Shown piece by piece: positions 1 to 60,426 of a stretch of DNA of 60,426 bases. The stretch's first letter is position 1. Every line of letters begins with the position of its first letter. Source of the DNA: Candidatus Avidehalobacter gallistercoris (GTDB lineage: Bacteria > Bacillota > Dehalobacteriia > UBA4068 > UBA4997); assembly GCA_018715045.1 (NCBI GenBank), contig DVMH01000018.1:1-60426 (forward strand), given 5' to 3'. Under the pieces are notes generated by a model. The model searched no databases. It saw only the letters and a program-made list of their open reading frames with translations, and was not told the DNA's origin. The position numbers were made by a program, and so were the translations under genes.

Positions 1-25
1 ACCGTCCAAAAAGGGCGGTTCTTTT
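1..25 (+). terminator. Rho-independent terminator at left edge
   Basis: Arms ACCGTCC and GGGCGGT (one G-U pair) flank an AAAAA loop and are followed by TTCTTTT. It would end a plus-strand transcript whose gene lies left of the window. Confidence 0.6.
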
Positions 26-465
26 ATTTTGGTGCCGAAGGCAATCAGAATATTCCAACATTCAATTATCTTCCTGCCCCTAATATAATTCATTGCCAAA
101 AAAAGCAACATAACATAATCTTAAAGCATTAGATTATTTACAGCCGCCCGTGATTATAACTCTCTGGCTGAAATTCCATTGAAATCTTGCCTGCAATTGA
201 CCGCGATTAGTCAAAAACGCTATTGCGCAATTTTGCAGCGGGCAGATCACATCATTTACACTAGCCATGCCTATTGCCAGAACTGCATACTTGTCTGTAA
301 CAACTTCTTAAATTGAACATACCGGTATTCCGCTGGCCGTATATAACGGCAATCCTCAAAGTGTTGTCAGTATCACAGTTCGCCATACTCAAAGCCCCGG
401 GAGTGCGGTTATCATTACCAACCTTACGCCGGCACATTCGTCAATGTTGTATCCTGGATAATATC
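26..465. other. Intergenic stretch without a recognised gene
   Basis: I see no gene with a ribosome binding site or a family-like sequence here. The one open frame of about 70 codons near the right end (from 313) has no Shine-Dalgarno sequence, runs into the next promoter and looks like chance. Confidence 0.5.
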
Positions 466-493
466 AGGGCACCCTTTTCAGGCGTCCTTTTTT
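466..493 (+). terminator. Terminator-like hairpin before yitT-like gene
   Basis: AGGGCACC and GGCGTCCT form an imperfect stem (one mismatch, one G-U pair) followed by TTTTTT. It overlaps the -35 side of the next promoter, so it may insulate the following gene from upstream transcription. Confidence 0.45.
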
Positions 494-503
494 ATGCTAT
501 AAT
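475..503 (+). promoter_or_regulatory. Promoter for the YitT family gene
   Basis: The -10 TATAAT at 498-503 is preceded by TGC (extended -10). The -35 region TTTTCA at 475-480 lies 17 bases upstream. The predicted start of transcription is about 35 bases before the gene. Confidence 0.6.
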
Positions 504-545
504 CAGCATATACATTTTATATAAATAAGGAAAGGAGCAATTAAT

Positions 546-1445
546 TTGCCACAAACTCTAACCACATTCAAACAGTTTCTGAAAACCTTAAGTACAAAAA
601 ATCTGCTGTTTCTGACTCTGGCCGGCGCGATCAACGCATTTGGCGTTACGGTATTCATCGCGCCGGTGCAGCTTTATGACAGCGGAATTTCCGGCACGTC
701 CATTTTGCTTTCGCAGCTGACGCCGCCCCAGTTTTCTCTCTCGTTCTTCCTGATCCTGCTGAATATTCCGCTGTTCATCTTCGGCCTTAAGCGTCAGGGG
801 CCGCAGTTCACCGTTTACGCTATTTATGCCGTGGCCTGCTATTCCGTAGGCGCGTGGCTGATAACCGACGTGCTGCCGCTGGACGTCAGCATTGCCTCGC
901 CGTTAGCAGGAACGGATCTACTGCTATGCTCACTGTTTGGCGGCGTGATATCCGGCGTGGGCAGCGGCCTTGCCATAAAATTCGGCGGCGCCATGGACGG
1001 CGTCGAGGTTATGGCTGTAATCTTCGCTAAACGTCTGGGGCTCTCCGTTGGCAGCTTCGTTATGCTGTACAACGTGGCTCTTTATGCGATATGCGGCATA
1101 GCTATTGGCAGTTGGATATTGCCGCTTTACTCCATTGTCACCTATTTTGCCGCGCTGAAAACGCTCGACTTTATCGTGGAAGGTATTGAACGTTCTAAAG
1201 CGGCTATTATTATTACCACCCGCCCGAACGACATCTGCGCCGCGCTGACCACCGCCTTTGCCACCGGAGCGACGCAGCTGGCCGCCAAGGGAGGCTTCTC
1301 CAACACCGACCGCGCCATGATATACTTTGTGGTCAACCGCTTTCAGGTGGGACGTATGCAGGCAATCGTACATGAAATCGACCCGATGGCCTACATCACC
1401 ATTAGCGAGGTAGCTGACGTTTTCAGCGCCAACGCGGGGAACTGA
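546..1445 (+). CDS. YitT family membrane protein (DUF161/DUF2179)
   Basis: A 299-residue integral membrane protein of the YitT/YpjC group. The first 200 residues hold about five hydrophobic membrane segments separated by short loops rich in glycine and aspartate. The last 80 residues are a soluble cytoplasmic domain of DUF2179 type, with the motifs TGATQLAAKGGF and RAMIYFVVNRFQ near residues 240-270. The start is TTG at 546, supported by AGGAG at 533-537 with an 8-base spacing and by the extended -10 promoter just upstream. It appears to be a single-gene unit. The substrate of this family is unsettled, so no function is assigned beyond a membrane protein that probably senses or transports a small molecule. 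Confidence 0.85.
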   Translation: MPQTLTTFKQFLKTLSTKNLLFLTLAGAINAFGVTVFIAPVQLYDSGISGTSILLSQLTPPQFSLSFFLILLNIPLFIFGLKRQGPQFTVYAIYAVACYSVGAWLITDVLPLDVSIASPLAGTDLLLCSLFGGVISGVGSGLAIKFGGAMDGVEVMAVIFAKRLGLSVGSFVMLYNVALYAICGIAIGSWILPLYSIVTYFAALKTLDFIVEGIERSKAAIIITTRPNDICAALTTAFATGATQLAAKGGFSNTDRAMIYFVVNRFQVGRMQAIVHEIDPMAYITISEVADVFSANAGN

Positions 1446-1562
1446 AGCAACTTGAAATCAACCTGAAAAATACCTGTCTATATAGAGCAAAAATTAAAGG
1501 ATTTCCTCGGCAAATGCAGAATATTAACGGATAATGTCAGTTCAAGAAAAGAGGTGAAAAAA

Positions 1563-2285
1563 ATGAACGCACAAGACAGCATTATCATTGACGTGAAGAA
1601 CCTGCGCAAGGTATATACTATCGGCACCGAGCGCGTGATCGCATTGGCCGGGATTGATATGCAAATACGGCGCGGCGAGATATGCTGCCTGTTCGGCCCC
1701 TCCGGCAGTGGCAAATCCACCCTGCTGAATATGCTGGCCGGTCTGGAAAAACCAACCACTGGTGAGATCTCCATCGGCGGGGCGCGTATTGACAAAATGA
1801 ACGAAACACAGTTGGCAGACTTCCGCCGCAACCATTTCGGCTTCGTGTTTCAGTCGTATAACCTATTGCCTGCGCTGACCGCGCTGGAAAATGTGGAAAT
1901 GCCAATGATTTTCCGTGGAGTGGATAAGGATATCCGTAAAAAGCAGGCTGTCAAAATGCTGCAATATGTGGGGCTGAAAAACCGCATTAAGCACAAACCG
2001 ACCCAGATGAGCGGCGGCCAGCAGCAGCGCGTCGGCATTGCCCGCGCTTTTGTGGCACATCCCCCGGTGATATTCGCCGACGAGCCGACCGGCAATCTCG
2101 ACACCCACACTACCTATGAGGTGATGAATATGATGTCGGCAATGGTAAAAAAGCGCGGCTCCACTATGATCATCGTCACGCATGATGATGAGATTGCCGC
2201 CTATGGCGACCATATTATCAAGATACGCGACGGCAAAATTCTGGAGGAAAGCTGGCCGAAGCAGCAAGTGGCCGCTGCGGAATAA
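1563..2285 (+). CDS. ABC transporter ATPase, MacB/LolD type
   Basis: A 240-residue ATPase subunit of the class that pairs with MacB/FtsX-like permeases. Visible motifs are Walker [10 protein letters not shown] (about 45-53), the Q-loop in FVFQSYN, the signature MSGGQQQR, Walker B with catalytic Glu in [12 protein letters not shown], and the H-loop in IVTHDDE. ATG 1563 is preferred over the in-frame GTG at 1554 because AAGAGGTG sits at the right distance before it. It is followed by the secreted protein (2423) and the permease (4163), so the three form one export or mechanotransmission unit rather than an importer. A 137-base gap rich in TTGTATAG-like repeats separates it from the next gene, and I found no clear terminator there. 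Confidence 0.9.
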
Positions 2286-2422
2286 AGCAAAAAACGATGA
2301 TAGACGCATAGTTGTGCGCCTGAAAATTGTAATAGTTTATAGTTATGTCTTGAGGGCGCAGTTAAAAATTGTATAGGTTTGTATAATTGTATAGTTTGGT
2401 ATATTTGTAAAGGAGAACTGAA

Positions 2423-4156
2423 ATGAAGACGAGAAAATTGAGCAAATTTGGGTTAACGCTTGCGGTGTTGATGCTGGCGCTGGCGCTTCTGCTGCCTGGC
2501 ATGGCCATAGCCGACGATTATTACGGCGAGGATAACCCCCAGTTTACGATGTATAAGGCAAGCTCCGTGATCCGGCCGGGCAAAGAATCCACCGTGACAG
2601 TCAGCTTCAACAACATCACCAATTACAGCGCTTTTTACGCCTACGCGATTTTGACCGCCAGCGAAGATAATTCCAAGCTGTTCGGCGATAACGGCGGCAA
2701 TTATCTCTCCCGAGATATCGGTACCCTGGGCAAAAACGCAGTTACCGATTTGGACTTCACTTTCACCCCCTCGCAGGATCTGAAATCCGGCAGCTACGAC
2801 ATGACCGTGACGCTGATCTACAAAAACCGTCAGGGCTCGTCGTTCACCAAGGATTATGACCTGAAGCTGACTGTCGATTCCGGCACGCCAGTGGATCTGC
2901 AAATCCCCGAAAGTTCGGTGCCTGGCGGCAAGGCCATCTATGGCCAGGATTTTGATCTTAACTTCACTCTGGCCAACAACGGCGAAACCACGGCCAGAGA
3001 CGTGCGTATAACGCTGAACAATCTGAACCAAGATACTATTTTCCAGAGCGGCTCCTATGATTCCCCCACTTTCCCCGAGATCAAGGCTTACGAAGCACGC
3101 CAGCTGACGTTTAAATTAAAGTCCAACGCGGACATCGCCGGTGGATATTACCCCATAGAGCTTAAGGTTACATATAACGAAAACGGCGAAGACAAGGAAA
3201 AAGTGCTGACGCTTTATGTTAACGTGGAGGGTTCTCCTGACGCCAACGAGGACGAGGACGGCAACAAGCTTTCCGTGCCCCGCGTGATCCTGGCCGGCTT
3301 TGATATGCCCGCTACGGTGAATATGGGCGAACCGTTTACGTTCACCTTTACGCTTAAGAACACCAGCACCGACCGCACGGTGAAGAATTTACAGGCGTCG
3401 CTTTCCTCCTCGGAGGGCACGGTACTGCCCGCCAGTGGCTCCAATAGCTTCTATGTATCGGAAATCAAACCTGGCGGCACCGCAACGCTGAGCCTACAGC
3501 TGACCACAAAATACGATACCGAAAAAACAGCCTATCCGTTAGCTATCCAAATGGACTATGAAGACGCCAAGGCCAATGCTTATTCCAATACCGAGAATCT
3601 AACAATCCCCGTGTTCCTGCCCACAAAATTGGATTTCCAGAACGAAAGCTATCCGGAATACGGCGTGGTCGGAGAAAGCCAGTATCTGAGCCTGGAGTAT
3701 ATCAACAAAGGCAAGGGCACCATTTACAACCTGAACATCGCTGTGGAGGGTAATATGCAGACCGATATCGGCAGCAGCTATATCGGCAATATCAACAGCG
3801 GCAGCACCGACAGCTTTGAAGTTATGATCACGCCACTTGAAGCCGGCGTTACCAACGGCCGGTTGATATTCACCTACGAAGATGCGGCGGGCAATCCCCT
3901 GCGCACCGAAAAGACATTCACTATGACCGTTGAAGAAGCTCCGGCATTTGATCCCAGCATGGAAGACCCCGGTATGATGGAAGACCCCGGCATGATGGGA
4001 GACGAAGGAGGTTTCCCCACTTGGGGCAAGATTCTGTTGGGCGTTATCGCAGTGATTGCTGCTGCCACAGCCATTGTCGTTATCCGCAAGAAGCACAAGG
4101 CCAAGAAACAGGCCGAAGAAGAAGCGCTTTTTGCTGAAAGCAATGATTTGGATTAA
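2423..4156 (+). CDS. Secreted, membrane-anchored COG1361/NEW3-like adaptor protein
   Basis: A 577-residue exported protein. Residues 1-31 are a signal peptide (basic MKTRK, then a leucine-rich core, cleavage near AIADD). The body has repeated beta-sandwich segments with features of CARDB/NEW3 domains: conserved phrases such as FTLANNGETTA and FTLKNTSTDRTVKNL, with G-rich turns, recur about every 110-130 residues. A short Met-Glu-Pro linker with a repeated EDPGMM motif (near residues 515-530) leads to one membrane helix (about 535-556) and a basic, then acidic cytoplasmic tail. Lying between a MacB-type ATPase and a MacB-type permease, it occupies the place that a MacA-like adaptor would have. 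That role is inferred from position, not shown. The Shine-Dalgarno sequence AAAGGAG precedes ATG 2423. Confidence 0.8.
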   Translation: MKTRKLSKFGLTLAVLMLALALLLPGMAIADDYYGEDNPQFTMYKASSVIRPGKESTVTVSFNNITNYSAFYAYAILTASEDNSKLFGDNGGNYLSRDIGTLGKNAVTDLDFTFTPSQDLKSGSYDMTVTLIYKNRQGSSFTKDYDLKLTVDSGTPVDLQIPESSVPGGKAIYGQDFDLNFTLANNGETTARDVRITLNNLNQDTIFQSGSYDSPTFPEIKAYEARQLTFKLKSNADIAGGYYPIELKVTYNENGEDKEKVLTLYVNVEGSPDANEDEDGNKLSVPRVILAGFDMPATVNMGEPFTFTFTLKNTSTDRTVKNLQASLSSSEGTVLPASGSNSFYVSEIKPGGTATLSLQLTTKYDTEKTAYPLAIQMDYEDAKANAYSNTENLTIPVFLPTKLDFQNESYPEYGVVGESQYLSLEYINKGKGTIYNLNIAVEGNMQTDIGSSYIGNINSGSTDSFEVMITPLEAGVTNGRLIFTYEDAAGNPLRTEKTFTMTVEEAPAFDPSMEDPGMMEDPGMMGDEGGFPTWGKILLGVIAVIAAATAIVVIRKKHKAKKQAEEEALFAESNDLD

Positions 4157-4162
4157 AACAGC

Positions 4163-5521
4163 ATGAGTTTTTTTGACATATTAAAAATGGCCTGCGGCAA
4201 CTTTTTACGGCGTAAGGCCAGAACCCTTTTAACCGTTGCCGGTGTGGTTATCGGCACTATGGCAGTAGTGATCATGCTATCCATCGGCCAAGGCATGGAA
4301 AAGGGCTATATCGAGCAGCTTAAGTCTTGGGGCAGCCTGACACAGATCGAGGTATCCCCAAATTACAGCAGCAACGAGGACGAACAAACCTATCTGAACG
4401 AAGAAACCGTCACCACGCTGGAGGCGCTGGAGCATGTTCAGGTGGCGCTGCCCACCACGCGTCAATACGGCGGACTGGTAATGGGCCGCAAGATAAACGA
4501 GATAGGCATTATCGGTATTGATGTCACTAAACTGGATTATTACGATTTGAAGCTGGAAAATGACGAGCCGGTGACGGCAGATAGGTTTGCAGAAAACGGT
4601 TATCTTATCCCCTACACCAGCGTGTTTCAGTTCTACAACCCCAAGCAGGGCTGGTCAGACGAAAATAATGCCTATGATTATGATCCGGAAACAGGCGAAT
4701 CAACACTGAAAGAACTGCCTTTCGACATCACCAATCCCGAAGAAGCCCGCATCAAAATGGTCTTTGATATGAGCTATTACTGGGGCGGAGAGGGCAGCAA
4801 GCCCAAAGGCTATGACGCACGATGCGCCGGCGTTTTGTCCAGCAAAAGCCAAGGCAATTTCAGTTATAGTCTGGTCATGGATATGAAAACGCTGGACGAA
4901 ATGTACAAGAAGTATCAGAAAGACAACAAAATCGATAACAAAGAGGAAAGCAAAGACAAAAACAAATATAGCAGTCTGTATGTCGTGGTTGATGATATGA
5001 ACAACGTGACCGATGTTCAGACTGAAATTAACAATCTGGGCTATCAGACTTGGGCCAGCGCGGAGCTGCTGGAAAACGTGAAAGAGCAAATGGGTATGAT
5101 ACAGGCCGTGTTGGGCGGTATTGGTGCGGTAGCGTTCCTCGTAGCGGCCATCGGTATCAGCAACACCATGGTGATGTCCACCTATGAACGCACGCGCGAA
5201 ATCGGCATTATGAAAGTGTTGGGCTGCAAGCTCTCCAACATAATGACACTGTTTTTAACAGAAGCGGCAATCATTGGCTTTGCGGGCGGGCTGTTAGGCA
5301 TTTTGCTGAGCCTGTGCCTATCCAAGATAATGAATATGCTATCCGACAGCGGTGTGCTTGCTATGTTCAGCATGGGCGAGGGCGTGCCTATTTCAATCAT
5401 TCCTGTGTGGCTGATTGCCGGCGGCATCGTGTTCTCCACGCTGGTCGGCGTAGTTTCCGGTTTCTATCCGGCTCTCCGCGCCACCAAGCTTTCTGCGCTG
5501 GACGCTATCAAGAACGAATAA
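4163..5521 (+). CDS. ABC transporter permease, MacB/FtsX family
   Basis: A 452-residue permease with the standard MacB layout: one N-terminal membrane helix (about 18-40, after the basic NFLRRKART), a large external MacB_PCD-type domain (about 45-300), then three C-terminal helices near 310-335, 360-385 and 415-440. The FtsX core phrase GISNTMVMSTYERTREIGIMKVLG is split across helix 2 and its cytoplasmic loop and is clearly recognisable. The gene begins six bases after the COG1361-like gene, so the two are translationally close. The external domain is rich in Tyr, Glu and Lys and I cannot infer a substrate from it. With its ATPase it probably exports a lipid- or peptide-like compound or works as a mechanical transducer. 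Confidence 0.88.
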   Translation: MSFFDILKMACGNFLRRKARTLLTVAGVVIGTMAVVIMLSIGQGMEKGYIEQLKSWGSLTQIEVSPNYSSNEDEQTYLNEETVTTLEALEHVQVALPTTRQYGGLVMGRKINEIGIIGIDVTKLDYYDLKLENDEPVTADRFAENGYLIPYTSVFQFYNPKQGWSDENNAYDYDPETGESTLKELPFDITNPEEARIKMVFDMSYYWGGEGSKPKGYDARCAGVLSSKSQGNFSYSLVMDMKTLDEMYKKYQKDNKIDNKEESKDKNKYSSLYVVVDDMNNVTDVQTEINNLGYQTWASAELLENVKEQMGMIQAVLGGIGAVAFLVAAIGISNTMVMSTYERTREIGIMKVLGCKLSNIMTLFLTEAAIIGFAGGLLGILLSLCLSKIMNMLSDSGVLAMFSMGEGVPISIIPVWLIAGGIVFSTLVGVVSGFYPALRATKLSALDAIKNE

Positions 5522-5568
5522 ACACAAAACTGCCTCAATGCTAAAAGCACAATAAGGAAGTAACTTCA

Positions 5569-5577
5569 TGATATACT
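5569..5577 (+). promoter_or_regulatory. Extended -10 promoter for the TIGR04076 gene
   Basis: TGATATACT at 5569-5577 combines TGN with TATACT. No good -35 is visible 17 bases upstream. It lies 38 bases before the start codon. Confidence 0.45.
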
Positions 5578-5614
5578 GGTAGTACAACAAACTAGCCAAA
5601 GGAGACGCACAAAA

Positions 5615-6007
5615 ATGAAACACAAAGTAAAAGTAACGGTACTCGATAAAAAGCTATATCCCGAATTACAGCAGAAGTATTGCTTTGATAAGAATTCCGG
5701 AGCTTGTTCCTGCTACAACGTGGGAGATGAATTTGAATTTTATCGTGATGATGAACGTGACGATTTCTGGCATATGGGTTTAAACACATTAGTAAAGACT
5801 TCTGGCAACGCAGATATGGTTGCTGGTGGTCCGAAAATTCCATTTTGCTCTGAAGCATGGGACGCTATTTCTCGCTATATTTACACTGGGTTACAGGGCG
5901 GCTCCATTATGAATGGCTGGATGGAAAAGGAAAATACCATGATTGCCTGTTGCTCTGATGGCACAAGACCAGTAGTCTTCAAAATTGAGCGGATTGATTA
6001 TGAATAA
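5615..6007 (+). CDS. TIGR04076 family protein
   Basis: A 130-residue soluble protein starting MKHKVKVTVLDKK, typical of the TIGR04076 family found widely in anaerobes. It has four cysteines that could bind metal or react with redox partners: C33 and C35 in GACSCYN, C78 in PFCSEAW, and a CC pair in MIACCSDGTRP. The end, FKIERIDYE, matches the usual end of this family. The biochemical role is unknown. The gene is monocistronic, with AAAGGAG before the ATG and a strong terminator 30 bases after the stop. It begins the AT-richer accessory stretch. Confidence 0.75.
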   Translation: MKHKVKVTVLDKKLYPELQQKYCFDKNSGACSCYNVGDEFEFYRDDERDDFWHMGLNTLVKTSGNADMVAGGPKIPFCSEAWDAISRYIYTGLQGGSIMNGWMEKENTMIACCSDGTRPVVFKIERIDYE

Positions 6008-6037
6008 CGCACGAATAGCAATTCCATAATTGTTCCT

Positions 6038-6072
6038 GCGGTCACGCTTCCCGGCGTGACCGCTTTCTTTTA
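6038..6072 (+). terminator. Rho-independent terminator after the TIGR04076 gene
   Basis: A perfect 10-bp stem, GCGGTCACGC and GCGTGACCGC, with a 6-base loop, followed by TTTCTTTT. Confidence 0.9.
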
Positions 6073-6101
6073 AATTCAAATTTATATAGGCGCTCAAGAC
6101 T

Positions 6102-6659
6102 ATGAAAAGGTATATTACAGGTATCAACATAAGCGAAATAAAATTCCACTGGCGAGTTAAAGAAATATTTTGAATAACTAGCGATTGGAGAAGTTAAGTC
6201 ATATCTGAACAATGAGAAGTTTTATTTAGGTATTCCAATTTTTCTCATTTTAAAAGAAGCTTTTAAAGATGTTTTAGATAATGCGCCTAAATGGTGGAAC
6301 AATGGCAATAAAGAAATCTATGACAATCTGATTTTTATATTCTTACAGCAAAGTTTTCTGATGTATATAACAAAACAGGAAGACCCTGTTTCCATTAGTT
6401 AAAGATATTGGAAGGTAACATTTGATTTTGCTGATAAAGCGGTAGAAGATTTTCACACTTTATTCTCAACTTCCGTCCTTGCCCTTGACAGATCACGGAC
6501 GGTTATTTTTCAATCAGATTATTTAAACGCTGGTAGAGGAAATGATGGGGCAGACATAAATAATATCCCAAGTCTCTTATGTATTCCTGGAGTTGGGTTA
6601 GCTCGACCGAATGCAGATTTATTCATTAAGGAACATAAAACGAGGCCCCTCACCAGTTA
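6102..6659 (+). pseudogene. Broken gene of unknown function
   Basis: A decayed coding stretch. ATG 6102 opens about 23 codons that stop at once. A second frame then reads as a convincing soluble protein from 6178 (motifs GEVKSYLNNEKFY, LDNAPKWWNNG, KAVEDFHTLF) but is interrupted by in-frame TAA codons at 6175 and 6400 and stays open to 6657. The simplest reading is one gene with an early frameshift and one internal nonsense change. I do not recognise the family. The low GC of this piece differs from the flanks and suggests acquired DNA that is now decaying. Confidence 0.45.
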
Positions 6660-6672
6660 AGGTGAGAGGTCC
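6637..6672 (-). terminator. Terminator of the small membrane protein gene
   Basis: On the minus strand GGACCTCTCACC and GGTGAGGGGCC pair (one bulge) around TTAACT and lead into TCGTTTT. It stands 20 bases after the stop codon of the gene at 6691. Confidence 0.6.
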
Positions 6673-6690
6673 TTTGATGCCCAATTCATT

Positions 6691-7005
6691 TTACTTGTGC
6701 TGCGTCTTACTCTGCTTTTTGCGATTTATAATCCACCAAATGCCCCAACCGATACCACACATAAGCAACATAAAACCTGTAAAGATAACAAGGAATATGT
6801 ACCCAAGACGGTCCCATCCTGTAATTGTAATAGACATTGCAGCAAAAATAATTGTAAATATAGAAAGCAGAATAACAGGCAACAAACGAATTACCTTATT
6901 GTTCACTTTGAAACAAAGTAAAAGCTGGATTGGCAAAAGCACGACGATAGAAAAAATCGAAATAAATGTGGTCAGTTCTATGTCTCCCATCCAAACATCA
7001 AACAT
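6691..7005 (-). CDS. Small hypothetical membrane protein
   Basis: About 104 residues from ATG 7005, which has GTGAGGGG in front of it. A longer start at GTG 7017 is less likely because it would use the Shine-Dalgarno sequence itself as codons. Three hydrophobic segments (roughly residues 12-33, 40-62 and 68-92) are followed by a short basic tail rich in Lys and Gln, so this is an inner membrane protein with the tail inside. I do not recognise the family. It belongs to the AT-rich patch between the TIGR04076 gene and the TetR gene. Confidence 0.6.
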   Translation of the reverse strand: MFDVWMGDIELTTFISIFSIVVLLPIQLLLCFKVNNKVIRLLPVILLSIFTIIFAAMSITITGWDRLGYIFLVIFTGFMLLMCGIGWGIWWIINRKKQSKTQHK

Positions 7006-7020
7006 ATATCCCCTCACTTC

Positions 7021-7149
7021 CTATGACAATGTTTTCAACATATCTCTGCGTATTGCGGCCAAGTACTCTCCCGCAACGCAAAGGATATATACATTTTTAG
7101 TATATCGATAAGCATACTCATAAAGCATAATTTCTGTGGTTTCACCCAT
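7021..7149 (-). CDS. Possible 42-residue ORF upstream of the membrane protein
   Basis: ATG 7149 to TAG 7021 encodes a short peptide beginning MGETTEIMLYEYAYRY, ending 15 bases before the start of the membrane protein gene. There is no strong ribosome binding site, and the frame is also open upstream of the ATG, so it may be the 3' fragment of a lost gene. Confidence 0.25.
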   Translation of the reverse strand: MGETTEIMLYEYAYRYTKNVYILCVAGEYLAAIRRDMLKTLS

Positions 7150-7253
7150 TTCTGGACGCTTCTGGGTATTTATTCGTTGTATTCACCATGATATTCAAGG
7201 TTTTGAACCGGGAACACAAAATCGAATTGGAACTAAATAATAAGACACATTTG

Positions 7254-7838
7254 CTATCGGTAAAATTCCGGAAAAGTTTCCTTTACAACAGTTGTTAAAT
7301 ATTGAATAATAAATTCCTGCTTAAGCAAATCATCAGATAATGCGGGATATTTAATAATAATTGACAACATTCCTGTAATTAAGAATTCCAGTTTTATATC
7401 ATTTTCAACACAAGGAACTAATTTTCCCACTTTATAGATTTGCGACTTAAATGCATCTATAAAACATGTGGGATAAATATTACAAAATTTAATATTATTC
7501 TCAGATAATATTTTTCTTTCTGCTAATGTCAAAGAATTAGCGAATAACTCCATTTGCGCGAACATAAATGTGCGAACAAACCTTTCAGGAGCAACAAATA
7601 AATCTGGATAAGGATTAAAACTTTCAGCTACTTTACTTGCAACATTTTTAACCAATTCATTGTATAAGTCATAAATATCCAAATAGTGAAGATAAAAAGT
7701 ACCTTTGCTTATTTCTGCTTTTTGAGCCAATTCTGTAACTGTGATTTTATTTACCGGTTTTATCATAATCAGCATCATGAATGCTTCCTTAATCGAACGA
7801 AGTGTTTTTGTTATTCTTATATCAGTATTCTTACCCAT
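7254..7838 (-). CDS. TetR/AcrR family transcriptional regulator
   Basis: A 194-residue regulator. Residues 1-55 form the TetR DNA-binding domain with the helix-turn-helix ITVTELAQKAEISKGTFYLHY. The remainder is an all-helical ligand domain of the TetR_C type common in Bacillota (Phe-rich, with FVRTFMFAQMELF). ATG 7838 is chosen over TTG 7850 because GGAGGGAG lies five bases before it. It is divergent from the ORF at 8014, and the shared 175-base gap has a perfect palindrome on the promoter of that ORF, so autogenous or divergent control is likely. It is AT-rich compared with the rest of the window. The ligand cannot be inferred. Confidence 0.85.
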   Translation of the reverse strand: MGKNTDIRITKTLRSIKEAFMMLIMIKPVNKITVTELAQKAEISKGTFYLHYLDIYDLYNELVKNVASKVAESFNPYPDLFVAPERFVRTFMFAQMELFANSLTLAERKILSENNIKFCNIYPTCFIDAFKSQIYKVGKLVPCVENDIKLEFLITGMLSIIIKYPALSDDLLKQEFIIQYLTTVVKETFPEFYR

Positions 7839-7904
7839 AACTCCCTCCAAGAGTAATTAGACCATTTTAGAGCAGTGTCTATTTTTGGCCTTTTCTTAAT
7901 AGTC

Positions 7905-7938
7905 GATTATTGAATAATAGACAATAATCTTATATAAT
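7905..7938 (+). promoter_or_regulatory. Promoter with TetR-type operator
   Basis: The perfect inverted repeat GATTATTG (7905-7912) and CAATAATC (7922-7929), 9 bases apart, covers a good promoter: TTGAAT at 7910-7915, 17-base spacer, TATAAT at 7933-7938. A repressor bound there would block transcription toward the ORF at 8014. Confidence 0.7.
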
Positions 7939-8013
7939 CATAGCATGAAATACATAAAGATACAATCGATACTTTAATTATACATTAGTTTTTGAAGAAA
8001 AGAGGGAGAAAAA

Positions 8014-8184
8014 ATGGATAAATATAAAACAGGCGATATGGTCTATGCCAAATTAGGAACGCTTCCTGTTGTAGGTACTATTATTTATAAAGATGACAAA
8101 ACAGAAAAATACCTCATTCGTTTCAGCACGGTGCAACAAGATTGGTATTCTGAAAATGATATAATTCCGTATAAGCAAGGGTAA
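8014..8184 (+). CDS. Small hypothetical protein, 56 residues
   Basis: Encodes a 56-residue acidic/basic peptide starting MDKYKTGDMVYAKLG and ending DIIPYKQG. The pattern KTGDMVYAKLG with later YLIRFS is like a small SH3-type beta barrel. GAGGGAG stands before the ATG, and a good promoter overlapped by a palindrome lies 75 bases upstream, which makes it the likely target of the divergent TetR regulator. No larger gene follows on this strand, so it is transcribed alone and converges with the AI-2E family gene. Confidence 0.6.
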   Translation: MDKYKTGDMVYAKLGTLPVVGTIIYKDDKTEKYLIRFSTVQQDWYSENDIIPYKQG

Positions 8185-8395
8185 ATATCTTGATTGCCCA
8201 TCCCTCTATTTCCAGCTTTCCAACACGATGGAACTTTCGACCTTTCAGAATTGCGAAATCCTTCATCCCTGGATAATATAATACAGCTAAGACAAAAATC
8301 AAGAACAATCGCAAAAAATTGTGGATATTTCCAGAGAAGATAGTGCACAAGATTTGTCAATCTTCCAACAAAACAAAATAAGTGTACTATTGAGT

Positions 8396-9454
8396 TTACG
8401 AGATCCAATCCTCCGGTTGAATTGTCTCGCAATTCCGCCACCAGCGGTACAGCGCCTGCCAAACGGTGCGTATCGCCGCCGCCAGCGGCACGGCCAGTAT
8501 CATACCGAACACACCCCACCAGAAACCGCCGATCAACACCGCCAGTATCACGTAAAACGGATGCAAACGCACCGCTCCGGACATAATGTACGGCGAGATG
8601 ACCAGGCTCTCCAGTTGCTGCACCGCCGCCCAGATAATCAGTAACTTCAATGCCGCCAGCCTCCCTTGCAGCAATCCCAGCGCCATACATGGAAAAAACG
8701 CCAGAAACGGCCCTAGATACGGTATCAACTCTGCCACCAGCATCAAAAGACCCAATGTAAAGCTGTAATTCAGACCAAACAGCCACAGCAGCAGACCGAA
8801 CAGCAACCCTACTGACACCGCCACGTAAAAATAACCGCGCACAAATGATTGCAGCAATCGATTTAAATCTTTCAGCAGCGGCAAAGACCCTGCGGGCAAA
8901 GCATCGGTCAGTATCTCAGCAAACTGCGCCCGATCCCGCAGCAGATAAAACGCGAACACCGGCGTAAACACCAGCAGCGAAAGGCTGCCAAAAAGCCGCG
9001 GCAACATTTGCAGATTATTTTCCAACCAAAGAGCCGCCGCCTCGCCCAGCCACGCTGAAAACCGACGAAAGCAACCGGAAAACACCATGCCAAGACTGCC
9101 CTCAGTAAATGCCGGGGCAACATGCTCCTGCCAGCCATCGCTGACAGCGGACAAAAGCAACGTTGCCTGCGGCGCCAGCGCACCGATAGCCGAAAGATCA
9201 CGCCAAAGCCGGGGCAAGCCCCAAAAGCCCAGCAGCACCAGCCCACCGAAAAATATCAAAATAGCCGCTGAGGCAGCCAGCCCCTTTGGTAGCCGCCAAC
9301 TTTCCAGCCGCCGAACCAACGGCAGCAGAATATAGCAAAGCACAGCGGCCAGCGCCAGCGGCAGCAGAACCACCTGGCTACAATAAAGCAGCGCCAGCGC
9401 CAAGGCGGTAAACACCGTTCCAAGTGCCAGCTTCTTCCAGCGCAAGGCGCGCAT
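8396..9454 (-). CDS. AI-2E family transporter (PerM/YdiK/TqsA type)
   Basis: A 352-residue polytopic membrane protein. Two hydrophobic hairpins near the N-terminus (residues 10-45 and 55-85) are followed by a long extracellular or periplasmic segment, then a helix near 150-170 and four to five C-terminal helices. The family's C-terminal phrases are visible: AELIPYLGPFLAFFP and YIMSGAVRLHPFYVILAVLIGG, then GVFGMILAVPLAA. GGAGGAGG precedes ATG 9454. Members are proposed to export autoinducer-2 or act as ion antiporters, so the substrate is left open. It ends convergent with the small ORF at 8014. Confidence 0.88.
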   Translation of the reverse strand: MRALRWKKLALGTVFTALALALLYCSQVVLLPLALAAVLCYILLPLVRRLESWRLPKGLAASAAILIFFGGLVLLGFWGLPRLWRDLSAIGALAPQATLLLSAVSDGWQEHVAPAFTEGSLGMVFSGCFRRFSAWLGEAAALWLENNLQMLPRLFGSLSLLVFTPVFAFYLLRDRAQFAEILTDALPAGSLPLLKDLNRLLQSFVRGYFYVAVSVGLLFGLLLWLFGLNYSFTLGLLMLVAELIPYLGPFLAFFPCMALGLLQGRLAALKLLIIWAAVQQLESLVISPYIMSGAVRLHPFYVILAVLIGGFWWGVFGMILAVPLAAAIRTVWQALYRWWRNCETIQPEDWIS

Positions 9455-9512
9455 ATCGCCTCCTCCTTTGCGTCAAAAATAAGTAGCGGCCCCGTTTTGG
9501 GGCCACCGGCCA

Positions 9513-9809
9513 TTACGGCACCATTTTATTGATAAAACGGCCGCAGCGAATCATTGCATTGCCGGTTTTGTGCGCCATCATGCAGAATTCATCGGCCATT
9601 TCCTCGCCCATGCAGCCCATGCCATGCATCATGCCGCGCATCATACCGCTTTTACGCATACCAACAACCTGCTGCCGGTGCGAATTGCGGTTAGCTTTCT
9701 GCATACTCATAACGCCAGCCATGCCGGCCACCGAAGCGGCACTAAGCGCTCCAGCGCCGACCACTAAAGCCGTCGTCAGCCAAGTTCTGCTGCTATTATT
9801 CGACATCAT
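9513..9809 (-). CDS. Met-rich small membrane-associated protein
   Basis: A 98-residue protein with one N-terminal hydrophobic segment (about 10-33, ALVVGAGALSAASVAGMAGV), then a basic stretch and a segment with dense Met, His and Cys (MRGMMHGMGCMG, then EFCMMAHKTG). The first part resembles YtxH-like anchored proteins. The Met/His/Cys cluster could bind a soft metal or haem, but that is only suggested by composition. GGAGGTGG precedes the ATG. It lies just upstream of the AI-2E family gene in the same direction and may be co-transcribed with it. Confidence 0.6.
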   Translation of the reverse strand: MMSNNSSRTWLTTALVVGAGALSAASVAGMAGVMSMQKANRNSHRQQVVGMRKSGMMRGMMHGMGCMGEEMADEFCMMAHKTGNAMIRCGRFINKMVP

Positions 9810-9874
9810 TTTCCCACCTCCATTCCGGTTTTATTATGCCTTGGCCAAGGTTGATTTTATGCCGCGATCGGGCA

Positions 9875-9923
9875 TAAAAAAAGTGCTTTTGCCGCCGAAA
9901 ATTACCAGCACAAAAGCACTTTG
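9875..9923 (-). terminator. Bidirectional terminator after azlD
   Basis: Perfect 12-base arms, AAAGTGCTTTTG and CAAAAGCACTTT, about 19 bases apart. On the minus strand the stem is followed by a run of T, so it would stop the azlCD transcript; T-rich sequence on the other side would also allow termination in the opposite direction. Confidence 0.75.
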
Positions 9924-10015
9924 TTTTTATATGTTTTTATCCAGCCTCAGGCAGCGGACTTGAATAAAACCTTTTAATGCTTAAATTACACAAAAGAACA
10001 TTATACTGATCCAAA

Positions 10016-10336
10016 TTAAAATAGTTCGATCAGCCGTTCCACAACAAATACCACCGCACTGGCTGCCACCGCCACAAAAAGCAGGCTTTTTTCCTTATAT
10101 GCGAAAAACACGGCGGCAATCAAGCCAGCCACAGCCGACAACGTATAGCTGGTGGAATAGAAAATCGCCGGTACCGTCATTGCGCCCAGCACGGCATACG
10201 GCACATAGTACAAAAATGATTGCACAAAAACATTGGTAATTTTTTTTCGAAAACATACCAACGGCAGCAGACGGATTAGATACGTCACCCCTGCCATCAC
10301 CGCTATATACGCTAATAAATGTGCGCTAGTCAGCAT
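10016..10336 (-). CDS. azlD: AzlD family branched-chain amino acid exporter subunit
   Basis: A 106-residue membrane protein with four predicted helices, typical in length for AzlD. Family phrases are VTYLIRLLPL near residue 17 and FLYYVPYAVLGAMTVPAI in the middle. It forms a heteromeric exporter with AzlC for branched-chain amino acids or their analogues at the inner membrane. Its start overlaps the end of azlC by 11 bases, which implies translational coupling. Confidence 0.9.
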   Translation of the reverse strand: MLTSAHLLAYIAVMAGVTYLIRLLPLVCFRKKITNVFVQSFLYYVPYAVLGAMTVPAIFYSTSYTLSAVAGLIAAVFFAYKEKSLLFVAVAASAVVFVVERLIELF

Positions 10337-11069
10337 CTGCCGCTGCCTCCTTCACCGGAAAGATCAAAGCCGCAGCCGCAGCAGACACCAGAGTACAGAT
10401 GATAATGACAAAGCCACTGCCGACGGATTGCAGCAACGGCAGCCAGCGAAACAGACAGCTTAAAAACACCGCCAGAGCAATCGCCAGCACAACCGCACGG
10501 TTCTGTTTGGCGGGTGGAATAATGATTGCCAGAAACATACCATAAATGGCAACGCCCAGCGCCGATGCCAGCGACGGCGGCAGGAAATCGCCGATACAAG
10601 CACCGCAAAGCGTACCCAGCGCCCAGCCAAAATAGGGCGCGCAAATCAAACCGAACATATACACACGCCCCACCTCGCCCGAACGTCCAGCTGCCACGGC
10701 AAAAACCTCGTCGGTATTCACAAAAGCAATCAGAAAACGGTCGCGCAGACGCACCGTCTTATCCAGCTTCTGCGAAAGCGACAGGCTCATCAACGCATAG
10801 CGAAGATTGATAATCAGCTGTGCCAGCGCCAGCTCCACCAAAGAGCCCAGAGTCGCAATGATGGAAAGCCCGGCAAACTGCCCGGCCGACGTCACATTGG
10901 TCATTGAAATCAACACTGGTGCCCAAAGCGGCAGAGAGAGCGCCACGGCCTCCAGTCCAAAGGTAAACGCCACTGAAAAATAGCCCAGTCCAATCGGTAG
11001 GCCGTCGCGCAAGCCCTGCCGCCACAATTTTCTATCCTGTTCCGTCATCATATCCGTAATCGTCCACAT
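10326..11069 (-). CDS. azlC: AzlC family branched-chain amino acid exporter, large subunit
   Basis: A 247-residue polytopic protein matching AzlC. The N-terminal GLRDGLPIGLGYFSVAFTFG is the family hallmark, and the mid-protein phrase AFVNTDEVFAVAA is also conserved. About seven membrane segments are visible. ATG 11069 has GAGGA directly against it; the in-frame ATG pair at codons 7 and 8 could be the true start. Pairs with azlD and needs it for export activity in characterised systems. Confidence 0.9.
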   Translation of the reverse strand: MWTITDMMTEQDRKLWRQGLRDGLPIGLGYFSVAFTFGLEAVALSLPLWAPVLISMTNVTSAGQFAGLSIIATLGSLVELALAQLIINLRYALMSLSLSQKLDKTVRLRDRFLIAFVNTDEVFAVAAGRSGEVGRVYMFGLICAPYFGWALGTLCGACIGDFLPPSLASALGVAIYGMFLAIIIPPAKQNRAVVLAIALAVFLSCLFRWLPLLQSVGSGFVIIICTLVSAAAAALIFPVKEAAADAD

Positions 11070-11090
11070 TCCTCAGTATTATTCTAAGCG

Positions 11091-12308
11091 TCAATAAAAA
11101 TTAACGTCCAAAAAATGCCGCAAAAGCGCCGTTCCGTCCGCGAATGATACGCCCTGCGCCGCCCGCGCCTCATCATGCCGAACAGGCTTACCCACACGGT
11201 GATGCCGGCTGTCAAACAGCAAAAACGGCACTGCGTCTCGAACATGGTCACGAGTGGCCAGAGACGTCGAGTGATCAGGAGTAATTAGCAGTCGGTATGC
11301 CTCGCCCGCCGCCTGCAAAGGGTTCAAAACCGCAGGCAGAGTCTCCGCGTCTATTCTCTCAATAGCGGCAATTTTCTTAGCAAGACTCCCCTGGTGGCTG
11401 CTCTCATCCGGCGCTTCAATATGCACATAAACAAAATCCCCGCCAGAAAGCAGATATTCCGCCGCCAGCTGGCCCTTGCCGGCAAAATCCGTTACCGAAC
11501 TACCGGAAAAACACGGCCGCGTCAACACGTCCATGCCCGCCGCCCGGCCAATGCCGCGCAACAGATCAACACCGCAAACAATTCCGCCGGCTAACCCATA
11601 ACGTTCACGGAATGGCGGCAAAGCCACTTTTTTACCAGGTCCCCAAAGCCATATGCCGTTGGCAGGAGGCAAACCTGCAGCCACACGCTCTCGGTTATAC
11701 GGCGCCTGGCTCAAAATATCCGCCGCGCGTTGCATATAAACCACAGCAGCATCAGCCTGCACTCCCTCCGGCAAATTATCACGCAAACGCCCGCCCAGCA
11801 TGGCATGCGCCGGCCGGTAAACCGTGTCGTCGGCCGCATTATGCCATAGCAGAATATTTCGAAAGCCCACGCTGGGGAAAAGCTGAGTCTGCCTGTCGTC
11901 CAACGCCGCTGATACCGCCTGAATCAGTGCTGCTGCATCTGCTGAAGACACATCGCCGCCGGAATAATCGAGCATTCGTTTATCCAAAAACTCCGCCTCG
12001 TCCGAAAGCGTCACCAAATTTGCCCGCAGCGTCAAGTCGCTATATTCAATCTCCATACCGGCGCCTAAAGCCTCCAACGCGGAGCGTCCTCGATAGAATT
12101 CCTCCGGCGGATAGCCCAGCAGGGCCAAATTCGCCACGTCAGATCCCGGAGTAAACTCCGGCGGCACCGTCTGGCAAAGGCCACAGATAGCGCCAGCAGC
12201 CAGCTGATTCATATGTGGTTTTGCGGCCGCCCCCATCGGGCTTAGGCCGTTTAACTCTGCTAACGGCCAATCCGACATACCATCCGCCAGAATAACAATA
12301 TACTTCAT
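11091..12308 (-). CDS. apgM: Cofactor-independent phosphoglycerate mutase, archaeal (ApgM) type
   Basis: A 405-residue member of the alkaline phosphatase superfamily. MKYIVILADGMSDWP carries the first metal-binding Asp, and GSDVANLALLGY holds the nucleophile Ser. Metal-site residues follow in the C-terminal half (HIEAPDESSHQG and LLITPDHSTS). Such proteins interconvert 3- and 2-phosphoglycerate. In bacteria that lack ThrB a related group has been proposed to act as homoserine kinase, so threonine synthesis is an alternative role. It follows rarA after 24 bases in the same direction, with GGAGAG upstream of the ATG. Confidence 0.85.
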   Translation of the reverse strand: MKYIVILADGMSDWPLAELNGLSPMGAAAKPHMNQLAAGAICGLCQTVPPEFTPGSDVANLALLGYPPEEFYRGRSALEALGAGMEIEYSDLTLRANLVTLSDEAEFLDKRMLDYSGGDVSSADAAALIQAVSAALDDRQTQLFPSVGFRNILLWHNAADDTVYRPAHAMLGGRLRDNLPEGVQADAAVVYMQRAADILSQAPYNRERVAAGLPPANGIWLWGPGKKVALPPFRERYGLAGGIVCGVDLLRGIGRAAGMDVLTRPCFSGSSVTDFAGKGQLAAEYLLSGGDFVYVHIEAPDESSHQGSLAKKIAAIERIDAETLPAVLNPLQAAGEAYRLLITPDHSTSLATRDHVRDAVPFLLFDSRHHRVGKPVRHDEARAAQGVSFADGTALLRHFLDVNFY

Positions 12309-12332
12309 ATGTATTTGGCACTCTCCGTTCGC

Positions 12333-13679
12333 TTACTTCTTCCGCTCCGTCTCCTGTAAAAACCAAACCGGCAGACGTTCCGCCCCATGATTAGAACGGT
12401 GATAATAACGTTTGCCTTTCAGTTCATCTGGCAGATATTGCTGTTCAGGCACATAGCTGCCAAAATCATGCACATATTTATAGCCAACGCCATGGCCGAA
12501 AGCTTTTGCCCCTTTATAGCTCGAATCACGCAGATATATCGGCACACGAAAATCGCCCAGGTTATCAATATCAGCCAGCGCCGCGTCAATGCCCATATAA
12601 GCGCTGTTGCTCTTGGGGGCGTTCGCTACATAAACCGCCGCCATCGCCAGAGGAATACGCGCCTCTGGCCAACCGACAAAATGAACCGCGTCCATACACG
12701 CCACTGCCACCTGCAAAGCCTGTGGATCAGCCAAACCCACGTCTTCCGCTGCGCAGATGATGATACGGCGGCAGATAAATTCCGGCTGTTCACCCGCACG
12801 GATCATGCGCGCCAGATAATGCAGCGCCGCGTCCGGGTCAGAGCCACGCATACTCTTGATGAAAGCGGAGATCACATCATAATGGTTATCACCCTGCTTG
12901 TCATAATGCAACGCTTTCTTCTGAATACTTTCTGCCGCCACCTCCAGCGTAATATGCCGCACGCCATCTTCATCCGGCGCGGTAGTCAGCACTGCCAGCT
13001 CCAGAGCATTATAGGCAGTGCGCGCGTCACCACCCGCAGCGCCAGCAATATGCGATAGCGCCTCCTCCGTCATCTCCACCCGATAATTGCCCAAACCTCT
13101 TTCCTTGTCGGCAAGCGCCTGCAGCAGCAAGGCTCGGATATGCTTCTCCTGCAAAGCCTCCAGCTGAAAAATGCGCGAGCGCGAAAGCAAGGCTCCGTTC
13201 ACCTCAAAATACGGGTTCTCAGTGGTAGCGCCGATCAGAATGATCGTGCCGTCCTCCACGGCAGGCAGCAACGCGTCCTGTTGCGCCTTGTTGAAACGGT
13301 GGATTTCATCAATGAACAGCACAGTACGCATATTGTAAAGCGCCAAATTCTCTTTGGCGTCAGAAAGTATTGCCCGGATATCACTAATACCCGCCCCCAC
13401 CGCAGAAAGCTGCTTGAAATCGCTGCTGGTGCTGTTGGCAATCACTCGCGCCAGCGACGTCTTGCCCACACCCGGCGGTCCGTAAAAAATGAGCGACGAC
13501 AGCTGGTCGGCCTCAATGGCCCGGCGCAATAGCCGCCCCTTACCGATGATATGATCCTGCCCGGCATATTCCTCCAGAGTGCGAGGGCGCATACGCGCAG
13601 CCAAAGGCGCGGCCTGACGGCGGTTCTGTTCCGCCTGCCCGCTGAATAAATTGCCCGTAAAGCTTTCTGACATTGCCAT
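12333..13679 (-). CDS. rarA: Replication-associated recombination protein A (AAA+ ATPase)
   Basis: A 448-residue RarA/MgsA protein related to clamp-loader ATPases, acting at stalled replication forks. Walker [10 protein letters not shown] is at about 67-75, Walker [17 protein letters not shown] near 125, and sensor 1 [11 protein letters not shown] near 150. The C-terminal RarA tetramerisation region includes [18 protein letters not shown] and [16 protein letters not shown] 13679 is chosen because GAGGAGTG, which overlaps the rluD stop, lies at proper spacing; the longer frame would need TTG 13694. Part of the lspA-rluD-rarA-apgM run. Confidence 0.92.
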
Positions 13680-13690
13680 ATGTACACTCC

Positions 13691-14638
13691 TCAAAGCTGC
13701 TGATACGCCGCCCGTGCATTTTCAATAAAATCAGCAAAATCCGGCGGCAGCGGAGCAGCCAAATGCAAAAGCTCGCCCGTGATCGGATGAACTAAATCCA
13801 GTCGTGCCGAATGCAGCAGCATACCAATATTCACCGAGCTCGTACCCTTGGGGCCATAAACAGAATCGCCCACCAATGGATAACCCAGATATTTCATGTG
13901 AACGCGAATCTGATGTGTGCGCCCGGTTTCCAGCTTGCAGGTTACCAACGTGTATTTACCGAACCGTTCTTCCACAGTATAATGCGTCACGGCATATCGC
14001 CCTTCCCCAGGCAGCACGGTCATTTTCTTTCTGTCCTTTGGGTGTCGGCCAATCGGTGCGTCAATCGTGCCATGCGGCTCCGGCATATTCCCATGCAGCA
14101 ACGCTGCATAATATCTGTTCACCGCCCCGGTATGCCAGCTTTCGGTCAGCTTTTGATGCGCCACGTCGTTTTTGGCGGCAATGATCAGTCCGGTGGTATC
14201 CTTGTCCAAACGGTGAACGATACCCGGCCGCAGCACGCCGTTAATACCGGACAAATCGCGGCAATGATAGAGTAGCGCGTTCACCAGCGTTCCGTGATAG
14301 TTACCTGCCGCCGGATGCACCACCATACCGCGCGGCTTGTTAATAACGATGATGTCGTTATCCTCAAACACTACGTCAAGCGGAATATTTTCCGCTGCAA
14401 CACCAAGCGGCTCAGGCTCTGGCAACAATGCCAGCAGCTCGTCACCCGCCGCCAGCAGATAGTTTGGTTTCACCGCCTGGCCATTAACCAGCACCTGTCC
14501 TTCTTTCAGCAGCTTTTGCCAAAAAGAGCGCGAATGTTCCGGCTCCTGCTCGACCAGATACTGGTCGATACGTCGTCCTGCATCCGCCGCGCAAACAGTC
14601 AATTCAAGCTTCGCCGCCGTCAGCACCAAATCACTCAT
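13691..14638 (-). CDS. rluD: Ribosomal large subunit pseudouridine synthase, RluD type
   Basis: A 315-residue RluA-family pseudouridine synthase. Residues 15-75 form an S4 RNA-binding domain (RRIDQYLVEQ ... QVLVNGQAVKPNYLLAAGD). The catalytic motif GIVHRLDKDTTGLI holds the essential Asp near residue 150, and GRTHQIRVHMKYLGYPLVGD is the conserved C-terminal motif. The family modifies 23S rRNA in helix 69 (positions 1911/1915/1917 in E. coli). Its start overlaps the lspA stop by eight bases, and the lspA-rluD pairing is common in Bacillota. Confidence 0.9.
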   Translation of the reverse strand: MSDLVLTAAKLELTVCAADAGRRIDQYLVEQEPEHSRSFWQKLLKEGQVLVNGQAVKPNYLLAAGDELLALLPEPEPLGVAAENIPLDVVFEDNDIIVINKPRGMVVHPAAGNYHGTLVNALLYHCRDLSGINGVLRPGIVHRLDKDTTGLIIAAKNDVAHQKLTESWHTGAVNRYYAALLHGNMPEPHGTIDAPIGRHPKDRKKMTVLPGEGRYAVTHYTVEERFGKYTLVTCKLETGRTHQIRVHMKYLGYPLVGDSVYGPKGTSSVNIGMLLHSARLDLVHPITGELLHLAAPLPPDFADFIENARAAYQQL

Positions 14639-15095
14639 GACCGGCCTCCTCAGACTTAGGCTTAAACTCGTCTTTCAACAGCAAAAACGCCAAACCGGCC
14701 ACGCCGCAGCAAAGCAGCATATCCGCCACATTGAACACTGGCCAATGCGGCAGCTGAATAAAGTCCACCACATAACCCAGGCGAAAACGGTCGATCATAT
14801 TGCCCAGCGCCCCCGACATGATCACGACCAACGATAAACGCTGCCCAATCTCGGCTTGGGGCGTTTTATAGAACCAAACTCCCAGCAGCACCAGCACAAA
14901 CAGCGAGAACACCGCCAAAGCCAGCGTATTCTCACTGAACATACTCCAAGCAGCCCCCGTGTTTTGTACATAATGTATCCGCAAAAGGCCGAAGATAACG
15001 TCAAATCCACCGTTAAGCGGTAAATTGCTCATGATCAGCCATTTTGTCAGCTGGTCGATAGCCAACCCCAGCAGCAGCACCAGCAAATAAAGCAT
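14631..15095 (-). CDS. lspA: Lipoprotein signal peptidase (signal peptidase II)
   Basis: A 154-residue four-helix membrane aspartic protease that cleaves prolipoprotein signal peptides after diacylglyceryl modification. Conserved blocks are LAIDQLTKWLI at the start, VQNTGAAWSMF, GALGNMIDRFRLGYVVDFI with the first catalytic Asp, and FNVADMLLCCG with the second. The C-terminus is a charged cytoplasmic tail (KPKSEEAGHE). The gene sits 27 bases after the DUF5665 gene and overlaps rluD. Confidence 0.93.
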   Translation of the reverse strand: MLYLLVLLLGLAIDQLTKWLIMSNLPLNGGFDVIFGLLRIHYVQNTGAAWSMFSENTLALAVFSLFVLVLLGVWFYKTPQAEIGQRLSLVVIMSGALGNMIDRFRLGYVVDFIQLPHWPVFNVADMLLCCGVAGLAFLLLKDEFKPKSEEAGHE

Positions 15096-15121
15096 TTTTT
15101 CTCTCCCAAGCCTTTATAATA

Positions 15122-15448
15122 TCAACGCGCCTGCTGCACACTTTCCACGTAAACCAGCAGATCAGCAATAAAATCGCCTAAAACCGGAATCCCCAGGTCC
15201 ACCAACAAATTCAGAATATACAGAGCCAGCGCAGATAACAGCAAAAACCCCAGCGCAAATCCCATGCCGCGAAACAGCCCACCCAAAAAACTCCGGCGAG
15301 CTAAAAGCCACGGCCGCTGCATGATCTCCACATATTCCGCCAGCCGCACCCGTTCTAAAAGCAGCGCCAAACGGTTAACCTGATAAGCCAGTCCATCATA
15401 CTGCTGCATTTGCGCGGCAGCTCTGGCCTTTTCTGGATTCTCCACCAT
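15122..15448 (-). CDS. DUF5665 domain-containing small membrane protein
   Basis: A 108-residue protein with a charged N-terminal helix (EKARAAAQMQQYDGLAYQ) and a hydrophobic region near 65-95 (LGGLFRGMGFALGFLLLSALALYIL in pattern), ending with a short amphipathic tail. This arrangement matches DUF5665 proteins, which lack a known function. It is the first gene of the lspA operon and has its own sigma-A-like promoter, which separates the housekeeping operon from the particle cluster upstream. Confidence 0.7.
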   Translation of the reverse strand: MVENPEKARAAAQMQQYDGLAYQVNRLALLLERVRLAEYVEIMQRPWLLARRSFLGGLFRGMGFALGFLLLSALALYILNLLVDLGIPVLGDFIADLLVYVESVQQAR

Positions 15449-15464
15449 TTTTTATCACCCTAAC

Positions 15465-15493
15465 AGTATATCACAAAAGCACACGCCGCACAA
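15465..15493 (-). promoter_or_regulatory. Promoter for the DUF5665-lspA-rluD-rarA operon
   Basis: TTGTGC (15493-15488), a 17-base spacer, and TATACT (15470-15465) with TGA before it. It lies between the endolysin stop and the DUF5665 start, so the downstream operon does not depend on the particle cluster. Confidence 0.75.
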
Positions 15494-15541
15494 CTTTTTA
15501 TTCACTTTATCATGCCCAATTTGCGGCTGCTAATACGCTGT

Positions 15542-16150
15542 TCAAGCTTCGCTGCGCACACAGATAACAGGCAGCTTGGCCGCGGCGTTATAGCCCACCA
15601 GCAGCTTGTCATCGCGCAGGTCCTGCAAACGCACATAGTTATTGCCGTCCTTTTCGATCGCCTTCACGTCTTTTTCCACCCCGTTCAGGCAGATTCTAAG
15701 CTGTTTTTCCACTTCCATATCCTCCAAACCTTGTTTAATAAATTCCAGCGGGTCAATCGTGGCAGGGTAATTGTACGCACCTTTATGTACCTCCATGTGC
15801 AAATGCCGCCCAGTCACATTACCGGTTGCCCCTTCCACGCCAAGGACGGTCTGCTCTGTCACCGCCATGCCAGCTTTAACATACACCGTCTTCAGGTGTG
15901 CATACAGTGAAATATAGCCGTCCGAGTGCTTGATATATACACAGTTGCCATAGCTGCCAGAACGTCCGATTTTCAGCACCTTCCCGACGTAAATAGGATA
16001 CACCAGCCCATCTCCACCATAGCCCGCGGACATAAAATCCTGCCCGCTGTGATAACCACAACGCCAAAGCGTACCTTTCTGGCCAAAACAGGTGCCCAGC
16101 TTAAATTTATCAAAAGGATAGCGCAAAATATCACCCCGCGTTCTTTTCAT
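15542..16150 (-). CDS. M23 family metallopeptidase, particle-associated endolysin
   Basis: A 202-residue LytM/M23 peptidase, without a signal peptide, that would cut peptide cross-links in peptidoglycan. The zinc-site motifs are HSGQD (about residue 34) and HLHMEVH (about 117), with the usual YAHLKTVYV and G-rich strands between them. Residues 150-195 form a small beta segment (KDGNNYVRLQDL) like a copper amine oxidase-type or stalk domain, possibly a wall-binding part. It is the last gene of the particle cluster, and its start overlaps the previous gene by 20 bases. The ribosome binding site is weak, so the exact start is uncertain. Confidence 0.85.
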   Translation of the reverse strand: MKRTRGDILRYPFDKFKLGTCFGQKGTLWRCGYHSGQDFMSAGYGGDGLVYPIYVGKVLKIGRSGSYGNCVYIKHSDGYISLYAHLKTVYVKAGMAVTEQTVLGVEGATGNVTGRHLHMEVHKGAYNYPATIDPLEFIKQGLEDMEVEKQLRICLNGVEKDVKAIEKDGNNYVRLQDLRDDKLLVGYNAAAKLPVICVRSEA

Positions 16151-16391
16151 TATTGTCGTTCAGATTTTTACCAAAGAAGAAGCCCAACACCAACATCACC
16201 GCACTGTTGAAAAGTTCGTTTGTTTCCTGCTCATTAAGCGTTGTCACACAAAGCACGCAAACCAACGCCAGCGTTACCAGCGATTTCACATCGACCAGCC
16301 GCGCCAACCGAAATCTTATTCTCCATCTGCCGGGAACGTTCTTCTGCGGTTCATCTGCGGCCTCTGCCAAATTCTCTTTTTCGTGCATCAT
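16131..16391 (-). CDS. Small membrane protein, possible holin
   Basis: An 86-residue protein with an acidic head, a basic segment (RWRIRFRLARL) and two adjacent hydrophobic stretches (about 37-50 and 60-74) before a hydrophilic end. Its place directly before the endolysin gene suggests a holin-like partner. The start ATG overlaps the stop of the gene before it and GGAGG lies seven bases upstream. No specific holin family is recognised. Confidence 0.55.
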   Translation of the reverse strand: MMHEKENLAEAADEPQKNVPGRWRIRFRLARLVDVKSLVTLALVCVLCVTTLNEQETNELFNSAVMLVLGFFFGKNLNDNNEKNAG

Positions 16392-16630
16392 CTTGCATCC
16401 TCCATAACTTCATGCTCAAAAGCCTCCAGATTTTCCAATCTGCGGTTAACGGCTTTCATCTTTTCCTCCAAAATATACGTGCGCTCCACAACGCTGTTGT
16501 GCTGCTCTACCCTCTTTTCCAGCTGTTCAATGCGAAAGTTGGTAAGGCGGTTTGCGGTAATAATACCGCCAAAGGTTCCGCAAAGTGTGCCGCAGAAAGC
16601 AATCGCCGCCACAATTATCTCGCTCATCAT
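16388..16630 (-). CDS. Small membrane-anchored coiled-coil protein (XhlA-like position)
   Basis: An 80-residue protein with one N-terminal membrane helix (about 4-24) and then a heptad-rich helix (FRIEQLEKRVEQHNSVVERT onwards) likely to form a coiled coil. In PBSX the XhlA protein occupies the same place and also joins a coiled coil to a membrane helix, but with the order reversed, so the homology is not certain. Probably part of lysis or of the attachment of the endolysin. Confidence 0.55.
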   Translation of the reverse strand: MMSEIIVAAIAFCGTLCGTFGGIITANRLTNFRIEQLEKRVEQHNSVVERTYILEEKMKAVNRRLENLEAFEHEVMEDAR

Positions 16631-16648
16631 ATGGCCTGTTCCCTCCGC

Positions 16649-17773
16649 TTAAACACAGAACCCAAACAGAAGCCCCAGCAGTGAGGTATTCACACGATTG
16701 TTGATCGTATTATCCGTTAAAACATACAAAGTATAGTTGACGCCCCCTGAGGAATTGTAGTTAGAATTGCGCAACCAGAATGAATCTGATCTCACAACTG
16801 TGCCACCCTGCCGGTAATAATCATAAGCTGGCGTCTCATACCAAATATAAGGCGATGAACAACGGTGCGTGCCGTACAAATCACGCTCCGAGAAAATAAA
16901 AAGCTTGTCATCCGTAACCTGAGCCGTTCCGTTAGCCGCCCAGGCATAATCATAATAATCATGGTTAGCGCCCGGCAGCGCCGTCACCTTGCGCACAGTC
17001 TTAATGGCGGCCTGTAATCCCTCGTCCATCGAAGCCAGCAACGCCGGCAGTGTCTTAAGCCGCAGATCACACGTTCCCCAGTTAACAGCATCGTCCTTAT
17101 TCGGGTGTATCGGATACATGGTGGGCAGTATATCAACCAGCCCAAAGCTAATCCCGGCCTTGGTAAAATCATGCCGTGCTGTAACCAGCGGTGCCTCCGC
17201 CGGCGTGTAAAGATTATCATGCTCAAAGCCCAGAATATGTACGTCAGCCGTAGCGCCGTCCACATTGATCTTTTTTGTATCGCCAACCTTCCAACAGGTC
17301 TGCGCCAATCCATGCTCAGATACCTTGGCAATATACGCCCATGATGCCTGCGAGAGCGGTATCGGCGCCGCTACGAACCTGTGTTCGGTGTTGTCTATCT
17401 GCATTTTTACAGTATAACTGGCGTTCATATAAGTGAACTTCACCCGTGATTCTCCGATATTGTCCACTGTCAGCGTTACTTCCATACTGCTGCCTATCGT
17501 GGCCGTGCACGAGGAATCACCGCTGGTCAGACTCACATTACATCCGGACGGCCCATAAATCGTCACAAGAATTCGCGCCTTCGTTGCCAACAGGCTATAG
17601 TTATTCTCCAATACCTTAACTCTGCTAAGCAGCTGGTTGGCCAGCGTGAGTGCGTTATCTCCCAGCAGCAGCTTTTCGTCAATCGTATCGGAGTTTTCGT
17701 TAAAATCGGCAATATTGTAATAATCCTCTGCCGCCGGCTTCTTCAAATTATAATTTTTGGTATAATCCATCAC
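16649..17773 (-). CDS. Tail fibre / receptor-binding protein with DUF6273-like end
   Basis: A 374-residue tail protein. The N-terminus (NYNLKKPAAEDYYNIADFNEN) is the baseplate-attachment segment seen in many Bacillota tail fibres. A short coiled segment is at about 40-62, a beta-rich Ig-like part at 65-120, and a large C-terminal domain from about 125 with YDYAWAANG, SPYIWYETPAYDYY and SFWLRNSNYNSSGG, which look like DUF6273 (C-type-lectin-like fold). The very end, GLLFGFCV, is a divergent form of the usual GVRPAFxx ending. It overlaps the XkdU-like gene by four bases. It would bind the cell surface of the target. Confidence 0.75.
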   Translation of the reverse strand: MMDYTKNYNLKKPAAEDYYNIADFNENSDTIDEKLLLGDNALTLANQLLSRVKVLENNYSLLATKARILVTIYGPSGCNVSLTSGDSSCTATIGSSMEVTLTVDNIGESRVKFTYMNASYTVKMQIDNTEHRFVAAPIPLSQASWAYIAKVSEHGLAQTCWKVGDTKKINVDGATADVHILGFEHDNLYTPAEAPLVTARHDFTKAGISFGLVDILPTMYPIHPNKDDAVNWGTCDLRLKTLPALLASMDEGLQAAIKTVRKVTALPGANHDYYDYAWAANGTAQVTDDKLFIFSERDLYGTHRCSSPYIWYETPAYDYYRQGGTVVRSDSFWLRNSNYNSSGGVNYTLYVLTDNTINNRVNTSLLGLLFGFCV

Positions 17774-18315
17774 TCAATCACCTCTTCCCGCAAATCATGG
17801 TGGTGCAAAGCGGACAGTTCTCCATGTGTCATACCCACCAGATAGCCATACCGGTTATATAATAAATCCAAATCAAGCAAAAGATTGGCAGGCAACGTCC
17901 GCTCCAAAACGTCCTGCAAAGTCCGGAAATAACTTTTGCCAATCAGACTCAACCGCACCCGCAGCATATATTCCGCCGGCAACAGCTCAATATAATACTG
18001 ATCCTCCGGTGCTACCAGCGCCAACATCTCAACCAAACGCCGTATGGTAAAAGGCAACTGCTCCGAAAGCCGCAGCAGAACCACCTGCCGGCGCTTGCCC
18101 GCGGTGTCCATGGCGTTGGGCGACACACCCAACATCTTTTCCCAGCGGGATAGCCCATATTCCGAACAGATATATGGGAACAATTCCTGCAAAACCTGCT
18201 CATACGCCGCCCGCGCCCGATCAAATTCCGGCTGCTCCAGCCAAGAGATGCGCCCCAGCTCATTAACGCGCTGCAAAACCGGCGGCAGATAATCAAACAG
18301 CTGCTGTTCAGACAT
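17770..18315 (-). CDS. XkdU-like baseplate protein (DUF2313)
   Basis: A 181-residue protein matching the YmfQ/XkdU (DUF2313) group, which links the baseplate wedge to the fibres. Visible features are FDYLPPVLQRV at the start, the YGLSRWEKMLGV motif near residue 58 and the helical segment that follows. ATG 18315 is chosen for its spacing from AAGAGGTGAG, which lies in the end of the baseplate J gene (overlap of 8 bases). The position between baseplate J and the fibre is as in PBSX. Confidence 0.8.
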   Translation of the reverse strand: MSEQQLFDYLPPVLQRVNELGRISWLEQPEFDRARAAYEQVLQELFPYICSEYGLSRWEKMLGVSPNAMDTAGKRRQVVLLRLSEQLPFTIRRLVEMLALVAPEDQYYIELLPAEYMLRVRLSLIGKSYFRTLQDVLERTLPANLLLDLDLLYNRYGYLVGMTHGELSALHHHDLREEVIE

Positions 18316-19363
18316 TGAACTCACCTCTTATCGGCACCTCGTCGCTTAAAAGCGGCAGATTCTCAGCCGCGCCGCAGAGCGTCAGCCCGCTCACGTCGAT
18401 TATACCCTCCTCCGCCAGAATACGTGCCTCCAGCTGGCTTACGCGTACCGTTAAATGATCCTGCGCCGCCCATGTCTTGGTTAAATCAGTAAAATAGTCG
18501 TCCACCGCATTAAGCACTCGATTGGAAACATCATTCCATTCCAACCCCACAGCTAGCGTCAGCGTCATATTGATGTCAACCGTACGATAAGTCACGCCAG
18601 CTGCCGTAACCACATGGCCGATAGGAGCCAGCCCCAGCCCTTCACCCTGACTTTCCAGAGGGTCAAAAATATTTTGCACTTTAGCTACCAAAGCCGTGTC
18701 CGGCGGCGTGTGATCCGCACTAATAATCGTCAGCTTCACCGTACCGCCTCCGTTCCAGGCAGGATAAACCTTGGCAGCTCCTACGCCGGGAATAGTCAGC
18801 GCTTTCTCAATATAATCCGCTCGATTGCCGCCAAAACTCTGCTCCGTCAGGCTGACAATATAACGCTCGCGCAGCGCCTCGGTGCTTTCCTCATCCTCGC
18901 CCGGCTCAATAATATCCAAAAGTTCAGCCTCAGTCACCCCCGCCAGATATTCTACCGGAGTCATACGTCCAACCGTAGTGTTAGAGGCGCTTCCCTGCTG
19001 CTCGCAGCGAAGCAGATATTCGTTTTCAGAAAGCTCTCGTTCCACCTGCCAGCCATAATCGCCGCATAAATAACGCTGGCCGAGTGCCACAGCGCCAATA
19101 ATCCGTGCCCGTGCCCCGGCATAGGTAGCAGGGTGCGGCTCAATGCCGCGCTCCCGCGCCCGCAAACACAAATACTCGCGCTCTGCCGTGTCGGCAAAAC
19201 CGTTTTGCAAAACCTTATCCAACGCCTCGTAATAAAGAGAAAGTTGATAGGCTGCTGGCGCCAAAGCATCCCAGATAATCGAGCCCTCGCGCTTGTCCAC
19301 CAAGCTTCCCACCCGCTCCAGCATTTCCGCCATAATATTTTCATAGGTCATCTGTTCAAACAT
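18308..19363 (-). CDS. Baseplate J family protein (XkdT-like, gp47)
   Basis: A 351-residue baseplate wedge protein. The N-terminus MTYENIMAEMLERV and the segment REGSIIWDALAPAAYQLS are typical of baseplate J/XkdT, followed by NGFADTAEREYLCLRARERG. The middle motif ESTEALRERYIVSLTEQSFGGNRADY leads into IPGVGAAKVYPAWNGGGTVKL, also family-specific. ATG 19363 overlaps the stop of the preceding gene (TGATG) and GGAGGTGG lies upstream. It forms the wedge with the gp25-like protein and triggers sheath contraction in related tails. Confidence 0.88.
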   Translation of the reverse strand: MFEQMTYENIMAEMLERVGSLVDKREGSIIWDALAPAAYQLSLYYEALDKVLQNGFADTAEREYLCLRARERGIEPHPATYAGARARIIGAVALGQRYLCGDYGWQVERELSENEYLLRCEQQGSASNTTVGRMTPVEYLAGVTEAELLDIIEPGEDEESTEALRERYIVSLTEQSFGGNRADYIEKALTIPGVGAAKVYPAWNGGGTVKLTIISADHTPPDTALVAKVQNIFDPLESQGEGLGLAPIGHVVTAAGVTYRTVDINMTLTLAVGLEWNDVSNRVLNAVDDYFTDLTKTWAAQDHLTVRVSQLEARILAEEGIIDVSGLTLCGAAENLPLLSDEVPIRGEFNV

Positions 19364-19728
19364 CAAACAGCCACCTCCGTCTCCTGGCTGATATCGCCAT
19401 AAATAGTCCGCACCAAAAACTTAACGCTAAGACTCCGGTCATGGGCGGTGAAGCTGAAATCCTCCACCGCCAATATCCGATCGTCATGCAGCAGCGCCTC
19501 ACTTATGCGCCGTTCGATCTCAGGAATAACATAAGCCCGGTTCTTTCCCAAAAGGTCGTGCGTAGCCACCCCATAATCAGATGAGAAGATGGGGTAAGCT
19601 CCCTCTTCCACCTGCAAAATCAGGGTGATAGCCTGACACAATGCCGCCAGACCGTCTGTCCGTCCAGACACCAGCAATTCACTCTCATTTTCCTTCAGCG
19701 CATAAGTTTCCGTCAAATATTCCGTCAT
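19363..19728 (-). CDS. gp25-like baseplate protein (XkdS, DUF2634)
   Basis: A 121-residue protein from ATG 19728, with the DUF2634/gp25 patterns YPIFSSDYGVATHDLLG and VIPEIERRISEALLHDDRI, in which a conserved Glu and Arg stabilise the sheath initiator. The longer open frame to 19851 overlaps the tube gene and is rejected. It joins the first sheath ring to the baseplate. Contiguous with baseplate J. Confidence 0.82.
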   Translation of the reverse strand: MTEYLTETYALKENESELLVSGRTDGLAALCQAITLILQVEEGAYPIFSSDYGVATHDLLGKNRAYVIPEIERRISEALLHDDRILAVEDFSFTAHDRSLSVKFLVRTIYGDISQETEVAV

Positions 19729-19741
19729 AACGTCCGCCTCA

Positions 19742-20221
19742 TCACATACCGGAGAGAACGCCGAACTTCTCGGGTATCTCAAAATCCTCAAAAGTGAAGC
19801 GGATTTCTTCCTCCAGATATTCGTCCTCGGCGCTGAACTTAGCCAGCACACCGCCGTCCAAATTACAGTCCTTCAGGATAACGGTCTGTCTGCCCACTGT
19901 TGACACAGGATCTTCATTGGTCACCTGAATATCGAAATACATATCCTCGCCACGTTCCTTAAAACGATAAAGCAGCTCGCGAAACAGCGAGGTATTATAG
20001 TGAAAGGTCGCCTTGCCACTGCCAGTCCAACCCACACCTTTGTTGCCACGGCCCATGCGCCCCAAAATCGGCACCTGCATCTTATTCTTCTCAATCGTAG
20101 CCTCCAGGTTAATGGCCTGCATAAACTTGTAACGTTTGCCGTCGATAGTCACAAAACATTCCGCCATCGTCGAGCTGATCGCGTCCCAGGCGTTCATGGT
20201 GCCGTTCACCGAATTAGTCAT
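19742..20221 (-). CDS. Contractile tail tube protein (XkdM-like)
   Basis: A 159-residue tube protein. GTMNAWDAISSTMAECFVTIDGKRYKFMQAINLEATIEKNK (in two parts) and VGWTGSGKATFHYNTSLFRE are characteristic of XkdM. The beta-sandwich monomers stack as hexamers to form the inner tube through which DNA passes. It follows the sheath gene after 20 bases. In PBSX-type order a tail chaperone and tape-measure gene would come next, but here the gp25-like gene follows directly. Confidence 0.88.
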   Translation of the reverse strand: MTNSVNGTMNAWDAISSTMAECFVTIDGKRYKFMQAINLEATIEKNKMQVPILGRMGRGNKGVGWTGSGKATFHYNTSLFRELLYRFKERGEDMYFDIQVTNEDPVSTVGRQTVILKDCNLDGGVLAKFSAEDEYLEEEIRFTFEDFEIPEKFGVLSGM

Positions 20222-20241
20222 GCCTTTTCCCCCTTTTCCGT

Positions 20242-21540
20242 TTACGCAAAAGTAACCGTCAGATAAAGCTGCGACATCGCATTGATCACCGTCAGATAAG
20301 AACTGATAACCACAGCTTTCTTGTTATCGCCCTGTTTCACCGCTATATCCGACGCCTCAAAACTTTCAATTGCGTGCAAGCCTTCCAGTTTCCGGTAATA
20401 AGAAACGATGTCATTCCACAGGCTCACCCGGCCAGAGCTGTCATTCAGCACCACGCCCAGATACTTCTGGTAAAACAGGTTGGAAAGATCTGTCACAATC
20501 TGGTCCAGCACGCGCATAGTCTGATTAAACTTCATATCCTCACTCTGCCCGTCGCCTACGGTCAAGAGGGTATTCACATCCTCCAAAACGCGCAGCTGCT
20601 CGCCCAGTTTATGCAGGGCAATTTTGCCTCCCTGCAAAGCCGCCTGCAATTCGCTGCTCGCCACCAGCGGGATAACGTCAAACTCGCCGTCATAAACGCT
20701 GTTGGTCAGAGTAGCATTAACGGCACAGGCCGCCTCCGCACCGCACAGCCAGTAAACGATTGAGCTTTCCGGCCAGCAAGCGTCACGCACCGCATTAACT
20801 GGCGAAATGATACCCTCATAATTAGCGTCACAGCGGTAAAGCACCGTCTGAAACTTGGCCGCACTGGCGTTGCGCTGCGATCTGGTATAATTGGTAAACA
20901 ACTGCTGCACCGCTGTGTCGGTAGATAAACAACCCAGTACGTTAAAACGCACTTCTTCCAGCTTATCAAGCATCTCCTGATAAGCATCCACGCCCACGTC
21001 AGTCAGATTAGTACCTCCAGACAACGGTAAACCGGAGCTTGCCGTAAGCTCAGCGTCAGATTTCCAGCAGACATAAGCGTTATCCTGCAATTCCACCGCC
21101 GAATTCACTGCCTGTGCATCAACCTCCTGCCCATCCAGATAAGTCGCCACCATAAAGGCGCCCTCAGCCTCGCTCACCACAATGCTCAGGTCGTTGCCGC
21201 GCACACCGCCGTATTTTGCAGTACAAAGCGCATTAGCCGCAGCCTCTCCCGCGTTCAGCCGGTAAAAATAGCAGCCTGCCGCCCGCACGAACAAATCACG
21301 CAGGCCTTTCATCTCCTCACTGGCATAGCCATAGCCGAAATACGCCTGGCTGTTCTTACGGAAATCACTCGCCGAAAGATAAAACACCTCGCCCGAAGGC
21401 CCCCAGTCAAGCTCCAGCCCCAGTGCGGCAATACCCCGTTCCGAAAGCTCCGAACTCACTTTATTCTCTGCCGAAACGTTAACGTAAACGCCCGGCAAAA
21501 CCTTGTTCTGCGTCACAAAACTTCCGCCATCAAAAGACAT
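20242..21540 (-). CDS. Contractile tail sheath protein (XkdK-like)
   Basis: A 432-residue sheath subunit. The N-terminal KVLPGVYVNVSAENKV is the usual strand-exchange arm, ALGLELDWGPSGEVFYLS and YGGVRGNDLSIVV follow, and SPVNAVRDACWPESSIVYWL belongs to the core near residue 255. The C-terminal QLYLTVTFA is a typical short strand that inserts into the neighbouring subunit. ATG 21540 is chosen over GTG 21549 because TGAGGTGAG is then well placed. It shows that the particle has a contractile tail. Confidence 0.9.
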   Translation of the reverse strand: MSFDGGSFVTQNKVLPGVYVNVSAENKVSSELSERGIAALGLELDWGPSGEVFYLSASDFRKNSQAYFGYGYASEEMKGLRDLFVRAAGCYFYRLNAGEAAANALCTAKYGGVRGNDLSIVVSEAEGAFMVATYLDGQEVDAQAVNSAVELQDNAYVCWKSDAELTASSGLPLSGGTNLTDVGVDAYQEMLDKLEEVRFNVLGCLSTDTAVQQLFTNYTRSQRNASAAKFQTVLYRCDANYEGIISPVNAVRDACWPESSIVYWLCGAEAACAVNATLTNSVYDGEFDVIPLVASSELQAALQGGKIALHKLGEQLRVLEDVNTLLTVGDGQSEDMKFNQTMRVLDQIVTDLSNLFYQKYLGVVLNDSSGRVSLWNDIVSYYRKLEGLHAIESFEASDIAVKQGDNKKAVVISSYLTVINAMSQLYLTVTFA

Positions 21541-21550
21541 TTCGCTCACC

Positions 21551-21988
21551 TCACATTAACTTATTCAAATCAAATTCCAGCATCAGATCCCCGGCGGCCA
21601 CTACGCTCTCCTCTCGTTCCTGCTCCGCCGTGGTATAAAACTCATAAGTGCCGCTCACCGTCAAAAACTCCTCACCAGGCTGGTATACCAGATCTCGGCC
21701 ATGATAACGCCGCTTTTTGCCGGATAGCTCCACCAACTCGGGCAAAAGCTTTTCACCCACCTGCTGCTGCAATATAAGCTCCTCACGCTTCGCGGGATAA
21801 AATCGAAGCGATAAACTATATTCCCGGCGGATGCGCCCTCCCGGCAAAACCTCACGCTTCACTTTGGAGGGCAACACAAAAAAGCAAGTCCCCTTGGCGC
21901 CCTGCCAGACACGCCCATAAAATAAACGGTATTCCCGTCCGAAAAGTTCCAGCAAACGTTCACTTAGCGCCCGCAAAAAATCTTTCAT
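21551..21988 (-). CDS. Tail terminator / neck protein (DUF6838-like, XkdJ position)
   Basis: A 145-residue protein with FGREYRLFYGRVWQGAKGTCFFV, a pattern seen in tail terminator proteins of PBSX-like phages (DUF6838 group), and an alpha-beta character overall. The C-terminal FYTTAEQEREE leads to a short helix. It sits between the head-closure gene and the sheath, exactly where a tail terminator that caps the tube and joins it to the neck is expected. The family call rests on position and general likeness. Confidence 0.65.
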   Translation of the reverse strand: MKDFLRALSERLLELFGREYRLFYGRVWQGAKGTCFFVLPSKVKREVLPGGRIRREYSLSLRFYPAKREELILQQQVGEKLLPELVELSGKKRRYHGRDLVYQPGEEFLTVSGTYEFYTTAEQEREESVVAAGDLMLEFDLNKLM

Positions 21989-22009
21989 TGCTTTCTCCCC
22001 CAGTTTTCA

Positions 22010-22372
22010 TCAAGCTCTCTCACTCAAAAGCGCCACAGCAATTTGCTGGTGAGCTGCAAAAACCTGCGGCATACCGGATAAACCCAGACGGTATTCCCGC
22101 CCCTGCTGCCGCACGACTACACTACACCCGGCAGGTATAACATAATCCGCCGCCAAAAAAAGCTTGCCGCGCGCCGAAAGCTCCGCCGCCCCGGCAGTGG
22201 CCGCGGCGGGCTGAGCCTGCTCCAACACCAGGTGGCAGGGAACATCCCGCCAAAGCTCCTGCTGCCCACGCTCGGATAACCAGCCTGCCGCGCCCTCGCT
22301 GTTTGTCTCCTGCAAAACAGTACAGCGCCCGTCATAAAGCAACGCTAGAGCACTCATGTCAATATCTACCAT
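22010..22372 (-). CDS. Head closure protein (XkdH-like, DUF3599)
   Basis: A 120-residue mainly beta protein with YDGRCTVLQETNS near residue 14 and WRDVPCHLVLEQAQPAA, typical of the DUF3599/gp16-like stopper proteins that close the head below the connector. The frame overlaps the connector gene by seven bases. ATG 22372 is the only good start. The assignment is based on size, order and these motifs. Confidence 0.65.
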   Translation of the reverse strand: MVDIDMSALALLYDGRCTVLQETNSEGAAGWLSERGQQELWRDVPCHLVLEQAQPAAATAGAAELSARGKLFLAADYVIPAGCSVVVRQQGREYRLGLSGMPQVFAAHQQIAVALLSERA

Positions 22373-22737
22373 TTCACACCCCGCTCGCCCGCTATCTGCA
22401 TCATCGCGCTTTGATACAGCTCATCGGCCAGAGCCGAACGCCGGCCGGTCGCAGTACCGTTCTCATTAAAAGTCAAGGATACGTCGCCCATTGCAATCGC
22501 TTTAACGCCGCCCGCCGCTTCACTATCCGGCAGATGCGCCTCACCCCGCAGATACAATGCCGCCGCCAAATCCAGCTTAGCCGCCATTGACTCCCTGGCA
22601 GTATCTAACTGCATCAAAAGCTGCCGTTCCGCCGCCTCTGCCGCTTCAACAAGCAGATTGTCATCATCCTCACCCACAGCATAGCCGAATCCGGCCAGCA
22701 ATTCTTCAAGCCGCCGCAAAAATTCTTCCTGATTCAA
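22366..22737 (-). CDS. Head-tail connector protein (gp6/YqbG-like)
   Basis: A 123-residue protein from TTG 22737, which has GGGAGGTG eight bases upstream; the longer open frame reads into the capsid gene in another frame and is rejected. It is helical at the start (EEFLRRLEELLAGFGYAV), with GDVSLTFNENG and LADELYQSAMMQIAGERGV at the end, the layout of adaptor proteins that dock onto the portal. The non-ATG start may lower its yield relative to the capsid gene directly before it. Confidence 0.65.
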   Translation of the reverse strand: MNQEEFLRRLEELLAGFGYAVGEDDDNLLVEAAEAAERQLLMQLDTARESMAAKLDLAAALYLRGEAHLPDSEAAGGVKAIAMGDVSLTFNENGTATGRRSALADELYQSAMMQIAGERGVKW

Positions 22738-22786
22738 TAAAAGCACCTCCCACGTCGCCAACCACGCCACAACATGCGGCAGCGGC

Positions 22787-23767
22787 CTATTCGATCGCAG
22801 TGCCGTCGGCCAAACCTGTAATCGAAGCATGCAGGAAAGCTGGGCCGTGGGCCAAGCCAATCTGACCGTAAATCTGGATTTTGTCCGCCGCGCCGGTTTT
22901 GGCCAGTTCTTCTTCAAACAGCACGCCCTTGCCCGGCACCGCTTGGAATACCGGGGCAATATGCGCCACATCAGCAATAAGAATACTGTCAGAGGGCATA
23001 AAGCGATTCCAGCAAACACCCACCCGGCAGAAGTCAGTCTCAATTTCGGTAATATTCAGACCGCCCACATTGCGTTCCGCCGGAGCAAACAGAGTAGAGC
23101 CTACAAACTGCGTCGCATAGATTTCGGAAAGCGCCTGCTTCTGATAGGCAGGAAGAAACATCACCATGTTGCTGAAATAAGCGCCTGCCGCTGCCATCTT
23201 GCGAAAAATTTGCTGCAACAGATTCTTGCTTAGGGTTGCGCCTTTCGCATCAATGGTAGTGCCGCCGGAGCAAAGCTCCAAAAGGCCGCGCGTCTTGTTG
23301 GCCACACTGCTGCCGGTAGATTTCTGATACTTGCCGTTAATGAAGCTGTGCTCCACGTCACGGGCAATTTTGACCAGCTTGTGCTGCACCTGAAACGCCC
23401 TTTCGTCAGCCAGGCTCTCCGCCAGATCGGCGGTATTCAGCCCAGCCAGACGCCCGGTGTTGCTCTGCTTGGCATAGCTCAGGTTGATTACCTCCTGATG
23501 AATTTGCACCACGTTGCTCTCCTGGCTTCTAACCGCCATGCTCGCCGTCGGCGCGGTCACCGAAGCCTCCTCGGAGATTTCAGGCTGCGTAGCCTCCGGA
23601 TAATCGTAGAGTACCGCCGTCGGAAATTCAAAATTAGTCGTCTGACGCCCTCCGGAAAGCCCGCCGATCATCGAAAGCAGCGGTGTCTGCAAAGAATCCG
23701 CTGTAAAAAGCTCGCCAGCGTAATTAGGCAAATTCCATACTGTGCCCACATTAGTTACTTGTGCCAT
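22787..23767 (-). CDS. Major capsid protein (SU10-like, DUF5309)
   Basis: A 326-residue HK97-fold capsid protein of the SU10-like/DUF5309 group. Typical stretches are GTVWNLPNYAGELFTADSL and TPLLSMIGGLSGGRQ at the start, SYAKQSNTGRLAGLN with the nearby DLAESLADERAFQVQHKLVKI, and RDVEHSFINGKYQ. The C-terminal half carries VGGLNITEIETDF and RFMPSDSILIADVAHIAPVF. GGGAGGAC precedes ATG 23767. The protein is complete, without a stop or gap, and the scaffold gene is directly upstream. A capsid gene shows that this is not only a headless tailocin. Confidence 0.85.
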   Translation of the reverse strand: MAQVTNVGTVWNLPNYAGELFTADSLQTPLLSMIGGLSGGRQTTNFEFPTAVLYDYPEATQPEISEEASVTAPTASMAVRSQESNVVQIHQEVINLSYAKQSNTGRLAGLNTADLAESLADERAFQVQHKLVKIARDVEHSFINGKYQKSTGSSVANKTRGLLELCSGGTTIDAKGATLSKNLLQQIFRKMAAAGAYFSNMVMFLPAYQKQALSEIYATQFVGSTLFAPAERNVGGLNITEIETDFCRVGVCWNRFMPSDSILIADVAHIAPVFQAVPGKGVLFEEELAKTGAADKIQIYGQIGLAHGPAFLHASITGLADGTAIE

Positions 23768-23871
23768 AAAAAGTCCTCCCTCAAAAATAAAATTTTTGTT
23801 ATAACTCCTGCCCTTGCCAGGATAGTGCCATTATCCACCGCCACCGCCTCGCAAAGAACGTACCTTTCCAT
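23755..23871 (-). CDS. Possible 38-residue ORF between scaffold and capsid
   Basis: ATG 23871 to TAA 23755 reads MERYVLCEAVAVDNGTIL and so on, ending 12 bases inside the capsid gene in another frame. GGTGAGG lies directly against the ATG, a poor spacing. It fills the only sizeable gap in the structural block and could encode a small capsid accessory protein or a translational coupler, or be chance. Confidence 0.25.
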   Translation of the reverse strand: MERYVLCEAVAVDNGTILARAGVITKILFLREDFLWHK

Positions 23872-23920
23872 CCTCACCGATGCGCTCCCTGCCGCCGCAC
23901 CAGCCTATCCTGTCCAAGAG

Positions 23921-24550
23921 CTAGAGATACACCCCTTTTGCAGCAGCCTCCTGCTTAACACGGATAGCCTCAAGATTCCCCTGCGCCCGCTGCAAACGTA
24001 GACGGAAACCGCTATTAGGCCCGTCCTCCGGCAGATCGCCCGCCGCCTGCGGGATGAACCCCACCCAGTCGGCCGCCTCGCCAAAGCTCTCGCGTTCAAA
24101 CAAAAAGGCCGTCGCCGGATCCTGTTTGAGTGCCGCAATTTGCTCGTCCAAACCTGTAATCATATCACCATCAAACTCCAGCTTAGAAAGATCCAACAGT
24201 GCTTTGACCGCTGCGCGGTTCTTTGCCCTTGCGGTAAAAAGCGCACACTCCACGGCACAGTTCACCCTGGCGGTCTGCAGCTCCTGCTTATATTTTACCG
24301 AAGCCTGCGCCAGTTCATCTGCCAAGCCGGCCGCCTGCTCTTTTGCCGCCGCCAACTGCGCCGCCAATTCATCGCTTGCCGCCGCTTTATCAGCTAATTC
24401 CGCCGCACGCTCTCCCGCAGACTGCACCTCCTGCTCCAACGCCCGATAATCATTCATGCTCACATAACGCTTCAAAAGCTCTTTTTTAAACTCGGCGTAA
24501 TTATGTTCGTTCACCACCCCACCGAATAGCTTTCGCAACACTTTCAGCAT
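23921..24550 (-). CDS. Capsid scaffold protein (phage GP20-like)
   Basis: A 209-residue protein from ATG 24550 (AAAGGGAG upstream). Residues 30-110 are an Ala/Glu/Lys-rich coiled coil. Residues 120-155 hold the conserved GP20 motif: AKNRAAVKALLDLSKLEFDG and then TGLDEQIAALKQDP. GP20-type proteins act as internal scaffolds for prohead assembly. The position before the capsid gene is standard. The C-terminus has a basic helix (RLRLQRAQGN) that could contact the capsid shell. Confidence 0.78.
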   Translation of the reverse strand: MLKVLRKLFGGVVNEHNYAEFKKELLKRYVSMNDYRALEQEVQSAGERAAELADKAAASDELAAQLAAAKEQAAGLADELAQASVKYKQELQTARVNCAVECALFTARAKNRAAVKALLDLSKLEFDGDMITGLDEQIAALKQDPATAFLFERESFGEAADWVGFIPQAAGDLPEDGPNSGFRLRLQRAQGNLEAIRVKQEAAAKGVYL

Positions 24551-24626
24551 ATTTACTCCCTTTCCTGCACTCTCGCGCCATTTATACCCCGCCATACAGG
24601 CGGCATTTTTATGCGGCTAAGCGCCC

Positions 24627-25204
24627 TCAACCCCGTCTGCGGCGTCCACGCGCTGCCCGCTGTTCTTCCTCCCAGATCAGACCGGCGGTCACAAAGGCCT
24701 GTTCCGCAGGAGTTAGCTGCAAGAACTGCCCCGGCGCCCAGCCCCAACGCAGCAGACAGCAAAGCGCCGTCTGCACATCCTGACCTCCGGTCTTGATCAG
24801 TTTTTTGCCTTATCCGTCAACTCAGAAAGGCCACAGTCCAAATTCAGTGACACAAACGCTCTCTCCAAGGCACTAAACTCTCCCGGCGATAGCATTGCCA
24901 ACAAAAGCTGCTCCGCCCCCATGACGCCATAGCTATCCTGCAATTCAGCCGCTGTCAAATCAGGCGTAACAACAGATTTGGCCAACAGTGCCACCAGCAA
25001 CTCCCGTTGCCGCCGCCCCTTGCCGCTAAACTCCGCCGCTGCGTTGCCCGCCGCCAAAATATCCTGCATATCTCCCGCTGAAAGCGGGCAAAGCTCCCAG
25101 AGAACTGGGTCGCCGTTTACGTCCTTAAACCGCGCCGAAACTGCCACTTTAAGGTTCTTCCTTTGTGTGTTCTCGGCCAGAAAGGCCGCCAGTTCATTCG
25201 CCAT
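24627..25204 (-). CDS. Tail assembly chaperone, -1 frameshift fusion (G-T type)
   Basis: The long form of the XkdN-like chaperone. After codon 135 the ribosome can slip back one base on A AAA AAC (24806-24800) and continue through 57 further codons to TGA 24627. The added segment starts LIKTGGQDVQTALCCLLRWG and includes WAPGQFLQLTPAEQAFVTAG, which resembles the T part of phage tail chaperones, and it ends in a basic RGRRRRG tail. In lambda-like systems the G and G-T forms in a fixed ratio coat the tape-measure protein during tail assembly. The intact extension supports selection on the site. Confidence 0.7.
24797..25204 (-). CDS. Tail assembly chaperone, short form (XkdN-like)
   Basis: A 135-residue protein matching XkdN. 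MANELAAFLAENTQRKNLKVAVSARF in two halves, then GDPVLWELCPLSAGDMQDIL, is the family's N-terminal region, which recalls tail chaperones of Listeria and Bacillus phages. It ends at TGA 24797, just after a perfect slippery heptamer. It is expected to bind the tape-measure protein, yet no classic tape-measure gene is adjacent. Confidence 0.8.
   Translation of the reverse strand: MANELAAFLAENTQRKNLKVAVSARFKDVNGDPVLWELCPLSAGDMQDILAAGNAAAEFSGKGRRQRELLVALLAKSVVTPDLTAAELQDSYGVMGAEQLLLAMLSPGEFSALERAFVSLNLDCGLSELTDKAKN
24800..24806 (-). promoter_or_regulatory. Programmed -1 ribosomal frameshift site, A AAA AAC
   Basis: A textbook X XXY YYZ heptamer in the zero frame (GCA AAA AAC TGA), placed immediately before the stop codon of the short chaperone. 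The -1 frame stays open for 57 codons. Confidence 0.75.
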
Positions 25205-25227
25205 TTTTACGTTCCTCCATAAAAAAC

Positions 25228-26118
25228 TTACACAAACGGCCTGCTCTGCAATATGATTTCCAGGCGTTCGCGCAGCCGTTCTGCCACTATTTCAGCCAAC
25301 TTGTCAATATCAACTGCCGCAGTCTCTTTAAAAACCTTCGAACTTTCTGCCATGCCCGGCAGGGAACTTTCAATCCCACTATCTCTCCCGCTTGTCTTCC
25401 GCCATATAACCCTGGCAGCGCCGGCCGTCCGGCTTTCCTCCGCCGTCTCCTGCCAAACCGCCCCCGGCGTCATATCCATATGCTCAGGGGTATCATTTGC
25501 CGCCGTTCGCAATTCCGCTGTCAGACCATAAAATTCCGGGGCTGAATCAACTTCCTCCGCCGCCAGCAAAAGGTCATTCGCACTATTAATCTCATGCCAG
25601 ACTTTCGGCAGCGCTGCCGCCGTATGTGGTGTCGCCAATTCCTGTGCAAGCTCCACCGCCGGATACTCATTTAGCACATCCGGCACTGCTGAGGCGCTTG
25701 ATACTTCCGACGCTCTCTCCCGCCTCTGCTGTTGTCCGCCTTGCCCCGAAACTGACGTTACATCCCGTTCCCGCCTCACAATATGCGTCGCACCAGGGCT
25801 AACCTGAGGCCGTCCTCCGCCGTGTTCCCCTGCTGCCTCGACACTTTCCGGCTTGCAATCGCTCCGTTTGCCTGCTGCTGCCGGAACAAAATAATCCAGC
25901 AGTGCAGAGCTTATTTGATCTTCCGGCTCCGGCCAAACTCCTGCTGCAAGCAACATTGCCTCGGCCGTATCTAACTCTGCGGGCAACTCGTCCGGCCAAA
26001 GCCGGGGCAAACATTCAGAAATTTGTTCGGTCAACGCTAATGTCTCCTCCAGCCAAAAGGCCGCGTCACCCAGCGGAGTATCTCCCCTGCCCCTCGCATC
26101 GTCCGTTTTCAGTCTCAT
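25228..26118 (-). CDS. Unrecognised 296-residue particle protein
   Basis: I do not recognise this family. The first 80 residues are helical and acidic (FWLEETLALTEQISECLPRL). Residues 85-150 are low-complexity, rich in Gly, Gln, Arg and Ser, and likely disordered. The end is an amphipathic helix (DIDKLAEIVAERLRERLEII) that resembles short helical tips found at the end of various phage proteins. It lies between the XkdR-like and chaperone genes, overlapping the former by four bases. PBSX has its tape-measure gene next to the chaperone, so this might be a much reduced substitute, but it lacks the long coiled coils and membrane segments typical of tape-measure proteins. Confidence 0.6.
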   Translation of the reverse strand: MRLKTDDARGRGDTPLGDAAFWLEETLALTEQISECLPRLWPDELPAELDTAEAMLLAAGVWPEPEDQISSALLDYFVPAAAGKRSDCKPESVEAAGEHGGGRPQVSPGATHIVRRERDVTSVSGQGGQQQRRERASEVSSASAVPDVLNEYPAVELAQELATPHTAAALPKVWHEINSANDLLLAAEEVDSAPEFYGLTAELRTAANDTPEHMDMTPGAVWQETAEESRTAGAARVIWRKTSGRDSGIESSLPGMAESSKVFKETAAVDIDKLAEIVAERLRERLEIILQSRPFV

Positions 26119-26459
26119 ACCGAATCACTCTCCACCGCATAGCATTTGCTCAATATAACGTAATACTGACCGCCCTGTATTTTGGCCAACAGCACCCGGT
26201 CGCCGATGCTCAGATTGTCCAACACGTTGTAAACTCCTGTAGGTCTGTCATTCTCGTCCAGAATCGGCTCCACAGACTCAATCACCGGGTCGGTCAAAAC
26301 CAGTACGTCGGATGGCAGGAGCAGACGGGATTCCAACTGCACGGTCAGGCCCTCGCCGCGCACCACCTGCCCAAAGGCAAAGCTCACGCCATCTGCAGCC
26401 TCGCTCATCCGTTCAGATAGCTTCAGCAGCACCTCGGCCAGTCCGTTAAAAGCACTCAT
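26115..26459 (-). CDS. XkdR-like baseplate hub protein (DUF2577)
   Basis: A 114-residue protein fitting DUF2577: an N-terminal helix (NGLAEVLLKLSERMSEA), GQVVRGEGLTVQLESRLLLP, and the beta segment LSIGDRVLLAKIQGGQYYVILSKC (shown in part) which resembles an OB/gp5-like barrel. In PBSX-like tails it belongs to the hub below XkdQ. Its stop overlaps the next start (ATGA). Confidence 0.75.
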   Translation of the reverse strand: MSAFNGLAEVLLKLSERMSEAADGVSFAFGQVVRGEGLTVQLESRLLLPSDVLVLTDPVIESVEPILDENDRPTGVYNVLDNLSIGDRVLLAKIQGGQYYVILSKCYAVESDSV

Positions 26460-26487
26460 ATTTCAACCCCTCTTTCTGACCTACGCA

Positions 26488-26922
26488 TTAATAGCGCCTG
26501 GTAACAGGGGCGGCATATTCCCGCAGCGCTATGGCCACTTTTACATCAAACCCCAGGTCAGCAGCCTCAATTACCTGATAGCCGTCCAAAATCACCAGCA
26601 TATTTGTGTTGAATATCTCCTCGCCGGAGGGCAGAGTCCTATAGATAATCAGCCGTCTGGCCTCGCCGCTTTTCGCCCATTCCGAAAGTTCGTTCAGATA
26701 ATGAATCGGACGGTAAACCTTAATACCGTCCTTCAACAGCGGCGATTCAGCAAAATATGGCAATAACATTTCAAAGCTGATCTCCCTAAGTCCGCATGGT
26801 CTGGCCAAAGCCACCTCATGCCCGTCGGCCATCGTCAAAACCTCGCTCTTTTTGGGCAGACGCAGGGAATATTTTTCCGGCGCCAGCGGCAGCTCCATTT
26901 CTCCCAGAAAAAAATGATACAT
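26488..26922 (-). CDS. XkdP-like tail protein lacking a LysM domain
   Basis: A 144-residue protein that corresponds to the N-terminal part of XkdP: MYHFFLGEMELPLAPEKYSL is the common opening, then GLREISFEMLLPYF and KVYRPIHYLNEL. Full XkdP proteins end with a LysM module for peptidoglycan binding; here the protein stops after REYAAPVTRRY, so no LysM domain is present. The gene lies between the XkdQ and XkdR counterparts, though the order Q-P-R is not the P-Q-R order of PBSX. Confidence 0.75.
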   Translation of the reverse strand: MYHFFLGEMELPLAPEKYSLRLPKKSEVLTMADGHEVALARPCGLREISFEMLLPYFAESPLLKDGIKVYRPIHYLNELSEWAKSGEARRLIIYRTLPSGEEIFNTNMLVILDGYQVIEAADLGFDVKVAIALREYAAPVTRRY

Positions 26923-26930
26923 CGTTCACC

Positions 26931-27878
26931 TCACACAAGTTCCAGTTCCAAGTCCATCAGACATTGCCCCGAGCAAAACGTGTGGACAGCGCTTTGCACC
27001 AGTGCCCAATCGTTCACAATACGATCCCCCAGGTTCAGATTCACACGCACCATCGACCCACCTCGCACCCGAACATCGCCCAGTGCACCGCGCACCGAAA
27101 GCTGCTCGCCACGATGATTCAAATCCCGCAGCAGCTGATCAGCCTGCGCTTTGGTCTGCCGGTTGGCCGAAGCATTTTTCGATACATACTGCAACACACC
27201 GAAACGCTTGATATCCTCCCTGTTTTCCGCCATATATTCCTGACGCAGGCTCTTACGCTTATCCTCGTAAATCACTTTCACCCGGTTGGCATAGCCATCG
27301 TCCAGCGTGGTCAGATAGCTGTACCCGCAAAAGTTCGGCAGCGACATCACCACGTTAACCATCATTTCCCGACAGTCGCGCAGACACAATTTGCCATTTT
27401 CAGCCAATACATAATAATGCTTGCTCTTGACACGCAAAACATCAGCCAGCACGTCAGCCAGCATATCCAGATAACGCCGGTTGTCATAAACCTTGGCCGT
27501 AAAGCGGTAACCGCAGTCAGCCACGTCGCCCAGCGGCAAATCCAGCATTCCAGCAATCTGACGCAGCATATTCCCCGGCGTCGCGCTCACAAAACTGCAA
27601 CAGTCGCGGTTCTGCAAATAACGCAGCTCGTCATACGCGCGGATATTGATGATTTCTGGCCTGGTACGGCTCTTGGTAAACACCCGGCCAGAGAAAACTT
27701 CCGCCCCGTCACAAAGCAGTTTTACCGGCGTTCCCTCATCAAAGCTCAAATCGCCCGTTTTCACCACGCTCGCCTCCAATACCGCCGCCGCATTAGCAGC
27801 TCGGCTTAACCGTGGACAGTCCAGCAGCGCCGCCTCCAGCCAGCCACACGGACACTTGATAATAACCTGCACCCGCAT
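26931..27878 (-). CDS. XkdQ-like tail hub protein (gpD/gp27 fold)
   Basis: A 315-residue hub protein of the XkdQ/YqbQ type. The segment VETGDLSFDEGTPVKLLCDG (with small differences), the turn DGAEVFSGRVFTKSRT, then NIRAYDELRYLQNRDCC and GNMLRQIAGMLDLPLGDV are the standard parts of this family. Near the end GDRIVNDWALVQSAVHTFCSG precedes the final strand MDLELELV. ATG 27878 is placed well behind GGGGAG; the longer frame begins at GTG 27887. It would form the hub beneath the tube. Confidence 0.82.
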   Translation of the reverse strand: MRVQVIIKCPCGWLEAALLDCPRLSRAANAAAVLEASVVKTGDLSFDEGTPVKLLCDGAEVFSGRVFTKSRTRPEIINIRAYDELRYLQNRDCCSFVSATPGNMLRQIAGMLDLPLGDVADCGYRFTAKVYDNRRYLDMLADVLADVLRVKSKHYYVLAENGKLCLRDCREMMVNVVMSLPNFCGYSYLTTLDDGYANRVKVIYEDKRKSLRQEYMAENREDIKRFGVLQYVSKNASANRQTKAQADQLLRDLNHRGEQLSVRGALGDVRVRGGSMVRVNLNLGDRIVNDWALVQSAVHTFCSGQCLMDLELELV

Positions 27879-27883
27879 AGCGA

Positions 27884-29332
27884 TCACTCCCCGCCTGCAG
27901 CAATTTGCGCCTGTTCGCTCTGTTCAGCCTTAAGACGCGCCAGTTCGCCGCTAACGTCGTTCACCCAGGGATGCTGCGCTACTATGGCCGCGGTGGAAAG
28001 CAAGCCCTGCGATTTTACGCAGTTTTCAATAACCTCACTCTCATCTACCATAATGTCACGATTAAAAATCAGCCTCCAGCTTTCACTCATGTAATCGCCC
28101 TGACCGGTGTTGAACAAATACGCTTTCACAAACCACAGCAGATCTTCGAAAGCGGCCTGCAATTCCGCCTCAAAGTCGTTGGCGTCCAGCGTAATGTCGC
28201 TATACATGGATTTAATATTCAGCTCATTAGCAGCGCGATAGCCCTTTTCCAGCTTGGCATCAAATCCCATACCGTTTTCGATGATCGCATCTTTCAACAG
28301 TTTGATGACAGCCTCGAAATTCGCAGCGTCCACATTGACGGAAAGAGTGTCGATACCGCCGCCCGCACCGTCCACTGTTTTCACTTTCACCGCGCCGTAA
28401 GCAGCCAGATTGTGGCGAAACTCATCCAAATCGGTACCATCATAATTTTTGATGACCAGTATAGTGTTGTGTGCGTCTTCCTCCAGGGCATTCTGAAACT
28501 GCGAAAGCGCCTGATTCAGCGCGTCCTGCAACCCCTTAACACGCAGCAGCAGCGGCTGCTCACGTGCATTCAGCTTGAAAGGCACAAGCGGCACTCGGCT
28601 CCAGTTCACCCGCTCAAAACTGCCGTCAGGCAGTTTGTGGATAAGATACGCATGGTGGCAGTCGTCCTCCGGAAGCAGTTTCCCCTGCTCATAACGAAAA
28701 CAATGAACTCCAGCAAGATCAAAAATCTCCACCATGTCAATAAGAGATAGCGTGCCGTTTACCCATCCTTCCAATTGATAAAAACGCAGCGCACATTCCA
28801 GGCGGCTGTGCTCGGCGTCAGCCCAAAACGGCAGTATCTCATGCCCAGGGAAACTCCGAAAACGCAGCGCTCCCTCCGCGTCAATATAAGGGTAAAGCCA
28901 GGCAACTCCTTCATTGTAGCATGTCTTGCCCAAACGCTTCAGCTGGCGCATAAACCTCCGGTCAAAAATCCGCTTCAGCGCTGCGTCAAAGCCAGGATTT
29001 TCCACCTCCCAGCTTATAGGCTGCCCCAGCAGATAATCAGCTTTCTGATTGACTAACTTGCCGTATTGATTGTTCACCAGCCGGTTGTTCGGCAGGTTGC
29101 GAACGGCCTCTTGTTGCCCTCCCCGGCCGATCACGGTGCGCTCGCGTTGCAAAATATCATGCTCGCCCACAAAATAAGCCTCGCCGGTAAGCATGCGCTC
29201 CCGCGCCTGGCTTCCAAGCCAGCGCGCCAGTTCCCATTCCATGATTTGCAAGTCGCCTGGTTCTATGCTGCACGGCAGCCGGGCCTGCATACCATGGCGT
29301 AAATTCTCGCATATCTCCCGAAAACTCCGCAT
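27884..29332 (-). CDS. Portal protein (SPP1 gp6-like)
   Basis: A 482-residue portal protein from ATG 29332, the ATG at the best distance from GGGAGG. Family features include GEAYFVGEHDIL, NNRLVNNQYGKLVNQKADYLLGQP, CYNEGVAWLYPYIDAEG and ELNIKSMYSDITLDANDFE. Twelve copies form the DNA channel at the capsid vertex and dock the terminase. Unlike in PBSX, where capsid genes follow, the next genes here are tail hub genes. It is the first gene behind the second promoter module. Confidence 0.88.
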   Translation of the reverse strand: MRSFREICENLRHGMQARLPCSIEPGDLQIMEWELARWLGSQARERMLTGEAYFVGEHDILQRERTVIGRGGQQEAVRNLPNNRLVNNQYGKLVNQKADYLLGQPISWEVENPGFDAALKRIFDRRFMRQLKRLGKTCYNEGVAWLYPYIDAEGALRFRSFPGHEILPFWADAEHSRLECALRFYQLEGWVNGTLSLIDMVEIFDLAGVHCFRYEQGKLLPEDDCHHAYLIHKLPDGSFERVNWSRVPLVPFKLNAREQPLLLRVKGLQDALNQALSQFQNALEEDAHNTILVIKNYDGTDLDEFRHNLAAYGAVKVKTVDGAGGGIDTLSVNVDAANFEAVIKLLKDAIIENGMGFDAKLEKGYRAANELNIKSMYSDITLDANDFEAELQAAFEDLLWFVKAYLFNTGQGDYMSESWRLIFNRDIMVDESEVIENCVKSQGLLSTAAIVAQHPWVNDVSGELARLKAEQSEQAQIAAGGE

Positions 29333-29355
29333 TATCATTCCTCCCATCATATTTT

Positions 29356-29395
29356 GTCAGAAAAAAAGACGGCTCATCGCCGCCTGTTTTCTGAC
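29356..29395 (-). terminator. Hairpin after terL, terminator and/or 5' leader of the portal mRNA
   Basis: An inner stem AGGCGGC/GCCGTCT with loop GATGA is followed by seven T, a Rho-independent terminator for terS-terL. An outer stem (GTCAGAAAA with TTTTCTGAC) encloses it. The predicted start of the portal transcript falls on the first bases of this hairpin, so it may also cap and protect that mRNA. Confidence 0.75.
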
Positions 29396-29401
29396 AATGC
29401 C

Positions 29402-29435
29402 ATATTACCACATCACCTGCCGGACATTCCATGAC
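29402..29435 (-). promoter_or_regulatory. Promoter module A, before the portal gene
   Basis: On the minus strand GTCATGGAATGTCCGGC (29435-29419), 11 bases, then TAATAT (29407-29402). It matches module B before terS in 16 of 17 bases and in spacing. The place of the -35 hexamer is GGAATG, unlike the sigma-A consensus, which points to an activator or another sigma factor. Confidence 0.6.
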
Positions 29436-29438
29436 GTC

Positions 29439-30695
29439 TTAAAAGCTGTACACATCGCCCATCAGCAAATCAGAAACGGCATATCGCATAGCATCCATCA
29501 GATGATTGTTTTCGTCCGCAGGATAGTTCAGATACCGCCCCTCGCGGTCGCGCTCCCAGCAATAGCAGCTAATCTCCCGCAGAAAATTCCGGCAGCAGGG
29601 TCGTACTATAATATCAAAATCCCGCAGATAATCAATACCCGCCATAACGCTCCCCGGCCCTTTTCTGGCCGCTCGCAGGCGATATAAGCCAAGCTCGCGC
29701 AAACGGTCAATGCTTTTTGGCTCGGCCGCATCAGCCCGTATTTTCTCCTTGGCATAACCGCGCCGGGTCACGGCCTCGGCAATTTGTTCGTTGGACATAC
29801 CTTTATGATATATCTCGTCAAACACGTAAAGCCGCCGCGACGCCAAATCCACCAAACCGCAAAACAACGCTGTTTCGTCGTTCACATAACCAAAATCCAG
29901 TCCAAAGGCAGTTTGCACTCCCGGCTTGGCCGCCACCTCGCGCGGGTCAAACTCAGATTCCTGCCAGCGCTCATAAACCAGGCCTCCGGCAACGCCCCAT
30001 TCACCCAGTCCGGCCACACGGTAACGCGCCGGCTCCCGCTCGGCCATCCGCTCAAACATACGGCGGTCAGCCGCGTCCAAAAATTCATTACAGCGCCAGT
30101 CCACCGTCATCGCCAGCACATCAGGGTCAGGCGGCGCGTCAAAAAAACGCCGCTTAAGCCAATGCCGCTCATTCCAGGGATTAAACGTCAGTGTCAGCTG
30201 TTTAAAAAGCCCCGGTGGCGCCGCTCCGCGCACACTCTCGTCCAGCATGGCAAAATCCTCTTCCCGGCTGATCTCAAACGCCTCTTCCAGCCATACGAAA
30301 CACAGAGCGCCCTGCTCCGCCACAATAGAGGTCAGCTTCTGAGGGTCGTCCAGCCCACGAAAATACACTTTCTGCCCGGTCGGCAAGTAGGTCAGCTCCA
30401 GCGGCTCCTCCCGAAAACGCCAGTCCGCCGCCACACCAAATTGACGTATCGCCCACTTAAGCTCCGCATAACAGGAATTTTTCAGTGAACGGTACGTCCG
30501 CCGTACCACTAATGCGTTCGCCTGCGGCATCTTCAATATCCGCCAAATCAGATTCAGCGCTGTTGTCTTGGACTTCTTCGACGCACGAGATCCCTTAACC
30601 ACCCGGTAACGCCCGCAAAACTGCCAAAACTCGCGGTAGCCTGCGCCCACCAAAGCCGGCAGATAAATCTCCCGCACTTTTTCATTGAACCTCAC
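29439..30695 (-). CDS. terL: Terminase large subunit (PBSX type)
   Basis: A 418-residue packaging motor from GTG 30695, just behind GAGGAGG and overlapping the terS stop; a longer start at 30731 has no site. The ATPase part has a Walker A-like KGSRASKKSKT (34-44) and Walker B CFVWLEEA (132-139). The RNase H-like nuclease part shows FGLDFGYVND (about 245), RADAAEPKSI (about 305) and HLMDAMRYAVSDLL near the end. All acidic residues expected for cleavage appear present. PBSX-type terminases package by headful, and PBSX itself packages host DNA, which matters for the function of this cluster. Confidence 0.9.
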   Translation of the reverse strand: MRFNEKVREIYLPALVGAGYREFWQFCGRYRVVKGSRASKKSKTTALNLIWRILKMPQANALVVRRTYRSLKNSCYAELKWAIRQFGVAADWRFREEPLELTYLPTGQKVYFRGLDDPQKLTSIVAEQGALCFVWLEEAFEISREEDFAMLDESVRGAAPPGLFKQLTLTFNPWNERHWLKRRFFDAPPDPDVLAMTVDWRCNEFLDAADRRMFERMAEREPARYRVAGLGEWGVAGGLVYERWQESEFDPREVAAKPGVQTAFGLDFGYVNDETALFCGLVDLASRRLYVFDEIYHKGMSNEQIAEAVTRRGYAKEKIRADAAEPKSIDRLRELGLYRLRAARKGPGSVMAGIDYLRDFDIIVRPCCRNFLREISCYCWERDREGRYLNYPADENNHLMDAMRYAVSDLLMGDVYSF

Positions 30696-31138
30696 TTCAG
30701 CTCCTCCTCGCCCAGTATTCGCACAACACATTCGCCGTTATCCCTGCCGCCCTTATCGCCGAAAAGCCTCTGATTACGCCCCAAAAGCTCCGCCGCTCTG
30801 GTGCGCTCGCTCACTTTGGGAAGCATTCCCACGCCCTCCTCCGCGCCCTTGCCGTCACGCACCTCGCCCCGCATAACCGCCGTCAAAAATCGCAGGATTT
30901 CCTCGCCGTCGGCCAACGCCGCCATATCCCCGCCAAATCCGGCCACAGTAGCCGTGCAAAGCCGTCTGATCTCCTGCTGAGCCGCCGGTTTTTGCAATAT
31001 TCTGGCTGCCCGCCCCGCCGCCAAACGCTCTTTATAGCCTGCGCTCACCGCAGCCTTGGTTCCATCCCAAAGCCGCACATATTCACGGCAAAAGGCCATT
31101 TCCCGCTCAGAAAGTTTATTAGCCAATCTATTGTCCAC
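30692..31138 (-). CDS. terS: Terminase small subunit
   Basis: A 148-residue DNA-recognition subunit from GTG 31138, with GGGGGTG upstream; a start further upstream (ATG 31171) would lie at the predicted transcription start and is rejected. LSEREMAFCREYVRLWDGTKAAVSAGY is the helix-turn-helix pattern of the Terminase_2/XtmA group (quoted in part), and RAARILQKPAAQQEIRRL follows. The C-terminal part ERTRAAELLGRNQRLF is the usual TerL-binding or oligomerisation segment. It is the first gene of the cluster. Confidence 0.85.
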   Translation of the reverse strand: MDNRLANKLSEREMAFCREYVRLWDGTKAAVSAGYKERLAAGRAARILQKPAAQQEIRRLCTATVAGFGGDMAALADGEEILRFLTAVMRGEVRDGKGAEEGVGMLPKVSERTRAAELLGRNQRLFGDKGGRDNGECVVRILGEEELK

Positions 31139-31174
31139 GCTATCACCCCCAAAATACTTCTCTGACGTCATAGC

Positions 31175-31208
31175 ATTATAACACCGTCCCCGCCGGACAT
31201 TCCACGAC
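31175..31208 (-). promoter_or_regulatory. Promoter module B, before terS
   Basis: GTCGTGGAATGTCCGGC (31208-31192), 11 bases, then a perfect TATAAT (31180-31175). The module begins right after the T-run of the upstream terminator. The same motif and spacing recur before the portal gene. Confidence 0.65.
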
Positions 31209-31240
31209 AAAAAAGCGGCTCGGATTGCTCCGAACCGCTG
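31208..31240 (-). terminator. Terminator of the D-glutamate operon
   Basis: AGCGGTTCGGA and TCCGAGCCGCT pair over 11 positions (one G-U) with a GCAA tetraloop, followed by six T (31214-31209). It insulates the particle cluster from the operon upstream. Confidence 0.92.
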
Positions 31241-31264
31241 TATGTAAGTTTTATCCAATTAGCC

Positions 31265-32113
31265 TTACGCCCGCAGTTTCTCATGCAGTGCGTCAATAAT
31301 CTCCTGCTCGATCACCATATCAAACCCATCAACCGAGCAGGTAAATTCGTGGGTCACGCCGTCAACGCTGCCCACCTTAACCGTCCGCGCGATAAAATCG
31401 CGGCACTCGTCAAAATCAGCCAGCAAATCTTCTCCATGCAGTTTGGAAAGCCATGCCGCCAGTCCATACGCGCCCCAGTTGGAAACGCTGGCGATAATCA
31501 GGTTCTCCACCTCTACCGTGCAGGGCGCCAACTCCAGACGCTCGGTGATCTCTTTTGCCAGATTGCCCATGCCAATCTCATTGCCGCCATCGCCCACACC
31601 AAAGGTAGCAATGCCGCGTTCCTTGGCCAGCTTCACCAATTCGTCCAGAGGCGCGGTAAACTCATCGATAGACACACCGCGCATATTGGCATATTTGCCC
31701 TCAATATTAACACCACAACGCTCAATAGATATCACAGCCTGCGGATTGTGAGTGTCCAGTAAATGGATAAAATCCGGCTTTGCTGCGTCAAACGCCGCAT
31801 ATTCCACCGGAATTCCCGTCGGCTCAAAAAAGTCGCGGCAAAACTCGTCTGTTACAATGCAGGGCGCAAAGCCCAGCTTCTGCAACGCCCGCGCCAAAAC
31901 ATAAGTTCCCACCGGACCATCAGTTTCAGCATAACCAGCCACATAAAAGCCGGTGGTCAACAAGATCTCTCCTCTGGGCAGTGCCAGCAATTTGGCCGCC
32001 GCCTGCTTGCAGTAATCATCCGGCAAAAACTGCCGTAAAACCTGCATACCCCGCTGCGAGTGGCGCAAAATCACATCCTCGATGGTTTCCGTCTTTTTCA
32101 TCTGCTCAGTCAT
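31265..32113 (-). CDS. DUF4392 protein, D-glutamate cyclase C-terminal-domain homologue
   Basis: A 282-residue soluble enzyme from ATG 32113 (GGACGGGAGG upstream, inside the end of pxpA). ALPRGEILLTTGFYVAGYAETDGPVGT in halves, then GVSIDEFTAPLDELVK and IATFGVGDGGNEIGMGNLAKEI, are hallmarks of DUF4392. The same domain forms the C-terminal half of animal D-glutamate cyclase (DGLUCY), which turns D-glutamate into 5-oxo-D-proline and water. Here it is a stand-alone gene in an operon with pxpABC, a DUF1445 gene and a D-amino acid aminotransferase, so a role in D-glutamate removal is very plausible. It is the last gene before the terminator. Confidence 0.8.
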   Translation of the reverse strand: MTEQMKKTETIEDVILRHSQRGMQVLRQFLPDDYCKQAAAKLLALPRGEILLTTGFYVAGYAETDGPVGTYVLARALQKLGFAPCIVTDEFCRDFFEPTGIPVEYAAFDAAKPDFIHLLDTHNPQAVISIERCGVNIEGKYANMRGVSIDEFTAPLDELVKLAKERGIATFGVGDGGNEIGMGNLAKEITERLELAPCTVEVENLIIASVSNWGAYGLAAWLSKLHGEDLLADFDECRDFIARTVKVGSVDGVTHEFTCSVDGFDMVIEQEIIDALHEKLRA

Positions 32114-32873
32114 CCTCCCGTCCTCCCCGCTTGATCTCAATTCCTGCATCCTGCAATGCCACCCGAATTTTCTGCACAAAGACCAGCGCCTTGGAACTGT
32201 CCCCATGCACGCAAATAGATTCCGCTTTCACCTTGATATCCTCGCCGGAAATTGCTCGCACCAGCCCGGTCTTCACCATGCGAACGACTCGTGAGATCGC
32301 CTCTTCCTCATCATCGATCATCGCGCCCGGCATTTTCCGCGGTACCAGCGTGCCGTCCGGCTGATAGGCCCGGTCGGCAAACACCTCGCAGATAAACGAC
32401 AGACCACATTCTGCCGCCGCCCGCTGCAGTTCACTGCCGTCCGGCGCTAAAATGGACAGTGCGGGATCAAAATCCCGCGCCGCCCGGCAGATAGCTCCCG
32501 CCATCGCGGCATTTTTCACCGCCATATTATACATAGCGCCGTGCGGCTTCACATGCGAAAGTTTAATGCCCTCTGCCCGGCAGAAGCCGTCCAGCGCCCC
32601 CAGCTGATATAACACCAAATCATGCAGCTCCATCGGGGATAAGTCCATATTCCGCCGTCCAAACCCCTGCAAATCGGCAAATCCAGGATGGGCGCCCACC
32701 GCAGCTCCTGCCGCTTTCGCCAACCGCACTGTTTTAGCCATCACCTGCGGATCAGAAGCGTGCATACCGCAGGCAACATTAGCCGAGGAAACATATTTAA
32801 TAACCTCATCGTCCAGCCCCAGCGTATAACGGCCAAAACTCTCGCCCAAATCGCAGTTCAAATCCACCCGCAT
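32106..32873 (-). CDS. pxpA: 5-oxoprolinase subunit PxpA (LamB/YcsF family)
   Basis: A 255-residue protein with the family opening VDLNCDLGESFGRYTLG and SSANVACGMHASDPQVM, then VGAHPGFADLQGFGRR and LSHVKPHGAMYNMAV, and near the end AESICVHGDSSKAL. PxpA with PxpBC hydrolyses 5-oxoproline to L-glutamate using ATP in the cytoplasm. It is separated from pxpBC by the DUF1445 gene and its end overlaps the DUF4392 gene by eight bases. Confidence 0.92.
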   Translation of the reverse strand: MRVDLNCDLGESFGRYTLGLDDEVIKYVSSANVACGMHASDPQVMAKTVRLAKAAGAAVGAHPGFADLQGFGRRNMDLSPMELHDLVLYQLGALDGFCRAEGIKLSHVKPHGAMYNMAVKNAAMAGAICRAARDFDPALSILAPDGSELQRAAAECGLSFICEVFADRAYQPDGTLVPRKMPGAMIDDEEEAISRVVRMVKTGLVRAISGEDIKVKAESICVHGDSSKALVFVQKIRVALQDAGIEIKRGGREDD

Positions 32874-32892
32874 ATCAATCTCTCCCGTCCGC

Positions 32893-33678
32893 TTAGTATT
32901 TCAGCGCCAGATTCTTCACGTCCAAAACCAGCATATGCCCAGGCGCATGGGTGATCACAATTTCCGGCTTGCTCTGCATAACCACGGCCTGCGGGGTCAC
33001 CCCGCAAGGCCAGAAAACAGGCGTCTCGCCCGGCTTAATAGTCACCGCATCACCGAAATCCGGCTTGTTGATGTCATGAATACCGATCGCCTCCGGGTCG
33101 CCGATATGAATGGGCGCGCCATGCACACGCGGCATCGCCCCAGTAATCTGCACAGCCTGCGGGATTGCCTCGCCCGCCAGCGGCCGCATACTCACTACCA
33201 TCTTACCAGCAAAGCACCCCGCTGGCCGGCAGTCAATATTCGTCACATACATAGGTACGTTCCGCCCCTCTTCGATATGCCGCACGGGAATCCCTGCCGC
33301 CAGCAGATCAGCCTCAAACGAGAAACTGCACCCGATAATGAAGCTGACAAAATCATCACGCCACAGAGCCTCAATATCAGTATATTCGCCCGCCAGTTCC
33401 CCCCGTTCATATACACGATACTTGGGGAAATCCTTGGCAATATCGCAGTCAGCCGCCATATAATGCAACTCGCGGCTCCCTGCATCGGCAACCTCCAGAA
33501 TTGGACAGGGTTTAGGATTCCGCTGCGCAAACAGCAGAAAATCATACGCCAGCGCTTTCGGCAAAATCACCAAATTTGCCTGCGCATATCCGGCGCACAT
33601 ACCAGCCGTTGGACCGGTAATTTCCCCCACCCGGATAAGATGCCTGAGCTCGCGCGGGCTAACCTTACTGTAATCCAT
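32893..33678 (-). CDS. DUF1445/UPF0317 putative hydro-lyase, D-glutamate cyclase N-terminal-domain homologue
   Basis: A 261-residue protein from ATG 33678 (GAGGTGTG seven bases before). GPTAGMCAGYAQANLVILP is the typical N-terminal motif, followed by CPILEVADAG, IGCSFSFEADLLAAGIPVRHI and NVPMYVTNIDCRPAGCFAGK. The C-terminal FWPCGVTPQAVVMQSKP and ITHAPGHMLVLD are also conserved. This family matches the N-terminal half of animal D-glutamate cyclase. Being located between pxpC and pxpA, and with a DUF4392 gene in the same operon, it probably acts on D-glutamate or 5-oxoproline. Confidence 0.82.
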   Translation of the reverse strand: MDYSKVSPRELRHLIRVGEITGPTAGMCAGYAQANLVILPKALAYDFLLFAQRNPKPCPILEVADAGSRELHYMAADCDIAKDFPKYRVYERGELAGEYTDIEALWRDDFVSFIIGCSFSFEADLLAAGIPVRHIEEGRNVPMYVTNIDCRPAGCFAGKMVVSMRPLAGEAIPQAVQITGAMPRVHGAPIHIGDPEAIGIHDINKPDFGDAVTIKPGETPVFWPCGVTPQAVVMQSKPEIVITHAPGHMLVLDVKNLALKY

Positions 33679-33699
33679 CGCACACACCTCGCTCTATGC

Positions 33700-34578
33700 T
33701 TATTCCACCTTCACCAACAGGAATTTCACTTTCGTTCCTGGCAAAGCCTGCGCCAAAAGCGGCAGGTCCTTGCTTATCACCGTGCCAATCTTGGCATAGC
33801 CACCGGTAGTCTGCCGGTCGGCCAACAGCACAATAGGCTGGCCAGAATTCGCCACTTGAATTGAGCCAAACGCAATACCATCCGAGACAATATCCGTTCC
33901 GCCTGGCGTCTGCAAATTGCAGCCGTCAAGACGGCAGCCCATGCGGTCACTTTGCGGCGACACAACATACTCCGCCGCGTTAAAAGCTGCGTACACCTCA
34001 GTCGGGAACATATCCTGCTGCGGCCCCGCCACATAGCGCAAAACTATCTCCCGTTGGTATACCTGCGGGGGCAGCTCCCTAGCCTCGCCGCCGTTATCAG
34101 GCAAAGCCGCCAGCTCGTCGCCCGCTTTCAGCGCCCGGCCTAAAAAACCGCCTATGCCGCACTTCAGATTAGTAGAACGGCTGCCCATGACCAAAGGCAC
34201 ATCAAAGCCGCCGCCCACAGCCAAATAAGTGCGAAGACCGTTTTTCACCATGCCAAACTGCAAAACGTCTCCAGCGGAGACAGCAAACACTTTGCTTCGC
34301 GGCGCAGGCGCACCATTCAAAATCGCCCCCATATCCGCCCCGGTAATGGCGCATCGCCCGGCGGAGAGTATTTCCAGCTTAGCTCCAGTGATAGTCATCT
34401 CCAGCACCGCAGCTTCCCCCGGATTGGAAAGCAGCCAGTTCGCCTCACGATAAGCCGCCCTATCCACTACGCCGCTGGGGCTCATACCGAAGCGCTGATA
34501 GCCAAATCGTCCTTTGTCCTGCACGGTAGAAAGCGCTCCCGGCTGAATAACGCGGCAAAATTTCCTGGCAACAGTCAT
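33700..34578 (-). CDS. pxpC: 5-oxoprolinase subunit PxpC (KipA/biotin-dependent carboxylase-like)
   Basis: A 292-residue KipA/AHS2 protein. Characteristic parts are IQPGALSTVQDKGRFGYQRFG, GVVDRAAYREANWLLSNP and LEMTITGAKLEI at the start, with SQSDRMGCRLDG and SDGIAFGSIQVANSGQPIVL, then ADRQTTGGYAKIGTVISKDL at the end. It forms the PxpBC complex. The start overlaps the pxpB stop (ATGA). Confidence 0.92.
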   Translation of the reverse strand: MTVARKFCRVIQPGALSTVQDKGRFGYQRFGMSPSGVVDRAAYREANWLLSNPGEAAVLEMTITGAKLEILSAGRCAITGADMGAILNGAPAPRSKVFAVSAGDVLQFGMVKNGLRTYLAVGGGFDVPLVMGSRSTNLKCGIGGFLGRALKAGDELAALPDNGGEARELPPQVYQREIVLRYVAGPQQDMFPTEVYAAFNAAEYVVSPQSDRMGCRLDGCNLQTPGGTDIVSDGIAFGSIQVANSGQPIVLLADRQTTGGYAKIGTVISKDLPLLAQALPGTKVKFLLVKVE

Positions 34579-35318
34579 CGCGCCACCTCCCCGTCACACA
34601 GTTGGGGCTGCCAGCGTCCGGCGGCCACATCAGCAGCCAGATGGTCAAATGCTTTCGCCGAAATAGGTAAAAAGCGCACAAAATCCCCCGCCTGATAAAA
34701 AATCGGTTCAGCACGGTCAGGATCATAAAGCGGCAGAGGCGTTTTGCCAATCAAACGCCAGCCACCCGGCGACGCCAGGGGGTAAATACCGGTCTGCGCC
34801 CCGCCGATACCGACGCTGCCCGCCTCAATTCTAACGCGCGGCGTTTGCAGACGCGGCGCATGGATCTTTTTATCCAAACCGCCCAAATAGGCAAAGCCGG
34901 GCAAAAAGCCCAGCATATAGATCTTATAATCGCGTCCGCTGTGCAGACGGATAATTTCGGCAGCCGAAAGTCCACAAAGCTGCTCCATATCAGCCATATC
35001 AGGGGCAAATTCCCCTTCATAGCACACAGGAATCGCCCAGATACGCTTTTGTTCTGATGAGCGCTCAGAGAGCACAGCCAGCAAATGTTCAACCGCCGCA
35101 CTAGCAGCAGTAAAGTCAGTTGCGCCAGCCTCCCAGCTCACCAATAGCGAGGCATACGCGGGCACCACGTCCTCAAGCCAGGGGTAACCTGCCGCCAACA
35201 CCGCATCGCAAAGCGCCCGCACCCGGTCGTTCAGCTTTTCGTTGACCTCACGGCCAAATTCCACCAGCAGGGCGCAATCCCCCACCGGCAGAATTTTCAC
35301 TTCTGTTTGTTTACTCAT
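34575..35318 (-). CDS. pxpB: 5-oxoprolinase subunit PxpB (KipI family)
   Basis: A 247-residue KipI/AHS1 protein. It has VGDCALLVEFGREVNEKLND at the start, IPVCYEGEFAPDMADMEQLC near 95-115, the conserved LGFLPGFAYLGGLDKKIHAP, and SVGIGGAQTGIYPLASPGGW towards the end. It partners PxpC. Twelve bases separate it from the aminotransferase gene. The Bacillus homologue KipI also inhibits the KinA kinase, but in this operon 5-oxoproline hydrolysis is the better reading. Confidence 0.92.
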   Translation of the reverse strand: MSKQTEVKILPVGDCALLVEFGREVNEKLNDRVRALCDAVLAAGYPWLEDVVPAYASLLVSWEAGATDFTAASAAVEHLLAVLSERSSEQKRIWAIPVCYEGEFAPDMADMEQLCGLSAAEIIRLHSGRDYKIYMLGFLPGFAYLGGLDKKIHAPRLQTPRVRIEAGSVGIGGAQTGIYPLASPGGWRLIGKTPLPLYDPDRAEPIFYQAGDFVRFLPISAKAFDHLAADVAAGRWQPQLCDGEVAR

Positions 35319-35330
35319 AGTTATATCAGA

Positions 35331-36170
35331 TTACTTATCGGTCGCTGCATAGAATTCGTCCAGCAACGCCTGCTGCAAACGACCCACCAATTCCGGCTGC
35401 TTTCCGCCCACAGGCTTACCGTCCACACTCTCGGCCAGCATACAAAGCTGACTGCTGCTAGTCACAATAACCTCCTCGGCGTTCAGCAATTCGTCCACAG
35501 TATAAGGCGTTTCGTTAACCGGAATGCCCAGCCTCTTGCACATCGCGATCAGATGGGCGCGCGCAATGCCGGGCAGGATCAGATTATCAGCCGGAGCTGT
35601 TTTCAGCATACCGTCCTGAATAATATGTACATTGCTGTGGGCACACTCTGTCACGCGGTCGCCGCGGTGGAAAATCGTCTCATCACACCCCTGAGATTCG
35701 GCATTCTGTGCCGCCATCACGCTGGGGATCAGATTCAGTGTCTTTATGTTGCAGTGGAAGAAACGCGTATCTTCCGCCGTCACCAGTTTCAGCTTCCTAT
35801 CCATATCTTTCAGCTCAGCCGGCTTCAACATGATCCACATATTAGCGGGAGTATCAGGGAAAGCGTGATTGCGTATACCTGTGCCGCGGGTCACCTGCCA
35901 GTAAACAAACATATTGCCGCTTTCCATTTTTTGCAGCATCTCGTTCAGCAGCGCTTTTACTTCATCCTTTGTGTAAGGGATTTTAATTTTCAGCAGACCC
36001 GCACTGTTAAAAAAGCGATCAATGTGCTCGTCGATCGCAAAAATTTTATAGTTTCTGGCCAGCGTCGCGTCATAAACGCCGTCACCAAAATAGCAGACCC
36101 GATCGTTCATCGGGATCATCATCTTGTCAAGTTCATCAAATTTCCCGTTGTAGTAACCCAAAGTTTTCAT
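35331..36170 (-). CDS. dat: D-amino acid aminotransferase (class IV, PLP)
   Basis: A 279-residue fold-type IV aminotransferase from ATG 36170 (AAGGAGAT upstream). VCYFGDGVYDATLARN and EHIDRFFNSAGLLKIKIPYT mirror Bacillus Dat. The substrate-binding Arg/His in YWQVTRGTGIRNHAFP and the PLP-binding Lys in CNIKTLNLIPSVMA match the D-alanine transaminase type rather than IlvE. It would exchange D-alanine plus 2-oxoglutarate with D-glutamate plus pyruvate. As first gene of the operon it could feed D-glutamate into the cyclase and PxpABC or draw on it. Confidence 0.88.
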   Translation of the reverse strand: MKTLGYYNGKFDELDKMMIPMNDRVCYFGDGVYDATLARNYKIFAIDEHIDRFFNSAGLLKIKIPYTKDEVKALLNEMLQKMESGNMFVYWQVTRGTGIRNHAFPDTPANMWIMLKPAELKDMDRKLKLVTAEDTRFFHCNIKTLNLIPSVMAAQNAESQGCDETIFHRGDRVTECAHSNVHIIQDGMLKTAPADNLILPGIARAHLIAMCKRLGIPVNETPYTVDELLNAEEVIVTSSSQLCMLAESVDGKPVGGKQPELVGRLQQALLDEFYAATDK

Positions 36171-36297
36171 ATACCATATCTCCTTACATATTAAATTGCA
36201 GCCCTGCCAAATAAAAATAAGCACAAGAAAACACGCGCAACAGACGCCATTGTCTCTTATGCTCGATTTTATCGCAACAAAGCTACGTATAGCTTGA

Positions 36298-36326
36298 ATT
36301 ATACACAATTAGCAAACATTTGTCAA
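36298..36326 (-). promoter_or_regulatory. Consensus promoter of the D-glutamate operon
   Basis: TTGACA (36326-36321), 17-base spacer, TATAAT (36303-36298): a perfect sigma-A match. The leader is about 120 bases long. The gene for an Lrp/AsnC regulator ends about 65 bases upstream, so that regulator could act here. Confidence 0.88.
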
Positions 36327-36390
36327 TATAACACGGGGAAGGCCTTTTTTTTTCGGTTATAAGCCCTTGGCGCCAAAAATTTTCGTTCGC

Positions 36391-36843
36391 CTAGGCTTCA
36401 ACCGGCGTAACTTCATAAATATTCTTAACTTCCTTCAACACGTAATGCGTAATAGTAGCGGAAACGCCGGGAATCTCCTTAACATAGCGATGCTGTGCCT
36501 CCAGCTCGTCCGAGGAGCGGCAGCATATCTTCAGATTAAAATCAAAATCCCCCGTTAAATAATAGCAGTCGACTATGTTGTCGTTGGCCATCACGGCCTC
36601 CACGAAAGAGTCATAAAAACGCGGATGCTCCAAGCGCACCTCCATCACCGCCAGCACGTCATACCCAAGCTTACGCGAATCCAACAGCACAGTGTATTTC
36701 TTAACCACCCCGGCCTCCTCCAGTTTATGGATACGGTCAAGCACTGCCGAAACCGAAAGGTGAATCTGCTTGCTGATATTCGATGCCGTCTCACGCCCGT
36801 TCTCCTGCAAAAACTTCAAAATGATCACATCAATGTTATCCAT
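36391..36843 (-). CDS. Lrp/AsnC family transcriptional regulator
   Basis: A 150-residue regulator. Residues 1-60 form the AsnC-type winged helix (IILKFLQENGRETASNISKQ, then SAVLDRIHKLEEAGVVKKYT). Residues 70-145 form the RAM ligand-binding domain (LAVMEVRLEHPRF, VDCYYLTGDFDFNLKI). Such regulators sense amino acids. Its place just upstream of the D-glutamate operon, same direction but with a separate strong promoter between them, makes it a candidate controller of that operon. Confidence 0.88.
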   Translation of the reverse strand: MDNIDVIILKFLQENGRETASNISKQIHLSVSAVLDRIHKLEEAGVVKKYTVLLDSRKLGYDVLAVMEVRLEHPRFYDSFVEAVMANDNIVDCYYLTGDFDFNLKICCRSSDELEAQHRYVKEIPGVSATITHYVLKEVKNIYEVTPVEA

Positions 36844-36924
36844 CTAACCAAACCGCCTCTCCCCGCGATATTAAAAATAGATATTATATTTTAGCATATT
36901 TTCCTCCCGCCGCCAAGCCTTTTT

Positions 36925-36962
36925 ATAAAAAGAGAGACCGCAGAACAATCTGCGGTCTCTTA
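36925..36962 (-). terminator. Terminator of the rplM-rpsI transcript
   Basis: A perfect 11-bp stem, AGAGACCGCAG and CTGCGGTCTCT, with loop ATTGTT, followed on the minus strand by CTTTTTAT. Confidence 0.92.
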
Positions 36963-36973
36963 AAAAGTCCAAC

Positions 36974-37366
36974 TTAACGTTTGGAGAACTGGCTGGCCTT
37001 GCGAGCCTTTTTCAAGCCGTATTTTCTTCTTTCTTTCATACGCGGATCACGGGTCAGGAAACCTGCGGCCTTAAGCGCCTGACGCAGGTTAGCGTCCGAT
37101 TCCACCAGTGCCTTGGCTATGCCGTGGCGAAGAGCACCCGCCTGGCCGGTGGTGCCGCCGCCCTTAACAGTAGCAATAACGTCAAACTTGCCCAGGCTAT
37201 TGGTCAGCTCCAAGGGCTGTTCCACGATCATTTCCAGCGTCTTCTTGCCGAAGTATTCGCCGAGCTCTCTTTTATTAACAGTCACCGTACCGTTGCCGGG
37301 GGTCAGCCAAACGCGGGCAATGGCGTTCTTTCTGCGACCGGTGCCGTAAAATCTGTTGTCTGCCAT
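36974..37366 (-). CDS. rpsI: 30S ribosomal protein S9
   Basis: A 130-residue S9 from ATG 37366 (AAAGGAG upstream); the longer frame to 37441 reads into the rplM tail. [16 protein letters not shown] and [19 protein letters not shown] are conserved, and the C-terminal [16 protein letters not shown] reaches the decoding centre P site. Cotranscribed with rplM, which is 19 bases upstream. Confidence 0.96.
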
Positions 37367-37385
37367 GTTAGTCTGCTCCTTTCTC

Positions 37386-37814
37386 TCAGAAATTCCAATT
37401 TTCCGGTTTCTGCGCCTGATGCAAATGCTCAGCGCCCGCATAAACCTTCATCTTCTTGATCATCTTACGGCCAAGACGATTCTTAGGGAGCATACCGCGC
37501 ACCGCAGCTTCCACTGCACGCTCCGGCTTTTCGGCCAGCAAACGGTGATAAGGGGTCTCTTTCAGACCGCCCGGATAGCCGGTGTGCTTATACATGATTT
37601 TCTGGTCAAGCTTCTTGCCTGTCAAAATCACCTTGTCGGCGTTGATAACGATAACATAGTCGCCAGTGTCAACGTGCGGCGTAAAGATGGGCTTATGCTT
37701 GCCGCGCAGCAAGCGTGCCGCTTCCGAAGCCAAACGACCCAGCGGCTTATCTGTGGCGTCAAGCACGAACCATTTTCTGTCGATTTCCTGCGCCTTTGCC
37801 ATATAAGTACGCAT
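37386..37814 (-). CDS. rplM: 50S ribosomal protein L13
   Basis: A 142-residue L13 starting [20 protein letters not shown] at ATG 37814, with GAGGAGG nine bases upstream. The motif [22 protein letters not shown] and [18 protein letters not shown] are diagnostic. It is an early assembly protein of the large subunit. A 130-base AT-rich gap before it may contain a promoter separate from truA. Confidence 0.96.
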
Positions 37815-37945
37815 AGCGTAATTCCTCCTCAAAACCTTCCAAGAAATTCCAGCATGACACTAACGGGGCTGAAAGTGTCGCTACCTTAAAATTATATATA
37901 ATACGCCGGCGCTTGTCAAGAAATTTTCCACTATTTTTAAGACAA

Positions 37946-38737
37946 TTACACATCTTTTTCCAAATATGCCAGCTTCCAGAGATAAAGCCCGTTAGGTGGG
38001 GCGGCTGGTGCGGGAGGCTGAGGCTGCTCATATGCCAAAGCCTGCGCAAATTCGACGTGGGATAACTTCCCCTCACCCAATTTTACCAACGCGCCGGCTA
38101 TCAGCCTCACCATCTTGTAAATAAAACCATTCCCCAGCAGGCGCAACATATAAAGTTCACCTCGCATCGCTAAAAACTGCAGTGGTTCCGGCGCGTCCTC
38201 CGACTTGGCCAGACGAAATTCCGCCGCGTAAATAGTCCGCACATAGCTGCTCACCACCTGGCTTTTAGCGCAGAAACTGCGGAAGTTATGTTCACCCTGC
38301 AACGTGCCGGCTGCCAGCGCCATCTCGTCATAAGCCAGCCTGCCGGGGCAATGCCATACATAGCGCGCGTCAAACGGCGAGGGTTTAACCCCCGGCGCAA
38401 TAAAATAGCGGTATTCCTTGCTGCTCGGTGAAAACCGGGCATGAAAGTCATCCTCCGCCTTACCAGCAGCCAGCACCCGCACATCCAGCGGCAACAGATT
38501 ATTCAGAGCATAACTCAACCGCTCCAACGGCATGTTCAGCTCCGCCTCAAAGCTGGCGGTCTGCGCCATAGCATGAACGCCTGCATCAGTCCGTCCGGCT
38601 CCCTGAACTGACACCATGCCGCCCAGTAAGCGCGCAAGAGCCCGTTCAATTTCGCCCTGCACGCTTCGCCCCTTTGGCTGCCGCTGCCAGCCCACAAAAT
38701 CCGCGCCATCATAGCTTATCAGCAACTTAACCCGCAT
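37946..38737 (-). CDS. truA: tRNA pseudouridine(38-40) synthase TruA
   Basis: A 263-residue TruA. KLLISYDGADFVGWQRQPKG opens the protein. The catalytic Asp is in GAGRTDAGVHAMAQTASF (near residue 53), and SFCAKSQ and GFIYKMVRLIAGALVKLGEG follow. It modifies positions 38-40 of the tRNA anticodon stem. It follows ecfT in the same direction after 33 bases. The C-terminal APAAPPNGLYLWKLAY is also typical. Confidence 0.94.
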   Translation of the reverse strand: MRVKLLISYDGADFVGWQRQPKGRSVQGEIERALARLLGGMVSVQGAGRTDAGVHAMAQTASFEAELNMPLERLSYALNNLLPLDVRVLAAGKAEDDFHARFSPSSKEYRYFIAPGVKPSPFDARYVWHCPGRLAYDEMALAAGTLQGEHNFRSFCAKSQVVSSYVRTIYAAEFRLAKSEDAPEPLQFLAMRGELYMLRLLGNGFIYKMVRLIAGALVKLGEGKLSHVEFAQALAYEQPQPPAPAAPPNGLYLWKLAYLEKDV

Positions 38738-38770
38738 TGCCGCACCGCCCTTATTCTTATTTTATTATAC

Positions 38771-39586
38771 TCAAAATCCGCCCAGGCGGCGGCTCGCCAG
38801 CATCAGCGCCAAAAATCCCACCATAGCCAGCAGATATACCGTGTCAGGCTTGTGCCAAACCAGTTCCCTCAGACACGTCCGATTCTCACCTCCGGTATAG
38901 GCCCGCGCCTCCATCGCAACCGCCAGATCATCCGCTCTCTTAAGCGCATTAAACAACAACGGTATCAAAATGGCCACCAGTCCGCCGCTGCGTTTCATCA
39001 AACTCCCGGTAGAAAGATCACCGCCGCGACTCCGCTGCGCTTTCATGATTTTGTTCGCTTCCTCCAGCAAAATGGGAATAAACCGCAGCGCGATCGTCAT
39101 CATCATCGCCAGTTCATGCGCCGGAAAACCAAATCTTTTTAACGGCGAAAGCAGCTTTTCCAACGCGTCAGAGAGAGCGATCGGCGTGGTTGTATACGTC
39201 AGCAATCCCGCAAAAGATACCAACGCCACCAGTCTCAGCAACATGAAAGCGCTGCGTTCCAGCCCCTCTGCCGTGAGTTTAAGCCCACCCCACTGCCACA
39301 ACACCGTATCTCCCGCTGTAAAAAACATATTGATAAGGCAGGTCAGCGCCAGCAGCACCACCAGTCCCCGCACCGCGCGAAACGCATTAGCCAAAGGTAT
39401 GTGCGACAGCCGAAACAGCGCCGCCCCGGCAATATATACCACCGCAAACGTCCAAAATTTGTCGGCACAGAACACCGCCAGCAAAAACACCATCATGCCC
39501 AGTAACTTGGCGCGCGGGTCAAGCCGGTGTATCGGAGATTCTGCCTCGTAATAGGAACCCAGCCGGATCTGCCTCCGCTTAGCCAT
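38771..39586 (-). CDS. ecfT: ECF transporter transmembrane protein EcfT
   Basis: A 271-residue membrane coupling subunit of energy-coupling-factor vitamin transporters. ATG 39586 overlaps the ecfA2 stop; the longer frame to 39643 lies inside ecfA2. SPIHRLDPRAKLLGMMVFLL is the classic start. Two Ala-Arg-Gly type coupling motifs appear as IMKAQRSRGGDL and AVAMEARAYTGG, which contact the two ATPases. About five to six membrane helices are predicted. Confidence 0.93.
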   Translation of the reverse strand: MAKRRQIRLGSYYEAESPIHRLDPRAKLLGMMVFLLAVFCADKFWTFAVVYIAGAALFRLSHIPLANAFRAVRGLVVLLALTCLINMFFTAGDTVLWQWGGLKLTAEGLERSAFMLLRLVALVSFAGLLTYTTTPIALSDALEKLLSPLKRFGFPAHELAMMMTIALRFIPILLEEANKIMKAQRSRGGDLSTGSLMKRSGGLVAILIPLLFNALKRADDLAVAMEARAYTGGENRTCLRELVWHKPDTVYLLAMVGFLALMLASRRLGGF

Positions 39587-40475
39587 GGCGTTCACCCGCC
39601 TTTCTTGCCAGCGCAGCTTTGATAGCCTCAGCCGCCTCAGCAAGAGTCACCGCATCAACCTCAACCGGCCAGCCCAATTCCCGCAGACTCAACACTGCCT
39701 GCCGCGCCAGCGGCGGATAAATACCGCAGTCCGCCAATAATTCCACTGCGTCAAAAGCCTCGCGCAACGGGGCATCCAACTTCAGCTCACCCTGCTTCAA
39801 CACCAGCAAACGCCCGCAAAACGCCGCAAGAGTGTCAATATCGTGGCTCACGCAGATAATAGCCGCTCCCCGCGCCTTCTGCCAATCCAGCAGCAAAGTC
39901 ATAAACTCCCGCCGCCCGGTCGCGTCCAAACCAACAAACGGTTCGTCCAGCAGCAGCAATGGCGGCTGCATGATCAAAACGCTGGCCAACGCCACCCGCC
40001 GCTTCTCACCACCGGAAAGCTGATACGGATTTGCGTCCAATAAATCGCTCAAATCCATTTTCGCCGCCATAGCGGCCACTTCCTGATCAATTTTATCCTG
40101 CGGCCAACCCAAATTCTTAGGGCCATAAGCCAGCTCGGCGCGCACTGTTTCAGCAAAAAGCTGATACTCCGGATATTGAAATACCAAACCAACCCACTCG
40201 CACAAAGCTAGCGCCTTGGGGCGCTTCCTTGCAGTCAAGTCCAGTCTGCCCAGCCTGATCTTACCCGTGTCCGCCGAAAGCAAACCGCCCATCAGCTGTA
40301 AAAGTGTCGATTTACCGCTGCCGGTGTGCCCCACCAGCCCCACCCGTTCACCCGCCGAAATCGATAGAGTGATATGCCGCACCGCCGCGCTATGCCAATC
40401 CTCAGTCTCGCCATAGATACAACTGACGTCGGTCAAACGCAGCAGTTCCGTGCCCAGATCCACTCTATCCATCAT
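39579..40475 (-). CDS. ecfA2: ECF transporter ATPase A2
   Basis: A 298-residue ATPase with Walker A GHTGSGKST (about 50), Q-loop FQYPEYQLFAETV, signature LSGGEKRRVALA and Walker B LLLLDEPFVGLD. The FQYPE segment is the usual difference from EcfA1 (FQNPDNQ). It powers uptake with EcfA1, EcfT and exchangeable S components that bind different vitamins or metals. Overlaps both neighbours by a few bases, so it is translationally coupled. Confidence 0.94.
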   Translation of the reverse strand: MMDRVDLGTELLRLTDVSCIYGETEDWHSAAVRHITLSISAGERVGLVGHTGSGKSTLLQLMGGLLSADTGKIRLGRLDLTARKRPKALALCEWVGLVFQYPEYQLFAETVRAELAYGPKNLGWPQDKIDQEVAAMAAKMDLSDLLDANPYQLSGGEKRRVALASVLIMQPPLLLLDEPFVGLDATGRREFMTLLLDWQKARGAAIICVSHDIDTLAAFCGRLLVLKQGELKLDAPLREAFDAVELLADCGIYPPLARQAVLSLRELGWPVEVDAVTLAEAAEAIKAALARKAGERHG

Positions 40476-41275
40476 TCCGTCACCTCAACCTGTAATCTCT
40501 CCAGCAGCTCTGTCAGATCCATGCAGCCGGGAATACCCAGCATTTCCCCCAGAGCCGCCGCCGGGGGCAGCTCCAAATGGCAAGCACGAAGCATATCGCC
40601 AGCTGCAAAAACCTCCTGCGGCGTTCCGCAGAACACCAGTTGCCCATTGGACAGCACCGCCGCCCTATCCGCCGCCACAACCTCGCTCATATTGTGTGTA
40701 ATCATCACGATGGTCAGCCCCTGCCGGTGCAGATCGCCCAGCAAAGACAATACCTCTGCCGCCCCCGCCGGATCAAGCATAGCAGTCGCCTCGTCCAAAA
40801 TCAACGCTTGCGGCTGCATAGCCAGCGCCCCGGCAATTGCCAAACGTTGCTTCTGCCCACCGGAAAGCGTTGCAGGGTCGGCCTGCTCCAGACCGGCCAG
40901 GCCGACCTGACCCAGCACCTCAGTAATACGCCGCCGCATTTCGTCGCGCGGCACGCCCAAATTCTCAAGCCCAAAGGCCACGTCCTCCTCCACGCTGTTG
41001 CCGACAATTTGATTATCAGGGTTCTGAAAAACCAGTCCTACCATCCGCCGCAGATTTTTGATATCAGAATAATCGCCCACCTCGCGCCCGTCCACCAGCA
41101 CACGTCCGGAAGCTGCCAGCAGCAGGCCGTTCAAATGCCGCGCCAGTGTCGATTTCCCGCTGCCGTTCGCGCCCAAAACAGCAAACCACTCACCCCGCTT
41201 AATACTGAGCGTCACGCCATCCAAAGCCTTGGTGCCGTTTTCATATTTAAACTGCAATTTTTCAATCTGAAACAT
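40472..41275 (-). CDS. ecfA1: ECF transporter ATPase A1
   Basis: A 267-residue ATPase with Walker A GANGSGKST (36-44), Q-loop FQNPDNQIVGNSVEEDV, signature LSGGQKQRLAIA and Walker B ALILDEATAMLD. It is the first of the ecfA1-ecfA2-ecfT block. In many Bacillota this block directly follows rplQ; here a DUF1638 gene and decayed genes have come in between. Confidence 0.94.
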   Translation of the reverse strand: MFQIEKLQFKYENGTKALDGVTLSIKRGEWFAVLGANGSGKSTLARHLNGLLLAASGRVLVDGREVGDYSDIKNLRRMVGLVFQNPDNQIVGNSVEEDVAFGLENLGVPRDEMRRRITEVLGQVGLAGLEQADPATLSGGQKQRLAIAGALAMQPQALILDEATAMLDPAGAAEVLSLLGDLHRQGLTIVMITHNMSEVVAADRAAVLSNGQLVFCGTPQEVFAAGDMLRACHLELPPAAALGEMLGIPGCMDLTELLERLQVEVTE

Positions 41276-41309
41276 AACGATTGACTTCCTTATTCAACAA
41301 TTTGCTTAA

Positions 41310-41933
41310 TTATTCCACTATAAACAAATCCTCGTCCCACTTCCCTGCCACCAGTTTTTCAATTAAAATATTACTACCCTGAAGCTGTTCCACATGTCCA
41401 GATATCCAGGCAGCATTTTTAGCCGCCCATGCCTGATATTCCGGACGGTCGCAGCGGTTCAGCCCGGTATCCACAACTGCCACTACATCATAATTGGCCT
41501 GCCAGGCCGCTTTCACCTGCGCCCGGGTTTCCGATGTCATATCTTTCGTATAGCCACAAAATGCTTTCTCCATATCAAAATCATGCGGGTCGGGGTCTTT
41601 CATATACAAATGTCCAGGCTGCTTCAAGTTATAACCGGCCGTGTACGCAGTATGCAGCAGCAAACTCACACAATCGTCCACGCGAGGCCGCACAATGCGC
41701 CGGTCACTTTCAATCTCTCGCCAGGAACCGCCGCAAAAACCCATCGCCACTAAAACTGTGTCATATTTCTCCGGCAGCGCCGCCAGCTCAGCCAGAATAC
41801 TTTGCCGCATGGCTGGCGGGTCAGCGTGCAGTGCTTTGTCCAGATAAATCACCGGATAATCCGTACCAGTTTTTTTCTGCGCCGCCGACACATAAGCCGC
41901 CAGAGAACTACACGCCATAATCACACAATTCAT
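41310..41933 (-). CDS. DUF1638 domain-containing protein
   Basis: A 207-residue soluble protein of the DUF1638 family. Conserved parts are VIYLDKALHADPPAMRQSI, VAMGFCGGSWREIES, RPRVDDCVSLLLHTAYT and AVVDTGLNRCDRPEY, with Cys residues at 7, 69, 88 and further on. Relatives often occur near corrinoid or methyltransferase genes in anaerobes, but no such gene is seen here. Function unknown. It has no obvious link to the ECF genes, though it is only 34 bases upstream of ecfA1. Confidence 0.75.
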   Translation of the reverse strand: MNCVIMACSSLAAYVSAAQKKTGTDYPVIYLDKALHADPPAMRQSILAELAALPEKYDTVLVAMGFCGGSWREIESDRRIVRPRVDDCVSLLLHTAYTAGYNLKQPGHLYMKDPDPHDFDMEKAFCGYTKDMTSETRAQVKAAWQANYDVVAVVDTGLNRCDRPEYQAWAAKNAAWISGHVEQLQGSNILIEKLVAGKWDEDLFIVE

Positions 41934-41984
41934 CGTTTTCGCCTCTCCAAAATCAAATCCACTTAAACGCCGCGGTTTCGTGCT

Positions 41985-42142
41985 TCAAAAAGTTTTGCTG
42001 ACCTGATAACCGTATGCCGGACGCTCTTTTTTACAGCGCAAAAAATAATGGTCAATTGCTGTCCCCGCAATTTTCTGCATCTTGGCAAAGTTCAGCGCCA
42101 AATAATTGCCGCCCTGTTCCTGAACATATAATCATGAGGCAT
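41985..42142 (-). pseudogene. Frameshifted small gene or 5'-degraded gene remnant
   Basis: ATG 42142 begins MPHDYM and then loses frame; the adjacent frame reads VQEQGGNYLALNFAKM and continues to ERPAYGYQVSKTF before TGA 41985. The two pieces join with a one-base shift near 42125 into a peptide of about 54 residues that looks coded (charged, ordered, with a clean stop). I do not recognise it. It stands directly behind a good promoter with a palindrome and upstream of the DUF1638 gene. Confidence 0.4.
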
Positions 42143-42169
42143 CTTGCTTGCTTATGATTTTACCCCTAT

Positions 42170-42198
42170 ATTAGACCACATTTGCCGCAAATTGTCAA
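42170..42198 (-). promoter_or_regulatory. Promoter with a palindromic operator in its spacer
   Basis: TTGACA (42198-42193), 17-base spacer, TCTAAT (42175-42170). The spacer contains the palindrome ATTTGCGGCAAAT (42192-42180; 6 + 1 + 6), as expected for a repressor site. It would drive the broken small gene and perhaps the DUF1638 and ecf genes. Confidence 0.65.
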
Positions 42199-42556
42199 CA
42201 TGGTTATTTTTATTGGGTAAACAAAAGTCTGCTGAATTTAAGCAGGTTTTTTGCCAACAAAATGTCAGATGCCAGCTGCTCTACTGCGCACCAACCAGCG
42301 AAAAGGCAAATCCCCATTCGACTTTGTGTTACCCGCCATATATTCTGAATATTGAATCCCAATTTGCTTATGCTTCCACCTTGTAAATGATACAGAAATA
42401 CTGTAAGAGGAATTGGGAGTAAGAAATATAACCTGCCCCAGGGGCAATCGGCTAAATGGAAAAGACAATCAAACCAAAGCCGTAATACAGAGGCTCAGAG
42501 GTCAGCTGGCTGCTGAGCCTTTATATCAATTTCGCGAAAATACAAGTCCTCCTATG
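42199..42556. other. Intergenic stretch without a recognised gene
   Basis: Open frames here lack ribosome binding sites and family-like sequence. The stretch separates the minus-strand promoter from the promoter of the ecsC pseudogene. Confidence 0.4.
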
Positions 42557-42585
42557 CTGACAGATAGTTTTGGTTATGGTATAAT
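42557..42585 (+). promoter_or_regulatory. Promoter of the ecsC pseudogene
   Basis: CTGACA (42557-42562), 17-base spacer, TATAAT (42580-42585) with TGG in front. It still looks functional. Confidence 0.7.
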
Positions 42586-42641
42586 CACAGCAAACACTAC
42601 TGCATTAAAGTTCTTTTACATAGGGAAGAGGAGATATAAAA

Positions 42642-43279
42642 ATGGCCAAGTAGTTAATAACCCAAGAGCAGATGATGGAATTATTGGCTAAATGTTATTC
42701 CGGGGCTATAAATGGATTGTCAGGCAGCAAATCCTGTGAAGTGTTAGCAACAGAATATTTGGGTAAATATTCTGATCCCAAGGTGGCCGCAAAAAAGTTC
42801 ATAGATAATCAAGTGGCAAAATGCACTACTTCCGGGTTTGTAACAGGTTTAGGCGGGTTAATTACATTACCTGTAGCAATTCCAGCTAATATCGCCAGCG
42901 TATTATACATTCAGATGCGAATGGTTGCGTCATTGGCAGTTATAGGTGGATACAATTTGAATGATGATGAAGTACAAACATTAGTATATCTGTGTTTGGT
43001 AAAGACTTCTATTTCAGATGTATGTAAATCGGCAGGCGTGCAGGTTGCAAATAAGATGACACTCAACCTTTTGAAAAAGCTGCCGGGCACAGTGCAGACT
43101 AAAATCAACCAAAAGGTTGGATTTAGGCTCGTAACCAAGTTCGGTGAAAAAGAGTTGTAAATCTCGTAAAGTTAGTTCCTGTGGCAGGTGGAGTAGTTGG
43201 GGGCGCTGTTGATTTTACAGGAACAAAGCTCATTGCCAACAAAGCCTATAAGGTATTTTTGCTGAACGATATCGAATAA
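42642..43279 (+). pseudogene. EcsC family protein, inactivated
   Basis: GAGGAG precedes ATG 42642, but codon 4 is an in-frame TAG (42651). The frame then continues as an EcsC-family protein (KCYSGAINGLSGSKSCEVLA, then ASGFVTGLGGLITLPVAIPA-like region and MRMVASLAVIGGYN). At about 43151 one G appears to be missing (GAAAAAG for GAAAAAGG), giving an early stop at 43158. With the base restored, the frame reads GVVNLVKLVPVAGG and GAVDFTGTKLIANKAYK to TAA 43277. Two separate lesions with intact promoter and body suggest recent inactivation. A sequencing error could explain one of them, hardly both. Confidence 0.8.
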
Positions 43280-43468
43280 CTTACACAGAGTGCGAGACAA
43301 GGCCATAACGTTTCCCGCCTCTTTTTATGTTCCAGATCCACATTAGCTTAATCTCACCCTACTCCGGGAACACAAAAGGAATTTGGGATAAGCTTTATCA
43401 CTTTCTGTAAAAAATTGGTCAATTCTCACAAAAAACATCCGTTAAATCTCATATCGCTTTCCTAATCA

Positions 43469-43510
43469 CAAAAAAATCAGGATTGATAAAACATATCAAC
43501 CCTGATTTTT
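43469..43510 (-). terminator. Terminator of the S10-spc-alpha operon
   Basis: AAAATCAGGGTTGATA and TATCAATCCTGATTTT form a 16-bp stem (one G-U pair) with a 5-base loop, followed on the minus strand by more T. It stands about 50 bases after rplQ. Confidence 0.9.
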
Positions 43511-43558
43511 AATTTATTTATCCCAGTTGGGCATACTAAGCCCAAAAGCTCACCGCAC

Positions 43559-43897
43559 TTAAACCAACTCTATGATGGCCAGCGGTGCGCCGTCGCCCTG
43601 ACGGGTGCCGGTCTTAATGATACGAGTATAACCGCCCTGACGGTCAGCATATTTAGAAGCCAACTCATCAAAAACCTTGCTAACCACGTCTTCTTCCTTA
43701 ATATAAGCCAAAGCCTGACGGCGTGCGTGCAGGTCACCTTTCTTGCCAAGGGTAATCATCTTTTCGGCCGTAGAACGCACTTCCTTAGCGCGGGTCACGG
43801 TCGTTTCGATTTGCCCTTCTTTCAGCAAAGAGGTGGTCATATTACGCAACATAGCCCGGCGATGTGCGCTTTTCACGCCTAATTTACGGTATGCCAT
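43559..43897 (-). CDS. rplQ: 50S ribosomal protein L17
   Basis: A 112-residue L17 starting [20 protein letters not shown]. The segment [21 protein letters not shown] is diagnostic, and [22 protein letters not shown] closes the protein. Last gene of the long ribosomal operon, 37 bases after rpoA and followed by a strong terminator. Confidence 0.96.
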
Positions 43898-43934
43898 TCT
43901 CGCTCCTCCTTCACAATATTTTACTCAACAAGCC

Positions 43935-44882
43935 TTATTCGTCACCGCTCTTCAGCGCCAAGCCCAGCTCGGCCAGCTTGTTGATAACTTCCTCAAGGGA
44001 TTTGCGGCCCAAATTCCGCACTTTCATCATATCCTCCTCCGAGCGCATAATCAATTCCTGAACGGTATTGATACCAGCGCGGTGCAGACAGTTAGAGGAG
44101 CGAACTGAAAGATCCAACTCGTCGATGGTCATTTCCAGCAGCTTATCCTTATTGTCATCCTCGGCGTCAATCAGGCCAATTTCGTCCGGCACAGTGTCGG
44201 ACAGGCAGACAAACAGCTGCAAATAATCGGTTAAAATGCGGGCGCTGGTCGATACAGCCTCATCCGGCGTAATCGTTCCGTCCGTCCACACATCAAGAAT
44301 GAGCTTATCAAAGTCGGTGTGCTGGCCAACGCGAGTATTCTCCACCTTAAAGTTAACCTTTACCACCGGTGAAAACAGCGAATCCACCGGAATAATACCG
44401 ATAGGCTGACCTTCCTTTTTATTCTTGTCTGCGCTAACATAACCACGGCCTTTATTAATGGTAATGGTCATAAATAATCTACCGTCAGCGTCCAGGTCAG
44501 CGATATGATGCTCCGGGTTCATAATTTCCACGTCAGAGTTCAGACGGATATCGCCGGCTTTCACCTCACAGGGTCCGTTAGCCTCGATGTAAACCGTCTG
44601 CTCCTCCGAGCCGTACATCTTAACGGAAAGCCCTTTCAGGTTCAGGATAATATCCGATACGTCCTCAACCACGCCGGGAATAGTAGTAAATTCGTGCAAA
44701 ACGCCCTCAATCTGCACCGACGAAGGCGCAGCACCGGGCAAGGAAGACAATAACACTCTCCGCAGAGAATTACCAAGCGTAATCCCATAACCTTTTTCCA
44801 AGGGCTCGACAATGAAGGTGCCATGAGTATGGTCATCCGACATTTCGACGCATTGGATTTTCGGTTTTTCAATACCAAACAT
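43935..44882 (-). CDS. rpoA: RNA polymerase subunit alpha
   Basis: A 315-residue alpha subunit. The assembly domain shows [20 protein letters not shown] and [19 protein letters not shown]. The C-terminal domain (about 245-310) has [19 protein letters not shown] and [16 protein letters not shown], which bind UP elements and activators. ATG 44882 is used; a TTG three bases earlier has slightly better spacing from AAGGGGG and cannot be excluded. Located between rpsD and rplQ as usual. Confidence 0.96.
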
Positions 44883-44938
44883 CAAAATATTGCCCCCTTC
44901 TCAAAAGCCTATAAATTCTATACCAGAAGCTGTGCTTA

Positions 44939-45532
44939 TTAACGGGAGTAAAATTCAACGATGAGCTGTTCGGCAATCGGCGCGTCAATGTCGCTGCGGG
45001 AAGGCAGCGCCACCATTTTGCCGGTCATATTGGCGGCGTCAAGCTCCAGCCAGCCCGGCACGGCCTTGCCCTTCAGGTTCTCGGCCAGCGCCTTGAACTT
45101 GGGGGATTGCAGGCTTTTCTCACGCACGGCTATAACGTCGCCCACCTTCACCATAGCGGAGGGAATGTTCATCTTCCGGCCGTTCAGAGTAAAGTGCGCG
45201 TGGGATACCAGCTGTTTGGCCTCACGTCTGGTCGAAGCCAGGCCCAGGCGGTAAACCACATTGTCCATGCGCTGTTCCAGCAGCATCAGCAGGTTCTCAC
45301 CCACGTTGCCAGACATTTTTTCCGCTTTCTTAAAAGTATTGCGAAGCTGCTTTTCCAGAATACCGTAAACAAATTTTACCTTCTGCTTCTCAGTCAGCTG
45401 CAAAGCGTAGTTGCTCTGCTTTCTTCTGATCTGCTTCGGCTTTCTCTTAGATTTTTTATAAACGCCGACGAACCCCGGCTCAATGCCAAGCGTTCTGGCT
45501 CTTTTTAAAACAGGCTGAGTATTTTTTGCCAT
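44939..45532 (-). CDS. rpsD: 30S ribosomal protein S4
   Basis: A 197-residue S4 of the cysteine-free (C-minus) type: the N-terminal zinc motif is absent. LTEKQKVKFVYGILEKQLRN and the S4 domain RMDNVVYRLGLASTRREAKQ with HFTLNGRKMNIPS are typical. It is a primary 16S rRNA-binding protein and, in many bacteria, a translational regulator of the alpha operon. It is contrasted by the zinc-bearing S14 and L36 in the same operon. Confidence 0.96.
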   Translation of the reverse strand: MAKNTQPVLKRARTLGIEPGFVGVYKKSKRKPKQIRRKQSNYALQLTEKQKVKFVYGILEKQLRNTFKKAEKMSGNVGENLLMLLEQRMDNVVYRLGLASTRREAKQLVSHAHFTLNGRKMNIPSAMVKVGDVIAVREKSLQSPKFKALAENLKGKAVPGWLELDAANMTGKMVALPSRSDIDAPIAEQLIVEFYSR

Positions 45533-45554
45533 AATGCGCTATATCCCTCCTTCA

Positions 45555-45941
45555 TCAAACTCTTCTTCTTTTCGGAGGACGGCACCCGTTATGCGGAATG
45601 GGGGTAACGTCCTTAATCATGCTTATTTCCAAACCGGCAGCCTGCAAAGCGCGGATAGCCGCTTCACGACCAGAGCCCGGCCCCTTAACCAGGCATTCCA
45701 CCTGGCGCAGGCCATGCACCATAGCTTCTTTGGCGGCCACATCAGCAGCCTGCTGCGCTGCAAAAGGCGTACTTTTACGCGAGCCCTTAAATCCCTGCGC
45801 ACCCGCGCTGCTCCAAGCGATAGCATTGCCGGCCTTATCGGTGATGGTCACGATCGTGTTATTGAACGTCGACTGAATATGCGCCACACCAAACTCAATA
45901 TTCTTCTTTTCTTTTCTCTTACGAATTTGTCTGCGAGCCAT
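45555..45941 (-). CDS. rpsK: 30S ribosomal protein S11
   Basis: A 128-residue S11. [38 protein letters not shown] and the end [15 protein letters not shown] are diagnostic. It forms part of the platform of the small subunit and the mRNA exit site. Lies between rpsM and rpsD in the standard order. Confidence 0.96.
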
Positions 45942-45959
45942 TTTGTAACCCCCCTTTCC

Positions 45960-46331
45960 TTATTTCTTACGCTTGCCGCTCACAGTCCTCTTGGGACCTT
46001 TACGCGTTCTGGCGTTGTTCTTCGTGTTCTGGCCGCGCACAGGCAGGCCTCTGCGATGCCGCTGGCCGCGATAGCAGCCGATTTCCGTCAGTCTCTTGAT
46101 GTTCAGAGCAATCTCACGGCGCAGGTCGCCTTCCACCTGAGCGGTTTTGTCCAAAACCTCACGGATACGGCTGACCTCGTCGTCAGTCAAGTCCTTAACA
46201 CGGGTATCCGGGTTCACGCCGGCTTCTTTCAATACCTTCTGCGAGGTCGAAAGCCCTACACCGAAGATATAGGTCAGGCCGATTTCAACTCTTTTTTCTC
46301 TGGGCAAGTCTACACCAGCAATACGAGCCAT
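45960..46331 (-). CDS. rpsM: 30S ribosomal protein S13
   Basis: A 123-residue S13 starting [36 protein letters not shown] and the [20 protein letters not shown] segment that contacts tRNA are present, with a basic tail. It makes bridges to the large subunit. Confidence 0.96.
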
Positions 46332-46396
46332 TCTTACACCTCCAAAATGATAGCTGATATCATAAACTTATCAATAAATTAAAAATCTTTGCTTAA

Positions 46397-46510
46397 TTAG
46401 CCCTGCTTTTGCTTATGCTTGGGGTTAGAACAGATAACCATCACGGTACCGCGTCTTTTGATCACCTTGCATTTTTCGCAAATGGGCTTGGCAGAAGCAC
46501 GAACCTTCAT
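46397..46510 (-). CDS. rpmJ: 50S ribosomal protein L36
   Basis: A 37-residue protein from ATG 46510 to TAA 46397, starting [20 protein letters not shown] and ending [10 protein letters not shown]. The zinc ligands C11, C14, C27 and H32 make it the C-plus type. It fits the usual infA-rpmJ-rpsM order; a Shine-Dalgarno GAGG is upstream. Confidence 0.95.
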
Positions 46511-46542
46511 CGCTTTACCTCCTCAACGGATTTTCCCGTCAC

Positions 46543-46761
46543 TTACTTATACCGATAAACAATGCGTCCTCGCTGTAAATCATACGGACTAAGAGCCACG
46601 GTTACTTTATCGCCGGGCAAAATGCGAATATAATTCATCCTGATTTTGCCGGAAACGTGAGCAAGCACAACGTGGCCGTTTTCCAATTCAACCTTAAACA
46701 TCGCGTTGGGCAGCGGGTCGATAACCGTACCGCTGACCTCGATTTCATCAACCTTAGACAT
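46543..46761 (-). CDS. infA: Translation initiation factor IF-1
   Basis: A 72-residue OB-fold protein. [36 protein letters not shown] and [18 protein letters not shown] are the standard blocks. It occupies the A site during initiation. It starts four bases after the KOW gene ends. Confidence 0.96.
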
Positions 46762-46765
46762 TAGC

Positions 46766-47059
46766 TTACGCCTCCTCTTCAGGATTCTCTCTCATGAGCG
46801 CCGCCAGGTCGGCCCGGATATCCTCCGGCGTCAGACGCCTGGCCTGAGCTTTAGCACGGAAATCCACCGACACCAGCTTTACAGGCTGCAAATGGCAGGG
46901 ATTTTTCACTTTGGGGTTGGCTGCAAGACGTTTTCGGCCGTCCACCAGCAGTACCCTTCCATCCTGCACCTGTAAAACCAGATAATACTTACCGTGGTCA
47001 CGGCCGGCCTTAGAGCGCACCAGCTGACCCACCTGTAAGGGTTTTGCTATTTCAGCCAC
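46766..47059 (-). CDS. KOW domain-containing RNA-binding protein
   Basis: A 97-residue protein of the KOW/ribosomal L14e-like group that often stands between map and infA in Bacillota. The KOW motif is [21 protein letters not shown] (in part, residues 10-30), followed by [18 protein letters not shown]. The C-terminal helix ([18 protein letters not shown]) is acidic. It is probably a ribosome-associated protein of unproven function. Confidence 0.85.
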
Positions 47060-47070
47060 AGCTTATCACC

Positions 47071-47817
47071 TCACAGCACCGTCAAAATCTCAGGCCCCGC
47101 AGCGGTTATCGCCACGGTATTTTCAAAATGTGCCGAGAATTTACCGTCCAACGTCACCACGGTCCAGCCGTCAGGCAGCGTTCGCACAGCCGCCGTGCCC
47201 AGGTTCAGCATCGGCTCGATCGCCAGCGCCATACCCTCAACCAGCCGCAGCCCCCGCCCCGGCCGGCCATAATTCGGCACATCAGGAGCCTCGTGCATCT
47301 CGCGGCCGATACCGTGGCCAACATAATCACGCACCACGCCCAGACCGTGCGCCTCAGCTATATCCTGCACCCGGTGGCCAATGTCACCCAGACGGTTGCC
47401 GATTTGCGCCATTTCAATCCCAGCGTAAAGGCTCATCTCTGTAACCCGCAGCAATTCAGCCAGTTCCGGGGCGATTTCGCCCACCGGGAAAGTCCTGGCC
47501 GCGTCAGCACACCAACCGTCCTTGGATACGGAGAGATCAACGCTGACGATATCGCCAGCCTGTATAACGCGTTGACCGGGAATACCATGGATAACTTCAT
47601 TATTGACGGAAATGCAGGTTGCCGCTGGAAAGCCCTCAAATCCCTTGCAAACCGGGATAGCCTTGCGCCGCAAAATCAAACGCTCCGCTGCCAAATCAAG
47701 CTCACCGGTAGTAATGCCGGGGCGGATCTTCTCACGTATAAGTTCAAAAACCTCCGCAATGATGCGGCCAGCCTCGCGCATTTTTTTGATTTCCGCCGCG
47801 TTTTTAATGGTAATCAT
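47071..47817 (-). CDS. map: Methionine aminopeptidase type I
   Basis: A 248-residue enzyme that removes the N-terminal Met from nascent proteins. Metal ligands are in VSVDLSVSKDGWCADAART (two Asp), GHGIGREMHEAPDVPNYG (His), EGMALAIEPM (Glu) and the last Glu near the end. The N-terminus IKNAAEIKKMREAGRI is typical. Follows adk in the standard order. Confidence 0.95.
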   Translation of the reverse strand: MITIKNAAEIKKMREAGRIIAEVFELIREKIRPGITTGELDLAAERLILRRKAIPVCKGFEGFPAATCISVNNEVIHGIPGQRVIQAGDIVSVDLSVSKDGWCADAARTFPVGEIAPELAELLRVTEMSLYAGIEMAQIGNRLGDIGHRVQDIAEAHGLGVVRDYVGHGIGREMHEAPDVPNYGRPGRGLRLVEGMALAIEPMLNLGTAAVRTLPDGWTVVTLDGKFSAHFENTVAITAAGPEILTVL

Positions 47818-47833
47818 CGCCGCTTACCCGCTT

Positions 47834-48484
47834 TTACCAGTTCAAGCCCAGGCCGTTGCCAACTTCAACCAAAACATTGTTAATGGACTGATCGCCATTG
47901 ATGGAAAGCAGCAAGCCCTTGGCCGCGTAATATTCGATCAACGGTGCAGACTGCGCCTGGTAAACGTCCAAACGGTTTTGGATCGTTTCCACAGCGTCGT
48001 CAGCGCGCTGATAGAGCTCGCCGCCACATTCATCACAGCGCCCGGGCTCAGTCGGAGGGTTGTTCACCAGATGATAGGTCTGCGCGCAGTTGCGGCACAC
48101 CCGGCGGCCGGAAAGACGTTCAATCAGTTTGTCAGTCGGCACGTCGATGTTGACAACCTTGTCCAGCTTTTTGCCCTGCTCAGCAAGAATAGCCGCCAGA
48201 GCGTCTGCCTGGACAATAGTGCGAGGCAGACCGTCCAGAATAAAGCCGTCCTTGCAGTCATCCTCAGACAAACGGTCTTTAATCATGCCCATCGTTACCT
48301 CGTCAGGCACCAAATCACCCTTGGAAATATATTGGTTGGCCAACTGTCCCAATTCGGTACCAGCCTTGATATTGGCGCGGAAGATATCGCCGGTAGAGAT
48401 ATGCGGCACAAACAGCTTGCGCGCCATCACCTCGGCCTGCGTACCCTTACCTGCGCCGGGAGGCCCCATCAAAACAATATTCAT
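47834..48484 (-). CDS. adk: Adenylate kinase, zinc-binding LID type
   Basis: A 216-residue enzyme from the third of three consecutive ATGs (48484), which is at the best distance from AGGAGG. The P-loop is GPPGAGKGTQ (7-16), and GFILDGLPRT is the nucleotide-binding segment. The LID has four Cys (RRVCRNCAQTY and GRCDECGGEL), so it binds zinc, as in Gram-positive-type enzymes. It converts ATP and AMP to two ADP. secY-adk-map order is classic. Confidence 0.95.
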   Translation of the reverse strand: MNIVLMGPPGAGKGTQAEVMARKLFVPHISTGDIFRANIKAGTELGQLANQYISKGDLVPDEVTMGMIKDRLSEDDCKDGFILDGLPRTIVQADALAAILAEQGKKLDKVVNIDVPTDKLIERLSGRRVCRNCAQTYHLVNNPPTEPGRCDECGGELYQRADDAVETIQNRLDVYQAQSAPLIEYYAAKGLLLSINGDQSINNVLVEVGNGLGLNW

Positions 48485-48500
48485 CATCATACCTCCTTAC

Positions 48501-49754
48501 TTATTTCATAAAGCCGGAGTACTGACGTTCCATAACCTGCGCGTCCAGCTGCTTCATGGTATCCAAAGCAACGCCTACCACGATCAGCAGCGAGGTGCCG
48601 CCAAAGTAGATGTCCAACCCGGAGAACTTGCTGGCCAGGAAAGGCAGCACAGCGATTGCCGCCAAGAAGATGGCGCCAGCCAGAGTAATTCTGGTCAACA
48701 CTCTGTCCAGATATTCCGAGGTGGGTTTGCCTGGGCGCAGGCCGGGAATAAAGCCGCCGTTCTTCTGCATATTCTCCGCAATCTCACGGCAGTTAAAAGT
48801 AACCGCAGTGTAGAAATAGGTGAAGAAGATGATCAGCAGCACATACATAAACATATAGAACCACGAACCAGTAGAGAACATACCGGAAATGAATCTCGCC
48901 ACGCCGTTAGTCGGAAACAACCCGGCAATATAAGCAGGCAACATCAGAATAGACATGGCAAAAATGATTGGGATAACACCGGTCTGATTCACTTTGATCG
49001 GAATATGAGTGCCCTGGCCGCCATACATACGACGCCCAACCATACGTTTGGTATACTGCACCGGGATACGGCGCTGCGCTTCCTGGATAAACACCACACC
49101 GGCGATGATCAGCACTGCCAGAATAGCAAACAGGATAACCGTGATAATGTTGGTCTGGCCACCCTGCAAGGAAGTCACAATGGTATTCAGGTCGCTGGGC
49201 AGCTTCGCCACAATACCGATAAAGATAATCAGCGAAATACCGTTGCCGATACCGTGTTCGGTGATCAGTTCGCCCAGCCACATCAAAAAGCAGGTGCCGG
49301 CGGTCATCGTCATCACAACCACAAGGCAGCTGAACAGACTGGGATTTTCCAAAGCGCCGCGGATATAAATGGTCATGCCGATAGCTTGGATAAACGCCAG
49401 AATGATCGCCCCGTAACGGGTGATAGTGGCCATCTTTTTGCGTCCTTCTACGCCTTCTTTGGCCAGGTTCTCAAAATACGGGATACAAATAGTCAGCAGG
49501 TTCATAATGATTGATGCGTTGATATAAGGCATAATGCCCATCGCGCATACAGTAAACGTTTTCAGAGCCCCGCCGGAGAACGTATCCACCAGAGACCAAA
49601 TGTCAGCGCTGAACAGCTCCCCCAAAGCATCCTTGCTGATACCAGGTACCGGGATATGCGCTGCCAAACGGAAAACTACAAACATTAACAGGGTAAAGAT
49701 AATTTTTTTTCTGACTTCCACTATATTCCAAGCGTTTTTCAAAGTAGTCAACAA
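48501..49754 (-). CDS. secY: Protein translocase subunit SecY
   Basis: A 417-residue channel protein with ten membrane helices. RLAAHIPVPGISKDALGELF opens the protein, GIMPYINASIIMNLLT follows, and the cytoplasmic loops include EAQRRIPVQYTKRMVGRRMY. PGLRPGKPTSEYLDRVLTRI and GTSLLIVVGVALDTMKQLD complete the pattern. It starts one base before the rplO stop ends. Confidence 0.96.
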   Translation of the reverse strand: MLTTLKNAWNIVEVRKKIIFTLLMFVVFRLAAHIPVPGISKDALGELFSADIWSLVDTFSGGALKTFTVCAMGIMPYINASIIMNLLTICIPYFENLAKEGVEGRKKMATITRYGAIILAFIQAIGMTIYIRGALENPSLFSCLVVVMTMTAGTCFLMWLGELITEHGIGNGISLIIFIGIVAKLPSDLNTIVTSLQGGQTNIITVILFAILAVLIIAGVVFIQEAQRRIPVQYTKRMVGRRMYGGQGTHIPIKVNQTGVIPIIFAMSILMLPAYIAGLFPTNGVARFISGMFSTGSWFYMFMYVLLIIFFTYFYTAVTFNCREIAENMQKNGGFIPGLRPGKPTSEYLDRVLTRITLAGAIFLAAIAVLPFLASKFSGLDIYFGGTSLLIVVGVALDTMKQLDAQVMERQYSGFMK

Positions 49755-49755
49755 A

Positions 49756-50193
49756 TTACTTCACCTCGACTTTACCGCCCACCGCTTCAATTTTTTCAGC
49801 GGCTGCCTTAGAGCAAGCAATCTGTACGGTCAGTTGCTTGGTCAATTCGCCGTCAGCTAAAATCTTCAGGCCATCGCGCTTCTTATTAACAATACCGGTC
49901 TGATATAACAGCTCTTCAGTAACTACCGTGCCGTTATCAAAACAGTCCAGTTTGCCGAGCGCCACCGGAATGATCTCCTTGCCAAACACGTTTTTGAAAC
50001 CGCGTTTTGGCAAACGACGGAAAATCGGCATCTGGCCGCCTTCAAAACCGGGGCGAACGCCGCCGCCGCTTCTGGCCTTCTGGCCTTTATGCCCCCGGCC
50101 GGAGGTCTTGCCCAGCGTAGAGCCGATACCTCTGCCCTTGCGGACACGCTTCTGGCGCGAACCAGCGTTAGGACGCAATTCATTCAGTTGCAT
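49756..50193 (-). CDS. rplO: 50S ribosomal protein L15
   Basis: A 145-residue L15 from ATG 50193 (GGGAGGTG upstream). [40 protein letters not shown] and [18 protein letters not shown] are the conserved glycine-rich N-terminal tail that enters the rRNA core. Confidence 0.95.
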
Positions 50194-50215
50194 ATTCACA
50201 CCTCCCTAATTATGC

Positions 50216-50395
50216 TTACGCTTCTTCCACTTTAACCAGATGAGCAATCTTATGAACTTTGCCCATAATGTCGGGAGTATCTTCCTGAACGACGCTGCTG
50301 TTGGTCTTTTTCAGGCCCAAAGATACAGCGATCGCTCTCTGCTTCTTGTTATAGCCAATCGGGCTTTTGACAAGAGTAATTTTAACTTTAGCCAT
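50216..50395 (-). CDS. rpmD: 50S ribosomal protein L30
   Basis: A 59-residue L30 from ATG 50395, whose distance from GGAGGG is better than that of the ATG two codons earlier. [20 protein letters not shown] and [18 protein letters not shown] are typical. Confidence 0.95.
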
Positions 50396-50407
50396 TGTCA
50401 TTCCCTC

Positions 50408-50914
50408 CTAGCCCAAAATTTCTTCCACAGTCTTGCCGCGCAGACGCGCCACCTGCTCTGCGGTCTTCATGCTCTTCAATCCCTCCATAGTGGCGCGCAC
50501 CATGTTGATGGGGTTGTTGGAGCCCAAAGATTTCGTCAAAATATTCGAATAACCGGCAGCCTCCAAAACGGCACGAACCGGGCCGCCGGCAATAACGCCG
50601 GTACCAGGAGCGGCAGGTTTCAGCAAAACTCTGCCGGAGCCAAACTCGCCAACCACTTCATGCGGCACGGTGGTATTAAGAATCGGCACCGAAACCATGT
50701 CTTTCTTAGCGGCTTCCACACCCTTGCGGATAGCTTCCGGAACCTCGGCAGCCTTGCCAATGCCGAAGCCGACATTGCCTTTACCATCGCCCACAACCAT
50801 CAAAGCAGCAAAACGGGCACGTCTGCCGCCCTTAACAGTTTTGGCCACACGGTTGATATGCACGGTGGTTTCAATCATTTCCGGCGCAGTATCTTTAACC
50901 TCAAATCTAGCCAT
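50408..50914 (-). CDS. rpsE: 30S ribosomal protein S5
   Basis: A 168-residue S5. [20 protein letters not shown], the glycine-rich [20 protein letters not shown] and [20 protein letters not shown] are conserved. It contributes to decoding accuracy and to mRNA helicase activity of the ribosome. Confidence 0.96.
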
Positions 50915-50931
50915 TGTTTTTCCTCCTCCTC

Positions 50932-51294
50932 TTAGAATTCGAGGCCGCCTTCTCTGGCGCCCTCCGCCAAAGCGGCAACCCGACCGTGATACAGGAGGCC
51001 GCCCCGGTCAAAAACGACGCCCTTAATGCCTTTCGCAAGAGCACGCTCCGCCAGCAGTTTGCCGACGGCTTTAGCGGCTTCCTTATTGCCGCCGTAATTC
51101 TCCTTCAGCGACGCATCCAAGGTGGAAGCGGCAGCCAAAGTTTTGCCCACGGTGTCGTCAATGATTTGGGCATACATATGATTAGCACTGCGATACACCG
51201 CCAGTCTCGGATATTCCGGCGTTCCGCTGATATTGCGGCGGATACGGTAATGCTTCTTCTGGCGTTTAGCCTTGCGGTTTACCTTTTTAAACAA
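50932..51294 (-). CDS. rplR: 50S ribosomal protein L18
   Basis: A 120-residue L18. [20 protein letters not shown] and [20 protein letters not shown] are the 5S rRNA-binding core, and [20 protein letters not shown] ends the protein. There is a 107-base gap to rplF, the longest inside the spc part, without a visible terminator. Confidence 0.96.
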
Positions 51295-51401
51295 GGTTTT
51301 TCACTTCCTTTATAATCTTTCAATCGCCGTTGATACTCCCAAGGTACGCAGCCTTGAGTAATCAAGCGGCCAAAGACATACAAATAGTTCTTTCGGCCAA
51401 A

Positions 51402-51944
51402 TTACTTTTTGGCGCCGGTTTTGCCGGCTTTCTTGGCCACATATTCGCCCTCATAGCGGATGCCCTTGCCCTTATAGGGTTCCGGCGGACGCTGCGCGCG
51501 GATTTTCGCCGCAAAGCCGCCCAAAACTTCCTTGTCCGGGCCGGTTATAACAATCTGCGTCGGCTGAGGACACTCTATCTGCACTCCCTCAGGAGCCGGC
51601 AGCTCCACCGGGTGAGATTTGCCGACATTCAGAGAGAGAACATTGTTCTGCACCGCGGCACGGTAGCCCACGCCGATAACGGTAAGTTTTCTTTCAAAGC
51701 CGGTGGAAACGCCGGTTACCATGTTGGCAAGCAGCGCTCTGGTCAGCCCGTGATATGAACGAACATGCGCTTCGTCGCTGTCGCGGGTAACCAGGATATT
51801 GCCGTCCTCTACCTTAACAGTAACCTCCGGGCGCACCGTTCGGCTCATTTCGCCCTTAGGTCCTTTCACAGTCACCAGACGGCCGTCCACGTTCACGTCC
51901 ACCCCGGCTGGGATAGCGATAGGCAGTTTACCAATTCTGGACAT
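51402..51944 (-). CDS. rplF: 50S ribosomal protein L6
   Basis: A 180-residue L6 with its two alpha-beta repeats. SRIGKLPIAIPAGVDVNVDG opens the protein and GPDKEVLGGFAAKIRAQRPP with PYKGKGIRYEGEYVAKKAGK close it. It lies near the sarcin-ricin loop. Confidence 0.96.
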   Translation of the reverse strand: MSRIGKLPIAIPAGVDVNVDGRLVTVKGPKGEMSRTVRPEVTVKVEDGNILVTRDSDEAHVRSYHGLTRALLANMVTGVSTGFERKLTVIGVGYRAAVQNNVLSLNVGKSHPVELPAPEGVQIECPQPTQIVITGPDKEVLGGFAAKIRAQRPPEPYKGKGIRYEGEYVAKKAGKTGAKK

Positions 51945-51979
51945 TTCTCAAAAACACCTCTTTCTTCTGGTCAGCAGGC

Positions 51980-52378
51980 TTACCACACGTAGCAGAGAAC
52001 CTCGCCGCCAAGGCCTTCCTTGCGAGCCTTTCTGTCCACCATCAGCCCGCGCGAAGTGGAGATGATGGCAATGCCCAAACCACCCATAACACGGGGCAGT
52101 TCTTCCTTGCCGACATATACTCTCAAACCGGGCTTGGAGATTCTCTTCAATCCATTGATAATTCTTTCGCGGCCAGCGCCGTATTTCAGATAAACTCTGA
52201 TAACACCCTGCTTGCCGTCTTCGATATATTCCACGTCGTTGATGAAGCCTTCGTCCTTCAGGATTTCGGCCATAGCCATTTTGGTCTTAGACGCAGGAAT
52301 TTCTACCTTATCCGTCAACACCATATTGGCATTTCTGATTCTCGTCAAAAAATCAGCGATAGGGTCAGTAACAACCAT
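51980..52378 (-). CDS. rpsH: 30S ribosomal protein S8
   Basis: A 132-residue S8. [38 protein letters not shown] and [20 protein letters not shown] are diagnostic. It is a primary 16S rRNA binder and in some bacteria a repressor of the spc genes. Confidence 0.96.
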
Positions 52379-52411
52379 TAGGATTTACCTCCTTCCTTCA
52401 AGGTCGGCGCT

Positions 52412-52597
52412 TTACCAACTGGATTTGGTTACGCCGGGAATTTCGCCTTTATAAGCCAGCTCACGGAAACAAATACGGCAAATGCCGAATTTACGCATAT
52501 AAGCATGAGGACGGCCGCAGATTTTGCAGCGATTATAGCCTCTTACCTGAAATTTCGGCTTCCGTTGCTGCTTGGCAATCATAGATTTCTTCGCCAT
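52412..52597 (-). CDS. rpsN: 30S ribosomal protein S14, zinc-binding type
   Basis: A 61-residue short S14 with four Cys in [18 protein letters not shown] and [10 protein letters not shown], the C-plus type common in Bacillota. Ends with the conserved [11 protein letters not shown]. Confidence 0.96.
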
Positions 52598-52608
52598 TAT
52601 TTTTCCTC

Positions 52609-53154
52609 CTAATTATTAGCGTAAGGCATACCCATCTGAGCAAGCAGTTCCTTACACTCAGCGTCAGTCTTGGCGCTGGTCACAAAACATACCTCAAGGC
52701 CGCGCAGACGGTCGATCTTCTCATAATCAATTTCCGGGAAGATCAACTGCTCTTTAAGGCCCAGCGTGTAGTTGCCGCGGCCGTCAAAAGCCTTATCAGA
52801 AACGCCTTTAAAATCGCGGACTCGCGGCAAGGATACCGAAATCAGTTTATCCACAAATTCGTACATACGCTGACCCCGCAGCGTCACCTTGCAGCCGATC
52901 GCCATGCCCTCACGGATTTTGAAGGAAGCAATAGACTTCTTGGCTCGGGTCACCACCGGCTTCTGGCCGGAAATAGTTGCCAAATCGTTAACGGCAGCGT
53001 CCAGCGCTTTCGGGTTCTGCACTGCTTCACCCAGACCCATGTTGATAACCACCTTTTCCAGCTTGGGGATCTCCATTACGTTCTTATAGGCGAATTTTTC
53101 TTGGAGAGAGGGTCTGATTTCGCTGTCATAGCGTTCTTTTAATCTGTTTGCCAT
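52609..53154 (-). CDS. rplE: 50S ribosomal protein L5
   Basis: A 181-residue L5. [20 protein letters not shown] (first residues vary), the block [19 protein letters not shown] and [20 protein letters not shown] are conserved. It binds 5S rRNA and contacts P-site tRNA. Confidence 0.96.
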
Positions 53155-53177
53155 TTTAACAGTTCCTCCTTTCTCCC

Positions 53178-53504
53178 TTATTTATCGAATTTATTACCGC
53201 ACTTTACGCAAGCGCGCACGGTTTTGCCGTTTTTATCCGCCACATGAGCAATACGAACGCCCTTTTTGCACTTTGGGCAATAAGGCATTACGTTGGAAGC
53301 GTCGATAAACGATTCCTTTTCCATAATACCGCCCTGCGGGTCATTCTTGCTGGGCTTGGTGTGACGCTTAACTTTTGCCACGCCTTCCACCACAACTTTG
53401 CCCTTACTGGGGCTGGCCGCCAATACCTTACCAGTAGCGCCGGCGTCCTTGCCGGCAATGACTACGACTGTATCGCCTTTTTTGACGTGTAATTTATTAG
53501 CCAT
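53178..53504 (-). CDS. rplX: 50S ribosomal protein L24
   Basis: A 108-residue L24 with the KOW motif [20 protein letters not shown]. The C-terminal part carries a Cys-rich pair (YCPKCKKG and ACVKCGNKF), a zinc-ribbon-like feature found in some Bacillota L24 proteins. It starts large-subunit assembly. Confidence 0.96.
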
Positions 53505-53521
53505 TTCTCCACCTCCCAGCC

Positions 53522-53890
53522 TTAAAGCACTTCCGGAGCCAGAGAAACGATTTTCATGAAATCCTTTTCTCTAAGCTCGCGGGCCACAGGGCCAAAAATT
53601 CTGGTGCCCCGGGGCTGGTTCTGTTCATTAATGATAACGCCGGTGTTCTCGTCAAAACGAATATAAGAACCGTCCGGACGCTTGATCTCTTTCTTGGTGC
53701 GGACAACAACGGCACGCACAACGTCGCCCTTCTTGACCACGCCGCCGGGCGTTGCAACTTTAACAGAGCAGATGATCACATCACCCACGGTTGCATAACG
53801 ACGGCGAGAACCACCCAAAACCTTAATGCAGAGCAGTTCTTTAGCACCGGTATTGTCACCGACTTTTAATCTGGTTTCAGCCTGAATCAT
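53522..53890 (-). CDS. rplN: 50S ribosomal protein L14
   Basis: A 122-residue L14. [40 protein letters not shown] and [20 protein letters not shown] are conserved. It forms an intersubunit bridge and is the docking site of RsfS. Confidence 0.97.
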
Positions 53891-53922
53891 TAAAAGCCGC
53901 CCCCTTTCTTTACTAAATCTGC

Positions 53923-54198
53923 TTAGATTACCGGAGCTTTCTCAACGATCGTCTGCAAACACCAGCGCTTATCCTTGGAAAGCGGTCTGGTCTCAATGAT
54001 CTGCACTCTGTCTCCGATATGGGCTTCGTTGTTCTCGTCATGAGCCTTATACTTCTTGCTGGCCAGCATGGTCTTGCCATAAAGAGGATGAGCTACGCGA
54101 GTTTCCACCTTAACCACGATGGTCTTATCCATTTTATCCGAAACCACCACGCCAATCTGCGTTTTACGGGTTTTTCTTTCAGTATTGGTCACTTTCAT
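53923..54198 (-). CDS. rpsQ: 30S ribosomal protein S17
   Basis: A 91-residue OB-fold S17. [40 protein letters not shown] and [18 protein letters not shown] are diagnostic. It is a primary 16S rRNA binder. Confidence 0.96.
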
Positions 54199-54211
54199 GC
54201 TCCTCCTTTCC

Positions 54212-54415
54212 TTATGCTTCGGCCTGTTTCAGCTCTCTTTCACGAATAATTGTCTTTACCCGTGCCATATCTTTCTTAACATCCTTAATGCTGGAGGGGT
54301 TTTCCAGCTGACCAGTTGCGGCGCGGAAGCGCAGGTTGAAAAGCTCAACCTTCAAATCGGCAACCTTTTTCTGCAATTCGTCATTAGACAAATCACGGAT
54401 TTCCTGTGCTTTCAT
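54212..54415 (-). CDS. rpmC: 50S ribosomal protein L29
   Basis: A 67-residue L29 of two helices. [20 protein letters not shown] and [20 protein letters not shown] are typical. Sits at the peptide exit near L23. Its start overlaps the rplP stop. Confidence 0.96.
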
Positions 54416-54843
54416 TATGCCTCAGCCTCCCCTGCATTTTTTCTTACCACAAACTTGCACTTGACAGGCAGCTTATGTGCGGCCAGACGCATAGCCTCTC
54501 TGGCCACTTCCTCAGATACGCCGGCAATCTCGAACATCACCTTGCCGGGCTTCACCACCGCCACCCAAAACTCCGGAGCGCCCTTACCAGAACCCATACG
54601 GGTATCGGCAGGCTTCTTGGTAACGGGTTTGTGCGGGAAGATTTTAATCCAAACCTGACCGCCACGCTTAATATAACGGGTCATGGCGACACGGGCGGCC
54701 TCGATCTGGCGGCTGGTGATCCAGCTGGCTTCCAGTGCCTGCAAGCCATATTCGCCATAAGCGACGAAATTGCCCTTGTGCGCTTCACCGTTCATACGGC
54801 CACGGTGTTGACGGCGATATTTAACTCTCTTCGGCAATAACAT
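54415..54843 (-). CDS. rplP: 50S ribosomal protein L16
   Basis: A 142-residue L16. [20 protein letters not shown] and [20 protein letters not shown] are conserved, with [20 protein letters not shown] and [20 protein letters not shown] after. It helps to place tRNA in the A site. Starts directly after rpsC. Confidence 0.96.
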
Positions 54844-55572
54844 TTATGCGCCCTCCTCCGTACCTCTTCTTCTGTTGTTGCGCGGGCGGGAAGGACGGCG
54901 GTTGGGCCGCGATTCTTCCTTCTTTTCCTCGGTCGGCAGCGGACGCCCACCCAGAACTTCGCCCTTGTATATCCAGACCTTGATACCAATCTTGCCATAA
55001 GTGGTATCGGCCTCGGCAGTTGCATAATCAATGTCCGCACGCAGAGTGTGCAGCGGCACCTTACCGTCAGACACCCACTCAGTGCGGGCAATCTCAGCGC
55101 CGCCCAGACGGCCGGAACACATAATCTTGATGCCCTCGGCGCCCATGCGTATAGTGCGCCCCATAGCCTGCTTCATCGCCCGGCGGAACGCAATACGCTT
55201 TTCCAGCTGCGCGGCAATGTTCTCAGCTACCAGCTGCGCGTCCAGCTCCGGACGTTTGACCTCAACAATGTTCAGAAATACATTTTTGCCGGTCATTGCC
55301 TTCAGCTGCTGGCGCAGCGCCTCCACATCAGCGCCGTTGCGGCCGATAACCAGGCCGGGTTTGGCGGTGTGGATATTGATTTTAATGCGGTTGGCCGCCC
55401 GTTCAATTTCCAGGCGGGAAATACCCGCATCGTATAATTTTTTCTTCAGATACTGACGGATTTTGTGATCCTCCAGCAAATATTCAGAAAACTGCTTGTC
55501 AGCGTACCAACGGGAATCCCAGTTTTTAATAACGCCGACGCGAAGTCCCTTAGGATTAACCTTCTGACCCAC
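54844..55572 (-). CDS. rpsC: 30S ribosomal protein S3
   Basis: A 242-residue S3. [20 protein letters not shown] begins the protein, the KH domain includes [19 protein letters not shown], and [20 protein letters not shown] lies in the C-terminal domain. It ends with an extra 30-residue tail of Arg, Pro and Glu ([16 protein letters not shown]), longer than in many bacteria and probably disordered. Confidence 0.96.
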
Positions 55573-55575
55573 TGC

Positions 55576-55917
55576 TTAAGCCTCCTCTCTTTCCGCCACC
55601 ACCACGGTAACGTGGCTGGTGCGATGTACCATACGGTCCGCACGACCCTGCGCTCTCGGCTTGATACGTTTGATCGACGGCCCCTGGTCGATAACCGCAC
55701 CCTTCACGATGAGATTTGCTTTATCCAGCCCCAGGTTGTTTTCAGCGTTGGCTGCTGCGGAGAGCATAACCTTGCTGATAACGCGGGCTGCCTTATTGGG
55801 TGTGTAACGGAGAATGGCTTGTGCTTCCTGTATATCCTTACCCTTAATCAGATTGGCAACCAAACGCGCCTTTCTGGGGGACATACGAACATATTTGGCA
55901 ATTGCTTTTGCCTCCAT
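55576..55917 (-). CDS. rplV: 50S ribosomal protein L22
   Basis: A 113-residue L22. AIAKYVRMSPRKARLVANLI, the extended loop and GPSIKRIKPRAQGRADRMVH are conserved. The loop lines the peptide tunnel, a site of macrolide contact. Confidence 0.96.
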   Translation of the reverse strand: MEAKAIAKYVRMSPRKARLVANLIKGKDIQEAQAILRYTPNKAARVISKVMLSAAANAENNLGLDKANLIVKGAVIDQGPSIKRIKPRAQGRADRMVHRTSHVTVVVAEREEA

Positions 55918-55949
55918 TATTAACTACCCCCTCTCGGTGTCAATGTCAC

Positions 55950-56234
55950 TTATTTTGCCTTGGAACCTTTTTCCACCAGAGAGCCGTGGCCGCGGTAACG
56001 GCGGGTTAACACGAACTCGCCCAGCTTGTGGCCAACCATATCCTCGGTGATATATACAGGCACATGCTTCCTGCCGTCATGCAGCGCAATAGTGTGCCCA
56101 ACCATCTGCGGGAAAATTGTGGAACGGCGGCTCCAGCTTTTGATAACCTTTTTATCGCCGCTTTCGTTCATGGCTTCGATTCTCGCCAGCAGTCTTTCTT
56201 CACAATAAGGTCCTTTTTTCAACGATCTGCCCAT
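55950..56234 (-). CDS. rpsS: 30S ribosomal protein S19
   Basis: A 94-residue S19. [40 protein letters not shown] and [20 protein letters not shown] are diagnostic. It sits in the head of the small subunit with S13. Confidence 0.96.
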
Positions 56235-56258
56235 GAATCATATCCTCCTTCCACAAAA

Positions 56259-57086
56259 TTACTTCGTGCGACGACGAACAATCAACTTGTTGGAATTCTT
56301 CTTTTTGTCCCTCGTCTTCACGCCCAAAGCAGGCTTGCCCCAAGGAGTGACGGGGTTACGACCCACCGGGGAACGGCCTTCGCCGCCGCCATGCGGGTGA
56401 TCGCAGGGGTTCATCACAACGCCGCGGTTAGCCGGGCGCACACCCAGCCAGCGATTACGGCCGGCCTTGCCCAGGTTGATATTCACCTGGTCAGCATTGC
56501 CGATAACGCCGATGGTCGCCTTGCAGTTGATCGGCACCTGGCGCATTTCGCCGGAAGGCAGACGCAACGTCGCATATTTGTCAAGCTTCGCCATCAGCTG
56601 CACAGAAGAGCCGGCAGAACGGGCAATTCTGGCGCCGCAGCCGGGCAACATCTCCACATTGTGCACTACAGTACCAACCGGGATATTGGCCAGCGGCAGA
56701 GCGTTGCCGGTCTTGATATCAACATCAGTGCCGGAAACCAGCACATCGCCGACTTTCAAGCCCTGCGGAGCGATGATATAGCGCTTCTCGCCATCCGCGT
56801 AGTGCAGCAGAGCGATGTTGGCGGTACGGTTCGGGTCATACTCAATCGTTGCGACCTTAGCCGGCACGCCGTCTTTATCTCTCTTAAAGTCAATGATACG
56901 ATACATTCTCTTATGCCCGCCGCCCTTATGACGGGTGGTCAAGCGCCCCTGGTTGTTGCGGCCGCCGGTTTTGGTCAGCGGCACCAGCAGGGAGCGTTCC
57001 GGGGTAGAGCAGGTGATCTCCTCAAAGGCAGATACCGTCATACCACGCCTGCCGGGCGAAGTGGGCTTATAAACCTTAATAGCCAT
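56259..57086 (-). CDS. rplB: 50S ribosomal protein L2
   Basis: A 275-residue L2 from ATG 57086, which has GGGAGG at proper distance. [40 protein letters not shown] and [20 protein letters not shown] are conserved; the His in the last block lies close to the peptidyl transferase centre. Confidence 0.97.
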
Positions 57087-57104
57087 TTGCAATACCTCCC
57101 TTTA

Positions 57105-57392
57105 TTAAAGACCGGAGAACATCTCGATGGTGTCGCCGTCTTTCAGCGTAACCACGGCCTTCTTCACATCAGGCTTCCTGCCAGTATAACGGCCCATCGT
57201 CTTTTCTTTGCCCTTAACAATGCGGGTGGTGACGTCAACCACCTTTACTTTAAAGGCTTCCTCCACCGCGTGCGCGATCTCAATTTTGTTCGCGTCTTTA
57301 GCCACGATAAAAGTGTACTTGTTCTCCTCGATCATCGCGATAGTTTTTTCCGAAATCATAGGTTTAACTAAAACGTCGCAGTAATTACGCAT
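57105..57392 (-). CDS. rplW: 50S ribosomal protein L23
   Basis: A 95-residue L23. DVLVKPMISEKTIAMIEENK and EIAHAVEEAFKVKVVDVTTR are typical, with the YTGRKPDVKKAVVTLKDGDT end. It is the docking point for trigger factor and SRP at the tunnel exit. Overlaps the rplD end by eight bases. Confidence 0.96.
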   Translation of the reverse strand: MRNYCDVLVKPMISEKTIAMIEENKYTFIVAKDANKIEIAHAVEEAFKVKVVDVTTRIVKGKEKTMGRYTGRKPDVKKAVVTLKDGDTIEMFSGL

Positions 57393-58011
57393 TAGCCAGC
57401 ACCTCCTCCAGGCGCGCCACAGCGTCCTTGGTCAGAATCAGCTTTTTGTGGTTCAGCACCTTATAAGTGTTAACGCCAGTCACGTTCACGGCCTCCACAC
57501 CCACAATATTGCGGGCGGATTTAACCACATTGTCATAATCTCCGGCGAAGACCACCAGCGCGTTATTCGCGTCGAATTTTCCCAAAACATTCAGCATAGC
57601 TTTAGTCTTGGGAATCTCAAAATCGATTTTGTCCAAAACAATCAGCTCGCCGGCCTGCATTTTGGCGGTCAAAGCAGAGGCCAGCGCAATGCGGCGCTGT
57701 TTGCGCGGCATTTTGAACCCGTAAGAGCGAGGGGTCGGCGCAAAAATCACGCCGCCATGACGCCAAATCGGGCTGCGGCTGCTGCCGCTTCTGGCATGGC
57801 CGGTGCCTTTCTGCCGCCAAGGCTTTCTGCCGCCGCCGGAAACTTCGCTTCTGGTTTTGGCTTTCTGAGTGCCCTGACGCTGGCTGGCCAGATACAACAC
57901 AACTGCCTGATGAATCAGACCTTCGTTGATTTCACGGTCGAACACAGCGGGGTTCAGTTCCATGCTTTCCACCGCGCTGCCTTCCATGTTATAAACTTGC
58001 ACGTTAGTCAT
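57385..58011 (-). CDS. rplD: 50S ribosomal protein L4
   Basis: A 208-residue L4. QGTQKAKTRSEVSGGGRKPW and QKGTGHARSGSSRSPIWRHG form the long loop lining the exit tunnel, and APTPRSYGFKMPRKQRRIAL follows. In E. coli L4 represses its own operon; no such control can be read from this sequence. Confidence 0.96.
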   Translation of the reverse strand: MTNVQVYNMEGSAVESMELNPAVFDREINEGLIHQAVVLYLASQRQGTQKAKTRSEVSGGGRKPWRQKGTGHARSGSSRSPIWRHGGVIFAPTPRSYGFKMPRKQRRIALASALTAKMQAGELIVLDKIDFEIPKTKAMLNVLGKFDANNALVVFAGDYDNVVKSARNIVGVEAVNVTGVNTYKVLNHKKLILTKDAVARLEEVLANA

Positions 58012-58032
58012 CTTTTGCCCTCCTCTCTTGCC

Positions 58033-58659
58033 TTACTGGGCAGATTTAACGGCGGACTTGACATAAACCAAGCCTTTCTTGGGGCCAGGCACAGCGCCCT
58101 TTACCAAAAGCAGGTTCTTATCAGCATCCACACGCACAATTTCCAAATTTTGAACGGTTACACGGCTGCCGCCAAGCTGGCCGGGAGCACGCTTGCCCTT
58201 AAAGGTACGGGCAGGCCCTTTGGCGCCGGAAGAAGCCGGACGACGGTGGTTCTTACTGCCATGGCTCATCGGCCCGCGGCTGAAATGCCACCGTTTGATA
58301 GCGCCGGCAAAGCCTTTGCCCTTGGAAGTACCTTCCACGTCGATCTTCTCGCCGGCAGCGAATATATCAACTTTCAATTCCTGGCCGGGCTGATATTCCG
58401 CAGCGTTCTCCACGCGCATTTCTTTCAGATAACGCAGCGGGGTAACGCCGGTTTTGGCGAAGTGGCCGACTTGCGGCTTAGTGCCGTGCTTCAGCTCACC
58501 GTAACCAATCTGCACCGCTTCATAGCCATCGGTAGCGGCAGTTTTCACCTGCGCGACCACGCAGGGACCTGCCTCGATGACCGTGACAGGAATGAGTCTA
58601 CCATCTTCAGTAAAAATTTGGCTCATGGCCAATTTCTTACCAATCAACATTTTTGGCAT
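58033..58659 (-). CDS. rplC: 50S ribosomal protein L3
   Basis: A 208-residue L3. [20 protein letters not shown] and [20 protein letters not shown] are conserved, as is [20 protein letters not shown], which reaches the peptidyl transferase region. There are 129 bases between it and rpsJ, more than is usual in this operon; I found only weak hairpins there. Confidence 0.96.
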
Positions 58660-58788
58660 TTTAACACCTCCAAATATTCAAAATCGAGTTACGGCCATGC
58701 CAGAGCCGCATTGCTCGAGACCTTGCAGGAAGCGCATTTGCGATAAACACGATTCCGTGTGTTTCATTTAGCAAGGCCATCAGCCCTC

Positions 58789-59097
58789 TCACAGCTTGAT
58801 GTCGATCTCAATGCCGGCCGGCAGGTCAAGATGCATCAAAGAATCAACAGTCTTCTGAGTGGGCTCAAGAATGTCAATCAGACGCTTATGAGTCCGCATT
58901 TCAAACTGCTCACGAGAGTCTTTGTTGACGTGGGGCGAGCGCAAGATCGTATACACATTCTTTTCGGTGGGCAGCGGAATTGGCCCAGAGATGCTTGCAC
59001 CAGTCCTCTTGGCGGTATCCACAATCTGAGCAGCAGAAACATCCAGCAGTTTGTGGTCGTATGCTTTCAGACGGATACGGATTTTTTGTTGCGACAT
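58789..59097 (-). CDS. rpsJ: 30S ribosomal protein S10
   Basis: A 102-residue S10. [20 protein letters not shown] and [20 protein letters not shown] are diagnostic, with [20 protein letters not shown] after. It is also NusE, part of the antitermination complex. First gene of the S10-spc-alpha operon here, with AAAAGGAGG before the ATG. Confidence 0.97.
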
Positions 59098-59265
59098 TGT
59101 TTTACCTCCTTTTCGCTCGTATTACTTACGAACTAGCTCGACGAGAAAACCCTCATGCAGCAGGCATATCTCCATGAAGCAACCTCTCGTGTCATAGCTT
59201 ATTCTCTGTAGCTCGCACAAATCGAGCCACGTTATATGATACCATAGTTTATATGGCTATTGCAA
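59098..59265 (-). promoter_or_regulatory. Promoter and structured leader of the S10 operon
   Basis: TTGCAA (59265-59260), 18-base spacer, TATCAT (59241-59236) with TGG ahead. The roughly 130-base leader begins with the hairpin GTGGCTCG/CGAGCTAC (one G-U pair) and has a second possible stem between CGAGA and TCTCG. No Rho-independent terminator is visible, so a control role for the leader is only possible, not shown. Confidence 0.6.
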
Positions 59266-59310
59266 GACTTTTTTTACATTTTTTTTCATACTTTTTCTGC
59301 TTTTTCCCAG

Positions 59311-59793
59311 TTACATATTCTGCCGTTGTGCCGCGCGCTTAAGCCCAAATTCATGCTCCGGCAGCAGCCCGACCAAAAAGCGCACTACAGGCCCTGCTAC
59401 CATGATTTGCCAAGCAAGAGCCATAGGCGCATTAAACAGCACCGTGCGCCCCCAGACCGTGAAAAATTCCGGCTGCAAGCCGCCCTTAAATATGAACACC
59501 GCCGCCAAACTCATTGCCGGGCACATAAACAGCACCATGCAAAGCTGATTCACTAAAAGCTGCCGCCCTCCTGCAAGTTTTCGGCCTTTAAGCAGATGCT
59601 TTTGCAGCGAAGCCGCCGCCGGGCCGCCAAACACTAGCTGCACCAGCATCACCAGCGGCACTATAAATGCCGTTTGCCACGACGGCAGCAACAGCTCCGG
59701 TGCAAACCCGCCCTGCCGCAAAACCGCATTATATACCTCCATGCCGTAGGTCATAAAAGCCGCCATCAACACGCCGAAAGTCCATTTCTTCAT
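59311..59793 (-). CDS. DUF2798 family membrane protein
   Basis: A 160-residue membrane protein from ATG 59793, which has GGAGGG ten bases before it; the longer frame begins at 59829 without such a site. Four hydrophobic helices are visible (about 5-22, 36-58, 78-103 and 118-142). MKKWTFGVLMAAFMTYGMEV and VFNAPMALAWQIMVAGPVVR-like segments recall DUF2798, and the tail is basic. Function unknown. It lies between the S10 promoter and the right edge, same direction, with its own promoter. Confidence 0.75.
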   Translation of the reverse strand: MKKWTFGVLMAAFMTYGMEVYNAVLRQGGFAPELLLPSWQTAFIVPLVMLVQLVFGGPAAASLQKHLLKGRKLAGGRQLLVNQLCMVLFMCPAMSLAAVFIFKGGLQPEFFTVWGRTVLFNAPMALAWQIMVAGPVVRFLVGLLPEHEFGLKRAAQRQNM

Positions 59794-59830
59794 TTTTCTT
59801 CCCTCCGTTTTGCCAAAGAAAAAAGACATA

Positions 59831-59858
59831 AACCCGGATATACGAACCCGGACTTACG
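59831..59858. repeat. Two tandem 14-bp repeats in the DUF2798 leader
   Basis: AACCCGGATATACG and AACCCGGACTTACG stand directly next to each other (12 of 14 identical). They are in the 5' leader between promoter and start codon of the DUF2798 gene and could be a pair of regulator sites or an RNA element. Confidence 0.6.
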
Positions 59859-59907
59859 CCTTTGCTGCACAGTTCTTGGCCTTAATTACTTAATTTATTA
59901 CCATATT

Positions 59908-59936
59908 ATTATACGCAATTTGTCCGAAAAAGTCAA
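59908..59936 (-). promoter_or_regulatory. Promoter of the DUF2798 gene
   Basis: TTGACT (59936-59931), 17-base spacer, TATAAT (59913-59908). The leader is about 108 bases long. Confidence 0.8.
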
Positions 59937-60043
59937 GCAAAAAAGCTGTGAGCAGAACTAAACCAATACCCTGCAAATAATGAATTATTCGCCGTTTCGC
60001 CACTATCAGCATAGCCGCCACCGCGCATTTGATTATGTCCCAC

Positions 60044-60226
60044 TTAAATATCCGCTATATTAGCCTGCAAAATATCATTAACCTCCTTCCAAGTATATGC
60101 TTCATTGTTATCCCAAGCGGTTAAATCCATTCTTACATTAACAGGCAACGCAAAGTTCGCGCCATTCTGCTGATAACATAACAGCCGAATCGTTCGCAAT
60201 CTCTGCCCCAAATTGTCGCTCTGCAT
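60044..60226 (-). CDS. Small ORF or gene fragment, 60 codons
   Basis: ATG 60226 to TAA 60044 reads as a plausible protein end (VRMDLTAWDNNEAYTWKEV, then LQANIADI), but there is no ribosome binding site, and it begins only 16 bases after the terminator of the upstream gene. It may be the 3' remnant of a longer gene. Family not recognised. Confidence 0.3.
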   Translation of the reverse strand: MQSDNLGQRLRTIRLLCYQQNGANFALPVNVRMDLTAWDNNEAYTWKEVNDILQANIADI

Positions 60227-60241
60227 TTACAGCGCAGCCAC

Positions 60242-60300
60242 AAAAAAAGAGAGAAGCTCCGCCCGGATTCCTCGGCAATCCCAGCATTAGCTTCTCTCTT
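60242..60300 (-). terminator. Terminator of the gene at the right edge
   Basis: Perfect 12-base arms, AAGAGAGAAGCT and AGCTTCTCTCTT, with a 30-base apical part that holds a small GGATT/AATCC hairpin, followed by TTTTTTT. It ends the gene that enters from the right. Confidence 0.85.
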
Positions 60301-60314
60301 AAATTACTTAAAGG

Positions 60315-60426
60315 TTACTGTCGGCTGTCCAATAGAGCTTTCCCCTCGGCATGAGCAAAACCCTCACGGCAGACCTTTATAAGCCTAACTTTAGTTAACA
60401 ATTCAAATATTACTCGTTGATAGCGG
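60315..60426 (-). CDS. 3' end of an unidentified gene (partial)
   Basis: The last 36 codons of a minus-strand gene that begins outside the window, ending EGFAHAEGKALLDSRQ and TAA 60315. It is not the end of tuf, fusA or rpsL, which often precede rpsJ. The family cannot be told from this piece. A strong terminator follows 15 bases later. Confidence 0.5.
   Translation of the reverse strand, partial: RYQRVIFELLTKVRLIKVCREGFAHAEGKALLDSRQ

Follow-up and report, generated by a model that had tools for sequence, protein, structure and literature searches.

Matched probable late promoters of a domesticated contractile-tail gene cluster in Candidatus Avidehalobacter gallistercoris and its genus, and a probable Ltr-type activator encoded in trans

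The 60,426-nt window analyzed here, one contig of the 1.45-Mb, about 95% complete genome of Candidatus Avidehalobacter gallistercoris (G000), carries phage-like packaging and structural genes on its minus strand, with one promoter module ahead of terS and a second between the terL stop codon and the portal gene. The likeness of these two modules raises the question of what switches on both transcripts. The original prediction was that both answer to a single activator or alternative sigma factor, encoded outside the window, through an element of the form GTCrTGGAATGTCCGGC. Both copies are present exactly as described, GTCGTGGAATGTCCGGC at 31208-31192 and GTCATGGAATGTCCGGC at 29435-29419 (both on the minus strand), as is the 11-base gap separating them from the -10 hexamers TATAAT (31180-31175) and TAATAT (29407-29402), and the window holds no third copy even when up to three mismatches are allowed. 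The terS module (31175..31209, minus strand) consists of a direct repeat with a 10-bp period, TGTC-GTGGAA-TGTC, and the extended -10 element TGTTATAAT; it has no -35 hexamer and occupies a place that is conserved in relatives. The portal module (29402..29436, minus strand) combines the repeat CGTC-ATGGAA-TGTC with the extended -10 element TGGTAATAT and begins directly 3' of the terL stop codon, a position likewise conserved in relatives. Two such matches arose in 6 of 100 shuffled controls, making the pair alone only mildly unlikely, and its weight therefore comes from comparison with relatives rather than from the window alone. Genome-wide statements rest on pattern searches; one of these returned a third exact copy, GGAATGTCCGGC, at C16:25661, which was rejected as a regulatory site and attributed to chance because it sits in the coding frame of spoIVB.

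Alignment of the intergenic regions of relatives resolved the conserved signal to a 10-bp direct repeat, TGTC-N6-TGTC, and, 14-15 bp downstream of it, a -10 hexamer with TG-N in front (extended -10); no -35 box is part of the signal. The core of this signal carries ~1.3 bits per column, versus 0.24 in its flanks. Among the eight genus genomes with the cluster, which like the rest of the genus are assemblies of varying completeness, seven have the module at both places, and the eighth (G003), in which the genes are split, has it before terS, terL and xkdN. Both 14- and 15-bp spacings occur in G003, so spacing does not strictly track activator clade. Searches of nine genus genomes with the pattern GTC-N-T-N4-TGTC-N11/12-TG-N-TA-N2-AT (14 fixed bases) yielded 17 exact matches, versus ~0.25 expected as estimated from the fixed bases, all of them in phage genes (15 in the cluster and two in prophages); since the pattern was shaped on the cluster sites, the fully independent matches are the prophage copies in G001:C13 and G006:C32 and two extra-genus copies (L176 and L190). 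No exact module was found in viral contigs. Matches with one mismatch in G001:C31, G007:C95, G007:C51 and G000:C18 were rejected for want of an extended -10 at the set spacing, and the first three fall within coding frames. The motif is thus kept in relatives where the genes are kept, and, as predicted, one and the same signal precedes the packaging and the structural genes.

The reading of GGAATG as a -35 hexamer fared differently. In this species the hexamer does lie 17 bp ahead of the -10, as it would if an alternative sigma factor recognized it. However, it is not conserved (G001 and G007 carry GTCCTGTTTTGTCCG and G003 carries GTCATTGTTTGTCCG), the aligned relatives indicate that GGAA is not essential to the module, and spacing varies by 1 bp, whereas the TGTC repeat and the sigma-A-type extended -10 are conserved.

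Some further features of the modules were recorded. In all genomes, the base 4 positions after the -10 is always A and the one 8 positions after it almost always T (TAnnAT-gnTAnnrT), a pattern that the model proposed below leaves without explanation. In G003, the terS homolog is separate from the rest of the cluster and shares its contig with a TypA-like gene; it has its own module copy (G003:C189:3771, L157). In a single species, G008, the interval from terL to the portal promoter contains degenerate GGGAGCGAGGGGCGGAAA-type repeats over ~400 bp (L072:1830-2250). The same genome has a one-mismatch module outside the main cluster (G008:C5:22236-22269, L156), before a holin gene (PF04531) and an S8-peptidase-like gene; PF04531 holins occur in no other genus genome.

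The minus-strand genes at ~15.5-31.1 kb encode TerS, TerL, an SPP1-like portal, a scaffold, the major capsid protein, a head-tail adaptor, the sheath, XkdN- and XkdQ-like tail proteins, baseplate, fiber and an M23 endolysin, which, judged by gene content, constitute a complete contractile-tail head, tail and terminase set. In the order of transcription, terS (30692..31138, Terminase_2) has a likely GTG start at 31138, as read from the sequence, and is followed by terL (29439..30731, Terminase_3/3C), the SPP1 gp6-like portal gene (27884..29332), for which comparison with relatives indicates a conserved ATG start at 29332, the major capsid gene (22787..23767), the contractile tail sheath gene (20242..21549), baseplate genes of gpW-, gpJ- and gpI-like type (17770..19851) and, at 15542..16391, genes for the M23-type endolysin and a small protein with two transmembrane segments (assigned by eye), a holin candidate. 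Within 15542-31138, where some genes are without a family match, none was recognized as coding for an integrase, a replication function or a phage repressor. Downstream lies a fixed cellular flank of rluD-like and rarA/mgsA-like genes (12333..14638, minus strand), with a phosphoglycerate mutase-like gene also among the downstream cellular genes, and upstream, in this species, are D-glutamate cyclase, LamB/YcsF, carboxyltransferase and aminotransferase genes (31265..36308, minus strand). Elsewhere in the window, positions 59113-59203 hold an ordinary S10-Clostridia ribosomal protein leader (Rfam RF03136).

The cluster might be no more than a decaying prophage, with the modules as relics of its late promoter. 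The lack of recognized integrase, repressor and replication genes would suit such an origin, as would the absence of the cluster from one genus genome: the capsid gene is single-copy in eight of the nine genus genomes, and neither G004 nor any of the 32 other relatives searched has it. Its inheritance points the other way. Gene order is common to seven further genus genomes. The upstream flank differs; downstream, the same flank follows in every retrieved sequence that extends so far, that of G003 being cut short by the end of its contig. Between G000 and G002, the pair covered by the dN/dS and dS comparison, the cluster genes tested show dN/dS of 0.04-0.13 (0.04-0.06 for capsid and portal), and their dS (0.60-0.95) equals that of flanking genes (0.73-0.92). 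These values indicate that the cluster has been inherited vertically beside rluD-rarA under purifying selection. Together with the intact gene order and with the conservation of both promoters where the flanks are not conserved, they make simple decay highly improbable.

Hairpins adjoin both promoters. That of the upstream cellular operon (31214..31239, minus strand) is terminator-like and has a T-run directly adjoining the terS module, which it probably insulates. A second terminator-like hairpin, followed by T7, lies in the portal leader ~20 nt downstream of the -10 (29367..29385, minus strand; -25.3 kcal/mol, z -4.3); leader folds in the other genus subgroup are nothing special. In related prophages, 22 of 34 leaders (L162-L241) have a terminator-like hairpin in the stretch from the late promoter to terS, against a mean of 2.35 in random windows. 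Such leader hairpins may insulate the late genes or impose a need for read-through, and antitermination at late leaders is possible; a search for a clear Q-like antitermination factor found none.

A stand-alone gene matching phrog_36 is present outside the cluster in all nine genus genomes; in G000 this candidate activator gene lies next to fba (C9:17483-17902, minus strand), and a fructose-bisphosphate aldolase gene is close by in at least four of the activator loci. Two of the stand-alone genes match phrog_36 with E=3.5e-20 and 2.3e-24. The predicted proteins, of about 130-150 aa, present Sigma70_r4 matches and a sigma-region-4-like helix-turn-helix (HTH), with region 4-like matches only and no sigma region 2. 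The proposal of one trans-acting activator encoded outside the window is therefore largely supported, while its alternative sigma factor variant, the least probable of the readings considered here, was rejected on conservation and domain content. The stand-alone gene does not occupy the position immediately upstream of terS that its prophage homologs do, and the module motif is absent from its own promoter. Searches of G002, G003 and G008 found no intact prophage-type regulator, which leaves the stand-alone gene as the sole candidate there. Co-occurrence, homology and repeat geometry are the basis for assigning the late promoters to this putative regulator.

In the eight loci examined, the activator gene is divergent from a gene encoding a repressor with HTH_3 (PF01381) and Peptidase_S24 (PF00717) domains, and the same arrangement is seen in G003; in G000 this S24/CI-like repressor gene lies at C9:18106-18762 (plus strand). 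All aligned repressors share the Ala-Gly, Ser and Lys residues required for RecA-stimulated self-cleavage. The divergent region of G000 contains an exact GTTGC-N7-GCAAC palindrome, one of three such sites in the genome, beside the TTGACG/TATATT promoter of the activator gene. Operator palindromes were seen by eye in at least several genus genomes, the other aligned regions showing similar repeats, some of them imperfect. From this arrangement we infer that the repressor may bind the palindromes and that DNA damage may be the inducer. G004, an assembly of ~190 contigs with no capsid or TerL match, keeps the repressor/activator pair.

Late regulators of this family are known to work through repeats. 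Phage phi13 Ltr depends on repeats in the 3' end of the gene that encodes it, Alt of TP901-1 binds four imperfect direct repeats between -76 and -32, and in other phages the direct repeats at which Ltr-type regulators act precede the late promoters (PMC13123087). Several TerL relatives, from other clostridial families, have a small phrog_36-matching gene directly upstream of terS, and the 3' end of the prophage phrog_36-type gene carries a tandem repeat and an extended -10. A profile built from prophage late regulators located the gene in 40 of 80 loci, some of the matches being weak. Repeat statistics on the 34 loci with the expected regulator-to-terL distance revealed period-10 repeats in 14 (null mean 2.5, maximum 6), perfect 7-mers in eight (null 0.1, maximum 2) and an extended -10 in 28, with periods 12-15 at background and periods 8, 9 and 11 at most weakly raised. 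Half-sites vary from phage to phage, as they should if every regulator is specific for its own repeat.

These prophage loci also bear on whether Spo0A, or another host regulator that recognizes TGTC half-sites in tandem, could place the cluster under sporulation or stationary-phase control. The genome contains a Spo0A-like gene (L003), Spo0A boxes can be tandem, and the gene transfer agents (GTAs) of other bacteria use host response regulators. Yet the Spo0A 0A box is TGTCGAA, not the TGTC[CAG]T and TGTCCG half-sites observed here, and comparable repeats adjoin phage late-regulator genes in other families, so that we regard control by Spo0A or a similar host protein as very unlikely.

Resident prophages offer another source of a regulator. 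Prophages in five genus genomes, including one on C17 in G000, encode phrog_36 regulators, accompanied in the genus by TGTCCG-type half-sites, and the 10-bp module also precedes tail genes and replication-type genes in some genus prophages. The late regulators of co-resident intact prophages might therefore drive the cluster promoters, and the cluster would then depend on a helper, as a satellite does. The late promoter of the C17 prophage, however, has a period of 9 bp rather than 10 (TTGTCCGTTTTGTCCG), and the module is kept in G002, G003 and G008, the genomes in which no intact prophage-type regulator was detected. We consider helper dependence unlikely on this evidence, and in G000 the C17 late regulator is a less likely activator than the stand-alone gene. 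The C17 element, a second prophage with its own phrog_36 regulator and late promoter (G000:C17:36290-36694; L246:1840-2080), carries TGTGCTATAAT in that promoter, followed by a strong hairpin. The module copies before phage replication-type genes number four (G005:C79:7145-7178, G006:C1:152026, G006:C32:5128 and G001:C13:160266), two exact and two diverged, as if answering to the same activator. The presence of modules at prophage replication and tail promoters suggests that the regulon may exceed the cluster.

Taken together, we consider it likely that the two modules are the late promoters of a domesticated contractile-tail cluster served in trans by an Ltr-type activator, which is in turn controlled by an S24/CI-like repressor, and that the product is GTA- or PBSX-like. 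In the off state, the repressor would occupy GTTRC-N7-GYAAC palindromes and hold the activator promoter off, and without activator both late promoters, which are devoid of a -35 box, would be silent. DNA damage would lead to RecA-stimulated self-cleavage of the repressor and to synthesis of the activator. We infer, from homology and repeat geometry, that the phrog_36/Ltr-type protein would bind as a dimer to TGTC-N6-TGTC, at about -43 to -30, in place of a -35 box, and would recruit sigma-A polymerase to both extended -10 promoters. A single input would thereby switch on packaging (terS-terL) and structural genes together, through a regulator whose gene, just upstream of terS in phages, would here be a stand-alone chromosomal gene.

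As to the particle, capsid, portal, terS and terL are all present, where a tailocin would have no capsid, portal or terminase, and their retention under selection argues against a tailocin. The region 15542-31138 pairs head-tail and packaging genes with no recognized integration or replication genes, and the G000-G002 comparison points to vertical inheritance and purifying selection, as in a GTA. Some loci lie apart from the cluster: the regulator throughout the genus, with a putative functional link, and terS on another contig in G003. TerS is 82-98 aa long and devoid of the N-terminal half in G001, G005, G006 and G007, whereas it measures about 150 aa in G000, G002 and G008, the TerS of the window retaining its N-terminal half; a TerS lacking that half is reported for GTAs (PMC12946183), TerS without a DNA-binding domain being a GTA trait. 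The absence of recognized replication genes, the vertical inheritance, the apparent distribution over more than one locus and the short TerS of those four genomes would fit packaging of host DNA by a GTA or PBSX-like particle.

This type of late promoter is already a known kind. The candidate activator resembles Ltr/RinA/ArpU regulators (PHROG 36) in its small size, its sigma-region-4-like HTH, the direct repeats abutting the late promoter, and the packaging and structural genes proposed here as targets. In phages, though, the gene lies just upstream of terS and one promoter gives one late transcript (PMC13123087). Here it maps to a separate chromosomal locus, and terS-terL and the portal operon each have a promoter of their own, the two being matched. 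In Caulobacter, the LexA-like repressor RogA acts via inverted repeats in their promoter to repress the activator pair GafYZ, which act in trans on a GTA cluster promoter whose -35 is degenerate (PMC9632790, PMC11150451). The layout is alike, with a repressor and inverted repeats, a trans activator and a promoter with a poor -35, but the proteins are unrelated, the host belongs to another phylum, and a single Ltr-type activator and a CI-like HTH and S24 repressor would be involved. No IHF or GafZ counterpart was identified. Bacillus subtilis PBSX keeps its repressor and its sigma-like activator Xpf beside the late operon, whereas the switch proposed here lies away from the late genes. PBSX is likewise a defective contractile-tail element with a terminase and XkdN/XkdQ-like genes, and packages about 13 kb of host DNA (PMC12946183). 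The Faecalibacterium FpGTA is also a gut clostridial, genus-conserved GTA-like element, and its genes lie in more than one locus; its TerS has no obvious DNA-binding domain, and a short TerS is found here in G001, G005, G006 and G007. It is podovirus-like and the passages on it name no regulator, as against a contractile tail and a candidate regulator here (PMC12946183).

Most probably, the cluster is GTA- or PBSX-like and is governed by a split repressor/activator switch similar to RogA/GafYZ. A narrower reading, which we advance only tentatively, is that of a contractile-tail GTA of a gut clostridial genus in which DNA damage acts on a CI-like repressor and an Ltr-type activator, split off and encoded in trans. 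This switch would have evolved independently of RogA/GafYZ but with a similar layout, and some resident prophages, with the same operator on their replication genes, may also respond to it. The literature searched, with most subscription papers outside it, yielded no description of a split switch in a Gram-positive domesticated element. A genus-wide GTA candidate would add to PBSX and FpGTA, the only Gram-positive GTA or GTA-like systems named in PMC12946183. More useful is the testable control circuit, comprising a repressor, an activator, an operator and two target promoters. Beyond the genus, the results suggest a general late-promoter code of many clostridial prophages, in which a regulator gene is followed by a ~10-bp tandem repeat, an extended -10, often a leader terminator, and terS, and which could be used for pairing regulators with promoters and for finding inducers.
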